64,000 bases of DNA, taken from assembly GCA_963422465.1 (NCBI GenBank), contig OY730174.1, positions 2,692,914 through 2,756,913 on the forward strand. Reading direction: 5' to 3'. The notes under the pieces were generated by a model. The model ran no database searches. It was not told the DNA's origin and worked only from the letters and a program-made list of their open reading frames with translations. This DNA comes from Lichina pygmaea. Its lineage: Eukaryota; Ascomycota; Lichinomycetes; Lichinales; Lichinaceae. The translations under genes and the position numbers were made by a program. Each line of letters opens with the position of its first letter. Positions within the stretch are counted from its first letter, which is position 1. Shown here piece after piece: positions 1-64,000 of the stretch.

Positions 1-294
1 TGCGGGCAGCTCTGCCGCCACTGCCTTCGGCTGCTCTTGCCGCAACGCCTGCTGTCGGGGCATCAGCGGTGGAGCCTGGACGGTCTGATGTGGTCCTTGT
101 GCGTCATGCTGGGGGTTTGTATGGGTGTAGGCGAATGCCGCCATGTCCCAGCCCATCGCATGAGAATCAGCGACGGATTGACCGGCCGAAGACGCCCATG
201 CACCAACGTGGCGCAGATCATGGCTCTGGCTTGCGGTATGAGGCACCGAGCCTTCCGCATCCTTGCCAGCCTCGTGTGTATACTGTCTCAGCAT
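1..294 (-). CDS. N-terminal part of a hypothetical protein, cut by the window edge
   Basis: A minus-strand frame opens with ATG at 294 and stays open for 98 codons to the left edge of the window. The visible part is rich in Gln, His, Ala and Pro towards its end, like the low-complexity arms of fungal regulators. No domain is recognised and no function is claimed. Its upstream region is where the 34-kb retroelement nest begins, about 640 bp from the ATG, so its promoter may have been altered. It could still be a chance open frame; the length and lack of stops are modest support. Confidence 0.4.
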   Translation of the reverse strand, partial: MLRQYTHEAGKDAEGSVPHTASQSHDLRHVGAWASSAGQSVADSHAMGWDMAAFAYTHTNPQHDAQGPHQTVQAPPLMPRQQALRQEQPKAVAAELPA

Positions 295-929
295 GTTAGA
301 CAGTGGCAGAAAGGCTGACAGGTGCACAATGAGACGACCCCGAAAAGAACAGGGCATCGAATCCACGCTCGCTCGACGTCACTTACTCGCGCCATCCGAC
401 CAGGATTACTCCTGACGTTTCTCTCCTTCTGGCTCTTTGCGCCTTTGCCTGTTACGTCGTTTGTGGTCATGATCGAAGATTGTGGAGCAACGAGTGGAGT
501 AGTATGGAACCTGGTGTCCCAGTCATCCCGAAATCCGCTTGCGAGCAAAACTGCTGGCCCCGGGGATCACACCCGGATGCCCCGACATAATGGCTTTTGG
601 TCAAGGTGCCACGGCATGGGTCGACTTGCAGTCGGGCTTTCTCGAGTCTTTCTCCGGCCAGGTACACCATAGAACCTGGTAGAGCTGCTGCTGCTTGACA
701 CGATGGATGACTTAACAGGATTGCGACCGGGGGAGTTGGAGCTGTTTCCCGGACCCGGGGTTCGAAAGCATTCTCCCCGACGTGTCGCGTCCGCAGGCGA
801 CTTCACGCAACCCATATCGTACTTAGTAACCAGACCATCAATTTTGTCCGGAGTAACAGGCCACAGGAGCTTGTAGTGTAGGCTGTGTGCTAGATGATTG
901 AGCTGCTTCCATATTGTTGAAGTTGGGCG
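295..929. other. Host DNA without a recognised gene
   Basis: Only short unsupported frames occur on both strands. At 915-944 a 15-bp stretch identical to the start of the Copia LTR is present twice in tandem, so the exact left end of that LTR is ambiguous by 15 bp. Confidence 0.5.
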
Positions 930-1120
930 TGTTGAAGTTGGGCGATCTGCAACGTCATACCACGTGACTTACAGAAGGGCGCTAACCCTAGATTGGGAAG
1001 AAGGGTTTTCTCATTTTTCAATTGTAGACGAATGTCTTAGTACATCCTATTGAATACAAGATCCTATTGTCTTCTAAGTGCCTCGTCATTCTAAAGTGTC
1101 ACCGACACCCGATTATCCCA
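930..1120 (+). repeat. 5' LTR of the Copia element
   Basis: Starts TGTTGAAG and ends TATCCCA, matching 35010-35201. The tRNA-iMet-type primer binding site follows three bases later at 1124-1138. Confidence 0.85.
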
Positions 1121-1594
1121 ACAGGTTATGAGCCCGGGAAGTCCGCTGACGAGGTTGAATCAACTGTGAAGAAGTCGAAGAAGAAGAGCCTAGAGGAAAA
1201 GGCTGCAAAGAAGGGCCTAGAGGAAAAGGCTGCAAGGAAGGGCTAGCCACGACGTTAGCAGAAGGCAAGCCAATAGGATGGAAGACAAGAAGGAACGGGG
1301 CAGGAAGGTCCTGCTCCGGGGCCCAGAGAACTATGAAGACTGGGCACAAGTTATCAGGATGCGGCTATTGGCCGCAAGAGTCTGGCACACCGTCCTTGTA
1401 GAGCCAGAAGAGTCAGAGATGAAGCCTGCCCAAACATCAGCAACAGGATCCAAAGGTCAACAGGTCGAGGCCACAAAGGAGTGGCAGGATAGCGAGGCAG
1501 AAGAAGGAAAGGCAGCAAACATCATACTGTCGTCAATCAGTGAAGAGCAGCAAAAGCACGTCCGACAGATCAAGCACCCCTACCACATCTGGAA

Positions 1595-1746
1595 TGTCAA
1601 GGGCTAGACGTCGATGACGATCAATAGATTCCTATCGTACAAGAAGGTAAAGCTACAGAAGAGAAATGCAACACAGGAAGGTAAAAACCGACACGAAGTC
1701 AGCTGACTCGTCGCGTGGTCACGTGCTCGTGGTCTGCCCCGTGACA
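1595..1746 (-). repeat. Solo LTR of the Gag-chromodomain family
   Basis: This 152-bp stretch is the reverse complement of the LTRs at 2882-3051 and 4846-5015, with TGTCA...TGACA ends. It is flanked by the duplication TGGAA at 1590-1594 and 1747-1751. It lies inside Copia gag, and no internal sequence remains. Confidence 0.9.
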
Positions 1747-2561
1747 TGGAAGACCCTGAAAGGGATCCACGAACAGCCGAACAACAAGAAGCTGCACAAC
1801 ATGATGGTACAGCTGTTTTCAAAGGATCTTGGCCAAACAATCAAAGAGAGAGGGTCAAGGATTCGTGTGCTCAATGCTGAAATAGAGAGCTACGACTCAA
1901 TGCTGAAACTGCCGGAAAAGACATTAGTGATCCTGCTCCTAGAGTTGTTGATGCCAGAATACAACACCATGAAGAAGATCCTCATAACAACAGATCAGAT
2001 CGACAAACTGGACAAGGTCCTGCAGAAGTTAGCAGGAGAAGAGGCACAGATTGTCAAGGGAGAAGTGGAGCAGGCACTGGCTGTCTGTAAAGATGACAAG
2101 GGCAAAGGACAGAGCAAGGGCTGACAAGACAGAAAGGACATGAAGTGCTTCCAGTGTGACTGGACAGGGCACAGGAAGTCTGAATGTTTTGCGACACAGT
2201 CAGCAGACAGAACCCTATTGGAGGACAAACCCCCAGTGAAACCCAGGAAGAGAGGGAAGAAGGCAAGAGCAGCGTACCAGGAGGATGATGAAAGGGAAGA
2301 GACCTACCTCACTTGCCTTGTACTGGAGCTGGCGATCAGGGAACCACAGACAAGCGATTGGATTGTTGACAGCAGTGCGACCTGACACATGAGCTGGGAT
2401 CTCAGATTATTTGTTGAGTGGAAGCCCCTAGGTGGCCACCTGTCAGTAGCCAACAGAGACAGGCTTGCGATCAAAGGTGTAGGAACTGTACAGACCTGGT
2501 TCAACCAGCAGAGCAGTGTTGCAACTGTCACAGGAGTGCTGTACATACCTGGATTGACTGC

Positions 2562-2848
2562 TGTGAACCGGCGGCCGGCCGGGGAATGAGTGTCTTCGTT
2601 CATCTCTCTCTAACTAAGAATCTAGGAGCGACGACCAAGGAGAAAACTCTGCACACCGTCACGTGCAGACAAACAATTTAGCCGTCACTCAGGGGGAGGC
2701 TGATCTCTGAACCCCTGCAAATCCTCGGGCTATCGACTCCCTGTCGAGTCCCTGGTTGACACCAATATACAGTGAGAATTCTCTTCTCTCACGTGAACTT
2801 GGCTCTAGCAGCGAGCGAGGACTGGTCTTCTCACTCCTCCGGCTGACA
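2562..2848 (-). repeat. Solo LTR-like repeat (family E) in the Copia protease region
   Basis: The 287-bp segment begins TGTGAACC and ends GGCTGACA. It is flanked by ACTGC at 2557-2561 and 2849-2853. About 200 bp of it match, in the opposite orientation, the host repeat at 39073-39283. No coding part is present. The family is unknown; terminal dinucleotides and the 5-bp duplication favour an LTR. Confidence 0.7.
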
Positions 2849-3070
2849 ACTGCCAACTTGATGTCAGTTTTAGATCTGGACTGTCACAGGGCAGACCACG
2901 AGACCCCCTGAGCCACGTGACCACGCGACAAGTCAGCTGACTTCGTGTCGCCTTTCATATTTTACCCGCCTGTGTTGCACTTTCTTTCTGTAGCTTTACC
3001 TTCTTGTACAATAGGAATCTATTGATCGTCATCGACGTCTAGCCCTTGACATTAGGTAAAGCTCTCCCTC

Positions 3071-3290
3071 GGCTGGACAGCCTACTAACGGAACGGAACG
3101 GACGGACGCGCTTAGCTGGATAGCTACCGCGCACACTCGAGTCAAGGACCCGAGCGCTTGGCTGGATAGCCCCCATCAGCAGAACAGAACGGAACGGACG
3201 GACGCACTCAGCTGGATAGCTGCTGTGTACACGGGCTCGAGTCAAGGACCCGAGCGCTTAGTTGGCTGGATAGCCCTCACGATCGGAACA
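3071..3290 (+). repeat. Tandem repeat in the leader of the Gag-chromodomain element
   Basis: A unit of roughly 95 bp, with the landmarks GGAACGGACGGACG, AGCTGGATAGCT and CTCGAGTCAAGGACCCGAG, occurs a little more than twice between the 5' LTR and the Gag start. The last landmark is partly self-complementary and could fold. Position suggests a structured leader, but function is unknown. Confidence 0.6.
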
Positions 3291-3304
3291 GAACGACAGA
3301 CAGA

Positions 3305-4798
3305 ATGGACGGACAGGCGGTTATGGAGGGTGCCAATGCAGAACGCATGACAGCGCTGCAAGACGAGCTGCAGCGTGTTGTGGAGGAGCTAGAACTTACC
3401 CAGCAGGACCGGGACAAGAAGGTGGCCTTGGGCAGGGATGTGGAGGCACGGCTCCAATCCTCGCAGGTGGAGCTAGGCTTTATTAGCAAGCAACTTGCTG
3501 CACTCCAGCAGCAGTACCAAGAGGCGATGGGGCAGGCAGGATACTACAAGGCAGAACGTGACGCCTTTAAACTGGAAAGAGACGCTCTCCGGAACCAGCT
3601 GCTCTCACCTGGCTCCTTGACGCCTGCAGCTCCGGCCCCCACCACTCCCTTGCAGGAGCCAGCCCAGCCGGCCACCACCACCCAACGAACAAGCTCCCCC
3701 AAGCTGGCGAAGCTCCCGAATCCTCCTGTTTTCACAGGAGATCAACGAACAGATGAGATCTCCTTGGACGTTTGGAAGATTAAAATGTCTGACAAGATTG
3801 GGCAGGAGGAGACCCGGTACCCAGACGCATTAGCCCAACTCCGCTATGTTTTCTCGCGGGTTGGAGGAGCTGCGCAGGCCCAATTGGAGCCGTACGCGGA
3901 GGAGAGCTACGCCAGAGCTCTGAGACTCGCCAATGAACACCCTGGCGACTTGGCGTTCAGATCCATGTTCAGGATCCTGGACAACGCCTTCGGAGATCCG
4001 GACTGAGTGAACACAGCTCGAACAAAACTCGCAAGGCTCAGCCAGGGCAAGAAGACTTTCGCGGAGCACTACGCGGAGTTCATGCGGTATGCGCCCAAAA
4101 CGGGGTACGATGAGAACTCTCTGCTGCACATGCTGCGGCTGCAGCTCTCGCAAGAGCTAGGGACAGCTCTCTTGTACAAGGTTACCGAGCCGACAACGAT
4201 GGACGAACTGGTGCGCCTGTGCCAGTCACTGGATAATCGTCAACGAGCGGAACAACATCGCCAACAGTCACGCACGGCCCCACTGCAACAAATAGGGGAT
4301 GCAGCTGGATCAACTCCTTGCCCGGCTAGCCCTCCGGTCACCTCGACCGCCACAGGAACCCTCCCAGGCCCCATGGACACGTCGGCAGGGAAGCTCCGAG
4401 CCAAATGGGTGACTCCCGAGGTGCTTGCAGAACGAAGAGCTAAAGGGTTATGCGTACGATGCGGATCCAGGCAGCACTTCGTCAGCCAGTGCATGCTGCT
4501 TCCTGCTCGCCGCCCACAAGCTGCCCCAGCAGGAGCTCAGGTGCTTGGAGTCCCCGAAGACGCTGAGGTGGAAGTCACGGAGTCGGAGACAAAAAACGGG
4601 GCGGACGACGAATGGCAGGTAGAAGAGATCACGGACTCGAAATGGGAAAGACGCGGTCGTGGCCAGCCCCGGAGGAAATATTTAGTGAAGTGGCGCGGCT
4701 ACCACAGGCGAACTTGGGAGCCAGAGGAATTCATGGAGCAGACGGCCGCGATGGACCGCTTTATTGCGGCCTACCCGGAGAAGCCACACCCAGGCTGA
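3305..4798 (+). pseudogene. Gag and chromodomain coding region of the small element
   Basis: The region opens at ATG 3305. The first part is heptad-like and rich in Glu, Gln and Leu (coiled coil), followed by a Pro/Thr-rich linker and a retrotransposon Gag core (about 3.7-4.25 kb). A CCHC knuckle (CVRCGSRQHFVSQC) lies near 4.45 kb. At about 4.61-4.79 kb is a chromodomain with the typical YLVKWRGY and TWEPEEF blocks. In chromoviruses this domain normally ends integrase and steers insertion to histone-marked chromatin; here it follows Gag directly. Confidence 0.8.
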
Positions 4799-5172
4799 TG
4801 CACGCAAGCCTCGCAGGAGCTCAGCGATGAAGAAGGGGGGGGTGCTGTCACAGGGCAGACCACGAGACCCCCTGAGCCACGTGACCACGCGACAAGTCAG
4901 CTGACTTCGTGTCGCCTTTCATATTTTACCTGCCTGTGTTGCACTTTCTTTCTGTAGCTTTACCTTCTTGTACAATAGGAATCTATTGATTGTCATCGAC
5001 GTCTAGCCCTTGACATGGACAAGAAGGGGTTTGAGACAACAACAAAGAATAGGGAGATGGCTATAATGAAGAATAGCAGAAGAAGGGTAACAGCCAGAAG
5101 AGAAAAGAGCATGTACCACTTGAAGACAAATAGCGAGGTAGTCCTCACAACAGGACAGGAGAGCCTGACCAG

Positions 5173-6100
5173 TGTCACAGTTCTGGCCCAGTTGCATATC
5201 TGGCACAAGTCACGCACCTTGCCGGGAAGTCCCATCTGCACTGTTGCCTGCTTGCTCCGCCGTTGCCTGATCCCCTGCCTATAAGAACTTCTCCTGCTCC
5301 CCCAGCTTCTTCTCTTCTTCTTTTCTCTTTTTCTTTTCTTTCCTTGTCTTTCGTCTTGTGCATTAATCCAAGTCTCAAGTCTCAAGCCAAGTCAGGTCAA
5401 GGTCACTGAATCAGTTAGGCTCGAGTTCTGCTCTGCCATTGCCTTGTCACACTACGAAAGACCTACCCGACCATAACACACTTCACCAAGCTACGTTCAT
5501 GTCCTTATCATGTCTCAACAACCAGACCAAGCTATACCAGTTGCTAGAAATGACAAGTTCCTTCGCAACATGTTTGCAGAGTTCATGCGAATTCAAGCTA
5601 CCAACACCACTCCCAAGTCCAAGTCTGAACGCACTGCTGACCCAGAGATCTTCAGTGGCGATGGCGGAAATATGGAAATCACGCATGAGAAGCTTGAGAG
5701 CTTTATCATGTCACTGTCACTCAAGATGACGCTCAACACTGACCGGTACCCCACAGAAACATCGTGGATTGTGTACGTCTTTTCACGCACGACTGGCACT
5801 GCGCAGTCCTACATCTCAGCTAAGATCACAGCTGGCCAGTACATTGACTAGCACAACATTGTCCAAGATCTCCGGAACACCTTCTCTGACCCAGACCCAG
5901 AGTTCCTAGCTCAGAGGAAGCTCATCACCTTGCGTCAGGCCAACTGTTTCTTTGCCAAGTTCTTCACAGAGTTCAATCAGTATGCTCTACGCACAGGCTT
6001 CAACAACAAGGCCTTGAAGTGCCATCTTTGATGCGCTGTCTCTGAAGAGCTTGCCAAGCAGCTTGTCAGCATCAACCTCAAGGACATCAGCTATCAGAAG
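5173..6100 (+). mobile_element. 5' fragment of Gypsy family A (LTR plus start of gag)
   Basis: A 279-bp LTR (5173-5451, starts TGTCACAG, ends TTGTCACA) is followed by the beginning of a Gag region matching that of the minus-strand family A copy (near 20.4 kb). At 6100 the fragment meets the LTR of that oppositely oriented copy. The remainder of this element is not found on the far side. Broken fossil. Confidence 0.75.
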
Positions 6101-6924
6101 TGTGACAAGGCAATGGCAGAGCAGAACTCGAGCCTGACTGATTCAGTAACCTTGACCTGACTTGGCTTGAGACTTGAGACTTGGATTGATGTACAAGACA
6201 AAAGACAAGGAAGGAAAAGAGAAAAGAAGAAGAGAAGAAGCTGGGGGAGTAGGAGAAGTTCTTATAGGCAGGGGATACGGCGGAGCAAGCAGGCAACAGT
6301 GCAGATAGGACTTCCCGGCAAGGTGCGTGACTTGTGCCAGATATGCAACTGGGCCAGAACTGTGATATTACCCCCCTCCTTCACATGGCGAACTCCTGTG
6401 AGCCTCAGGCCGCTTGTGGGCGTAGTTCCGTGGCCGTGGTTTCCTTGGGTATTTCTTATGGAAGTTGTAGATGGCGTTTTTGGCGTTGTCAAGATGCTCA
6501 ATAGACTCTTCAGTGGCATCTTCAATTGGCCATCCAGACTATTTGACCAGGTACTTGAACTTCTGTCGAGATGTTGCTGGCTTGGAGTCAAGGATTTCTT
6601 CAACCTGGAACTTTTCATCTGTGTCTTGACCAATGACAGGGCCAGGGTGTTTATTTGATTGGCCAGGGATAGGATTAGCAGGTGTCAGACGTAGAAGGGA
6701 AACATGAAAGACAGGGTGGATCTTGAGAGTGTGTGGAAGCTCCAGATAGCAGGCACAGCTTCCGATTATCTTCAACATCTTGAATAGTCCAATCCACTTG
6801 TTGTCAAGCTTTTTGCATGAGTGGTGTGTCCTGATGTTCTTGGTATTCAGCCAAACAAGATCTCCAGTTTGATAGGACAGTGACAGGACTTGATGCAAAT
6901 TGGCAGTGTAAGCTTGAGCTTCCT

Positions 6925-7510
6925 TGTTACGATCCCTGGGATGGGAGCCACTCATTTATAAGCAATCAGGCCGCGGGCCAGACAAGAAAGTGACCAAACT
7001 GACAAAGGGTCACGTGACTGTCAAGACAAACACGGATGGCTTGACGCAGCATGCATGAAGCATCAAGATAATCTCACCAGTCTTGATGCAGGGTGCAGGA
7101 AGTATTGAGACAATCTCACCTGTCTTGACACAGCGTGCATTGAGCATCAAGACAATCTCACCTGTCTTGACGCAGGATGCATAACATGGTGGGACTGTTA
7201 AGACAATCTCACCTGTCTTGACGTTGAGACTGTCAAGACAATCTTGATCATCTTGACAGGCCAGCACTATATAGTCTGGCGATAGTTCCCTTATGGAACA
7301 ATCGTCTTCAACTCATGTTGTGATCCAGACAACTAGATCTACTTCAATACAATCCTTTGTACAAAGCCATTGATCAGGTGTCACCACCACCATGTTCCAC
7401 CAAACCCCTTCGCACTCCTTGACACTCCTCTCCTGCGAGAACCAACCTGCCTTCCGCATCTTGCCCTTAATCCTATACTTGGTTAGGATGGCACAGTACA
7501 GACCGCAACA
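6925..7510 (+). repeat. 5' LTR of Gypsy B with an internal minisatellite
   Basis: The 586-bp LTR starts TGTTACGATC and ends CCGCAACA. At about 7035-7260 a unit of roughly 45 bp containing AAGACAATCTCACCTGTCTT is repeated four to five times. A TATATAG box-like stretch lies near 7270. Confidence 0.85.
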
Positions 7511-10500
7511 CTTTGAAGACCCTCAAGGATAAGTACCTCAGGAGCAACCAACCCCAACTTCCCAGATGGAAAGATTAGTGTCGCCAAGCCAGACCTGTTT
7601 TACAGCAAAAGGAACAAGGTCAATAACTGGCTCATGCAACTTCAAGTCTACTTTTAATTCCAACCAGAGATAAGGCTACCTAAAGAAAAGTGGCCACTTT
7701 TTGCAACCACTTACATGAGAGGCAACACCCACTGATAGATTAAGTCTTACATCAACAAACACCTCTCAGGAAACAGAGATCACGACAGCACATCAGAATG
7801 GATGATAAAATAGACACAATTCAAGGACAAGATCAAAAGGTTTCTTGGACTATCTAACAAAGACAAAGTGGCTATACGAATGATCCAGTACATTAAGCAA
7901 TAACGCTCAGCCGCAGAGTACACCACACAGTTCAAACAATACTCAGTACTGACCGACTGGGATAACAACACCCTAATAGTCATGTACCAACATGGACTCA
8001 AGGAAAACATCAAGGACAAGATCACCTTCAACAGACAAGCAGTCGACACACTGGACAAGCTCATCGCACAAGCAATCAACATCAACAACAAGTTATTCAA
8101 GCGAGCGATGGAGAAGTGCCACGACAGAGGATACAGCCACTCCACATAGCATGTGAGCAACCACTACAAGCTGCCTAACAAGGCACTGCCACATGACCTA
8201 TATAGCTATGCACCTATGGAGCTGGATGCAGTCCACCACAGAGGAAGGTTCACAAAAGGAAGGAACAACAAAAAAAGGAAAGCACTGAAGTGCTATACCT
8301 ATAGCAAGCTAGGCTATATAGTAAAAGGCTGTCATTCAAAGAACAAGGTACACTGACAGTAACTTAATACACTTGACAGAGACTGGAATGTCATCAAGCC
8401 AGAGGACCCACCAGAAGAGGCCCAGCTATCTCTCAAACAATAGGATGATTACGATCAAACACTTGAAGCAGTCCACCAACTGGCAACATCAGGAGGCAAG
8501 GACCTACCAGAACAGACAGGTCAGGACAAAGGACAGGAGCCCTTAACCACCTCTGATGGGGACTGAGACAAACCCACGTCTATCAAAGAAGAAATACCAC
8601 AAGGAAGCTATGCTTACAGCATGGACCCACAAAACTTACAGCACAGCGAACTACAGTGGAGGTTCTGCACGAAACACTACTGCACCTACCACAAACAACT
8701 ACGAAGGTACAGAGGACATTCACCCTACCACGCCACCTGCCACAAGTATTGGGTTAATTGCAAGAAGGATGTGTGTGAGATCCACCTTTGGGATAAACAC
8801 AAACACACCACATTCCCCGGGCACACACATGATTGGCACGAACACCTCATGTTCCTACAGCAAGGCAACAACAACAACTGCTACGTCAACAATTGGCAGT
8901 ACTGCCTTAAACCCAGATGTGACAAGTATCAGCAAGACAAATTCATGAACAGATTCCTCAGGACTGATGGGAATAGCTGGACCTATTGCCCAGTCAGTGG
9001 AAAAACACTTCAATCAGGAAAAGACTGAACTCCCTTGTCAAGGGGTGACATCGGGAGCTCAACCACATAACCTCTAGCAACACAAAGCACCTGCGATTGC
9101 CTGTGTCACTACACGCCAACACGCCAGTACAGACATACACGCTTGTTGATTCTGGAGCCAGCGGAAACTATATTTCAAGACAACTTTACAACACCCTCGG
9201 CACTGGAAAGAAATGCAAGCAGCAGCCCTACCAGCTTGCGATAGCAAATAGACAGACAGAGCTAGTCTGCCATGAGACGCAGCCAATGGAAATAGTTACC
9301 AGACACCATGCTGAAAGGTGTTGCGGTCCGTACCGTACCGTCCTATCCGAGTATAGGATTAGGGCAAGAGGCGGAAGGCGGGTTGGTTCTCGCAGGAGAG
9401 GAGTGTCAAGGAGTGCGAAGGGGTTTGGTGGAACGTGGTGGTGGTGACACCTGATCAACAGCTTCGTACAAAAGGATTGTATTGAAGTAGATCTAGTTGT
9501 CTGGATCACAACATGAGTTGAAGATGATTGTTCCATAGGGGAACTATCGCCGGACTATATAGTGCCCAGTTTGTGAGCAGAGTGAGCTCTGCTCACTTTG
9601 CTCACTTTGCTCACTTGTTCGTGCATATGCATGCTGCGGCGAGCACCCCCTGGTTTGTCTCACCGGTCACGTGACCGGTTCCTGTGTCACGCTGTCTGGT
9701 ACTTCCGTCCAGTATCCTGTCTGCTGCTTTCTGTGAGTATATAAAGACTGTGTTCCTCCTGGGTCGTAACAAAAGGATCCACCTTGATATCATCAAGTTG
9801 GCCACTCAGGATATCTATTTGGGGATGCCTTGGCTAAAGAAGCACAACCCAGTTGTTAACTGGAGGATAGGAGTACTTATGTTTAGGAACTGCACTAACA
9901 ACACAGCTCGGACCTGTTACCAGCCGCAGAAGGTGTGGACAGATGAGGGAAGAAGTCCTCAGTGGAATCTCACTGACAGAAAGGACAACTCTCAAGAGAA
10001 GAGGTCTGCCTTGACAGGCACACCCCAGAACCAGGTGGCCAAACAGTCAGAGATAAAGAGAGAGGAAGTTGTTAACTCTCTGGAGATCTCTGAAAAGTAC
10101 TGACCTGGGTATGATAACCTCTTTCAGGAAGAGACAACAACAGCAGTGTTGTCTAAGCACTAACCTTGGGATTATAAGATCAAGTTGTAACCAGGGACAG
10201 AGCCAGGATTTAGACCAATTTACCAGTTGTCAGAGAAAGAGCTCCAAGTACTTCACGAGTACCTGGAGGAAAACCTGAAAAAAGGTTTCATTCGAGAATC
10301 TCAATTGCCAGCAGGATACCTGATACTATTTGCACCAAAGAAAGACAGAAGTCTTTGACTTTGTGTGGATTACAGGAAACTCAACAACATTACCATCAAA
10401 AACTGATATCTGTTGCCAAATGTGAACAAATTGCGAGACAGGATCAGCCAAGCTACAATCTTCACCAAGCTGGACTTGAAAGAAGTATACAACCTGATAC

Positions 10501-13310
10501 ACATGAAAAAAGGAGAAGAATAGAAGACAGCTTTCAGAACCTGATACAGACACTACAAGTATCTGGTTATGCTATTCGGACTCACAAACACACCAGCAAC
10601 ATGTCAAGCATTGATCAACAACATCATCAGAGCACACCTGGACCAAACAGCTATCACCTACCTGGACAACATTCTTGTCTACTCAAACATGCAACAGGAA
10701 CATACCAAACATGTGAAGGATGTTCTACGATGCCTACAAGAGGCAGGGCTCAAGCTCAACCTGAAGAAATACAAGTTTAACAAACCAGAAGTTGAATTCC
10801 TCAGATACATCATAGGAGTTGAAGAGATCAAGATTGACTCTGAGAAAGTCAAAGTGATTCAGCAATGGCCAACACTGACATCAGTCAAGGAAGTACAAGT
10901 CTTCCTAGGATTTGCCAACTTCAACCAACAGTTTGTCAAGAACTACTCACAGACAGCAACACCACTGACAGAACTCACAAAGAAGGACATGGAGTACTGG
11001 TGGACAAAGAGATAACAAAAAGTATTCCAGCAGCTCAAGGACACTTGTGCCAAGGAACCAGTTCTCCTCAACTTCAAGACAGGCCAGCCAACACAAATCA
11101 AAACAGATGCTTCAGACCAAGCGGTGGGAGTATGTCTATGCCAACAGGTGGATGGCAAGTGGCACCCAGTTGCCTACTACTCACACAAAATATCACAAGT
11201 GGAACAAAACTATGATATCCATGACAAAGAGCTACTGGCAGTTGTCAACGCACTTGAACACTGGAGAGTGTACACGGAAAGCAGTTCTGAACTCACCATT
11301 CTCACAGACTACAAGAATCTGACAACGTTCACAACAACCAAGAAGCTGAACAGACAACAAGTCAGATGGGCTGAACTCCTAGGGCAACACAAGTTCAAGA
11401 TCTTGTACACCCCCAGACAAGACAATAGGAGAGTAGACGCACTAAGCTGACAAAAAGACCACATGGAAGATGATGAACACCAAGGAACAATCTTGCAGCA
11501 GGACCAGCAAGGAAACCTGGTGCCTCAACCACAGATCAACAAGCTCACAGCAGAAGACACTGAAGAACTAATAAGGAACTACCACGATAATCCAGCACAT
11601 AGTCACCCAGGAATCACCAAAACCACAGACCTTATCCAACAGACAGGGAACAATATCATTAACCTCTGACAACATATTACAAGCTACATCAGCAAGTGTC
11701 TACTATACCAGAAAAACAAACATGGAAGACATAAGCCATACAGAGAAGGACACCCAAACACAATACCAAGAGGTCCTTGGGAAGACATGTCAATAGACTT
11801 CATCACAAAACTACCCAAGTCCAAAGACCCAGTCACCAGAATCACCTACAACTTAATTATAGTGATTGTGGACAGATTCACAAAATACCTAATAGTAGTA
11901 CTATTCAAGGAAACCCACACAGCAGAGCAGTTGGGACACCTCCTACTGGACAGATTGGTCAGAGACCACGGAGTTCCAATCACAGTTGTTACTGACAGAG
12001 ACAAACTCTTCACATCCAACTACTGGAAAACAATTAGTGCAGCTATAGGAACAAAACCCAAAATGTCTACGGCCTATCACCCATGAACTGACAGCCAGAC
12101 AGAGTGAGCAAACCAAGTCCTGGAGACTTATTTGCGGCATTACATCAACCAGACCCACAGCAATTGGGTACAGCTATTACCAGTGGCACAGCTGGCAATT
12201 AACCAGCACAGATCAGACTCAACAAAGAAATCACCATTCTTTGCCAATTTTGGACAACACGCAAACATCAGAATACCAAGCAGAGCTTCACCAAACACGG
12301 AGAAAGCACTCCAACATAACAAGCTTCTACAACAAACACACATGATGATGAAGCACTACCTTCAAGAGACCTCAGAAAAGATGTAACACCAAATAGACAA
12401 AAAATCAAAAATGGCACCTCAGCTGAAGAAGGGGGATAAAGTCTACCTCCTCACAAAAAATTGGAAAGTCAAGAAACCAAGAACAAAGAAACTAGACTAT
12501 GTCAAGGTCAGACTATTTTCAGTCGAAGAAAGAACTGGACCAGTCAACATCAGACTGTGACTACCAAGAGACACTCGGGTACACCCAAACTTTCACATCT
12601 CAATGATCAAATTAGCTGACCAGAGCACACCCTTGCAGGAAACATTTCATTACTAACCAGAGGAAGAACAGAAATTCAAGGTCAAACATATCTTGAAGAG
12701 AAAAGGTCAGTGATACCTTGTCAAGTGGAAAAACTACCCAGACTTGGAAAATACCTGGGAACCACTCAGGAACCTCGTGAACTGCCAGCTCCTCCTGCAG
12801 CAGTTCCGGCAGAAGCAGGACTGAACAGCTTGGCCTGCAGCGCAGACATGTCAATGACTGTTGCTGACAAGTCTTCACCATCTGCCTCCATTTCAGCAAC
12901 AAGGCACTGGAGCTTCTTCCTTGCTTGACCCTCAGCACCTTCAAGAACCTTTCACTTTCAGGACACACAAGCCTGCAGCTTGGCAAGCTGCTCAACAAGA
13001 GCATCCCACTTGGTCTCATAAACAGCCAAATCCTTGTGAAGGTTATCTTGGGTTATGTTCAGCAACTCCCAAGAAAGTGACACACAGGACTTCCCACAAC
13101 AAGTGCACTCAGTGCACTTCAACTTATCGTTGTTGTCAGACATTCAGAAACAGGGCTTGTGGTTCAAAACACAGAAGTCACACAGAGCAAGCGACACAAA
13201 GTTATGATCACAGATCTGGGCTGCCAGTTGTCTTCAGTAAGCAGAGGCACGTGATTTCACAGACATACTCCAGAATTCATCAGGACAATGAATGAAGGAG
13301 AGAAGGGTAG
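7511..13310 (+). pseudogene. Internal gag-pol remnant of Gypsy B
   Basis: In order: degraded Gag (about 7.55-9.0 kb), protease (about 9.1-9.9 kb, interrupted by the solo LTR at 9319-9771), reverse transcriptase (about 10.2-10.9 kb), RNase H (about 11.0-11.45 kb), integrase with an HHCC-type start and catalytic core (about 11.5-12.4 kb) and a chromodomain near 12.68-12.78 kb. The coding strand is A-rich. Many breaks; a fossil. Confidence 0.8.
9319..9771 (-). repeat. Solo LTR (family B2) inside Gypsy B protease
   Basis: The 453-bp LTR lies in opposite orientation to its host and is flanked by a perfect AAAGG duplication (9314-9318 and 9772-9776). Its 3' half (in element sense) matches the 3' half of the Gypsy B LTR, ending in CCGCAACA. 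Its first part, beginning TGTTACGACCCAGG, is unrelated to that of B. Confidence 0.9.
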
Positions 13311-13850
13311 TGTTATGATCTCTGGGATGGGAGCCACTTATTTATAAGCAATCAGGCTGTGGGCCAGACAAGAGGACACCATGGAAAGTCAAGTGACCAA
13401 ACTGACAAAGAGTCATGTGACTGTCGAGACAAACACAGATAGCTTGACGCAGCATGCATGAAGCATCAAGACAATCTCACCAGTCTTGATGCAGAGTGCA
13501 GGAAGTATCAAGACAATCTCACCTGTCTCAACACAGTGTGCATGGAGCATCAAGACAATCTCACCTGTCTTGACACAGGATACATAACATGGTGGGACTG
13601 TCAAGACAATCTCACCTATCTTGATGTCAAGACTGTCAAGACAATCTTGATTGTCTTGACAGGCCAGCACTATATTTTTTTTATTTGTTTTATTTGATTC
13701 TTACACTGGTAGTAGCTTTACAGCCATGCAGATCTTCTAGCTAATAGTGAACTCCTTCAGAAAACCTTTGAAGAGATAAAAACTGAAGGCAGGGTGTGAC
13801 TAGGGAATGTAACAAAAGGAATCTTGAAGTTTCTGGTAAGAGAAGAGAAT

Positions 13851-14954
13851 CTAGGTATTAGATTGGGAATAGTGGAGTTTGAAAGCTAGATTAAACTGGT
13901 TTAGTCTTTTCAAAGACATAAACCAGTACAAGAACTTCTGTAGTAGCTCTGGGTTTGAAATAATAGTGGTGAAGTCTTGGGGATTAAAAGAGACTTGTTG
14001 TCTTTGTCTTGAATAAAGAGAGCATGAAGAGGTGATATGTTTTGCAGTTTCTTCTGCTTGGCCACACACACATAGTGGGGTAGGGAAGTCAGGAACTCCA
14101 GCTCTGAAAAGAAAACTTGCCAGACCAATTCTTCCAGTCCTGATTTGCAGTAGCAGACTTGCCTCAGCTTTCTGTAACTCTTTGTAGAGCTTCAGATTGT
14201 TTTTGTGTGGCTTTTGACAGAAAGTCTGCCAGCCTGGATAGCTTCTTCTTTTCTTCTCTTCCCATTGGTCTTCCCACTCTTTAGTAAAGAGCTTTTGTAG
14301 TTCTTTCTTTGAACTAGCCTGGTTAGTAGTTATTTGACTTAACCAAGTGAATTTCCACTTAGGAGAGATAGTTGAGGATTCCTTTAAAGGTTTCTTCAAG
14401 AGAGAGGCATAGCTGGAAATAGTGGAAAAGATACTGTCAAGAAAGTATTTGAGAGGGGAGTTTTGAATAGAAGAAAGAAAACAGGCAGTGCGAAATTTAA
14501 AGTATAGGTCTAGAGGTAGAAGAAAAAGCTCACTCTCTAATAGAAAAGAAGGAGTGGCTTTGAAGACACTCCCAATAAGTCTTAGGCATCTGTTTTGAAA
14601 TGAAACAAGAGAAGAGATATTGGAGGATTTTCTTAGAGAGTTAAACCAGATCCCCACTGCATAGCTCAGTAGAGATCTCAGTATAGCAGTGTACACCAGA
14701 CATGATGTGTGAACTGGAAAGCCCCAAGTAGAATAGGAAGTTCTAGAAAGAGAAGAGAGTGCTTTCTGTGCTTTTTGAAGAATAATCCTCTGGTGTTTGT
14801 GCCAGTGGAGCTTTGCATCTAGGTACACTCCAAGTACTCGCACTTCTTCTTTTGGTTTGAGAATCACATTCCCCAGTCTGAGCTTGAGCTGAAGATTGTC
14901 TGATCTTCTTCTGGAAAAATGAAGTATTTCATATTTCTCAGGTGAGAAGACCAT
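13851..14954 (-). pseudogene. C-terminal 367 codons of LINE ORF2 (5'-truncated copy)
   Basis: The frame is almost identical to the end of the full-length LINE ORF2 at 31648-32751, with only a few residue differences. It starts downstream of the FADD-containing RT core, so no catalytic domain remains. It ends with the Cys/His-rich motif CVCGQAEETAKH. The near identity shows recent activity of this LINE family. Confidence 0.85.
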
Positions 14955-15008
14955 TCCATGTCTTGCAGCCCAGGATAGACATTTGTGGTGTGTGTTCTTT
15001 AACTTCAG

Positions 15009-16126
15009 ACCACAGTCGTACTATACCAGAACATAGTGTAGAGTTGGCACCCCCCCACAGGGTCTCTACCACACTTTCCCACAGTCCCGAGGTCTCTTGC
15101 ACTCCGCTGTACGTGCTCACCCCTGGGATCCTGCTTCAGAGCGCTGGGTCACCAGCCCAGAGCCTACGCTCCAACTGTAGTTTGCTCCCTGAGCTTGTTG
15201 TTTGCAGCCTAAGCCTGCACTCCGTACGAACCGGCATGCGCATCCGTCCTCTCGGGCTATATAGACAGTCTCGTAGTAGGCCCAGGCCCTACCTCTGTCA
15301 CTGCTATTATATGCCACGCCTCGCAGTTGTTAACTGTTTTGTGTTACCTTCGCAGATCTCTCGTACAAAGGCCGACCATGCCTTGCAGGCCTTACGGACC
15401 CTGCAGGCTGTGCCAGCACCTGCAGGGCTGCCTTTCCAGCCCACTAACCAAGTAGGGAGGAGTTCTCCTTGGTCCGCTGTCGCCTGTGGGGCCCCGGTTG
15501 CACCTGTTGGCCCACTGGATAACCCAGTCCCCTGGCCCCAGATTGTGGATTGTACGAAGAGACTTTGTGGCAAGACCTTAGGCAAAACCATCAAGCCAGC
15601 ACTTTGGCTATCACACAGCCCTTAGGCACTGGAGCGGTGATGTCTCCTTGTACGACCACTCTCCTTCTTTAACAGGTGGTCCACGTTCGATTAACAACGC
15701 CACAGTGCCAAGGCCACTCCCCCCCTAGCAGATCCTCACGTGTTAGCTGGAGACTCTGCTAGGAGGGTGACGTGATGAGAACTCCTCTTGACTACTCCAG
15801 AGGTGCCCTATCAGACACCTAGACTTCACATCCACCAGCTGTGGGGCTGGCTTCGGGCTGTAGCGTACACAGTAGTCGTCTGTCAGGTGGTTTTCATCTC
15901 CCAAGCTTGGTCGCAGTCCTCTGTTCTGCTGTAGCTGTTTCACGGGGGTGTCCAGAGTGCCTGCGCGACACCTCCGGTGGCCTGTCACTCCGCAACACCA
16001 GCAGCTTGACCGGTGACTTGATTAGCTCTTGGTGCAGCGACTACGAGCAGCCTGGGAAGCCGCCCACCATCGACTGCCCCGAGGTTCCCAGCCTGCACCA
16101 CGTGGAGGTTCGAGTCGTTGCAGGCC
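15009..16126 (-). other. Non-LINE half of the chimera, 1118 bp of unknown origin
   Basis: This segment has no match to any element or gene elsewhere in the window. It is richer in G and C than the surrounding retroelements and has no convincing coding frame across its length. Its junction to the LINE shows at most a couple of bases of shared sequence. It may derive from another cellular or repetitive RNA copied after a template jump; the size resembles the WEIRD module of MINE. Confidence 0.6.
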
Positions 16127-16420
16127 GCCAGCACTATATAGTCTGGTGATAGTTCCCTTATGGAATGATTGTCTTCAACTTATGTTGTGATCCAGACAAC
16201 TAGATCTACTTCAATACAATCCTTTTGTACAAAGCTATTGATCAGGTGTCACCACCACCACGTTCCACCAAACCTCTTCGCACTCCTTGACACTCCTCTC
16301 CTGCAAGAACCAACCCGCCTTCCACATCTCACCCTTAATTCTATACTTGGTTAGGACAGCACAGTACAGACCGCAACATTCCTGGGATATTCAGAGTTCA
16401 GCTTGCAACTGTTCCAGAAT

Positions 16421-19400
16421 CTACATCATTTCTCCAGAGATTTCTATAGCATCTTGGTTGCAGGCTTCACTTGTGGGTGTGATGCTGAGCTGTGGATGGA
16501 ACCCTTTGTTGGCAAAGAACAGTGACATGCCAGAGGAATCAGACTGGGAGTTGTTCTGTGTGAACTCTGCCAGAGGAAGCCATTGGACCCAGTCATCTTG
16601 GAGATAGTTGACATAGGATCTCAGGTAGTGTTCAAGCTCCTGATTCTCTTGTTCTGTCTGACTATCTATCTCTGGGTGGTGTCCTGAGGATAGTCGTAGC
16701 ATGATGTCAAGATGGGCACAGAGTGCTTTCCAGAATAAGCTGACAAACTGACCTTCTCTGTCTGAGACAATGCTCCTGGGCAAGCCATGGGTACAGACAA
16801 CAAACTGGATGAACATCCAGACAAGATGCGAGGTTGTCATCTCAGCACATAGCACAAAGTAGTGTTCTTTGGTGAGATAGTCAGTGATAACCCAGATGTG
16901 CTTGGCACCAGGGAAGCAGGCATCTCTTGACTTGGGCAAGTTAGTAATAAAATCCATAGCCAGATCCTGCCAACGTTGCTGAGGCACAGGAAGAGACAGC
17001 AGCTTTCCTTGGTGATCATGGGCAGACTTTGCTCAAGAGCAGACATGACAATTCCTGATGTACTGCTATATGATGTTCACTATCTTTGGCCAATAGTACC
17101 AACAAGACAGGAGATTGTGGGTCTTGGCAATCCCAGTGTGGCCAGCTATTGCTTGGTCATAGGCTTCTTGGAACAGGTGTAGGTGTAGCTTATTGTTCTC
17201 AGGGATCCAGAGTCAGTTCTTGTAGAAAAGATAGTTATTTTCCAAGCTGCAGTCTGAGAGAGACACTTCTCGACTGTGCCTGACACTATCCCTTAGCATC
17301 TGTGACACTGTTGCCACTGGATCACCTTCAGCAAGGTTGTTATAGGTAGCTTAGATGATATCTGAAAGAGGTGCAGCATCAGGTTCAGTGTCAACTAGTG
17401 CAGCTTCTGAACATCTCAGGATCTGGATGGGCTTGACTTGAACCTCTGGATGTGCAAGATTCTTGGGCTTGAGGACAACTTGCTCTATGAAGTCTTGACA
17501 GAGATCACTGTCTGACAGGAGATCTTGGGAACATCAAGTGAGAGTGTCAGCCTTGCACTGACTGCCTGGACAGTAGCTGATCTTGAAATTAAAGTGTGAC
17601 AAGAACTTGCTCCAACAGGCTTGACGGTGGGAAAGGCACTTTGACAACATGAAGTACTCCAAGTTCTTGTGATCAGAGATCACCTTGACAGGTTCTGGAG
17701 ATCCTTCAAGCTCTGCTTGCTATTCTTCAAAGGCATAGACAATTGCCAGCAACTCTTTGTTGTAGATCTTGTAGTTGCATTCTGCCAGCAGGTGGTGGTG
17801 TGACAAGAAGGCAACAGGGCGTAGAACTCCTTCATGGTCTGGCTATGACAGGACAGCACCAGAGATATAGTCAGAAGTGTCAGTCTCAACAACACACTCC
17901 TTCTCCAGATCAAAGTGCTGCAGGATGGGTGCAGTGCTGAACACCTTCTTGATGCTTTCAAACAAGCACTGCTCTGGGGTTTCCCACTTGAAGGCAACAT
18001 TCTTCTTGGTCAGAGCTGTGAGCAGGGATGCAAGCTTGGCAAAGTCTTTGATGAACTGGTGGTAGAAGTTTGCAAAGGCAATAAAGCTCTGCACTTTCTT
18101 GAGACTGGCAGAAGGCTTCCACTTCTTGATGGTGTCGGTTTTGGCTGGGTCCATGCTCACAGATCTGGGTTGGCTATCTTCAGTGGCAGACTGAATGATG
18201 AGGCCAAGGTACTTGACTTGATACACTTCAAAGTTGTACTTGGAGATGTCAACTTGCAGGCTTGCATCTTGTAGTCGACTGAGAACAAGCTTGACATGCT
18301 TCTGGTGTTCCTTGAGTGTCTGACTGTAGACAAGGATGTCATCCACATAGGCAGTGCCAAAGACATCAAGGATGTCAGGTCCCAAAACATCATTGATGTA
18401 GTTCTGGAATATGCTTGGAGTATTGGCAAGACCAAAGAGTATAACAAGGTATTCGTAGAGGCCTGAGTGTGTGTGGAATGCAGTTTTCTATTCTTCACCT
18501 TCCTTCATCTGGATACAGTTGAAGGCACCAACAATGTCAAGCTTGGTGTACCACACAGCTTTGCAAAGCTGGTCCAACATCTTCTGGATCAGTGGCAGAG
18601 GGTAACAGTTCTTGATGGTGATAGTGTTGAGTGCTCTGTAGTCTACACAGAAACACAATCCACCTTCTGGCTTCTTGACAAAAAGGACTGGTGCAGCAGC
18701 AGGTGATGAAGATGCTTGAATGAAGCCCTTGTTCAGGTTCTCTGTCAGGTACTTCTTGAGAACTTCAAGTTCTTCTCTGCTCATGCTATACAGAGGTCCA
18801 GAGGGTGCCTGGGTTCCTGGTTCTATCTTGATCTTGTGGTCAACTCCTGGGTGTAGAGGAGGAAGCTTGTCAGTGTCATCCTTGCTGAAGATATCCAGGA
18901 ACTTGTGGTACTGAGCAGGGAGAAGTGTGGCAGGATCCACACACTTCTTTGGCTTCAACACCTGCTCAATGTCTCTCAGAGAAACACTGAACACCTGGTG
19001 ATCTGGCTTGGCAGCAAGGAGAGAAAATGCGGCAGCATTGATGGGGATTGGTGTGGCAGAAAGAGGCTTGGGATCCTGAGGCTTTCCAGCAGACATCTTG
19101 GCTTCAAGATCCAAAGAGATTGGATAGCTATTGTTTGACTTGAGGCATGCAGATCAGCAGTGATCTGACTTGAACATAATTGAGGTGTTTGTCTAATCAA
19201 TATGTAGTCTGTGCTTCTGGAGCTATGGCATCCCCAGAATCACATTATAGTGAAGACCAGGAGACACAAAGAGAGAGACTTCTTCCTGGTGCACGCCATG
19301 TGCTGTGGTCATGATTGTCTTGGTGAGATGTGTGGTTTGTGACATCTTGCCATCAAACAATCACAATGTACGTGGGTAGAGGAGAGGTTCTTGGTGAAGA

Positions 19401-20484
19401 GATTATGCAAAGAAAGCACCAATACAGCCAAATGCTGAACAGCCAGAGTTGATGAGAGTATTGCACTTGAATTTCCTATCTAGGATACAAGGAAGAAACA
19501 AGTACTTGCTGTCTAACTGCTAGTCTGGAGACAGATAGCCAACATGGAGATCTTTTTCATATTCTTGGGTGTGATGATAACCAAGGACTACTTGTTTTCC
19601 GACTCTGGAGTAGTCTCAACAGTGGCAGACTTGGTGGTGGTTATGGTGGTGGCAACAACAGGCATGCTTTTCACTGGACAGAAAGTTGAGACATGACCTT
19701 GGTTCCCACAGTAGAAGCAGAGGTCTTTGCTTTGGTGATGTTCTCACTTTTCTGGTGTCAGCTTAGAGCAGCTGAGATCTATGGTAGAACTTGGTGGCTG
19801 TGGTGTGAAGGCTGGCTTGATGAACCCTGGACACAGAACTGAAGCTTCTGACTGTAGAACTGAGGCTTGGGTGGGAGGTGCTTGATGTGGACAGTGAGAG
19901 TTGGCAGAAGTGGCACGCAACTGGTTGTCCTGCAGCTGGTATTCCTCAACAAGCTTCTGATAGCTGATGTTCTTGAGGTTGATGCTGACAAGCTGCTTGG
20001 CAAGCTCTTCAGAGATAGCATATCGAAGATGGCACTTCAAGGCCTTGTTGTTGAAGCCTGTGCGTGGAGCATACTGATTGAACTCTGTGAAGAACTCAGC
20101 AAAGGAACAGTTGGCCTGACGCAAGGTGATGAGCTTTCTCTGAGCTAGGAACTCTGGGTCTGGGTCGGAGAAGGTGTTCTGGAGATCTTGGACAATGTTG
20201 TGCCAGTCAATGTACTGGCCAGCCGTGATCTTAGCTGAGATGTAGGACTGTGTAGTACCAGTTGTGCGTGAAAAGACGTACGCAATCTGCGATGTTTCCG
20301 TGGGGTACCAGTCAGCGTTGAGTGTCATCTTGAGTGACAGTGACGTGATGAAGCTCTCAAGCTTCTCATACATGATTTCTGTGTTTCCACCATCGCCACT
20401 GAAGATCTCTGGGTCAGCAGTGTGTTCAGACTTGGACTTGGGAGTAGTGTTAATAGCTTGAATTTGTATGAACTCTGCAAACAT
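16421..20484 (-). pseudogene. Gag-pol remnant of family A, upstream of the Gypsy B insertion
   Basis: Gag lies about 19.75-20.48 kb. Reverse transcriptase spans about 17.9-18.8 kb and includes the YVDD catalytic box. RNase H follows to about 17.6 kb, and the integrase core occupies about 16.4-17.0 kb. The C-terminal integrase part and chromodomain continue beyond the inserted element at about 6.4-6.92 kb. The coding region is broken in several places. Confidence 0.8.
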
Positions 20485-21820
20485 ATTGCGAAGGAACTTG
20501 TTATTTCCAGCAACTGGTATAGCTTGGTCTGGTTGTTAAGACATGACAAGGACGTGAACGTGGCTTGGTGAAGTGTGTTATGGTTGGGTAGGTCTTTCGT
20601 AGTGTGACAAGGCAATAGTAGAGCAGAACTCGAGCCTAACTGATTCAGTAACCTTGACCTGACTTGGCTTGAGACTTGAGACTTGGATTGATGTACAAGA
20701 CGAAAGACAAGGAAGGAAGAAAAAGAGAAAAGAAGAAGAGAAGAAGCTGGGGGAGTAGGAGAAGTTCTTATAGGCAGGGGATCAGGCAACAGCAGAGCAA
20801 GCAGGCAACAGTGCAGATGGAACTTCCCGGCAAGGTGCGTGACTTGTGCCAGATATGCAACTGGGCCAGAACCGTGACAAACACCTGATCAGTGGCTTTG
20901 TACAAGACTGTAGTTTGTATTAAAGTAGATCTAGTTGTCTGGATCACAACATAAGTTGAAGACAATTGTTCTATAAGGGAACTATCACCTGACTATATAG
21001 TGCTCAGTTTTCAAGCTCAGCAAGCTGTGCTCACTTTACTCACTGTCAAGCCTGTTGAGCTGTGCTTGAAAGGCTTGATGTATATACATGCTGTGTCAAG
21101 CTTGTCAAGCTGTGCTCACAAGTCTTGATGTATATGCATGCTGTGTCAAGCTGGTCAAGTTGGGCTTGCTATGCTTGATGTATATACACACTGCATCAAG
21201 CAACCCCTGGTCAGTCTTGACAGTCACGTGACTTCCTCCTGTGTCGTGCTGCTTGGTACTGTCGTGTGGTGCTGTACGGAGTAGGCTAAAGCAGAACTGA
21301 GCCAAAAGACTACTATGTCTGGGCTTGGTAGTTCTGGAACATCACGTTCTTCAAGGACCATCAATTTTGACAAACACCACAATTTGTCATATGTTCTGGA
21401 AAACAGCCGAGTTCCTCTCTGAAACCACCCAAACCTTAAGGTGAAAACCCATCACCTTTGAGAATCACACCTGTTTGTCAAAAGTTGTGATCTTGAATCC
21501 ACAATCTTCTTCAACAACCAGCAATCTACCCACAACCAGAGAGAGAGTCTCAGGATAAGAGGAATGGTTAGAGTCTGACTGACTCTGGAGCTAGCAGAGT
21601 CTTTGGCTCAAGGAAAGTCTAGATAGGGGGTCTGGTCCCTAGTCTAGGTTAATACTTCTAGCTTTGCCCAGAGCTTAGTTGGAAAAAGCTGCCCAGGAAA
21701 GTCTAGTCTTGGGGATTGGTCCCAGGACTAGATTATTACTGCTGGGAAACCAGGTGACTCTTCTTTCTGGCAGTACTCTGCAGACAGGAAACACCCAACC
21801 AGTGCCAAACAATCTCTAAC

Positions 21821-23245
21821 ATGGCTCCCAAGAAGAAAAAACTCACCTTTTCAGAAAGTAACACCAGAGCTACACCAGCTATACTCTCCCAACCAGCTCC
21901 CAGTCTGGCTAGCACCCAGTCCAGCTCTCCTACCCCCCAACCAGCTCCCCAGAGTGACTACAAACTAGTAGACTTCTGGATCAAAACTCAACCAGTCCCA
22001 GAATCTATTCTGAAAAGCTGGGAAAATATCAAAAAGAACTCCTTCTCTACAGAAGCCCAGTCTAGCTCCACTGGCCTCACCAACAGAATCTTCCAGGAGC
22101 TGGAGAATATCAACAAGCGGCTGGACAAACAAGAAGCCAAGCCATCATATGCCCAGGCTGTCCAAAAATCTATTCCAGCACAAATCCCTCTACCTGCAAG
22201 AATTCTCAAAGAAGTTCTTGTACATCCTGGTATCCAGCCACCTGACATGGCTAATAGAACTCACATCCAGCTTTTCCAGGCTCTTCAAGACAGACTACCC
22301 AGCCCCTACAACAAGCAGGTCAGAGCAGTAAGGAAACTTCCTTCAGGGGATATCTTTATTAACACAGAAAGCCAAGAGACTAAAGTCTTCCTAGAGAAAA
22401 ACCCTGCCTGGGTATCAGCTATCTTCACAAAGGAAGCAACCATCCAGCCCAAGAGATTTCCAGTTCTGATCCATGGAGTCAGAACAGAAGATATCCAACC
22501 TGAAGACCTGGAGAAAACCCGCCAGATAATCCAGAACAGCAACCCATCTCTGAGCAAGCAAATCACCATCCTGAGAGCCTACTGGTCTAAGAAGGCTATA
22601 GCTCAAAAGAAGCCAGTTACCTCTCTCCACCTGGATCTGGCTACCCCTGAACAAGCCAATCTTTTGATTGAGAGTGGGCTAGTGCTGGGGCACAGGATGC
22701 ATGAAGCAGAACCTTTTCTGGCAGACACAGTTATTGCACAATGTTTCAAGTGCTTTGGCTATGGGCACCAAGCACGCTTCTGCAAGAACAAAGCTGTGTG
22801 TGGTGCCTGTGGAGGCCAGCATGAAAGGAGAGCCTGCCAAGTTCCTGAACAGCTTCTCAAGCCAAAATGCTGCAACTGCAGAGAAGCTCACCCAGCCTGG
22901 GCTAGTGTCTGTCCAGTACGCCAGGAAGCAGCCAAGAAGGCAAGAGAAGCATGGAACACACGCCCAGGAAAATATGAGATCCCAACAGCTACCTCTGTTC
23001 CAGCTCTACAACCCCCCCCCCAGTTATGTCTTTCCCTCTCTCTCAGTCTCTACCAGGGGGGAAAAAACATAAAACAGCTGAGCCAAGCAGAAGCTCAGAG
23101 AGACTCAGAGGTGCACTCCCAGAAGTGCAAATTCTTTCTTCAAGATCAGCCAACTCTGGAGGAAAGCTACCAGCTAACTTCTTCAAGATCTTTGATGCTG
23201 AGATGTCTGCATGAAAGACACAAAGCTGACACTTCTCCAGTATAA
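21821..23245 (+). CDS. LINE ORF1, Gag-like nucleic-acid-binding protein (474 aa)
   Basis: The protein starts with a Lys-rich patch and a Ser/Pro/Gln-rich low-complexity region. A central folded part follows, then three closely spaced zinc knuckles around residues 305-365 (motifs CFKCFGYGHQARFC, CGACGGQHERRAC and CCNCREAHPAWASVC). This is the layout of ORF1 proteins in the Tad1 clade, which bind the LINE RNA. The ATG at 21821 follows the 5' untranslated region. The stop at 23245 overlaps the ORF2 start by 35 nt in another frame, which suggests coupled translation or reinitiation. Confidence 0.9.
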   Translation: MAPKKKKLTFSESNTRATPAILSQPAPSLASTQSSSPTPQPAPQSDYKLVDFWIKTQPVPESILKSWENIKKNSFSTEAQSSSTGLTNRIFQELENINKRLDKQEAKPSYAQAVQKSIPAQIPLPARILKEVLVHPGIQPPDMANRTHIQLFQALQDRLPSPYNKQVRAVRKLPSGDIFINTESQETKVFLEKNPAWVSAIFTKEATIQPKRFPVLIHGVRTEDIQPEDLEKTRQIIQNSNPSLSKQITILRAYWSKKAIAQKKPVTSLHLDLATPEQANLLIESGLVLGHRMHEAEPFLADTVIAQCFKCFGYGHQARFCKNKAVCGACGGQHERRACQVPEQLLKPKCCNCREAHPAWASVCPVRQEAAKKAREAWNTRPGKYEIPTATSVPALQPPPQLCLSLSLSLYQGGKNIKQLSQAEAQRDSEVHSQKCKFFLQDQPTLEESYQLTSSRSLMLRCLHERHKADTSPV

Positions 23246-24704
23246 TGTGCAAAAAAGCCAATCAGTCCAAGAGCTACTGCTAGCAACCTCAGCTCTCCAA
23301 GAGGTGGACATTATTGCACTTCAAGAGCCCTGGAAAAACCCTCACCTAGAAACAAGCACTTCAACTGTTTTCTCTTCCTTTCTTCCTCTCTACTGTTCAG
23401 AGATTGGCAGAACACTTTTTCTTATTAATAAAAATCTGAAACTCTCTTCTCTTCATCCTACCTTCTGGAATAAAGACTTTGTTTCTCTTGAAATCTACTT
23501 GGAAAACTCTTCTACTTCTCTTTGGGTACATAATCTCTACTTCACCCCATCAAGTCAAGAAAACTACACAGAGGCATCAGAAGCTCTTCTCTGTTTACTC
23601 CAAAATACTTTACAAGAACAAGGACAACATATTCTTCTCACAGACTCAAATCTTCACCACCCAGACTGGTCAAAGAAAAGAAGACTGTACTCTGAGACTG
23701 CAAACAAGTTTCAAGACCTAATGAAAGATTTAAATCTGGATTTAGCTATTGCACCTTTCACCCCTACCAGAGCAAGATCTCTTTCTGAAAAACCATGTTC
23801 TTCTATTGATCTGTCTTTTATTTCTTCTTCTCTTTCTAACTCTCTGATTTTCTCTAAAGTGGCTCTTCAGTTCTTTCATGGGTCTGACCACAGACCTGTA
23901 CTAACCTGCCTGGACCTGGATCCTCCAAGGAAAATCTGGAAACCAGAAAGAAACTGGAGAACACTGGACTCAAACCTTGCAAGAGTAGAGTGTGAGAAGC
24001 TACATCTGCCCTTCCACTTCCAAGACAAATATGAAGTGGATGAGTACTTGGAGTATCTTGACAACTTTCTCCAAGAAATAGCAAGCAAATCCACACAGCT
24101 CCAGAAGCAATCTGGCCACTCAGTTCCCTGGTGGAATCAAGAGATCCAAAACAAGGTTAAAGAGGAAAGAAGAGTAAGAAGAAAAGTGCAAAAAAGGCAA
24201 GCAAGTCAAGAGGAACTTGAGCAAGCAACTAAGCTCAAGAAAAAAGCAGTCAGAGATGGAAAACAGAACACTTTCAGACACCAAATCCATGAGCTGGCCA
24301 GCTCTTCAAAGTTCTGGAAGCTTGCAAAGTGGGGAAAGTCCAAAGCCAACAAGACTTCTGATCTTCCTCTGGTTCCTGACCTGGAAACACAAGAAGGAAT
24401 AGCCAAAACCTTTGAGGAAAAGACTAAAGCCTTCTCACAACAGTTCTTTCCAAAAGCTCTAGTTCCAGAACCAGGCTCAGAAAGCTCCCAGACTATCTCT
24501 GAGATACAGCTCTCCCAGGAGGTAACATGTGAAGAAGTGGAGCAAATTCTGGCCAAGAAGAAACCTTTCACAGCAGGAGGGAGAGATAAGCTGCCAAATG
24601 GATTTCTGAGAGCTCTGGGGCCTGGGTTCTGCCAAGCTCTAGCTATTCTGACTTCAACATGCTGGAAACTGGAGTACTTCCCTGAAAGATTTAAGAGTGC
24701 AAAA
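23211..24704 (+). CDS. LINE ORF2, first part: AP endonuclease and RT approach
   Basis: ORF2 opens at 23211 inside the end of ORF1. The first 230 residues are an apurinic/apyrimidinic-type endonuclease, the enzyme that nicks target DNA. Visible motifs are LQYNV, QEPW, DSNLHHPDW, SSIDLSFIS and the terminal GSDHRPV with the catalytic Asp-His pair. A linker rich in Lys and Glu follows. The frame is then cut by Gypsy C at 24705 and continues open at 31003. No other damage is visible in this part. Confidence 0.9.
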
Positions 24705-25135
24705 TGTTAAAGGCCGGGCCGGGTTCACACAGAAACCGGTACGGTCTGTTGCTTCGTAGGGCGGATTCTAGACAGGGACTCGGTAGAGGAATAGACAGGT
24801 GGGGTAACTCTCCTGTGCTATTGTCTCAGTACGATGGATTCGTATTGTGTGTTGTGTTCAGTCTGGAGAGCTAATCCCTCCGGGCCCTTTGGGGGGTCTT
24901 TATACAGATGCCCCAAGGGGGGGGGTCTCCTCAAGGGGTATCATCCTTTTGCGTGGACGAGCTCCTCGCTTAGCTCCTGCTCGTCCACCAGACAAGCTCC
25001 TCGCTTAGCTCCTGCTTGTCCACCGGACGAGCTCCTCGCTTAGCTCTTGCTTGTCCACTGGATCAGTCGGATGTTGTTCTGTATGACTAACACTCCTCCC
25101 TCGCTTACCTGGGCTGTTCCGGCCTAGGCCTTAAC
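24705..25135 (-). repeat. 3' LTR of Gypsy C
   Basis: Matches 30531-30997. It contains the tandem unit with GAGCTCCTCGCTTAGCTCC at about 24955-25065. Confidence 0.9.
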
Positions 25136-25197
25136 ACTATCCCCTCTCTCCAAGAGTTCTGTCCCCAGATCCTTTTTGTTCCTGCTCCTCTTTTGTC

Positions 25198-25770
25198 ATG
25201 AACCAAAGCCAGACAACTCGAACTTGTCGTCGCAGTTTTCTCTCTTGTCGTATTGGCAAAATGGGCAAGGAATCAAAAATCGCATGCGGTGCTTGTCGTC
25301 GTGACCACACCAAGTGTGTCGTGAGCTCTGCGTCATCTTTTTGTTGTCGGTGTGTTGAGAAGGGTTGTCGCTGCGACCTTCATCTCTCGGAATCAGAATG
25401 GAAGAAGATGGAACTTGAGCGTGAGCAGCTCAAGGCTCAGCTGCGGGAGACTGATGACCAATTGTCAAAGTTACTTCCCTGGCAGATCTGCCTCCGCCGG
25501 CAGCTGGGTCATCTCTCACAGAAGGAGGCTGATGCCATCTGTTGTGAGCTGTCAGCCATCAAGGATCAAGAGTCCCTTGATGCTCAGGAACAAGAGGCCC
25601 TCCGCGTTATCCGCAAACAGGAGGCCTGTCAGGCTGCTGCTCCACCGTCCTTTGAGGACGTCTTCTCTTTGGAGGCTTTGGCTTCTCTTGAGCTGTTGTC
25701 TCTGTCAGACCTGGTCGCTGCGGGTTTGCTCGGTGGTAATCCACCAGCTTCTGGTTCATCACAGAGCTGA
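25198..25770 (+). CDS. Antisense accessory ORF of Gypsy C: Zn(II)2Cys6 protein with coiled coil (190 aa)
   Basis: The frame lies on the strand opposite to gag-pol, 62 bp inside the 3' LTR, and overlaps the chromodomain end by about 160 bp antisense. Residues about 28-56 give six cysteines spaced CX2CX6CX8CX2CX6C, a textbook GAL4-type binuclear zinc cluster, with basic residues in the first loop. A heptad-like Glu/Leu/Gln stretch (about residues 63-90) follows as a possible dimerisation helix. The acidic, Leu-rich C-terminus could activate transcription. An internal Met at 25261 is an alternative start. The frame is uninterrupted although the element's own genes are broken. Function is inferred. 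Confidence 0.65.
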   Translation: MNQSQTTRTCRRSFLSCRIGKMGKESKIACGACRRDHTKCVVSSASSFCCRCVEKGCRCDLHLSESEWKKMELEREQLKAQLRETDDQLSKLLPWQICLRRQLGHLSQKEADAICCELSAIKDQESLDAQEQEALRVIRKQEACQAAAPPSFEDVFSLEALASLELLSLSDLVAAGLLGGNPPASGSSQS

Positions 25771-28700
25771 AGTTTTTGGTTGGTTCCCACAAATTCTCCT
25801 CTTCGTCAAATCCTAACCACTTCACCAGGTACTCAGTTTTCTGTCTGTTTCTTCGACTATCCAGGATCCTTTCAACATTGTACTCTTCTTCGTCGTCCTC
25901 GAAGTTCCATTCTGTCTTGATCTCTGCGTCGCTGGGTGCTGGTTTGAGCAGCAAGACATGGAATACTCAGTGTATCCTTGCTTTTCGTGGCAGTCTCAGT
26001 CGATAGTTGACCTTCCCAGTGCGCTTCTTGATTTCGAATAGTCTGATTCGTACGTGGTCCAGCTTTTTGCTCAGTCGCTTCGAGCGCAGGTTCTTTGTTG
26101 ATAGGTAGACCTTATCCCCTCTTTCCAGGGTTGGTCCCTTCAACCTTTTGTTGTGTAATCAGCGGGCGGTGGTGTTCTGGGCATGGTCGATTGTTGTTTT
26201 CATCATCTTGTGCATAGCAGTGAGTTTGCTAACATCGACAACGTTGCCTTCTGCTGTTGCCTGCCATCGGGGGTTTCTTCCGTAGTTTGCAAAGAACAGT
26301 GTTGTCCCTGTCACACTGTGTTGCTGGTTGTTGTACGCAAACTGGGCTATTGGTAGCAGTTCCACCCAGTTATCCTGCTGGTGGTTGATGTAGTGTCGTA
26401 GATACTGCTCCATTGTCTGGTTTGTCCGCTCAGTTTGTCTGTCAGTTTGTGGGTGGTAGGCTGTTGACATCCTTGTATCAATGCCAAGTTGCCTTGTCCA
26501 CGTGTTCCAGAATTTCGAGGTGAAGAGTTTGTCTTGATCTGAGATAATTGTCTTTGGTAGCCCTCGGTGGCTTACCAGCTCTTTGAGTAGGACGCTTGCA
26601 AGTTTGTTCACGGTTCCTGACTCTTTCCACAGGACCAGGTGGGTATATTTGGTGAGCTTGTCAACAACCACCAAAATGCTATCGTATACCACCTTTGTTG
26701 CTGGGTCTGTTGACTTTGGCAACTTGACCACAAAATCCATCATGATAGTTTCCCATGGTGCCTCGGGTAGGTCTATTTGCTGTGCCTGCCCGTAGAGCTT
26801 ATGTCTTGATGGTTTGTTCTTCGCGCACTGTTCGCAGTTGCGGATGAACTCCGTCACCTTGCGCTTCATTCTGTCGAAGCAGTAGTTCCTTTGGATTTTC
26901 TCCAAGGTTTTATCTCGCCCGGGGTGTCTGTGCAAAGGCCTGTCATGGTGCCTCCGGATCACCTCCTCTTGTGCTCTTTCTGGCACAATTTCCTTTTTGT
27001 TTGCTGTCTTGTGGCCAAGGGTAAGGAGTGGACCCTTTATTTCCGTTATTGCCAGTTGGGGTTGGGCATAGACCAGGGTTTGTCCTCTTGTCGCTAGGAT
27101 TGGGTGTTCCTCTGTTGTTTTCTCATCCATCAGGTCTGGTCGCCTGCTGAGAGTGTCTGCTCAAGCATTTTCAGTGCTCTTCCGGTAGAGGATTTGGAAG
27201 TTGTATGATGCTAACAACTCTGCCCATCGAACTTGTTGTCAGTTTAGCTTCTTTGTTGTTGTGAAGTAAGCTAAGTTCTTGTGGTCTGAGTACATGTCTA
27301 CCGTGTATTTTGCCCCCTCCAAGTAAGGCCTCCATTCTTGGAATGTGTCGACGATTGCTAACAACTCTTTGTTGTGAACATTGTACCTCAGTTCTGGGCC
27401 AGAGAACTTTCTCGATCAGTACGCGACAGGGTGTAAGCGGTTGTCGGCGTCTGGTTGACACAAGCAGGATCCCAATGCTTGGTCCGAGGCATCAGTTTCC
27501 AGAATGATCCTCTTCTCGGGATCAAATGATGCCAAAATAGGTGTGGAGATGAATTTATCCTTCAACTCCTGGAAGGCTGCTCGCTGGCTCTCCCCCCACC
27601 TGAAAGATTTGTTCTTTCTGGTTAACTCTGTCAAGACTGCTGCTGTTCTTGAGTAGTCCTTGATGAATCATCGGTAGAAGTTCGCAAATCCTAGGAAGGA
27701 TTGTACTTCTTTGAGGTTTTTGGGTGTTGGCCAGTCTTGTACTGCTGCCGTCTTTGTGTCGTCCATTCGGATTCCTTCTGTTGTCAGGATTGACCCCAAA
27801 TATTCCACTTCTTTTGTGTGGAAAACACTCTTATCCAGGCGTAACCTTATTCCTGCTTTCTGGAGTGCATGTAGGATCTTCTTGACATGCTGTTTATACT
27901 CCTCCAAGGTTCCATTGGTGTATACCAAGACATCGTCAATATAAGCGGTGACAAATATGTCCAGGTATTGTCAGAGGACAGCGTTAATAAGTGATTGGAA
28001 TGTCACCAGTGCATTCGTAAGGCCAAATGGCATCACAGTATACTTGTAGTGCCCGTACCTCGTACGAAAGGCTGTCTTCCATTCTTCGCTGTCTTTCATC
28101 CTAACCAGGTTGAAAGCGCCTTGAATGTTGAACTTGGTAAACTATTTGGCTTCTTGGATCCGGTCTTGGATTTCTGATATCAATGGCAGTGGGTAGCGGT
28201 TCTTCACCGTAATCACATTTAGCCGCTGATAATCAACACACAGTCGAAGTTTGCTGTCTTTCTTTGGCACAAACAATATCGGGTATCCAGCTGGTGATGT
28301 TGAAGGTCTTATGAACTCTTTCGCTAGGTTCTCGTCCAGGTAGTCTCTCAGGGCCTCAAGCTCTTTTGCTGACAGAGTGTAGATAGGGCTGTGTGTGGGT
28401 TTTTTTCTGTCTTCCAGCGGAATCTTGTGGTCCCACTCCTGATGTTCTGGTAGTGTCGTGATCGCTGTTTCTTCGAACATCTCCTGGTATTCTTTATACT
28501 CACTTGGCAACTGCGGTGCCTGAGTCTCACCCACAGCGTCTTGCGTGGTGCAAAGTTGTTGTGTTCAGGGTTTCATCCAGGCCACACAGGCCTGCCCGCG
28601 CTGGTGGTATTTCTTCCACTATGTCAGTGAGATTTCTTTAATCGTCACCCCTGGTTCTGACATAACCAGTGTCCTGTCCGGAAAGACTAGTTGCCTTCTT

Positions 28701-30492
28701 TTCCAGTCAATCCTTGGGTTTTGTCTTTCCAACCACAGAAGTCCCAATATAACTTTGTGTGGTATCTGGACCAAGTCGAATTTCTCTGTTCCGATTGTCG
28801 TGCCATGGACACTCAGTCTCAGACTCTTGGTCTCCTTTGTCACTCATCCCTTGTCCTTGGAGAGTGGTGTTCCGTCCACTACCGTCAACTGGTAGGGGTC
28901 CTTCTTGCCTTGGACTGGAACCTTGTTTCTTCTGGCAAAGCTTTCTGACATGAAGTTGCCAGTCGCACCAGAGTTGATCATGGCCTTAGCCAACCGCCCA
29001 TTGACTCTGATCTTGATGTGAAAGTGCGGGCTGCAGGCTGTTGCGTCAAGGCTCAGCTTGACTCCTTCCTCCCAGGGTGTTGTCTTGCCTGCTCTTCCGA
29101 CCCCAGTTTTGAAGAGTGCTGCTAGTTTTTTAAGCCGCCTAGGCCCTGGGCCTGACGCTCTACCACGTGTTGTTTGCATCATGTGGTGGTGCATCATTCC
29201 CCCAGGTCTTGGTTGCAATCATCAGCAATGTCTCTGACCTGTATGATGCTGAGGGTATTGTCGACCCATCGTGACGCTTGCGTCTCCCCTATTTCCGATA
29301 GGGTTGCGTCCTGTTGTCAAAGGACAGGTTTGTCGGGGACTGGTGGTGGCTGGGCTTCCTTGTCGTCAACCTGTTCCTCCATATAGCTGGTTGTATCAAA
29401 CTCGGAGATCAGGTCGTCCTCCCAGTGGATTCTGTCAACCTTCCTTCAGACCTCGTCAAGGCGGTCCAAGGTTTCTTGGAGCATGTTCTCGAGTTTTTTG
29501 GCGTGTTGTCAGAGGTTGTCCTCCTCTCTGAGGAGTGCCACCTCAGGGTGATTGTGGGGCAGTGTGCCTTGGGGGGCTCTCTGGGGCTCCTCTGTCTCCC
29601 TGCCTTTCCAGGCGCTTGTGGTGTTCAACTACTTCCCTTTACTCTTCTTGTTCTTCTTCTTGCTCCTGCAGTTCACCGCGAGGTGGCCCACTTTCTGACA
29701 GTTGTAACACTTCTGTGTCTCCTTCTTTCATGGTTCTGCCACATCGATTTCCATGGGTACCAAGCTGTAGTTATCTTTGGCAGGTGTTGGCTTTTTCTTC
29801 ACCCATGGTTTTGTCTGCTTGCCTTGCTTCTCAAGCTCTCTCTCGAACTGTCGGTCGTCGATGCGAGCTGCAGTCTCAATCATTTTGTAGAGCTCGGTTG
29901 GTCGGTCTCCTCGCGTGATGTCATCCTTGACTTGTTCCTTGAGGCCTTGGTAGAATAGTGCTGTTAGTGCACTGTCCCCCCACTGGGTCCTCACTGCTAG
30001 TTGTTGGAACTTCGCCGCAAATTCCGATGCTGATCCAGTTTGCCGCAGTGCTTGGAGCTTTTGTTCCACATCCTTTTCCTTGTCAAGAATCCCAAACGTC
30101 TTTCTCATGGCTGTCTTAAAGGTTTTCAAGCTTCCCATGACCTGTCAGGTATTGTCTTCTTGCTCCTTGGGGTCTGCCTGATTGTCTAGGTAATCTCTTA
30201 AGTAGATGTTGAACCAAGCGAAGACTGGTCCTTCCAGGTAGGAGGCTGCAAATAGCACCTTCTCCTGGTCTGTCGGGAACTGGGCTGTGTTGAACCCATA
30301 GTAGAGCTCCAGTTGTGAGAAGAACAACTCCAGTCCTCCCCTGGATCCATCGTACCTCTTCGGGGCACCTACCTTCAAGGGCTTCGGGGGTAGGTTAACA
30401 ATAGGTGCTGCCTGGACAGCCTGGGCCTGAGCCGCCTGAGCAGCCTGGGCTTGGGCCGCCTGAGAAGGGGTAGGGCTTTGTGGATCCACCAT
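25607..30492 (-). pseudogene. Gag-pol remnant of Gypsy C
   Basis: On the minus strand: Gag about 29.7-30.49 kb with an Ala/Gln-rich start and a CCHC knuckle near 29.7 kb; protease about 28.85-29.2 kb; RT about 27.7-28.5 kb; RNase H about 27.2-27.6 kb; integrase about 26.16-27.13 kb, well preserved; chromodomain about 25.7-25.87 kb with EYLVKWLGF. The coding region has several breaks. Confidence 0.85.
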
Positions 30493-30530
30493 CGTATCAA
30501 GTCAGTGTCCTGTATGTTAGAGGCTGAAAC

Positions 30531-30997
30531 TGTTAAAGCTCGGGCTGGGTTCACACAGAAACCGGTACGGTCTGTTGCTTTGTAGGGCGGATTCTAGACA
30601 GGGACTTGGTAGAGGAATAGACAGGTGGGGTAACTCTCCTGTGCTATTGTCTCAGTACGATGGATTTGTATTGTGTGTTGTGTTCAGCCTGGAGAGCTAA
30701 TCCCTCCGGGCCCTTTGGGGAGTCTTTATACAGATGCCCCAAGGGGGGGGGTCTCCTCGAGGGGTATCATCCTTTTGCGTGGACGAGCTCCTCGCTTAGC
30801 TCCTGCTTGTCCACCGGACAAGCTCCTCGCTTAGCTCCTGCTTGTCCACCGGACGAGCTCCTCGCTTAGCTCCTGCTTGTCCACCGGACGAGCTCCTCGC
30901 TTAGCTCTTGCTCGTCCACCGGATCAGTCAGATGTTGTTCCGTATGACTAACACTCCTCCCTCGCTTACCTGGGCTGTTCCGGCCTAGGCCTTAACA
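30531..30997 (-). repeat. 5' LTR of Gypsy C
   Basis: Matches 24705-25135 and has one additional copy of the 35-bp unit (about 30778-30920). Confidence 0.9.
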
Positions 30998-31002
30998 CAA
31001 AA

Positions 31003-32751
31003 ACAGTCTGCTTGAGGAAACCTGGCAAGGGAACCTACAATCAAGCTAAAGCCTGGCGCCCTATAGCTCTGCTAAACACAACAGGCAAGCTGATGGAAGC
31101 TATTGCTGCAGCCAGACTAAGCAAGATAGCAGAAGAAGCTGGACTATTGCCAGATATCCAGATGGGCTTTAGGAAAGGAAGATCCACAGAAGCAGCACTT
31201 TTCCTTCTAACCTCCCAAGTGGAAAAAGTCTGGAAGGAAGGCATGGTTGCATCCCTACTCTCACTGGATATCTCAGGAGCCTATGACAGAGTTCTCCCCA
31301 AGATACTACAGCAAATTCTGAAAAGAAAAGGAATACCTGCCTGGCTAGCTTCCTGGATCTACTCCTTCTGTGATAAGCGCTCTACCACTCTTGTCTTTGA
31401 TGATTCTGAGTCTTATTCTATTCCTATTCATTGTGGAGTTCCTCAAGGTTCTCCATTATCCCCTATTCTTTTTCTATTCTACATTTCTGAATTGCATAAG
31501 ACTGTGCATACTCCCTCTTCTGGTGTATCTGCCCTGGGGTTTGCAGATGATACAAATCTGCTTGCTTTTGGTCACTCCTTGAAAAGTAACCTTCTGAAGT
31601 TAAAGAACACACACCACAAATGTCTATCCTGGGCTGCAAGACATGGAATGGTCTTCTCACCTGAGAAATATGAAATACTTCATTTTTCCAGAAGAAGATC
31701 AGACAATCTTCAGCTCAAGCTCAGACTGGGGAATGTGATTCTCAAACCAAAAGAAGAAGTGCGAGTACTTGGAGTGTACCTAGATGCAAAGCTCCACTGG
31801 CACAAACACCAGAGGATTATTCTTCAAAAAGCACAGAAAGCACTCTCTTCTCTTTCTAGAACTTCCTATTCTACTTGGGGCTTTCCAGTTCACACATCAC
31901 GTCTGGTGTACACTGCTATACTGAGATCTCTACTGAGCTATGCAGTGGGGATCTGGTTTAACCCTCTAAGAAAATCCTCCAATATCTCTTCTCTTGTTTC
32001 ATTTCAAAACAGATGCCTAAGACTTATTGGGGGTGCCTTCAAAGCCACTCCTTCTTTTCTATTAGAGAGTGAGCTTTTTCTTCTACCTCTAGACCTATAC
32101 TTTAAATTTCGCACTGCCTGTTTTCTTTCTTCTATTCAAAACTCCCCTCTCAAATACTTTCTTGACAGTATCTTTTCCACTATTTCCAGCTATGCCTCTC
32201 TCTTGAAGAAACCTTTAAAGGAATCCTCAACTATCTCTCCTAAGTGGAAATTCACTTGGTTAAGTCAAATAACTACTAACCAGGCTAGTTCAAAGAAAGA
32301 ACTACAAAAGCTCTTTACTAAAGAGTGGGAAGACCAATGGGAAGAGAAGAAAAGAAGAAGCTATCCAGGCTGGCAGACTTTCTGTCAAAAGCCACACAAA
32401 AACAATCTGAAGCTCTACAAAGAGTTACAGAAAGCTGAGGCAAGTCTACTACTGCAAATCAGGACTGGAAGAATTGGTCTGGCAAGTTTTCTTTTCAGAG
32501 CTGGAGCTCCTGACTTCCCTACCCCACTATGTGTGTGTGGCCAAGCAGAAGAAACTGCAAAACATATCACCTCTTCATGCCCCCTTTATTCAAGACAAAG
32601 ACAACAAGTCTCTTTTAATCCCCAAGACTTCACCACTATTATTTCAAACCCAGAGCTACTACAGAAGTTCTTGTACTGGTTTATGTCTTTGAAAAGACTA
32701 AACCAGTTTAATCTAGCTTTCAAACTCCACTATTCCCAATCTAATACCTAG
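31003..32751 (+). CDS. LINE ORF2, second part: reverse transcriptase and C-terminal zinc motif
   Basis: This stretch contains the RT fingers and palm. Motifs include RPIALLNTTGKL, QMGFRKGRSTEAA, LSLDISGAYDRV, GVPQGSPLSP and the catalytic GFADDTNLL. A long thumb-like region follows, ending in CVCGQAEETAKHITSSC, a Cys/His motif common in LINEs. I see no RNase H domain, which many Tad1 relatives carry. The stop is at 32751, followed by about 170 bp of 3' untranslated region and the A-rich tail. Confidence 0.9.
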   Translation, partial: TVCLRKPGKGTYNQAKAWRPIALLNTTGKLMEAIAAARLSKIAEEAGLLPDIQMGFRKGRSTEAALFLLTSQVEKVWKEGMVASLLSLDISGAYDRVLPKILQQILKRKGIPAWLASWIYSFCDKRSTTLVFDDSESYSIPIHCGVPQGSPLSPILFLFYISELHKTVHTPSSGVSALGFADDTNLLAFGHSLKSNLLKLKNTHHKCLSWAARHGMVFSPEKYEILHFSRRRSDNLQLKLRLGNVILKPKEEVRVLGVYLDAKLHWHKHQRIILQKAQKALSSLSRTSYSTWGFPVHTSRLVYTAILRSLLSYAVGIWFNPLRKSSNISSLVSFQNRCLRLIGGAFKATPSFLLESELFLLPLDLYFKFRTACFLSSIQNSPLKYFLDSIFSTISSYASLLKKPLKESSTISPKWKFTWLSQITTNQASSKKELQKLFTKEWEDQWEEKKRRSYPGWQTFCQKPHKNNLKLYKELQKAEASLLLQIRTGRIGLASFLFRAGAPDFPTPLCVCGQAEETAKHITSSCPLYSRQRQQVSFNPQDFTTIISNPELLQKFLYWFMSLKRLNQFNLAFKLHYSQSNT

Positions 32752-32955
32752 ATTCTCTTCTCTTACCAGAAACTTCAAGATTTCTTTTGTTACATTCCCT
32801 AGTCACACCCTGCCTTCAGTTTTTATCCCTTAAAAGGTTTTCTGAAGGAGTTCACTATTAGCTAGAAGATCTGCATGGCTGTAAAGCTACTACCAGTGTA
32901 AGAATCAAATAAATAAAATAAAAATGTCTGGGCTTAGTGCCCAACATCTCCGTAC

Positions 32956-33232
32956 TGTCACGGTTCTGGCCCAGTTGCATATCTGGCACAAGTCACGCAC
33001 CTTGCCGGGAAGTCCCATCTGCACTGTTGCCTGCTTGCTCCGCCGTTGCCTGATCCCCTGCCTATAAGAACTTCTCCTGCTCCCCCAGCTTCTTCTCTTC
33101 TTTTTTTCTCTTTTTCTTCCTTCCTTGTCTTTCGTCTTGTACATCAATCCAAGTCTCAAGTCTCAAGCCAAGTCAGGTCAAGGTTACTGGATCAGTTAGG
33201 CTTGAGTTCTGCTCTGCCATTGCCTCGTCACA
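32956..33232 (+). repeat. Solo LTR of Gypsy family A
   Basis: The 277-bp LTR is flanked by a perfect CGTAC duplication (32951-32955 and 33233-33237). It matches 5173-5451 and the reversed LTRs at 6101-6367 and 20603-20879. Promoter-like CT-rich and TATAAG sequence is present. Confidence 0.92.
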
Positions 33233-33397
33233 CGTACTAGCGATAGATAAGTGCGGCTGCACCCGCCTGCCTAGTCAGGATCTAACTGACTAAGCACCCA
33301 GTTGGGCAACTAGCTCCTGACAGGTACTTCCACTCAGTACCCTGTCTGTTGCTCTCTTGTAAGTATATAAAGACTGTGTTCCTCCTGGGTCATAACA

Positions 33398-35009
33398 AAA
33401 GAGTACATCAGTCAGTATTTGAAATGTCTGAAGCCAGAGGGAGTGAGAGAAGAACCCACTGTGCTGTACAACCCACAGCAAAACAGGGTTGCTGAGCAGT
33501 ATAACCAAACAATTATCAGTTGGGTGAAAGTGATGTTGGTGGACACAGAGCTGCTGATGCAGCTGTGGCCTGTAGCAGCCCAGACATCAGTGTATCTGGA
33601 CAACAAGCTGCCACACAGAGACAGGAAGAACTTGCCAGAAGGAGAATGGATAGGACAGACTGTCAACACAGGCCATCTGAGAGTCTTTGGGTGTGTCACA
33701 TACATGCATATAAGTACTGAAGGAGAAGAGGAAGAAGTTAGATCAATTGGCCTGGAAAGGAGTAATGGTGGGGTACTGGAGTAATCACATTTACCTGGTA
33801 TGGAACCTGGAGACAAAGAAGATTGTGGCTGCAGTGTCTGTGTGATTCATAGAAGAGGTTGTCAGACAACAAGTGTAGGTGTGACCTAAGGAGAAGGTCA
33901 GCATTGAGGGGGGGGTGACCATGGGTCACCTCAGGGCCTGAGCACAGCATTGAGGGGGGGTGGCCACAGGTCACCTCAGTGCCTGAGCAAAGAAGAGAGA
34001 GACAGGTGCAAGACATACCTGATCAGTCAGACAAACCAGACAAAGAAGACAGTGATGAGGAGTCAGTAAGATATAACATGGAAGGGATGGAAGACTCACC
34101 TTGGCAGCCCTGACAAGGAGTGGCTGAAGAACTAGCTGAAGCACCTGAGGAGGGAGCTCAGGAATTGAACAAGTCAGAAGAAAGAGGTCCACAAGAGAAC
34201 AGGGCTACAGGCAAGGCCACAAAGGAAGAGTCTGAAAGAGCACAGGAAACAGAACCAGTGAGGTGGAGTATGTGGATCTGCAAGGCAACAGGGAAGGCAA
34301 AGGAAGGTGCCTTCACAACAGAGGAGTGAGGTGCTGTGGTGCCTGTACTGACAATTCTGAGGTTGGATACATGCCTTCTGTGGAAATGCGAGGGGCGGCA
34401 TGGTGTAGCGGGAAGCTGGTGAGAGTTTCCCACTACGTGGCACCCATGACCCGGAACTAGTGGTGTCAGGCCTGGAGAACCTGACTAAACTAGTCGTCAG
34501 TTCGAATCTGACCCACCCCACATTCTGCCACAAAAACCCCCGAGATTCATAGAACTTGTCTAAGATGTACTCCTCGCAAGATGTATGAAAACCCCCAAGA
34601 AATAGCTCACCCAATATCCGTCAAGATCCACAAAACCCTCATTACTGTGGTTTTCCTATTTCCCCTACGGGGTTTGGGGTTTTCCCACAGTACGTACACT
34701 ACAAACCACGGGGTGTACGGTAAATGCGTGAGGTCCCCGAGTCAAGTCTACCAGAGACAAAAATCCTTCAAGAAGTTCTGCATGGCTTAACAGCCGAATC
34801 AGTGTAAGAATCAAATCAAAATCAAAATCTGTGGAAATGCTTGCAGACAAGCTCACGAAGCCACTCAGCATTCAGGCATGGAAGGAGAAGCTGCAGAGGC
34901 TCAGTCTGACACAGTAGATGTCAGCTAACAGAGGCAGCAGAGGACGGTGGGCCTATATACTCACCTTGGGGAGCTAAAATGCAAAGTGGAGGTGCAGCTC
35001 AAGGGGGGG
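33398..35009 (+). pseudogene. Copia integrase part and RNase H tail
   Basis: After the nested insertions the outer Copia sequence resumes with the C-terminal half of the integrase core (about 33.4-33.78 kb, motif NPQQNRVAEQYN). A Glu-rich linker follows. The final stretch (about 34.84-34.92 kb) reads as the ADKLTKPL-type end of Copia RNase H, interrupted by a SINE. Between them, at 33900-33985, a 45-bp unit is tandemly duplicated. Broken. Confidence 0.7.
34390..34827 (+). mobile_element. tRNA-derived SINE (438 bp)
   Basis: A 13-bp duplication, TCTGTGGAAATGC, flanks the unit (34377-34389 and 34828-34840). The head contains a pol III A-box-like GGTGTAGCGGGAAGC at about 34.40 kb and a B box GTTCGAATCTG near 34.50 kb. 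The tail ends in CAGTGTAAGAATCAAAT plus A-rich repeats and is the same as the 3' end of the LINE at 21327-32923. This suggests mobilisation by that LINE. Size and design recall Mg-SINE of Magnaporthe; identity was not tested. Confidence 0.85.
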
Positions 35010-35201
35010 TGTTGAAGTTGGGCGATCTGCAACGTCATACCACGTGACATGCAGAAGGGCGCTAACCCTAGATTGGGAGGAAGGAAGGTTTTCTCATTTT
35101 TCATTGTAGACAAATGCTTGAGTACATCCTATTGAATGCAAGATCCTATTGTCTTCTAAGTGCCTCGTCATTCTGAAGTGTCACCGACACCGATTATCCC
35201 A
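35010..35201 (+). repeat. 3' LTR of the Copia element
   Basis: Matches 930-1120 with roughly nine substitutions and a few single-base length differences. A G-rich polypurine tract precedes it at about 35001-35009. Confidence 0.85.
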
Positions 35202-36390
35202 CTCAATACATATCATACCGTATATTGTACCACGTGATCTAGCCCACGATGCTGAGGTTACGTAATCTCCACAAAGATCTTGTGTGGGCTTGTGCGGTTC
35301 CTACTTTGAGTCGTACGTATTACCTCGTACGTTACGTACGTCGGAAAGATGATCCTTGTGCGGGGGCACGTGGGTTAAGGATCACACCAAGTTTGCGCAG
35401 CTATCCTTGCAGGCATTGTCAAAGCAGCACCTCCTCTCTCGCATGAGATCTTCACCATCGTCAGGTTGCTTCGACAGTCGCAAACCACATGACCCACCCT
35501 TTTGCTCTTCACACATTCCCAATTGCCTAACTGATGCTGCATCAGGTCTTCTTTTGACAAGAGCCTGCATTTTCTTGGGGTTTCTCTATCATATCGCTGT
35601 TAGGAACGTTCAGGTTCCTACTTTGGAGTCGTCATGATTTCGTGACTGCTGGAGATATGTCTGTACAAGCATCTGGTCGAACTATGGCATTGAGACCGAT
35701 TGACGAATCAATCGCTCGCCGATCTGACGTGGTGTCAGAGCATTACTACTCCAGCTTGGCTCAAGTAGAGTGACCTTACGCGGCTGTGGACCAGCTGTCT
35801 TGTGGGAGCGACTACCACAGGTTAGTCCGCAGCCTCGTGGCGTCACTACGAGTATACGTATGTACTCTTGTTCCCTTTGTCGGTATCCCGCTGTCTTCAT
35901 CGAGATCAATTGAGTTTTGGAACTATTTCAAAGTTATCAACCCAATCCTAAGACTTTGCTCCATCCTCCATCAATGCCAAAGCAGAACTCGGGCAGGCCA
36001 CCCCCAAGTTAGCTTTCAACAAGGTCATCTTCCTCGCCGACAGTACGTAAGTACTACCCCATGGTTCACTGTTGATGAACATGGATGAGGCTCAGTGCAG
36101 ACATACACGATGAGAAGTTACCAATGAAGTCAAACAGGAAGTAGATGTTCGAAACTTGGACACAAAGCGGGGTCAGATGAATTATATTTCTAACAAGTAC
36201 TTTTACTCTTCGTCCGAGCACGGACTGGGTACTGGGTACTTGACGCGTCACCCGCTTCCCGTGATCCGACAAGCCATCCACGTCGGGCTTCTGTGGGCAC
36301 TTCCCCGACTGGGCTCCCATCCTTCGGTACAAACCATCCGCTCTCCTCGGCATCGTCACACTTGACCAACTAACCCTTCATTCAAACACA
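35202..36390. other. Intergenic, no gene recognised
   Basis: About 1.2 kb between the nest and the first host gene. Short frames on both strands have no recognisable content. Several GTACGTAC-type palindromic strings occur. Confidence 0.5.
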
Positions 36391-38880
36391 ATGTCCCACA
36401 ACGCCTACATAGAATCCAATGATGGCTCTCACAACGGAGATTTCTCTGCCTTGGAGGACTACTGGCGACTGCTCTCGCCGAGCGCAACCGAGGACACGCG
36501 ACCTACGAGCACGGTTGAGGATATGCCACCATCTCCTGGCGACTACACTGTCGATCCGCGACATATAATGAGACAGCCATTCTCTGGGCCGAGTACCGAT
36601 ATCGAATATCCCCATCTGAAATCTGTCGGTACCTGGGATAGTAGTCCTGCTGTCGACACGCAGAGTTCCAATGGTACAAGTATCGGAGAGACCCCATCGG
36701 GAGCCCATAATGACCCAGCTCGAGAAAGTCTGCCCGACGGCGGCCAGGTGACATTTACAGACAAGGAATTTGCGTCGCCCTCAAGCGGAGGATACCTGAT
36801 GTGCCAACTCCAGACCCGTGTACTGTCATTCACGCAGAGGCTGCCAGAACTATCAGCAACCGTATCACCCAGTCCGCCTCAGACCACCACTGAGCAACAG
36901 TCGGCCCAAACCCGAAATACGCCCTCGAAAAGACGCCTCCGTGAAGACCAATCACCAGCAACTGTACTGTCTGGTTTGCCTCAGACCACCGCTCAGCAAC
37001 CGTTGAACAAAAAACCGAGGAACCTCTCGGAGGGACAGCTCGCAGAGGATACGTCATCGGCAACTGCAACGCTGAGTGGGTCTCAGACCGTCGCTCAGCC
37101 AAAGTCTTCCAGGAGCACAAAGTCGAAGAACGTGGGTGTTTCCGGAAAACCGAAGAAGATATGCGTTCCTTGCCAAGTCCTCCATCAGAAAGTACGTACT
37201 ATACCTGGACTTCAGAGATCTATCTGACGTGCTTTGTTTTCAGTGCGATATCCATGATGGAAAAGACGGTCGTTGCGGAGGTTGTATCAGTGCCGGAAAA
37301 GATGGCCGACTCTGCCAGCCACACTACTTGTCGCAGCTCGAATGTTTTCGAAAGGGAAACTCACGAGTCGGGCAAGACCGATCCAGACATATCCCGCTGA
37401 CCCTTGTCCGAGACGACAATCCGGAACGGGAGATATCGATTCAACCGTTCTTCCAAAATGCCGAGGAGGTGCCAAGCCTGACCATACTCTGCAAGAGGTT
37501 CAAGGTGGAACGCTCGATGACCCTAGTCGAGCGTTTTGAAGCCTCCGACGGCAAGAGTTTCCCGGTGTCATCCCGTCCATACGCATCCGTAAGTAGTTCT
37601 ATACGTCGAGAAACTTAACCTCAGCGCTGATTGTCAGAATAAGGTCGCGAAAACATTTGACGAAGATGTCAAGGGGTGGCTCGAAAGGTGTGAGAAGCCA
37701 GCGATGGATGACTTGCTAGTTGCCGACATCGAAAACGGCAGCAGGACCGAGGCTACGGGCATGGCGCGATGGACTATCACGGAAAGCCGACGAATCGTCG
37801 ACGTAAAGCCGGTATTTATCCCCCCTGACCGCCTGGTTATTGTCATCATCTTCTCTTCAAAAGCTGACGCTTGGTCAGGGGTCGAATCCAGTGCTTTCCT
37901 CCGCGCTGACGATTCTAGCCTGTGCTTGGTTGTCCGGCAAGCAAGCGATCATCGTCGGGGATGAGAAACTCGACATGAAAGCCGTAGAAGAGGAGAACTC
38001 TTACATCACCGGAAAAGTGCCTGTGCCAGCCTACCTAGACTGTCAACTGGATAATGCTACCATAGCCCATATGGAACGGCATATGAAGAAAGTAGTGAAC
38101 GGCCTCAAAAGCCTGATGGGGTTGGGCGGGGGGAAGCCGAAGAGCTCGCTGGAGACCTTCTTCACAGTCTTTATCTTGCTCTACACGATCGAGCTGGTCT
38201 ACACGCTACAGATCCGGTACATGAGACGACATTCCAAAAGGGTAAGCAACATGCAGTCTGTCTACATAACCCAGCGATATAAATCTACTGCGTTGATATT
38301 CTGAAAGAAGCCTTTCTAAATTTAGCTACGTACAGGATTGTCAAGATAGTTCCTGCGTCAAGCACACGAGCTATATCATGATCGGCAGGTGGAAGGAATC
38401 AGCCCAGAACTTGCTCGTCCACTTCTGGGCTGGATTGGGCGGAATGGAAGTCTCGCTCGATGTTTGGGAATCGAAGCTGCGGCAGGGCAGCCCTGATGAA
38501 CGTCCCAAGGCAAAAGTTGACGAGCTCATGAGCTTGATTCGAAGTCACGGTAAGTACTCGCTGCCGCTAAACTCACCCGATGAGTCGTTTCCCACAGCGA
38601 CTAAGTGCGATTTTGAGTAGGAGCGGAACTTTCCCAGATTCGCGCCAGGAACCACATTTGGGATAGTGACGGAGATATCGCGCATCCCAACAGCGAAGAT
38701 TACTGGGGCGCAGAAAGGTACCTGGAAGGCAACGATCCCGAGCGTCTAGGGTTGCTCGCATACCTTTTCCCGGATATGCCAGAGGCGTCATCTGCCGATG
38801 GCGAGGGATGTTCTTCTGGGTCAGGCGAGCTTCGGTACGCACAAGTCCAGGACTTTGGGTTGGGATTCCTGGCGCAGTGA
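36391..38880 (+). CDS. Zn2Cys6-type fungal regulator candidate (about 718 aa, six exons)
   Basis: Proposed exons are 36391-37191, 37244-37588, 37638-37811, 37879-38241, 38336-38549 and 38621-38880, all joined at GT-AG sites with frame kept. The first 255 residues are Ser/Thr/Pro/Gln-rich and disordered. Near residues 258-294 six cysteines spaced about CX2CX6CX9CX2CX8C form a zinc-cluster-like DNA-binding motif; as often in this class, an intron splits it after the second cysteine. The C-terminal 420 residues contain no domain I can name. It is the only regulator-like host gene beside the oxygenase block and could control it, but that is inference. The spacing is slightly atypical, so DNA binding is not certain. 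Confidence 0.7.
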
Positions 38881-39072
38881 TTTCGGCGTGGATAGACGTG
38901 CCACGGATCGAGGAGTACCAGAGGACCGAGAAAGCTCATCGTTTCTTCATTCCCTTACCTGTCATGTCAATATGAGCACATGTCCGACGCAGATATAGAG
39001 GTGGAGTGTTTTCGGAACAACGAGTTGGGATGACATACCTGCGATGTTGTCTTGGATACAACTGTCAATTGT

Positions 39073-39283
39073 TGTTGACCGGGGACTCTCTGGAAGAGTT
39101 GCCTGGGGGTTTGCAGGGGTGTCGAGATCAGCCTCCCCCTGAGCGACGGCTAAATTGTTGTCTTGCCTGCACGTGACAGGGTGCAGAGTTTTTTTCTCCT
39201 CCTTCTCCTTGGTCGTCGCTCCTAGATTCTTAGTTAGCAAGATCAATCAAGACACTCATTCCCCGGCCGGTTGCCGGTTCACA
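39073..39283 (+). repeat. Solo LTR-like repeat, family E
   Basis: Starts TGTTGACC, ends GGTTCACA and is flanked by ATTGT (39068-39072 and 39284-39288). It matches the reverse complement of about 200 bp at 2562-2761. Sequence further left is weakly similar to the rest of that copy, so the true start may lie somewhat upstream. Confidence 0.6.
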
Positions 39284-40612
39284 ATTGTATACTAAACTCT
39301 TGATATGGATGTTTGTTGCTGTCCGATGCGGAGTGGTGCTCTTGAAGCCAGTTGTCTACCTTCGGTGGGAGAGTTAAAAGAAAAGAAAGGTAGGAAACAG
39401 AAGGAGAAGGAAAGTGGACAAGCAGCACAAGGCAGCGGGAGCCTCGGGTGAAGGAGAAGAGAGGGGACGGGGGGGACTAGGAACGGGTGTATTATATATC
39501 CGTGGGCTTTCTCCCGCAAAATTTTTATCGCCCCCAGCTCCCAGGCGTCGTCCTGCCGGGACGTGGCAGAGGTAGCTGCATTGAGTTAGGCTTCTATGTG
39601 CACCCACCCTTCCGACAAGGCGGCCGCGGCTGAGCAATCGGTCGTACGTAGAAGGTACGTACTACCAACCAAGGCGAGGAGAAAAGCGGATCCCGTCCAC
39701 GCCTCACGGAGGACGTGACTTGCGCCATGGTGCATCAATGCCGCGTGCATCCTATAGAATCTCTCTGTCTCACCCGATCCCACTAGAAACCGTATCCGAG
39801 GCGCATGCATCGCGAGCCGCAGTCAGGAGCGGGACTCATGTCCCATGTCCGAGTGGTCGATGCAAGAGCCCCTACAGACCTCGAGCCTCAAGCGTCGAGT
39901 CGGGTGAGAAAACAGCTCAGCCCGACGCAGCACGAGTGACAGGGTGAGTGATCAGCCGCCAAGGGATGACCCTCCAGCATGTTCAGAGATCAACAAGGGA
40001 TCTCCATGTTCGTCACCCACCAGTAGAAGGAATTTCTCCACACACCGACGGTGACTCCATGTCGAGACGTGCCTACACCACACGGAGAAGAGCTGTGAGC
40101 CTGAGAAGGACCGTAAAAGGGAGAAGCAAGAGAAGGAGGACGAGAAGGAGGTGTATCAGGAAGAGCTGATTAGACGATAATGACACCGCATGCAGGTCTC
40201 TCCTGTTTCGCAAGCCACATGCGTGTACTCGTACGGCCGGCGACTAGTGTCTGCGGCTCCAAAAGCGGTTTTTTTTGCAGGACTCTTCTTTTGCCGAAGG
40301 CTGAGGGAAATCACCAAGGCTGAGCAAAGTGCCCCGCACCGAGGAATGACCCAAGACCGAAGAGGCAGACGGGGGCAAAAGAAAGAGAGGAAAGAACCGG
40401 ATGAATGGATGGATGAGCAATGGAGGAGCTACACTCGACCCACGTGTTTCACTGTGCATGAAGCAAGGCGTCTGATGGTCCACACCTACGTACACTACCA
40501 GTGGCCCTGTACGAGTATAGTGATCGTGATCCCAGTCGTCGCATGCCACTGCTGCTGCTGCTTAGCCTCGTTGGATGAGACCATTGGTGGGACAGGAGCT
40601 AGTTGAGAGGAT

Positions 40613-40702
40613 GGGGGCTGTCAACAGGATGGGGGCTGTTGGAAGGATGGGGCTGGTGACAAGATGGTGGCTGCTGGAAGAATGGAGGCTGTTGCGAGGG
40701 GA
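40613..40702 (+). repeat. Minisatellite, about 18 bp x 5
   Basis: Imperfect repeats of GGATGGGGGCTGTTGGAA. Non-coding as far as can be seen. Confidence 0.65.
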
Positions 40703-41616
40703 GGCTATTGGAAAGAAAAGAGAGGCACGGAAGAAGCGCGAGGGGCTGAAGATGTGAAGATGTCAGGGGCGTGAAACGGTGAGGGTGTGAGAGATCGATG
40801 TCAGACGGGGCTGCTATGTACGCACTGCGGGAAGTCAGCTAATGTGGACTACTTGCACGTGCCACCGCTGGCTTACATCTCACTTTACTCTACTCCCATA
40901 CAGAGCGCAGAGCGTGGAGTTCAGAGCCCGAAGGACGGAGCACGGAGCACAGAGCAGGGCCGCAAAAGATAGTTCACTATGATTCGTGACAGCGTGGGTC
41001 CAAGATGATTCGTGTTGTATAAGCGGAGTGACTGGGAGAGAGGAGGATTGTTGGAGGCTACTGTACAGTGCACGATACGGTACCCCGTACAATATCTTGG
41101 ATAGCGCGGTCCGGAGCACGGTCAAGGCGATGCGGTGTGAGAAACACAACGCCTGTGCTCTGCAGCCTTGTATACCCAAGAGACTCTGCTATGATTCCAT
41201 TGGAAGCGAGTGCTTTCAGGCGGCTGCTGTACCAGACAAGTTGGGAGGGAGTGGAAGGCAGGGTGGGGTGAGAATATAATGTAGCCGGGGTTTTGAATCA
41301 CCACAGCAAGCAGGTCTGACTTTGGTAAGACTAGCTTACACTCGTACGCACCGGCACCTTCGCGTCGTTCCGGAAAAGAAAAAAGGATGGGCCTCCCCCG
41401 TTCAAAAACGGAGAGAAGAGAAAGGGAGCTGAGGCCGCAAAGCCAAAGGGAGAAAGACAAGTAGAAAGAAAGAGAGAGAGAGAAAGCGGCGGGCGTCAAC
41501 AGTCATAACGCCTGTTGGGCAGACAAGCGGCACATATAAAAGTGAAACACCAAACGCAAGACGATCAAGAGCGGAGCGAGCGTAGAAGCGTAAAGCCGAA
41601 AAGATCAAAAGGAGAG

Positions 41617-43234
41617 TTAGTCATGCGAACGACTAGTTCCAGCGACGGTGACCCTGAGAACCCTCTCGAGGGACCGCCATTCCGTTAGGGTCATGAGCCT
41701 CTGGGCGGTGGGGTCGACGTCGTAGAGCGGGCCATGACGATAGTCGTGCGCCTTGGCGATGGGCCAGCTGGTATCGTCGTCGCGGTCGAGCAGCCACAGA
41801 CGCAGCACGTGGCGCTGGGACGCGCCGTCGGCGCCGTCGGAGAAGGCGTCCCTGCCGTGCATGATGCTGAGATTGTTGAGGAAGAGCATGTCGCCGACCT
41901 GCTGGTCGAGCCGGAAGCTGTGCCGCCTGGCCGCTGCGAGCAGGCTGTCGAGGGCGAGCAGCTGCGAGCGCCGCAGCGGCGGCGCGTCCGCCCGCAACGG
42001 ATACCGTGGGTGGCCCGCGACGAAGGACCGGCCAAAGTTGATCTGGGCCTTGCCGTCGACCTGTGCCACGATCGGCCGATGCATCGTGGTGCTGGTCCCC
42101 GCCCCGGCGGCGACGTTGGGCTTCTCCCAGTACCATCGCTCCGCCAGGCGGCTCAGTGCGCCCGGCTGTTCCTCCATCAGGGTGTTGTACACGCGCCAGA
42201 AGCTCGACAGGTGCTGGTTCCCGCCCGATGCGCCCATGTTCTGGGTGAACATGGAGAGGATGTTGCCGGCATCGGCGTCGGTGTGAAAGTCCTGGGCCGC
42301 GTGTGAAATCAGGGTGGTTTGACAGGGAAACGACCCAAGATGGAGCCAGTAAAGCATCCGGGGCAACAAGCGTAGATGACAGGGGATGTGTTCGTACCAT
42401 GGACACTGGGAGCTCCGTCGGCCGGAGATGCGCGCCGCGCCTCTCGTCGGTCTTCTCGTGCCGGATGTGATCTGGGTCACGTGTTCGAGTTAAGCTTCCG
42501 GCCGATGCCATGCCGTCTTGGCCCGTTACACATACCGATACATGCAGCCCTATGGCTTGCAACGTGACTTGCCAGGCCGGCGTAGAGGATAATGATCTCT
42601 TCTTCCGTGTAGTCGGACGGCCGAAGGCCACGCAGCACATGAAACCCACGGCCGCTGTTGATCTCATGCTTGATGCCCCGCAGATGCCGGCGGAGATAGT
42701 CTGGCAGAGGGAAGGTGTCCGGGCTCAGCAGACCACGAGGGATGCCAAGGGCTTTCCATGTCAACGCCATGCAAGCAGAAATTGTAATTGCGATTCGTTT
42801 GACCTACCTTGAAAGTGAAGTACGGAATTTTCTATGTGCTCGACATCATCTTGGCCAAGCTGAGACGCGTAGAGCTCCGGCTTCCCCTTGTACTGATCAC
42901 CCGTCCAGTTCATCGGACCGTCGAGATGAGACGGGAAACCCTCTGGGGGAGTAGCTTGCGGTTTGAGGCATGATATTGTGCCGCCATCTCCCCGGCGTGC
43001 GTAAAGGCCGTCGAGTTCAGTCGCGCCTCTGTCCTGCAAAGACCAAGCGTGAAGACTCCTTTGCCGAGCATGCCGGCTCAGCTGGAATGGCGAGAGAAAT
43101 GGTGTTTCGGCCGTGTTGGCATTTGCGGCGAAGATAGGGCGGATGCGGGCGGTATGAGAGGCCGAGTAGAGCAGCAAGCGACCGGCACTCGTTCTCCCAG
43201 GCCCCCAGATTCGCGACGGTGTCAAGATGGGCAT
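41617..43234 (-). CDS. TauD/TfdA-like Fe(II)/2-oxoglutarate dioxygenase (463 aa, four exons)
   Basis: Proposed exons are 43234-42808, 42751-42536, 42471-42398 and 42291-41617 with GT-AG introns of 56, 64 and 106 bp and the frame kept. The protein belongs to the fungal clavaminate-synthase-like group of TauD enzymes, which hydroxylate, desaturate or cyclise small molecules using iron and 2-oxoglutarate. Iron ligands are H242 and D244 (DFHTDADAGN) and H384 (SIMHGRDAF); R399 or R403 in RHVLRLWL should bind 2-oxoglutarate. The first 45 residues are Arg/Ser-rich with almost no acids and could be a mitochondrial presequence, or the true start may lie further in. It neighbours the iron oxidase and regulator genes. 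The substrate is unknown. Confidence 0.88.
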
Positions 43235-44541
43235 GGCTGCGGATCAAAATCTTGAGTTGAGTACAACCAACTCTCGGCAGTCGGACATCCCCTTGGTGCT
43301 GCCGAGATGAGGTACCCAACGAAGGTTTTAAGGACGGCGCCGATTTGCGCAGGCTGCAGAGCCGCATTATCAGACAACATCGTCCACGATTCCAGCCCAG
43401 CATGCCCCTGCATCTTGGTTACAACTGGAACCAGCGGTGCGGCAGGGCCGCTTGGTCTCGGGCGGACCTAGACGCCAGAGTGGTTGACCTGACTGCCTTC
43501 ACCACATCCCTTATCTCCTAGGATAAACAGTACTAAGAGCACGGACGGTGCGTCTGATTCACAAATCAGATGCATGACACCACGTCGTAAGGCACCTCTG
43601 CAGCTGGCTGGCATGTCAGCGGCGAACCAGATCGACAGCGCTTCCGGCTCTCATCCGATTGAAACGGCGAGTGTGGGAGCATGTATGAATCCGATCATGC
43701 ATGCAGCAAAGAGCGAACAAGAGACAGAGAGACTAGGCTGTGGAAAGCCCCCACAAGCGCAACAGATCAACCCACACCCGCCACGGCTCGCGCCGACGGA
43801 AGTCAACTATTGCTCAAGCCGCGTCGGCCACGATACAGTACTGTACAGTACGCATCGTACCAACCCCCTTTAGGCCGTTGTGACGGACTGACTGACCCGA
43901 CAGCTTGGGTCTTTTGTGAGCTGCTGACGGCATCCGTAAGCTGCTTCTGTACGGGATTGATTCGGTAGACGGATAAGAGGCTTGCGGCTGCCTGCCTGGA
44001 TTGGCCTGCCCCGCACTCGCCGGATAAGACCGGGCGACCGAATCTCCGTGATTCTACAGCGACTGATCGAGTAGTGCCCGCAGAGAGGGGGGGGGGGGGG
44101 GGGCCATCGTGAACAGAGTTATCGTGGTTTCACACCATCTCGACCGACTGTACTCCGTCGATGGTCCCATCTTGGTGTTCCACGGTTCCGGTTGAGGTGA
44201 CCACGTACGTTCCGTAGTCCATTTAGAGTACGGAAGTACTAATCGAAATCTGATAGCGGAGGTGAGTGCTTAACTTAGAGTCTGTGTGGGGTAGAGTTTC
44301 AGCTGCTTACTAAGCAGTTTCGGGGAAGGGCAACCACGTGAAACGGGCTACCACGTTCGAGGTGGGTGACGGATATAATGTTACACGAGTACGTAACTAC
44401 AGGCGACAAGTCGGTTGAAGAGCCGCATTATCAGAACTCTCGAGATATCTAGCATTTCCAGGCTTGCCAGGATGAGTCGGTGGCTCGGTATTTTGACATG
44501 GTCGCTGATTTCTCAACTTACTAATAGTATCCCGTACTAGG

Positions 44542-45300
44542 GTCCTGTTATCATGACACCACATTTTTTATTAACACGACACCCCCCTTAGCGTTGTTAA
44601 AATGACACCTACTACTGTACTTCCGTACGGAGTGCTCCGTACGGACCGTGGCATTGTTAGTGACACACCTTGTACAGTAGTACTATATACCCACCAGTGC
44701 CAACTTAGGTGGCAGTGTGTGGATACATCTACCTGCCCAGATTCTCCACATAAAGCTAGGTATCTGTCGATTTGAGGAGGCCACAGATGTCAGAAGTCTT
44801 GGAGCAGCCACATGCCACAGACATCTCAGTCAAATTGTCTTATGAGTCATCTCTAATAGCTAGCTTCATGGTCGCATATCACAAATCTAGTTTTGATGCT
44901 GTCCATGATTCTTTCAGGGTGTAGAAATATTTGCCAGCTCTTCTAGGATGCTACAGAAGTGCTGGAGCTACAAGGCAATGGCCTGCTCTGAGCGGAGATG
45001 ATTGTCATTGACGCCCTCTCGGACCCGAGGGCTATATGGCCCCCTATCCGGCTGACTAACACTACTGACTAAGCCAGGCTCAGCCCTGCGGCCGCAAGAA
45101 GAAGACGTGTTCCTCAGAAGTATCACGACTACTTGTCCTTTCCACACGTTCTACGAGAATCTAAAGTATTCATGAAACTACATGAACAAGCCGGACGTAT
45201 TGCAGTTGTACTGCACGAGGGGTGTCGCTAACAATGGCAAAAGAGCACTAAAGTAGGTGTCATTTCAACAACGCTAAGGGGGGTGTCGTGATAACAGGAC
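44542..45300. mobile_element. Non-autonomous DNA transposon (MITE-like) with inverted ends
   Basis: The left end and the reverse complement of the right end both begin GTCCTGTTATCA and share a further stretch with CGACACCCCCCTTAGCG and TGACACCTACT, about 50 bp in all. The left arm has a 22-bp addition, itself a degenerate copy of the GTTATCATGACACC motif, which recurs in subterminal positions. There is no coding frame inside. Both ends sit in TA-containing context (TA just outside), compatible with a TA duplication. The superfamily is not assigned. Confidence 0.65.
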
Positions 45301-45651
45301 ACATAGTACTCCGTACTACTGTAACATTATATCCGTCACCCACCTCCTGCTGATGATTAGTCGACGAAAGGACGCCCCAGAGCACGCCCCGGATACCCTT
45401 CTTGTCTCTGTCGGGGAAGTGTCCTCTAATCGCCGCCTTGACTACGGAGTACACTCTATTCCCAACAGCGACAGTAGCTATGAAATGATATAAAATCTAC
45501 ATCGAGCTGAGGAAGATACCGGCTATCCCTAACCGATCACTTTTGCCTTCACTTTTGACTTTAGTCCCAGAACTACCGAATCCTGCTGGTACGGCCAGCG
45601 GTCGATGCGAGCGATGGAGGGGGCGGAGGGAGGGGAAGGGAGGGGAAGGGA

Positions 45652-45670
45652 GGGGGGGGGGGGGGGGGGG
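45652..45670. repeat. 19-nt G tract downstream of the iron-oxidase gene
   Basis: Preceded by GGGA-rich repeats from about 45617; on the coding strand of the neighbouring gene it is a C tract about 20 bp past the stop. It could form G-quadruplex structure. Confidence 0.7.
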
Positions 45671-45692
45671 AAACGCAGTCGTTCAGCACCTG

Positions 45693-47951
45693 CTATCCCC
45701 TCGGCGACGTCTTTTGGCCACAGCAACCTTCAATCTCCGCTTTCGCGATGCAGAAGCCCGAGTGGAAATCCGCATATCGCTGCTCGTCCGCGCCAATCTC
45801 TGCGAGGCAGACGTTCAGGCTGTCGCGCTCCCGACGCGCTAGCTCTCGCAGGATCCCTCGGCTGTTGGCGGAGAGCAACGACGATGCCGCGATGACATCG
45901 TGCAGACCGACAAAGGCCCAGGCGAGCCCGAGTAGGAACTCGGCGTTCGCCACGGGCCGCATCGACCAGTGCAACATTCGCAGTGCAAAGTCCGACGGCC
46001 AGCGTTGGAGAACCTCCTGGAGACTTGCGAACGCTGGCGACCCGTAGCCCCTGGCCATCTCGAGTCCCAGCTCGACGAGACCGGGACACTCGGTCCGTCG
46101 CACCTCGTCCATGCCAGCGACGCCAGGACCTTCGACGTCGAAGCCGGACTGGGCCCGCAGGAACCGCACGACGGAGGAGGCAGTCTTTGTCGTCGTCCTC
46201 CACGGGACCGACACAAAGCCTTCGAGGAGACAGGGATGAGCGAACCAAAGGGGGAGAAGGCCGGACGCCTCGGGCACTGGCGCGACCGCAATCGGAGAGT
46301 CGAGGCTCGGGAGAGACGAGTTCGCCGAGGTCGTTGGAGCGAGCGGCTCCTCGACCGCGTCGACGGGCAGGAAGACGGGGTAGTCGACGGAGATATCCCG
46401 AGGCCGGGAGAACGGATCCTGGGCTGCGTCGGTCCGGCCGACGAACGACCAGTACACCTGCGGATCTGGGATGCCCAGGGTATCGATCCATCGCCTGACC
46501 ACTTCGACCTCTGACTGGGTGAAGGACCCGAACATCTTGCCTCGCCACGACAGCTCGTGGATCAGCTTGCTGTTGTCGCTGTCTCCCTTCCGTATCCACG
46601 GCGTCAGCTTGCTCAGATGGTCCATGAATTCCATCTGCTGCGCTTTCGACACCAACGCTCCCGGTTGCAGCCAATCGACCAGGTTCCGACTGCCAAGCTT
46701 CATCCTGCTGCTGCAGTGGATCTTGCCCGCCGCGGCCGCCTTGCCCCTGAGGATCTGGATCACCTTGGCTTCGTGTTGGTTGCGCGGAAACGATTCGGGG
46801 TCGGGATCGGGTCGGGTCTCGAGGCCGCCGTCGCTGGAGAGCTGCTCGGATAGGATGTAACCTGCCTGCACGCGCCTCCAGGCTTGATGAGCCGCCGCAT
46901 CTCCGTGGGATCTCCGCATCTGGCCGATATAGTTGATCACCGTCTGCATCGCGATGGCCGTGTGGCCCGAGTCGGCATTGTCGATGGAGATGTGCAGGAC
47001 AAAGTAGTAAGGGTTCAGTCGCACTTCCTTGAGTTCTCTGGCCGCCTTGAAGGTCTCTTGGGTGATCTCCTCGAAGTGCAGGTTGAATCCAAGGATCTCT
47101 GGCAGGAACTCGTGCGGGAACAAAGAGACGAGCAGCTGGGCCACAGCGGCTTTCCAGACGCACAGGTCGTCGAGCTCGTGCCGAGGATGGATGAAGTCGG
47201 CGTCGTCACCGTCCGGCAGGTCGGCCCCGATCTGCTTCATCAGGGACCGGTACACCTGAACGTGGTTCTTCTCGGCGTCGCCGTCCCCGAGCTCTTCCGA
47301 CAAGACTTGCCACGCATCCTTCGTCATCCGACGCAGGGCAAAGGGCGTGGTGATCCTGTTGATGTGACCCAGCCACGCACCGTCCACGTACTTGACCGGA
47401 GCGTGCTGCCTCAGCCACCGGCGCGCTTCGGCCCTGTCGCGGAAGTGTTCCTTGGGGGCGCCGGCCTTCCTTCGGGCGAGGTAATCTTCCCACAATTCCG
47501 CGTTCCGATCCCTCTGACCGCAGAGAAATCTTTCGAGATTCTCGGGCGTGTAGCTCTCGACCGACAAGATCGGCGCTCTCGGCCGCCTCTGCGCGTCCGC
47601 GAGCGTCTCGGCGAACATGGAGAGGAGGAGTTCCCGCGACTCGGGAAGAATGTCCGGGTACCGCTCGAGGTTGTGCAGTTTGAAGTAGAGCTCCTTGAGG
47701 CGCTGCAGCTCCTCCAGCTTTGCGGGGTCCGATTCCTTCTCGGCTGGGGCGGCCAATTGGTCGGGCTTCGGGGTTTCCGGAGACGGCTTGACGGTGGGAG
47801 CCTGCCGACGCTCCTCGACAGCCCAGCTCAGCAGGCTTCCGACGTAGACCTTCAGCGGGCCGCCGCCGGCGCGGATGAAGAGAGACGCGAACATGACGAT
47901 GAAGATCGACGGAAGGACCAAGGCCACATCGATCTCGAAGCCGGCCGCCAT
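45693..47951 (-). CDS. Membrane-anchored haem-oxygenase-like iron oxidase (PF14518 type), 752 aa
   Basis: A single uninterrupted exon. Residues about 9-26 form one hydrophobic helix, a probable N-terminal anchor. Residues about 195-345 match the iron-containing redox enzyme family, a haem-oxygenase-fold group that binds iron (often two) rather than haem. Candidate ligands are E219 or E220 and H230 (EELGDGDAEKNH), E285 (PEILGFNLHFE), H320, D324 and H330 (LHISIDNADSGH). Known members include UndA, BesC and SznF, which cleave C-C bonds or oxidise nitrogen. The C-terminal 350 residues are unfamiliar. It lies between two 2OG oxygenase genes. The reaction is unknown. High GC and full length argue for a functional gene. 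Confidence 0.82.
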   Translation of the reverse strand: MAAGFEIDVALVLPSIFIVMFASLFIRAGGGPLKVYVGSLLSWAVEERRQAPTVKPSPETPKPDQLAAPAEKESDPAKLEELQRLKELYFKLHNLERYPDILPESRELLLSMFAETLADAQRRPRAPILSVESYTPENLERFLCGQRDRNAELWEDYLARRKAGAPKEHFRDRAEARRWLRQHAPVKYVDGAWLGHINRITTPFALRRMTKDAWQVLSEELGDGDAEKNHVQVYRSLMKQIGADLPDGDDADFIHPRHELDDLCVWKAAVAQLLVSLFPHEFLPEILGFNLHFEEITQETFKAARELKEVRLNPYYFVLHISIDNADSGHTAIAMQTVINYIGQMRRSHGDAAAHQAWRRVQAGYILSEQLSSDGGLETRPDPDPESFPRNQHEAKVIQILRGKAAAAGKIHCSSRMKLGSRNLVDWLQPGALVSKAQQMEFMDHLSKLTPWIRKGDSDNSKLIHELSWRGKMFGSFTQSEVEVVRRWIDTLGIPDPQVYWSFVGRTDAAQDPFSRPRDISVDYPVFLPVDAVEEPLAPTTSANSSLPSLDSPIAVAPVPEASGLLPLWFAHPCLLEGFVSVPWRTTTKTASSVVRFLRAQSGFDVEGPGVAGMDEVRRTECPGLVELGLEMARGYGSPAFASLQEVLQRWPSDFALRMLHWSMRPVANAEFLLGLAWAFVGLHDVIAASSLLSANSRGILRELARRERDSLNVCLAEIGADEQRYADFHSGFCIAKAEIEGCCGQKTSPRG

Positions 47952-49335
47952 GGTTGAGGAGTCGGACTAGGGCGCGAAAGCTGTGCCTAGACAGATATCG
48001 CAGACGGCGGCCGGGTGCAGACGCTCATAAATGAGGACGGGGAGTTCCTTTGGTATACCCCCCCCTCCCCCCTTCCGACGATACACTTATAATCTGCCAT
48101 ATGTTCTCACTGTAAGACAATACCCTCTTGTACTCTATTCCAGTGAGTCACGTCACTGCTGACCACTGACCACTGACCACTGTGCTGACCGCTGACCACT
48201 GACCGCTGACCTGACCAATCTCTGACCACAACCTCACCGACCACTGACTTACCACACCAACTGCCTCAGTTAAGTGCCTCCACTGACTGACTGCTGGTAT
48301 ATACCTACCCTAGCTTGAGAACAGGCCTCTCGCCACTGATGTACAAGTGTACAGGCAGTGGTACAAAACATACCTGTACAGCATCACATAAGCTATATTA
48401 TGTACCTTCTGCACATCTGGACGGTTTCTCAATAGATACTTAGACTACTTTGGGATGGCAGGGCAAATTCAAGGTACTCAGCTGAAATCTCCTTTGTGTG
48501 CCACAGGTGTTGTAGGTATGTTGTATGTAGGTATGTGGTGGCCAGCGGGGTATATCCTGGGAAAGGGGGTATTCTCCAGGAGGTTTTTGCAGTAAGTGGG
48601 GTATACCGGAAGAATTGTCCAAAATGAAGAAGACCGCCAAGGAGGCGTGTTGGAGACACTTGTCCCAGCCTGGTCGTGCGCGGTTGGGCATGTCGACTGG
48701 GGGATTGGGGCCTCATCGACCAGCGCATCGGGCGTGCCGGGTCACACGTTCGCCCGGCCGATCGGGTTGATTGCGCCGACATGACTGGCCAGAAGCCTCG
48801 ACAGTCCGCACGAGCTGCTTCTCTCTCTGTCTTCGTCAATACAGTTAGCGCACATTGGGATTGGAGGCGGGTACAGTGCGACCTGGCTGCCGCATGGCAA
48901 TCGCGATTGCGATGAGCGGCGTGCCTGGAAGCTGTCGAGCGAAACCGGAGACGGGAGAAGCACCTAACGCCTGATTAGATCGATTGAAATCCAGCCCGGA
49001 ATGGGAAGGCCTTGGAAGCCATGCCGAACTGAATCGATCTTGTGATGGCGTGATTGGTGTCTCGTCGGAGCTGATGGTGTCCGAACAATAAATCGCCGAT
49101 ATTGGACCGGTATATTGACCCTTTACCGAAACGGTGGCCATTCCGGGATCTGCCGTGCGCCCCTGCTCAGTAAGTCGCTCGGGTGCAACGCCCGGATCTC
49201 GACTCTCGGACCAGCATCCGATGAGGGACCCCTCATCTCGGCTTCCCTCCGGACAGCGACGCTTGACAGACAGTGCTGTAAATACAGCTTGAGCATCGTG
49301 TACGTTGCTTCGTCAATTGACCTTGTCTATGCACG
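47952..49335. other. Divergent spacer between iron oxidase and IPNS-like genes
   Basis: Carries the left TIR element (48052-48620), including a degenerate run of GACCACTGACC units near 48150-48240. The remaining 700 bp next to the IPNS-like gene show no gene and may hold its promoter. Confidence 0.5.
48052..48620 (-). mobile_element. TIR element, left copy, opposite in orientation to 50443-51256
   Basis: Its right end carries a roughly 70-bp terminal repeat (landmarks GGGGTATATCCTGGGAAAGG and GGGGTATACCGGAAGAATTG). Its body (about 48118-48475) is the inverted match of 50660-51110. The left end is degenerate, with only GGTATACC and G/C-rich sequence left. No coding capacity. Confidence 0.7.
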
Positions 49336-50286
49336 ATGCCTTCTCGGACCGATGTCGACTCGGCCACCGTCGGCGACCGCCAAATCGACATTGCGAGGCT
49401 TGAGACCATCAACTATGCGCGCCTGTCGGCGAAAGACCCCGGCGAGTTGGACAAGCTGATCAAAGCTGCGGGGTCGCCAGGATTCTTTTATCTTGACTTT
49501 CGAGACGCGGCGTCGACCCCGATCCTGGACGAGCTACAGCAGGTGTATGGAGTAGAAGAGCGGTACTTTGACCAGCCTCGAGATGTGAAAACGCAACACC
49601 AGCGGAAGGGGGAAGGCCGAGGGTGAGTCCTTGCCGGGTCCTTGGCGCCGCTGGGTTCAGATGCGAATGGTCATTTGGCCAGGTACAAAGCAGGCGGACC
49701 GAATCCGGGAGAAGCCTTCGAGGTGAGTCTCCAGCACGGAAATCTGAACGCCATCTGTTGACATTGGCCGATCCAGATCGCGCGCGACGAGGTCACCGAG
49801 ACGTCCCGTGCGCTGCCTGGTCTTTTCGCGGAACATGCCGAGCTGTTCGAGCACTTCATGAAGAATTGCGACGCCGCTGTGCAGACGATGCTCTCTCGTC
49901 TCTCGGAGGGTCTTGGGCTCGGGCCGGAAGACGGCCTCGAAAAGATTCATCGTGTGAGCAAGCCCAGCGACTGCGGTCTGCTCCTGGCGTATCAGCCGTG
50001 GGGCACCGAGTCGGACCTTGGCGAGAACTGGCATAACGACACCGGCAGCTTGACGCTGCTGTTCTGCGAGCGGTGGGCCGTCCAGATTGAGCTGCCAGGG
50101 ACCAAGGAGCAGCTCCGCATCGAAGCCCGGCCAGGCCAGGCCATCGTCAACGTGGCCGACACCCTCCAGAAGCTGTCCGGGGATCGGCTTCGGTCATGCC
50201 GACATCAGGTGGTGAAGCCAGTCGACGGTGCTCAAAAGCAGTACTTCGCGGTGTACTATTTGCGGCCCGAGACGGCAAGCGCATGA
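49336..50286 (+). CDS. Isopenicillin-N-synthase-like Fe(II)/2OG dioxygenase (278 aa, three exons)
   Basis: Proposed exons are 49336-49622, 49683-49722 and 49777-50286; both introns start GTGAGT and end CAG. The start at 49336 precedes a DIOX_N-like region with GFFYLDF (residues 50-56). The double-stranded beta-helix core carries iron ligands H195 and D197 (NWHNDTGS) and H252, and R272 (YYLRP) near the end fits the 2OG-binding position. The family performs hydroxylation, ring closure or desaturation of small molecules. At 278 residues it is somewhat shorter than typical members (about 320-350), but all core motifs are present. It stands between two inverted TIR elements and is divergent from the iron-oxidase gene. 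Confidence 0.88.
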
Positions 50287-50442
50287 TGAGGAGCCATGGC
50301 TGGGCGACGGGCAAAGACCGTCGAGCGTTATGAAGTGGTCTGACTCCAGCGCCGACGCTGTTCTAACAGAGGTGACGGTTGATGTAAACAGCCGGGCGTA
50401 GAGCTGATCGCTGCTCAGCCAACTGTAGCGCCAAAAAAAAAA

Positions 50443-51256
50443 CAGACAATCGCTCGGGTATATCCCACTTATGCAAAAACTTCCCCAAAAACACCCCCTT
50501 TCCCAGGATATACCCCACTGACGACCACATGCCTGCAGCACTGCTGGCAGTTGTGTCATTTATTTGAAGCGGTTCGACTCCGTTTGGCGCTAGTCTCGGC
50601 AGCTCAGATGTTTCGCTTCTCTACCACCTACGGGGTACTACGTACACCATACAAAGAAGATTTTAGCCCAGTACCTTGAATTTGCTCTGCCATCCCATAG
50701 TATCTATTGAGAACTGTCCTGATGTGCAGAAGGTACATACTATAGCTTATGTGATGCTGTACAGGTATGTTTTGTACCACTGCCTGTACACTTGTACATC
50801 AGTGGCGAGAGGCCTGTTCTCAAGCCAAGGTAGGTATGTACTAGCAGTCGGTCAATGGGGGACTTGACTGAGGCAGTTGGTGTGGTAAGTCAGTGGTCGG
50901 TGAGGTTGTGGTCAGAGGGTCAGAGCAGTCGGTCACGAGTTGGCTACAGCGCCTGACGCCTCATGACTCGCATAGTACGGCCGTATATAAAAAAAACTTA
51001 GGTGCGGCTGCGCGTGACCTGCTTGGTCAGTGGAGGGGGCCTGACTAAGCGCCCAGTCAGCGACAGGTGGTCAGCAGTGATGTGACTGCTGGAATAGAGC
51101 ACAAGGGAGTACGTAACGTACCGTACTTGTCTAACAGTGAGAAGACATGGCAAATTATAGGTACGAGGTACACAGCTCTGAAGGGGTATATCCTGGGAAG
51201 GGGGGTACTCTCCGGGAAGTTTTTGCAGTTAGTGGGGTACACCGGAAGAATTGTCC
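50443..51256 (+). mobile_element. TIR element, right copy, about 0.8 kb
   Basis: Both ends carry inverted terminal repeats of about 70 bp: left GGGTATATCCCACTT...CCCAGGATATACCCC, right the reverse with AGTTTTTGCAGTTAGTGGGG. No gene inside. The body matches the left copy at 48052-48620 in reverse. Near 51000-51060 it contains GTGCGGCTGC and CTGACTAAGC(G)CCCAGT, a motif also seen at 33255-33310. Confidence 0.75.
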
Positions 51257-51917
51257 GCCAAAGAAATCGATCTTGCTCAGAATGCACAGCACTCCAGGAA
51301 AACATTGAGAAACCTCGTCTGCATCTTGTACCGGTGCTTTGCATCAAGAAGAACCGTACTTCAGTACTTCGGTACAGAGGTACATACGTAGCTTCGTACC
51401 TTCCCACGGTCCGAGTGGTGATTATTCCTCAGGGGTCACCCGCCATACGCAGAACCGCATTATCAAAGCCCCGTCAGCCATTTGACTTTCTGACGTACCA
51501 TAGCTCTTGATTGCTGACTCAGCAGCTTCGATTTGAAGCCACATGTTGCAGCGAGTTGCGACTTGTCAACGGTTGTGTCATGCCGACTCTAAAATGCGGC
51601 TTAAAAACGAGCCGTCGCGCTGATGTCATACGTACGAGGTACCAGCAAAAGATGACGGCTACCAATTAGCTAGTACGTACTGTAGGCTCCAGGTGTCACT
51701 TGAACTTCCAATTACTCGTGCATGTGTTGGAAAGCTCAATGGGTATCGGTCAGGTTGACCTGGGTAGATCACAGTAGTCGAACGAGCAGATGCAGGGACG
51801 TCTGGGGACCGTCGTAAAGTATCATACTGGCCGGGGTACGTTGCGAACAAAGAGTACCGGTGAAGATATGTCTCGCGCTTTCAACATCCTGCCGTCTACA
51901 CGATTCAGCGTTCGTGA
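51257..51917. other. Spacer downstream of the carnitine acyltransferase gene
   Basis: About 660 bp with no gene recognised; several GTAC-rich palindromes. Confidence 0.5.
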
Positions 51918-54189
51918 TCAAGCCTGCTCTCGAGGCTCCAGCAGCTTCCGAAGCTCGACGAGCGTGTTGCGGATGGCCTCCGCGAACGGCTTCGCCCGCC
52001 CGTTCCTGCAGCACACGGTCAGCGTCAGCTGGTCGGCCCGGATGAAGTAGCACACGGTGAAGGCGTCATCGCCCGCCGGACCGAAGCCGACAAAGGTCAG
52101 GTACGGATTGTCGACGTTGCTCCCCATGAGGATCGTGGATCCGAGGCGGCTCCAGCCGGGGTCGGTGAAGATCGTCTCGGCCGGCGTCTGCAGAACCGTC
52201 CCGTTGGCTTGCGCGCCGTCCGCACCGACGGCCAAGGTGGCGGCCTCCAAGAAGGCACGTCGCCTCTTCCACATCTGGTTCAGCACGAACAGATGTCGGT
52301 GGTGACCTCCGCCGGCAGCGATCCTCTTGGACAAGGCCACGTGCGCGCCCGCCGCTCGATGCATCGCCTGTACTTTCTCGTCCGGGCTCGCCTCCCGGTT
52401 GCAGAAGACTTGAGCGAACTCCTTCGCTTCGAACGTCGTCGTACGGACGACGTCGGTGCGGCCGTGCAGATACTGCCGCATCTGAACCGGTTCGAATCCG
52501 TTCTCGACCCGACCATGTAGGCTGCAGTAGGCCGCCTGTAGCGCCATCTGGAAGTAGGCGTCCGGAGAGAACCCCACAGATGTCATGAACTTCTTGCCGT
52601 ACTCCTGAAACTCCAGCGGCTCGAGCTGGTGCTTCTCGATGCGCGCCACGAGATGGGCCTCGGCGAGGTCCAAGGCCTCTTGAACTTCCACGCCAACATC
52701 CCAATGAAGCCTCTCCGGCCGACGGACCGCAGGACCGTTTTCGACCCGGCGCACATCGGGGGCACCTTCGCCGTTCTCGGGCAAGGGGGCGACTCCGTTG
52801 ACGCCGCTGCCGCCGGACGGCAGGATAGAGCCCTTGTAGATGTCGCAGGCCATGCGAATGTCCACCGAGCCGTCCGTGCACGTGTGCTCAAAGTTCATAC
52901 CGGCTTTCCCGTTGCGGCAGACGACGACGGAGAGCTTGTCGTACCATCGATTGATGCACGTCCCTACTTGCGCGCCGCTCTTCTCGACAACATTGGTTCC
53001 ACAGATCATGTTCTTGCACACGTCCGCGGCCGCCTCTGGAGAATTGTCGTCCAGGCACAGCGCGAAGAGCGCCGAGTCGACGATCCCAATGTTTCGTCCG
53101 TTCTCCAGTCCGCCGTGGATGATCGTCATCCGACAGCGAGACCATACCTTCTGGTTCTCGGTGGTGAGTAGGCCAATTGCTGTCTCGGAGGCTTTGTCGA
53201 GAGGAGTAGCGGCAGCGTCATCCAAGATCACTTTTAGACCACGGGAAAGCTCTTGCTCGCCTACGATGCGGCTGCTTTCCAGGTCCAGCACATCGAGGCT
53301 GTACAGCTGGCCACGGCACAGCACGATGATATGCTTCGAGTCGGGATTGTGACGGATCCTACCGCCATCTTCTGCCGGCACTCGCGAGGTGCCGAAGAGC
53401 CACCAGTACTGGTGCGAGCACAAGGGGGTGCCGCGAATGTCATCCGGGGGCAGGCGGTCGGTTAGGATAGCCTGCGAAAATGCAACGGTCGAACGGACCA
53501 ATGACGCCGCCCGGGTCACTTGGTCGTTGCGTGACGGGTCTGGATCGTCCGCAAAGGTACAGCTGATGGCCCATCAGCCGGGAAGCTCGACGTCAGGTCA
53601 GGTACGTCCAGATACTCACAAGGCGTTCGAGTTCAACACCACGGCTGAGGCGAGAGGTCAGCCGAGAAGCCCGTGCGGATGGCTACGGTACGGACCCTGA
53701 GGACTTACGACTATCATCGTTCAGGAAGTATTCGTACCCTGGATGAAGACGTCAGATGTCGAGCGTAGCCAGCGGCACCTTCGCATGGAGAGCCTCTCGC
53801 TCGGCATCGGCAAAGGTTGGCTCACAGAAATTCTCCATGAAGTTCGCGTGGGTTCTGTCATACTCCTGCAGCTGTGCCTGCAGGATCTGTCCCTCCCCGG
53901 TGCGGAAGGTCTTCACCGCGGCCCTCGTCTTCTCGTGCTCCTCCGCGGACTGCAGTGGTTTGACCACCTCAAGGTACATCTGACAGCACGATTCCAGAGA
54001 AGGCAACGGCAGCTTCGGCAGCTTGGTCTGAGCGGCGAACGTGACGCCCGAGCTGCTATGGCCCCACGACCTGGCCGAAGGGTCCGGTCCATTGCGGGGA
54101 AAGATACCGGCAGCCTCGACTGTTTTCCGGAAGGCGGCCGTGGCGTCCGTAGACGAGGTCTCTCTCTCAGCGTCGAGCGTACGGGACAT
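51918..54189 (-). CDS. Carnitine/choline O-acyltransferase family protein (687 aa, four exons)
   Basis: Proposed exons are 54189-53826, 53738-53709, 53644-53620 and 53562-51918; the two tiny exons rebuild the family's N-terminal hallmark (FWYEYFLNDDSPVVLNSN) in frame. The family moves acyl groups between CoA and carnitine or a related alcohol. Visible landmarks are LPKLPLPSLE near residue 57, RGTPLCSHQY, INRWYDK, the catalytic His in FEHTCTDG (about H366), GGHHRHLF and a C-terminal GFGPAGDDAF. No peroxisomal tripeptide ends the protein (it ends EPREQA), and no clear presequence is seen. It is divergent from the ligase gene at 55430, suggesting shared control. The acyl substrate is unknown; it may be a pathway acyltransferase rather than a housekeeping enzyme. 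Confidence 0.88.
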
Positions 54190-55429
54190 GGCGACAAACT
54201 CAACTACCGCGCAGTGGGTAGGTGGATGAACAGAAAGAGAGGAAACACTGTGGTCGAGACGGCGTGTCTGCCACGAGCGTACGTTCGAATCCCACACACC
54301 CTTCTCGGCCTGAGGGTTGGGCGGGTAGATCGGCCGTTGGCAAGCGGCATCTGCACAGCGCACCCATCTCCACCACCCCCGTGAAGGGCGTAGAAGAAAG
54401 TAACCGACGCATCCGTCGAGCGACGTGCAGCACGACTGAAACCGAGAAGGGGAAATGACTTCTCGTGATGAATAGCCGAGCTGCAGGAAAAGACACGGAA
54501 GCTTCAGTGGACAGGAGAAAGCGCTGCTTTCGAACCAACATCTGAGCTGATTATTGAATTCGTGAGGTTTTGTCGGGTGGATCCAGCTGGTCGACCCCGC
54601 TATTTCAGGGTCGTCGAACTACGGTCGGAACTTTCATGGCCATAGATTTAGCTGCGGCATGGTACGTACGTATGTACATACGTACCGTACGCAACGTAGT
54701 ACCTTCGTACCGTAAGCCACTGCAGGTCCATGCGTGCGCCTATCGGATCTTTAGATCCAAGATCGTCCACTAAACTAGGGGGATCGTTCGCTGGAGGATA
54801 GCGGGGAGCCCCTGCCGATAACGTACCTCTTACCCGAAGCCTAAGTAAGGGATGGGCCGCACCATGCCCGAAACAGGAGCCGGTCAATAATCCCGATTGG
54901 GTTTCATTCATCGCAGAACCTCCTGGTCGGAGGTCTCGGACCGATTGGCGGGGCACGGTGGGCTTGTCGTCGGAGCAGACAGCTCCGGTGGGGTCGTGAG
55001 GTAACCCATCACTTCGGTGATTTATTGGATCTCTTCCGTCATGCATGCGTCAGATCATCGTCGACGAAAGTGCTCGGACGGCCAAGGCCCTATCCAATAG
55101 AGTCAGTTTCTATGCCCTGAACGTTCGCGTGTCCGAGGAGAAAGGGCGCCGTGGTGGGCCTCGTTCAAGTTCAGCGCAGGTGGCAGGTCGCAGGCCGCGA
55201 TGCGGAAGCAATTGACGGATTCGGTGATCTCGGGACATCGTGTGCACATCGGCGCAAGGGTGACACGCCGAGCTGACAGGAAGCTCGCCACCACGAGCCC
55301 GGCTTCAGCCCTCGCGATGGTACAAAATCCAGCCTTCACCGGCACGATAATCATTGCCCAAGCCCCGCTACCGAATGCCCATTGCCTCCGTCTTGCGCTC
55401 TCACGACCCCGACGCTAGACACCGCCAAG
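54190..55429. promoter_or_regulatory. 1.24-kb divergent spacer between acyltransferase and ligase genes
   Basis: The two genes point away from each other, so both promoters must lie here. No gene or known motif is identified. An inverted CGTACGTATGTACATACG-like palindrome lies near 54663-54690. Confidence 0.45.
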
Positions 55430-57503
55430 ATGATGTACAGACCGAATCGTCAGGTTGACGTGCCGACCACGGACTTGCCCTCGTGGGTGTTTGGAAACGA
55501 AGCCAGCCATCCGGATCCAGACCGGCCGGTGAGCTCACCGGTGCCAGCTGCCAGCCGCCGAGCTGCCAGCCTGATGTTGACCTGATCCGACCGTCGTAGC
55601 TTCTCATCGATGCCCTCGATCCCACCAGGTCCATAAGCTTCGCTCAAGCACGGACTTACGTCCGGTCGATGATCAAAGGATTGCATGGCCTAGGTATAGG
55701 GCAAGGGTCCTGCGTCTGCCTGCATTTGTACAATGTTAGCTTTCCTGGAGAATGAATGATGGGCAAGGAAGCGTGAGCTGACGTTGACCGTGGTGCGGCA
55801 GGATGTAAGCCAAGGGAAAGGCATGCCTGGTGCCTCGGCCTCTAGGCCCACACGTCCGAGGATGCTGACCGGGTCAGATCTACTATCCTCTGCTCTTCCT
55901 CGCCATCATCGGGGCCGGGGCGGTGTACGTTGGCTCCAATCCGGCGTATAAGGCCATAGAGCTCACGCGCATCCTCGAGACGTCGGGGGCCAACCTGGTG
56001 ATCGCGGCGCCAGACCTCCTCTCGGCCGTGGAAACGTCCACGGAGATATTGAAGCTCCCGGACTCCGATGTGCTCGTTTTCGCGGAGCCCGAAAGCACGC
56101 CCGAGGGCTACAGATCGTGGAGGGAGCTTTTCCGGCATGGAGAAGATGACTGGGTCCGGTTCGACGACGAGGTGGTCGCGAAGAGGACTCCCGCCTGCTT
56201 CGTGTCGACCAGCGGAACGACCGGCATGCCCAAGCTGGCCGTTCTCTCCCACCACGCCTGGGTCGCGCTGAACTCCGTCGTCGACGAGCCCGAGCCCAAG
56301 CCTTACCACGTCAAGAGGTGAGGCCGAGACCGCGCACGGCGACACGTCATATAACCTCACAGGCTCTCTTCGTCGGCGTCGAACACCAGAAGCTGATGAC
56401 GGTAGCAGGTTGATCTCGCTGCCCATGTTCCATACATTTGCTGCTCCCATGTCTCATCTTGCTCCCTTACGAGAGGGTCACACGACGTACATCATGCCCC
56501 GTTTCTCGATGACGCAGTTTGGCAGTATCGTCGAGCGGTTCGGGATCAACGAGGTGCTCGCAGTCCCCCCTATCTTGGTCAATTGGGTGACGTCCGCCGG
56601 TCCCAAATCGTTCCTGGGCCGTATACGCTTCGTATACTGCGGAGGCGCGCCTTTGGACTCTGTGACGGTCAAAAAGATGTACCGGTTGCTCGCGCCAGAC
56701 GCCTGCATCGCTCAGGTCTATGGCATGACCGAGGCCGGTTGGATATCGACCCTGAAGTGGCCCGAGCGAGACGAGTCGGGGAGCGTGGGGAAGCTGCTGC
56801 CAAACGTCGAGGCCAGGTGCGTCTTCTTGGTGGAGCATCTCTTGTCGGAACACGGCTGAGGAGATGGTCCAGGTTGATCAATGACGATGGCGACGTCGTC
56901 GAAACGTCAGGTCACCGAGGCGAAATCTGCGTTCGCGGACCTCGCGTGATGAGCGGCTATCTGGGGGATGCCAACGCCACCGCCAACGCCTTCATTGACG
57001 GATGGCTGAGGACGGGCGATGTCGGGATGGTTGACGAGAAGGGCCACATCTTCATCGTGGATCGAGCAAAGGTACGAAACCCCGCAATTCCAAGCCCACA
57101 AGAGTCAGATCTGACGTGAAGCCTTCTAGGATATCATCAAAGGTAACTCCCGCGGCCCCCTTCTCCCCTGGCTCCAGGAAGCGAAAAGTCGGATCAGCTA
57201 ATACCGGTGTGTCGTTCGTCAGTCCGCGGTTGGCAAGTCTCGCCGGCCGAGCTTGAAGGCGTCTTGCGCGCCCATCCGGACATCCAGGACGCCGCCGTCA
57301 TTGGCATGAAACGCCCAGACGGCTCCGAAGTGCCCAAGGCCTACGTCGTCCGCGGCAACGACTCCGACCCCCTCTCCGAGGACGCCGTCAAAGGCTACAT
57401 CGCGGCCCTGCTCGTAGGCTACAAGCACCTCGACGGAGGTGTTTCCTTTGTCGACTCGATCCCCAAGAGTATCAGCGGGAAGATTCTGAGGAAGCTACTA
57501 TGA
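55430..57503 (+). CDS. 4-coumarate:CoA-ligase-like AMP-binding enzyme (524 aa, seven exons)
   Basis: Proposed exons are 55430-55528, 55600-55734, 55878-56317, 56409-56816, 56873-57071, 57130-57142 (13 nt) and 57223-57503; every junction is GT-AG and keeps frame. The ANL superfamily activates a carboxylic acid as acyl-AMP and usually forms acyl-CoA. Motifs are the P-loop [10 protein letters not shown] (residues 188-197), [17 protein letters not shown] and the C-terminal SGKILRKLL with the catalytic Lys. There is no carrier-protein domain, so this is a stand-alone ligase; it lacks a C-terminal SKL-type signal. The start was chosen for [13 protein letters not shown], the usual N-terminus of fungal 4CL-like enzymes; another Met lies 16 codons upstream in frame. 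It is a likely entry enzyme of the neighbouring oxygenase block. Confidence 0.9.
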
Positions 57504-58895
57504 GTCAAGGGCGGGAGTATGAAAATCACTGATCGAGTTTCTCACCGCATCTTAGACCAGCAAAGCCCGCTGAGCGTACCTGACTCGATACGCCTCAAGA
57601 AGTCTCCTTTGTCCCTTCCCTCGGCTCTCTGGGTCGATTTCTTTGTTCTGGGGCTTGTCTGACGAAACAAAAGAGTTCTTAGCGGAGACGTTCCTTGGCT
57701 ATTCCTCGTGATTTCGTGTTTTTCCCAGCCCAGCTGATTACGACGTCAGTAAAAGCTCTAGACAGCATGCTAGAATGAAGTTCAAGCGCAACACATTTCC
57801 GTGATTCATCGAGCTGTCGATGAATCTATATCGTCTTAGCCTTCACTACCACGGTAGTTCAAGCAAGGAGAACGCGATCCAGTAATTATCTTCAACCGCT
57901 AACTGACGGTGAGCCTAGCCAGCTAAGTAGAACCTGGCCCATCTAGATACACGGCAGACTCAACCCAAGTAAACTCCATGCAAGATGGTAAGTTGATAAA
58001 TGGGTTGAGCAAGCATTCGTAACCCTGCTTGCAGCCAGCCGCTACACCGGCGTACTTCTATACAGTTGACAACATTATTTCATGATGTAATCATCATGAA
58101 CACCCAAGTGTATACCTGGGACTTGGAGTAACCATGTAGGACTCGGACAAACAGGCACCACGTACACACCCGCGAGAGTCTGTCAGCCGAAGTACGCAGA
58201 TGCTACGCCGCATTCGATCGCGCAAACAAAAGGGGGTTGACAGCTGTCGATACTTTGCCCACACCTGCGACTACGAGTACGAGTCGTGCCAAACCAAACG
58301 ACGGAAGTGGACGACAGGTATCATGGTGGCACTAAAATGACCTCGGCAATGTCGTGTCTATAGAGTTGAGTTCTTGGGTCATTTTACAAACACTCCCCAG
58401 CTCCCATACTAGCCGTTGGACAAGAGCAACTGAGCTTGGTAGTGTGCTGAGGTTGCGGAGCAGCTGTAGCACAACAGTAATCTAGGGCCTCCGGCAAGCT
58501 GACGACGAATCTTACAGTTGCCTGAACTATGACTAATCACGCGCTTGTGGTTTACCGCCATTGCTCTATACATCGTAGCAGTGAGCAACGTAGCAGTGAG
58601 CAATGGGGAAAGGGGAGAGAAGGAAGCAGGAAGCGGGCATTAAGGAACGTGGAAAGCAATGGTATGTAGCATGGCTTCTGTAAATTACCCATGTCAGCAC
58701 CTACATGAGTCGTACGTATCCAAGCCAAAGACCAGATGAACGCTCGCAACCATCATAATGCCAAAAAAACACCATCCTCCCCATTCTGCCGTTGTGCCAG
58801 TCCAGGCTCGACTTTCAACCTGTCCCACGGCAACGATAAGAGATGTAACAGCACCTCCCCTTTCCTCTCCCCCCCCCACCCAAGAAGAGATGGGA
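57504..58895. other. Intergenic, no gene recognised
   Basis: About 1.4 kb between the convergent ligase and ATG3 genes, separating the oxygenase block from housekeeping DNA. Nothing is recognised. Confidence 0.55.
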
Positions 58896-60168
58896 CTAGA
58901 CACCCATTGTGAAATCATGCTCGATCCCGGGCGTGACGCTGGCCATGAACTTCAAAAAGACGACGAGATACTGATCCACCCGGATGGCGACCTCATCACT
59001 TCCGGCGTCGTCGTCCGCAGAGCCTGTGGTGCCCGGCTCGTGCTGTAGCACTTCCCACTCGTCGCCTTGATTCCCACCGGCCGCCGCCACGCCGCTTGCG
59101 AAGCCTCGGTTGCTGGCTGTGGCGCCACCGCTCTCTCCGCTGCCGAGGCTCACGCGCTGCGTGTCCTCGACCAAGCCTTCGAGTCCGCGTTCGACCTTTT
59201 GGGTCTCGTCCACCGGTGTTTCTTGCTGCACGCTTTCGCGGGAGCGGGCTTCGCGCTGCTTGCGCATCCGAATTTTGAGCGCCGCGTCGGCCCGATCGAG
59301 TAGGATTTTCATCACAGACGCATGCCGACATGGATGCACGGACGCCATCTTGACAATTGCGGCACTCTCGAGAAAGGGAAAGTCTTCGAGGGTGACGGTC
59401 TTGTCTTTGTAGTCGCCCACAATGTCTTCCATCATCAGATGAGGAGGCAACGGCTCGGACGGAGATAGGTACCCCGATAAGTACAATCGAGGTGTGCGAT
59501 AGTATGGCGTGTAGGTTATGTAAACAGTGTAGGTTCTCAACGGTCTATTTTGACGGGTCAGCACGCTGCACACGAACCGACGGCTCCTCGCCTCGGCGAC
59601 GTAGGCTTGATTCTCACGTGTTGGTCCCTCCCGCGCCCCCAGTACCCTTCGGATCCCGTATGATCGCCTCCTCGTCGTCCTCTTCGTCCTCCATATCCGG
59701 TATCTCATCCTCACCATCTTCTTCGTCGTCCTTCTCCCCCACGTTGCCGCTATCGTCCATCGTCCGTACATCTCGCATTTTAGCCTCCTGCGGCACTCCG
59801 GCATCTTGCCCTCCTCCTGTTCTCAGCCATCCCTCGTCGTCGCCGTCAGCTCCTCCGCTGCCGGCCAGGCCATCTTGCACTACCGCCTCGTCCAGACCGG
59901 CCGCTCCAGCGAAGTTGTCATTCAGTCGTCGATGACAGGGCACGCCTCGAGTGACAAGAAACTGTTTCCCAGGAGGCAGGTACGATACTCGTTTGCTCGG
60001 CGACGACGCGTCGGCCCACGACCAGGTAGGGAACTTGTAGACCAGGTAATCTCCGGCCAAGACGAACTCTTCGGGCGTGATTTGGCCCGATGATCGAAAG
60101 GTGGAGTTGTGAGATATTGGTGCAAGCTTATCCCGCCAAGACGAGAGCGTCGAGTGCAGGATGTTCAT
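58896..60168 (-). CDS. ATG3: Autophagy E2-like conjugating enzyme Atg3 (399 aa, two exons)
   Basis: Exons 60168-59618 and 59544-58896 are joined by a 73-bp intron. Atg3 transfers Atg8 from Atg7 to phosphatidylethanolamine during autophagosome formation. The start at 60168 gives the family N-terminus ([17 protein letters not shown]), and the conserved [15 protein letters not shown] block follows. A long acidic, disordered insertion lies at about residues 95-180, as expected for fungal Atg3. The C-terminal half has [22 protein letters not shown], the catalytic Cys in HPC (about C256) and the end block [12 protein letters not shown]. Intact, high confidence. Confidence 0.97.
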
Positions 60169-60922
60169 CTTGTTTCCCTCGACTACTTGTCTGTCCAGTA
60201 GGGGATTGGTCCAGTACCGGTAGATTCTATGAACTCTGTTGATCAGGTTGGGCCACAAGTGAGGGGTTTGCTGCAAAGAAGATCAACGCGCTTCACTAGC
60301 CCTACCGTAGTGCGAAGAGATGCTATCCTTCAGTCTTCGGTATGGCATTGTAATGTCACCACTACGAGTAGGCAGAAATGGCGAGCTGCGGAACTCGTCG
60401 GTGGGGACCTTGTTGGACGGTGACGTAATCCACGTGATCTTTTCGATACCGGTACCGTACCGAAGTACTCCGTACTGTACGTAACGTACCACGAGGTTAC
60501 TCGCGTATGATCGTTGTTCAGATACCATATATTACTAAGCCGCCTTGCAGAAGTTATAGTAGGGCTAATCACCGGTCAATTGAGGAACGATTACGGAGTA
60601 CGGAGTCTTGGCTCACGAGATTCGTAGACCTTGTGATGTGAGCATGCGGCTTACCAGTAGACTCGTGCCATAGTGAATTTGTATTGTAGACTCGTGGCAG
60701 GCAAGTAAAGCAAGATGCACGTACGGAAGTAACTGTGTACGATTCATAGGATGCTCCACTATCAAAAGGGGAGTAAGTATAGTGGAATAGCTCGTCTTTC
60801 CACAATAGCCAACGGACTTCAAGTATGCTCTGACTTCATCGTCCGACAGGAAATCAAAGCTGAGGTTGCCCCGGGATGCTTCGTCTATGAGGGGTATCTT
60901 ACGATAGAGACTGAGATGGAAG
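60169..60922. other. Spacer between ETF-beta 3' end and ATG3 start
   Basis: About 750 bp containing the ATG3 upstream region; GTAC palindromes near 60450-60490; nothing else recognised. Confidence 0.5.
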
Positions 60923-61833
60923 TTACAGAGCTCGCAGCTCCTTGATTCGACTGATCAGACCATCGACATCATCCACCTTCGTACCCCCCTGTCTAGGCGG
61001 AGGTTCTGTTGCATAGTCCGTTAGAGGCCGTACTCTATTGCGTGATATTGAGTATTCCGTTTCTTACCTGCCACTTTCAGGGACTTCAGCCGGACCCCCG
61101 GAACGACACCAAATTCGGACAACGACATCTTCTCGAGCTTCTTCTTCTTTGCCTTCATGATGTTCGGAAGACTTGCATATCGGGGTTCGTTCAAGCGCAG
61201 GTCGGTTGTGATGACCATGGGCAGCCTTGCACGCACGGTCTCAACGCCGCCATCAACTTCCCGAACGACGGTGACCTGATCGTCTTGAATCTTCACTTCG
61301 GACGCTTGTGTGGCTTGTGACCAGTTGAGCAAGCCGGCCAGCATCTGCCCTGTCTGGTTGGCGTCATCGTCGATGCTCTGCTTTCCAAGGATGACCAAGT
61401 TTCGATTCTCCTTCTCGGCAACAGCCTTCAATAACTTGGCCACGGCGAGCGGTTCCAGCTCCCCGTCGTTCTCCGGTACTTCCACGTGGATGCTCCTGTC
61501 AGCCCCCATCGCCATGGCTGTTCGAAGAACATCTTGAGCCTTCGGAGGGCCTGCTGAGACGGCAAGGATATCCTCGACTGGCAGCTTCCGCTCCCGCATC
61601 CGTACGGCCTCCTCAATCGATAGCTCATCGAAGGGATTCATGGAGTGCTTGACTCCTTGCTTCTCCACGGCCGTCTGAGCTTTGTTCACCCTCGGCTTCA
61701 CCTGTAACTCAGGAGCAAGTACATTAGCAACAAACTGGAGAGCCGCGGTTTCGCAGGACCATCAGCTGCACCTCAAACATACCGCGTAATCGATGACCCG
61801 CTTGACCGGGACAAGAATTCTGAGCCCTGACAT
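60923..61833 (-). CDS. Electron transfer flavoprotein subunit beta (255 aa, three exons)
   Basis: Exons are 61833-61783, 61701-61068 and 61005-60923, with introns of 81 and 62 bp. Mitochondrial ETF-beta pairs with the alpha subunit to pass electrons from acyl-CoA dehydrogenases to ETF:ubiquinone oxidoreductase. The first exon gives ILVPVKRVIDYA, followed by VKPRVNKAQTAVEKQ and the ETF-beta signature region around residues 130-190. The last exon supplies the usual tail (EPPPRQGGTKVDDVDGL). Length is normal for the family. Probably an ordinary housekeeping gene; any link to the acyltransferase cluster is only proximity. Confidence 0.96.
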
Positions 61834-62212
61834 CCTTGATACTTAACTGCGAGACTTTGTAGTTCACTGAGGTATTCAAACCACCAAGACGTCACAGTGA
61901 GTATATAGGTTTGGATTGCAATGAATCGAGACCCAGCGTTGACTTGGTCAAAACAATGCGGAATCACACATGAACGTGACGAGGTACGAAAGGTACCAGT
62001 AAATACAGCGATACCTCAAGTGACCTAGCCACGCATGCCACGCTGGTGTGGTTACGAGTACGAATTACGGTACGGTACCGGTACCATACAGTCACGTGGA
62101 CTCCAATGCACCCAATCGAAATCTGTCACGCCCGTGCGTTTTGAGAGGAAGTTGGAGCACGTCGATAGAATAGTCGAGGACCATCTGCCAGAACTCATCA
62201 GAACCACTAGAT
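61834..62212. other. Spacer, no gene
   Basis: About 380 bp between the diflavin reductase stop and the ETF-beta start; GTACGGTACCGGTACC palindromic string near 62070. Confidence 0.5.
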
Positions 62213-64000
62213 CTACCATGTTTCCTGCTGATATCTCCCATCCTTCTCCATCTTTAACAGGTATGCCTCTGCACCTGCCCGATCAAGGCTGCCGCGTGAC
62301 TGGAAGACGTCAACCAAGGCCTCTCGAACTGCCTGCGGCATCTTACCCGACGAGCTATCAGATGTGTCAGCGTCCAAGGTGTTCGTAGAGGGCTGGACAC
62401 ACATGACTGACCCGCAGACGTAGATCAACCCCATTTGATCATGTAAGAAATGGTGGACTAGCTCAGCTTGCTCGCGAATGAGATCTTGGACATACACCTT
62501 TGCACGCTGCTCAGAGTAGATAGAGTCAGTGTCTTTTCTGGACAGTATATGTGGGGTTCATCACTAGTATAGAACATACCTGGTCGCGTGAGAAAGCTGC
62601 GAATACTAGTAATTCAATGTCTGAGCCCAGCTGCTCCCATTCCCACTTGAAAAAATAATCAGAGTCCTTGTTCCGGCAGCCGAAGAAGAGCAAGTGCTTT
62701 CCAACCACCATCGGCGTGGAACGGCCATTGATCAGCGAGCGTTGCTCGCTGTTCTCTGCATGCTGTTTCCAGCTTAATCGCTCCCACAACATGGAGCGCA
62801 TGGGCGCAATTCCGGTCCCTGGAGCAACCATGATCACGGGCTTGGTGGCTTGCGCGCTGGAGACATGGAGACCTCCTCTGCGCAGCAATACCCGTGCTTG
62901 AGTGCCGATGGGAAGGGATGCCAGATAGCGTGAACATACACCTTGTCGCAACCGTCGGATCACTGTGCGGTACTTGACGATAGCCACTAGCAGGTCAAAC
63001 CTGGTCTGGTTGGGTTCTGCGCCTGCAGTCTTAAGGGACCCTCCAGAGGCGATGCTGAACTGCCGACCTTTCAAAGCAGGGAACAAGCTGCCCGCCCACC
63101 TCCAAGGGACCTTGACGGTGTCAAACTCTTGCAGGACCTCTAGAATGCTCCTTCTAGGTCTAGTAGTATAGTCGTAGAGCTCGTCAAGATACTCCGCCTT
63201 GGTAAAATCCAAAAGCCGCTCTTTTTGAAATGGATCGTCGGTGAAGTGCGCAACGAGGGAGAAGAATGATCGTCGAGGGATGGCACTGATGTCCAAATGA
63301 TGTGTGAGCAGCTTCCGTAGTGTCATATGTGGTGGCGGAAGCAGATGCCGAATTGGGGGTTTCTCGTCGCGCTCGTCCGACGAAGGGGTGGTAGCGATAA
63401 AACATATTGGGTTATCGGCGACCCCAGTCCAGCCCATGAGCGAGATCAACTCATTGACGTCTTGGGGGAAATTTTTAGGGAACACCGTCAGCACATCGCC
63501 GGGTTGGTACTCGACCAGCTCGGAGCCGACGAAAGTAAGCCAACGAACATCTTGCCAGTGGCTGGTTGGGGTGACTCGGTCATTGCGATCAAGAGTAACG
63601 ACAATTGAGTCTGGGATGGGGAGCATTTCATCTGGAGCTCGGATTCGATCCGAAGCCGCAACCTCGGGCTCCCCCGCTTCTGGGCCATTAGCACGCAGTT
63701 TCGCTTCTGAGACGACTTGGGGGTCCGAAACGTTGTAGGGTTCTCCATTGGCATGCTGCAACAGCGACGAGGGATTCACGAAGTCCAGCAGCCACTTCGG
63801 TGTCAACAGCACGTCCTCGGGTATAGGAGAGAGCCCAGCAGGTACATCATATGCTTCCAGAAGATGGGCTCGGAGACCCGCAGACCATGGGACAAAGTCG
63901 CCATCAACGCTGGCGTGAAGACTATCAGCTCGGGAGTCGAGCTCTGCCCAAGCGGAGCAGGTGCTTACCCCTCCGGATGCTGGCTATCAGATTCACCTCT
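62213..64000 (-). CDS. TAH18: NADPH-dependent diflavin oxidoreductase (Tah18/NDOR1 type), C-terminal part, cut by the window edge
   Basis: Visible exons are 62213-62506, 62580-63921 and 63969 to the edge; introns of 73 and 47 bp. The enzyme passes electrons from NADPH through FAD and FMN to Dre2 in cytosolic iron-sulfur assembly. The visible part holds the end of the region after the flavodoxin domain (HASVDGDFVPWS), the FAD domain with GRQFSIASGG, the NADP domain with GTGIAPMRSM, FFGCRNKDSDYFF and AAFSRDQ, and a C-terminal VYVQDLIREQ and YVCGS. The flavodoxin domain and start lie beyond position 64000. Confidence 0.93.

Follow-up and report, generated by a model that had tools for sequence, protein, structure and literature searches.

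The window (the whole 64,000-nucleotide stretch of Lichina pygmaea DNA analysed here) contains a Gypsy retrotransposon, Gypsy C. The target sequence CAAAA, duplicated on either side of this element, places its 3′ LTR at the position given in Table 1. The pol of Gypsy C matches the Pfam models rve and Integrase_H2C2, followed by Chromo, and this order of integrase and then chromodomain identifies it as a chromovirus. Gypsy C is nested in a LINE-type element, with an endonuclease ORF to its left and a reverse transcriptase ORF to its right (window 23202–24707 and 30952–32748). An inverted repeat of 1.3 kb (13678–15009 and 31593–32924, 99% identity) resembles a recent 3′ part of a LINE; one copy follows a short T run next to the 3′ LTR of Gypsy A, a second family, and the other lies where the LINE encodes its reverse transcriptase. 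Gypsy B, a third family, is represented by fragments at 16424–18931 and 6437–6877, and the coordinates of its copies in the same genome indicate that these two fragments adjoin in one element. Host-type genes for a carnitine/choline acyltransferase and an iron-containing redox enzyme (Haem_oxygenas_2) were found at 51921–53573 (−) and 45696–47966 (−), respectively.

Translation confirmed the uninterrupted 190-codon frame with a six-cysteine cluster that the preliminary description had reported on the strand opposite to gag-pol. The frame starts 61 nt inward of the LTR edge, just inside the 3′ LTR as had been claimed. The translated cysteines are arranged as C30-X2-C33-X6-C40-X8-C49-X2-C52-X6-C59, and the basic first loop announced for the cluster is present (RRDHTK). 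Two long helices predicted at residues 65–105 and 108–146 fit the claimed coiled coil, and the claimed acidic end corresponds to a tail of acidic and hydrophobic residues, a possible activation region. Codons 1–136 are clear of pol, whereas codons 137–190 overlap its tail (25607–25770, the last 164 nt of the ORF). The overlap with the chromodomain described earlier holds for the last ~32 nt of the domain only, the rest of the shared sequence being the C-terminal tail of pol. By lying antisense to gag-pol and between pol and the 3′ LTR, the frame has the position of an aORF-3R.

Table 1. Features of Gypsy C and Gypsy A in the window (positions in nucleotides of the window; a point marks features given without orientation).
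Feature	Position	Strand	Evidence or remark
Antisense accessory ORF, Gypsy C	25198–25770	+	190 codons and stop, from translation
Six-Cys Zn2Cys6-type cluster, codons 30–59	25285–25374	+	Spacing CX2CX6CX8CX2CX6C
Predicted coiled-coil helices, residues 65–146	25390–25635	+	Structure prediction
Acidic/hydrophobic C-terminal tail of the ORF	25645–25734	+	Translation; overlaps pol
Stop codon of Gypsy C pol	25607–25609	−	
Chromodomain of Gypsy C pol	~25739–25882	−	PF00385, 51.3 bits
3′ LTR, Gypsy C	24705–25136	−	LTR match and CAAAA target duplication
5′ LTR, Gypsy C	~30531–30997	−	LTR match; four-unit array at 30781–30923
Tandem array in 3′ LTR, Gypsy C	24955–25058	.	About three 35-bp units; dyad GGACRAGC-N16-GCTYGTCC
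TATAAAG, Gypsy C	24898–24904	−	Follows the array by ~50 bp in gag-pol sense
Antisense ORF, Gypsy A, in the matching place	12766–13266	−	166 codons; stops interrupt the window copy
Six-Cys cluster of Gypsy A ORF	13084–13182	−	CX2CX6CX11CX2CX6C, one stop inside
LTR array, Gypsy A	13409–13665	.	Dyads TCAAGACA-N8-TGTCTTGA and variants, mostly ~42-bp spacing
TATAAATA, Gypsy A	13339–13346	−	Between the array and the antisense ORF (3′ LTR)

Gypsy C is a high-copy Gypsy family. A protein search of the genome (32.47 Mb, 8 contigs) returned at least 150 matches to the frame, with 150 of 275 candidates scored. The 104 distinct copies fetched comprise 44 found among the first 60 loci and 60 of the lowest-ranking matches, so that sampling was non-random. 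Three were dropped (L020 and L029 for indels; L094, shifted in register and lacking three bases), leaving 101 for analysis, of which some lack the last codons and one (L109) codons 1–11. Indels were found in the ORF of 2 of 44 copies (L020 and L029) and in the LTR of 32 of 34, where array length varies; in pol (26160–27150), 9 of 40 copies carry a deletion relative to copy L001.

Free interruption of the frame and loss of its cysteines had been proposed as observations that would speak against the preliminary interpretation; interruption was found in part. Of the 101 copies, 26 are stop-free over all codons fetched and 71 over codons 27–190, and the stops cluster at codon 8 (59 copies, each with TGA), codon 3 (21) and codon 68 (18). 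Copies that kept more CpG have fewer stops (10/18 stop-free with at least 30 CpG versus 4/26 with fewer than 12), which indicates that much of the decay is CpG loss; stops are thus common because dead copies decay largely by this route. Decay centred on CpG affects both strands heavily: in the 101 copies, the CpG sites counted show the TG state 1903 times and the CA state 1603 times. Each cysteine of the cluster is retained in 96–101 copies, and 82 of the 101 keep the complete set. This retention is weak evidence, and we set it aside: the minor frequency was 0.00–0.05 at the five cysteine codons tested versus a mean of 0.05 over 72 non-CpG G sites, which in general are kept about equally well.

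To estimate selection, we used omega, the observed over expected ratio of non-silent to silent variants at sites that are never CpG in the copies used. The expectation was drawn from same-base sites and copy relatedness was ignored, which makes the p values rough. Over codons 1–136 in the 101 copies, single-copy variants were silent in 14 of 47 cases (expected 15.6; omega 1.17). Among variants present in at least two copies, 46 of 92 were silent (expected 34.7; omega 0.61, p 0.011), in at least five copies 29 of 50 (expected 18.8; omega 0.43, p 0.001), and in at least ten copies 22 of 34 (expected 12.4; omega 0.32), a value reached by 0 of 2000 simulations. The selection signal therefore rises with the number of copies that share a variant. 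A ratio near 1, which had also been named beforehand as counting against the preliminary interpretation, was found for single-copy variants but not for shared ones; neutral single-copy variants together with constrained shared variants are expected of a gene that is selected in active elements and decays in dead copies. One minus-strand frame of the same stretch gave a weaker signal (0.66, p 0.028; 0.66, p 0.083; 0.53, p 0.037, at thresholds of two, five and ten copies), and none of the other four frames reached p 0.05.

Other parts of the element served as controls in 42 copies with flanks (first pol stretch 42 copies, second 40 of 42, LTR 34 of 42, the others being removed for low identity). 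Omega for shared variants was 0.31 in the antisense ORF, 0.38 and 0.30 in the two pol stretches, and 1.33 in the LTR treated as coding. The frame is thus conserved like the other genes of the element, as in an aORF-3R. Where the ORF overlaps pol, the signal was absent for either frame (2/9 variants silent in the antisense frame, 3/10 in pol). CpG losses in the frame are also biased towards silent changes (16/23 informative sites, p 0.047), an outcome that one opposite-strand frame could equally produce. A hand count from the variant list gave 4 silent variants of 11 in codons 1–26 and 25 of 39 in codons 27–136; no constraint was found in codons 1–26, so the protein start is uncertain. The start context of M22 is good in the window copy, as judged by eye. 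We did not adopt M22 as the true start, since G at site 66, within its codon, is the minority state (31 copies). Our results show that the Gypsy C frame is coding under selection, and the ratios for shared variants, read against the pol and LTR controls, support the view that the element carries a protein gene under selection, which we hold to be very probable.

To what kind of protein does the frame belong? Regulators of the PF00172 family share a CX2CX6CX5-12CX2CX6-8C spacing, a range that the Gypsy C cluster fits. In the six frames of the 64-kb window, stops allowed, the six-cysteine spacing pattern occurred twice, in the ORFs of Gypsy C and Gypsy A, versus none in 60 order-2 Markov simulations of 64 kb each, which puts it beyond chance. 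The Pfam zinc-cluster model (Zn_clus, PF00172; curated cut-off 21 bits) gave no match to the window copy at E values up to 1 and matched 3 of 16 aligned copies at the same limit. Its best score was 18.5 bits (E 0.0022; zinc part of copy L018), and scores over the copies shown ranged from 14.8 to 18.5 bits, all under the cut-off; unrelated Pfam models with no link to such DNA binding reached similar E values. A PDB search with the zinc part returned seven weak matches, five of them Zn2Cys6 regulators, each at E >1, the best match being a RING protein. With the whole alignment, the best match was a coiled-coil protein, and LEU3 appeared at E 0.77. AlphaFold2 modelled the two helices with a mean pLDDT of 64–89 per 10-residue block, and residues 24–63, the zinc part, at a pLDDT below 50.

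Many fungal Zn2Cys6 factors dimerise through a coiled coil and recognise half-sites in pairs. PUT3, LEU3 and Pho7, which were among the weak PDB matches, resemble the Gypsy C protein in a six-cysteine spacing within the family range and in a basic first loop; the Gypsy C protein differs in scoring under the Pfam cut-off, in its small size and in being borne by a retrotransposon. We consider it likely that the Gypsy C product is a zinc-cluster DNA-binding dimer, for which we infer zinc binding, DNA binding, dimerisation and transcription.

The second family offers a comparison. Gypsy A pol is 41% identical to that of Gypsy C, and LTR matches lie at 6925–7272 and 13311–13675 (possibly incomplete). 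The Gypsy A ORF lies antisense between the chromodomain end and the 3′ LTR, matching the Gypsy C layout. Similarity between the two proteins was not significant by BLASTP or profile comparison; we therefore rejected a claim of sequence homology and limit ours to shared place and layout. No Pfam zinc-cluster match was obtained with the Gypsy A pieces, and the predicted model of one piece, with a mean pLDDT of 48.7, was set aside. Selection was not found on the Gypsy A frame (shared-variant omega 0.91 and 1.01 in 38 of 40 rows, two of other length being dropped), and 0 of the 38 copies in register were stop-free. Evidence of selection thus comes from Gypsy C only. In Gypsy B, the zinc-cluster spacing was absent from the antisense frames after the chromodomain in 8 of 8 stretches.

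The LTRs of Gypsy C carry tandem arrays of a 35-bp palindromic unit, with about four units in the 5′ LTR versus three in the 3′ LTR of the same insertion. Across 44 copies of the element, the 3′ LTR holds one to seven units, and 100 of 101 spacings are exactly 35 bp. In 145 units, identity is about 98% or higher at 26 of 27 non-CpG positions; the remaining one, position 24 in the spacer, reaches 74%. By our own summation, the mean minor frequency is ~0.016 at these 27 positions versus 0.024–0.032 elsewhere in the LTR. Conservation extends beyond the dyad arms, and homogenisation of the tandem copies may account for it. Within the unit, CpG losses differ between the strands; we considered this as a sign of binding and dropped it, since many CpG sites of the ORF are equally skewed. 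On the sense strand of the Gypsy A 5′ LTR, the array precedes TATATAG. Counting overlapping placements, we found 16, 21, 30 and 29 dyads in the four Gypsy C and Gypsy A LTRs of the window, versus shuffle-control means of 2.6–4.7 and maxima of 11–18, and none in four Gypsy B LTRs. Dyad arrays therefore occur in the LTRs of both families with a six-cysteine ORF and not in the third, an association over three families.

Together, these features suggest how the gene may work. The Gypsy C frame is an accessory gene of its family that would be transcribed against gag-pol, starting from the side of the 3′ LTR. Its product would be a small nuclear-type protein in which a long coiled coil, by which it would pair, lies between a Zn2Cys6 cluster and an acidic/hydrophobic tail. 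A dimer of this protein would bind the tandem palindromes of its own LTR, which lie upstream of the gag-pol TATA box, between that box and the antisense gene, and binding could tune transcription of gag-pol and perhaps of the antisense gene itself. On balance, we think it somewhat more likely than not that the protein acts on the array of its own LTR, a candidate target. For the DNA-binding regulator claimed in the preliminary description, the support is indirect: the palindrome arrays speak anew for a putative regulatory role, short of proof, and the best Zn_clus score stays below the cut-off. More tentatively, there is a fair possibility that some fungal Gypsy families carry their own control module, an antisense zinc-cluster regulator and an LTR palindrome array that co-diverge between families.

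Selection on the frame shows that some function exists, and a selected antisense accessory protein could have a target outside the LTR; it might, for example, control host genes, chaperone nucleic acids, direct integration to certain targets or assist import into the nucleus. For antisense proteins of other retroelements, a nuclear location with no known target is reported in the part of the source covered (PMC7264820). This explanation, which we regard as less likely, fails to account for dyad arrays in both gene-bearing families and their absence from the third.

Two further readings were weighed. Zn2Cys6 regulators are typical of fungi, and the frame might be a captured fragment of a host gene, now mostly neutral cargo; the many stops among copies are in keeping with this. 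Among the 150 matches listed in the genome, all of them close copies of the frame that could mask a host gene, no host relative was seen. Selection as strong as in pol and a second family with the same layout and place make such a capture improbable. Very improbable is a chance opening of the frame in which antisense RNA, or nothing, matters: the weak signal of one minus-strand frame for variants in at least ten copies would agree with it, but the signal is strongest in the antisense ORF frame and grows with sharing, and the cysteine spacing was absent from the simulations. We reject a chance frame on this frame-specific selection and on the rarity of the spacing.

The preliminary description had called such a gene unusual for an LTR element. 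This is tempered by antisense accessory genes known between pol and the 3′ LTR in Boty (brtn), Retand and Grande, as far as the literature covered goes. The antisense gene brtn of Boty/BcGypsy1 from Botrytis cinerea was reportedly described by Zhao et al. in 2011. In the parts of the sources covered, Boty is a fungal Gypsy whose gag-pol ends in a chromodomain (PMC4227169), and brtn is an extra gene antisense to gag-pol, between pol and the 3′ LTR (PMC7264820; also covered in PMC8365987). Boty and Gypsy C, so described, are alike in being fungal chromodomain Gypsy hosts and in the antisense place of the gene, which makes brtn the closest precedent, likened by description only. The LTR array and the selection test are features of the present analysis that do not appear in the Boty descriptions covered. 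Among the papers listed in searches of the open-access literature, a scope that the original brtn description falls outside, none described an LTR element with an antisense gene of the Zn2Cys6 kind.

More distant systems share parts of this arrangement. The TRP28 antisense ORFs of the plant Retand elements lie between pol and the 3′ LTR and have predicted DNA binding; many Retand elements carry tandem repeats, and their antisense ORFs have been proposed to serve in DNA binding (PMC11963269, in the part covered). They thus resemble the Gypsy C gene in antisense place, predicted DNA binding and tandem repeats, as far as that account goes, but differ in having another domain and in belonging to a plant non-chromovirus element. 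HBZ of HTLV-1 is a bZIP protein with a coiled coil that affects viral transcription. It is a nuclear antisense protein according to the part of the same source covered (PMC11963269). HBZ compares with the Gypsy C gene, by analogy only, as an antisense gene on the 3′ LTR side with a coiled coil and a nuclear product; it differs in being bZIP rather than Zn2Cys6 and in belonging to an infectious mammalian retrovirus.

Antisense accessory genes of LTR retrotransposons have long been known, without an established function in the literature as covered here. What is added is a zinc-cluster layout, a test for selection in which pol and the LTR served as controls, and a candidate target. The Gypsy C gene combines selection as strong as that on pol, a DNA-binding layout and a candidate target in the same element, so that the function of an antisense accessory gene becomes a matter for a simple binding experiment. 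If such a control module exists, dispersed LTRs would bring sites for the element's regulator next to host genes across the genome, and a retrotransposon family would be disseminating a regulator together with the sites that it binds.
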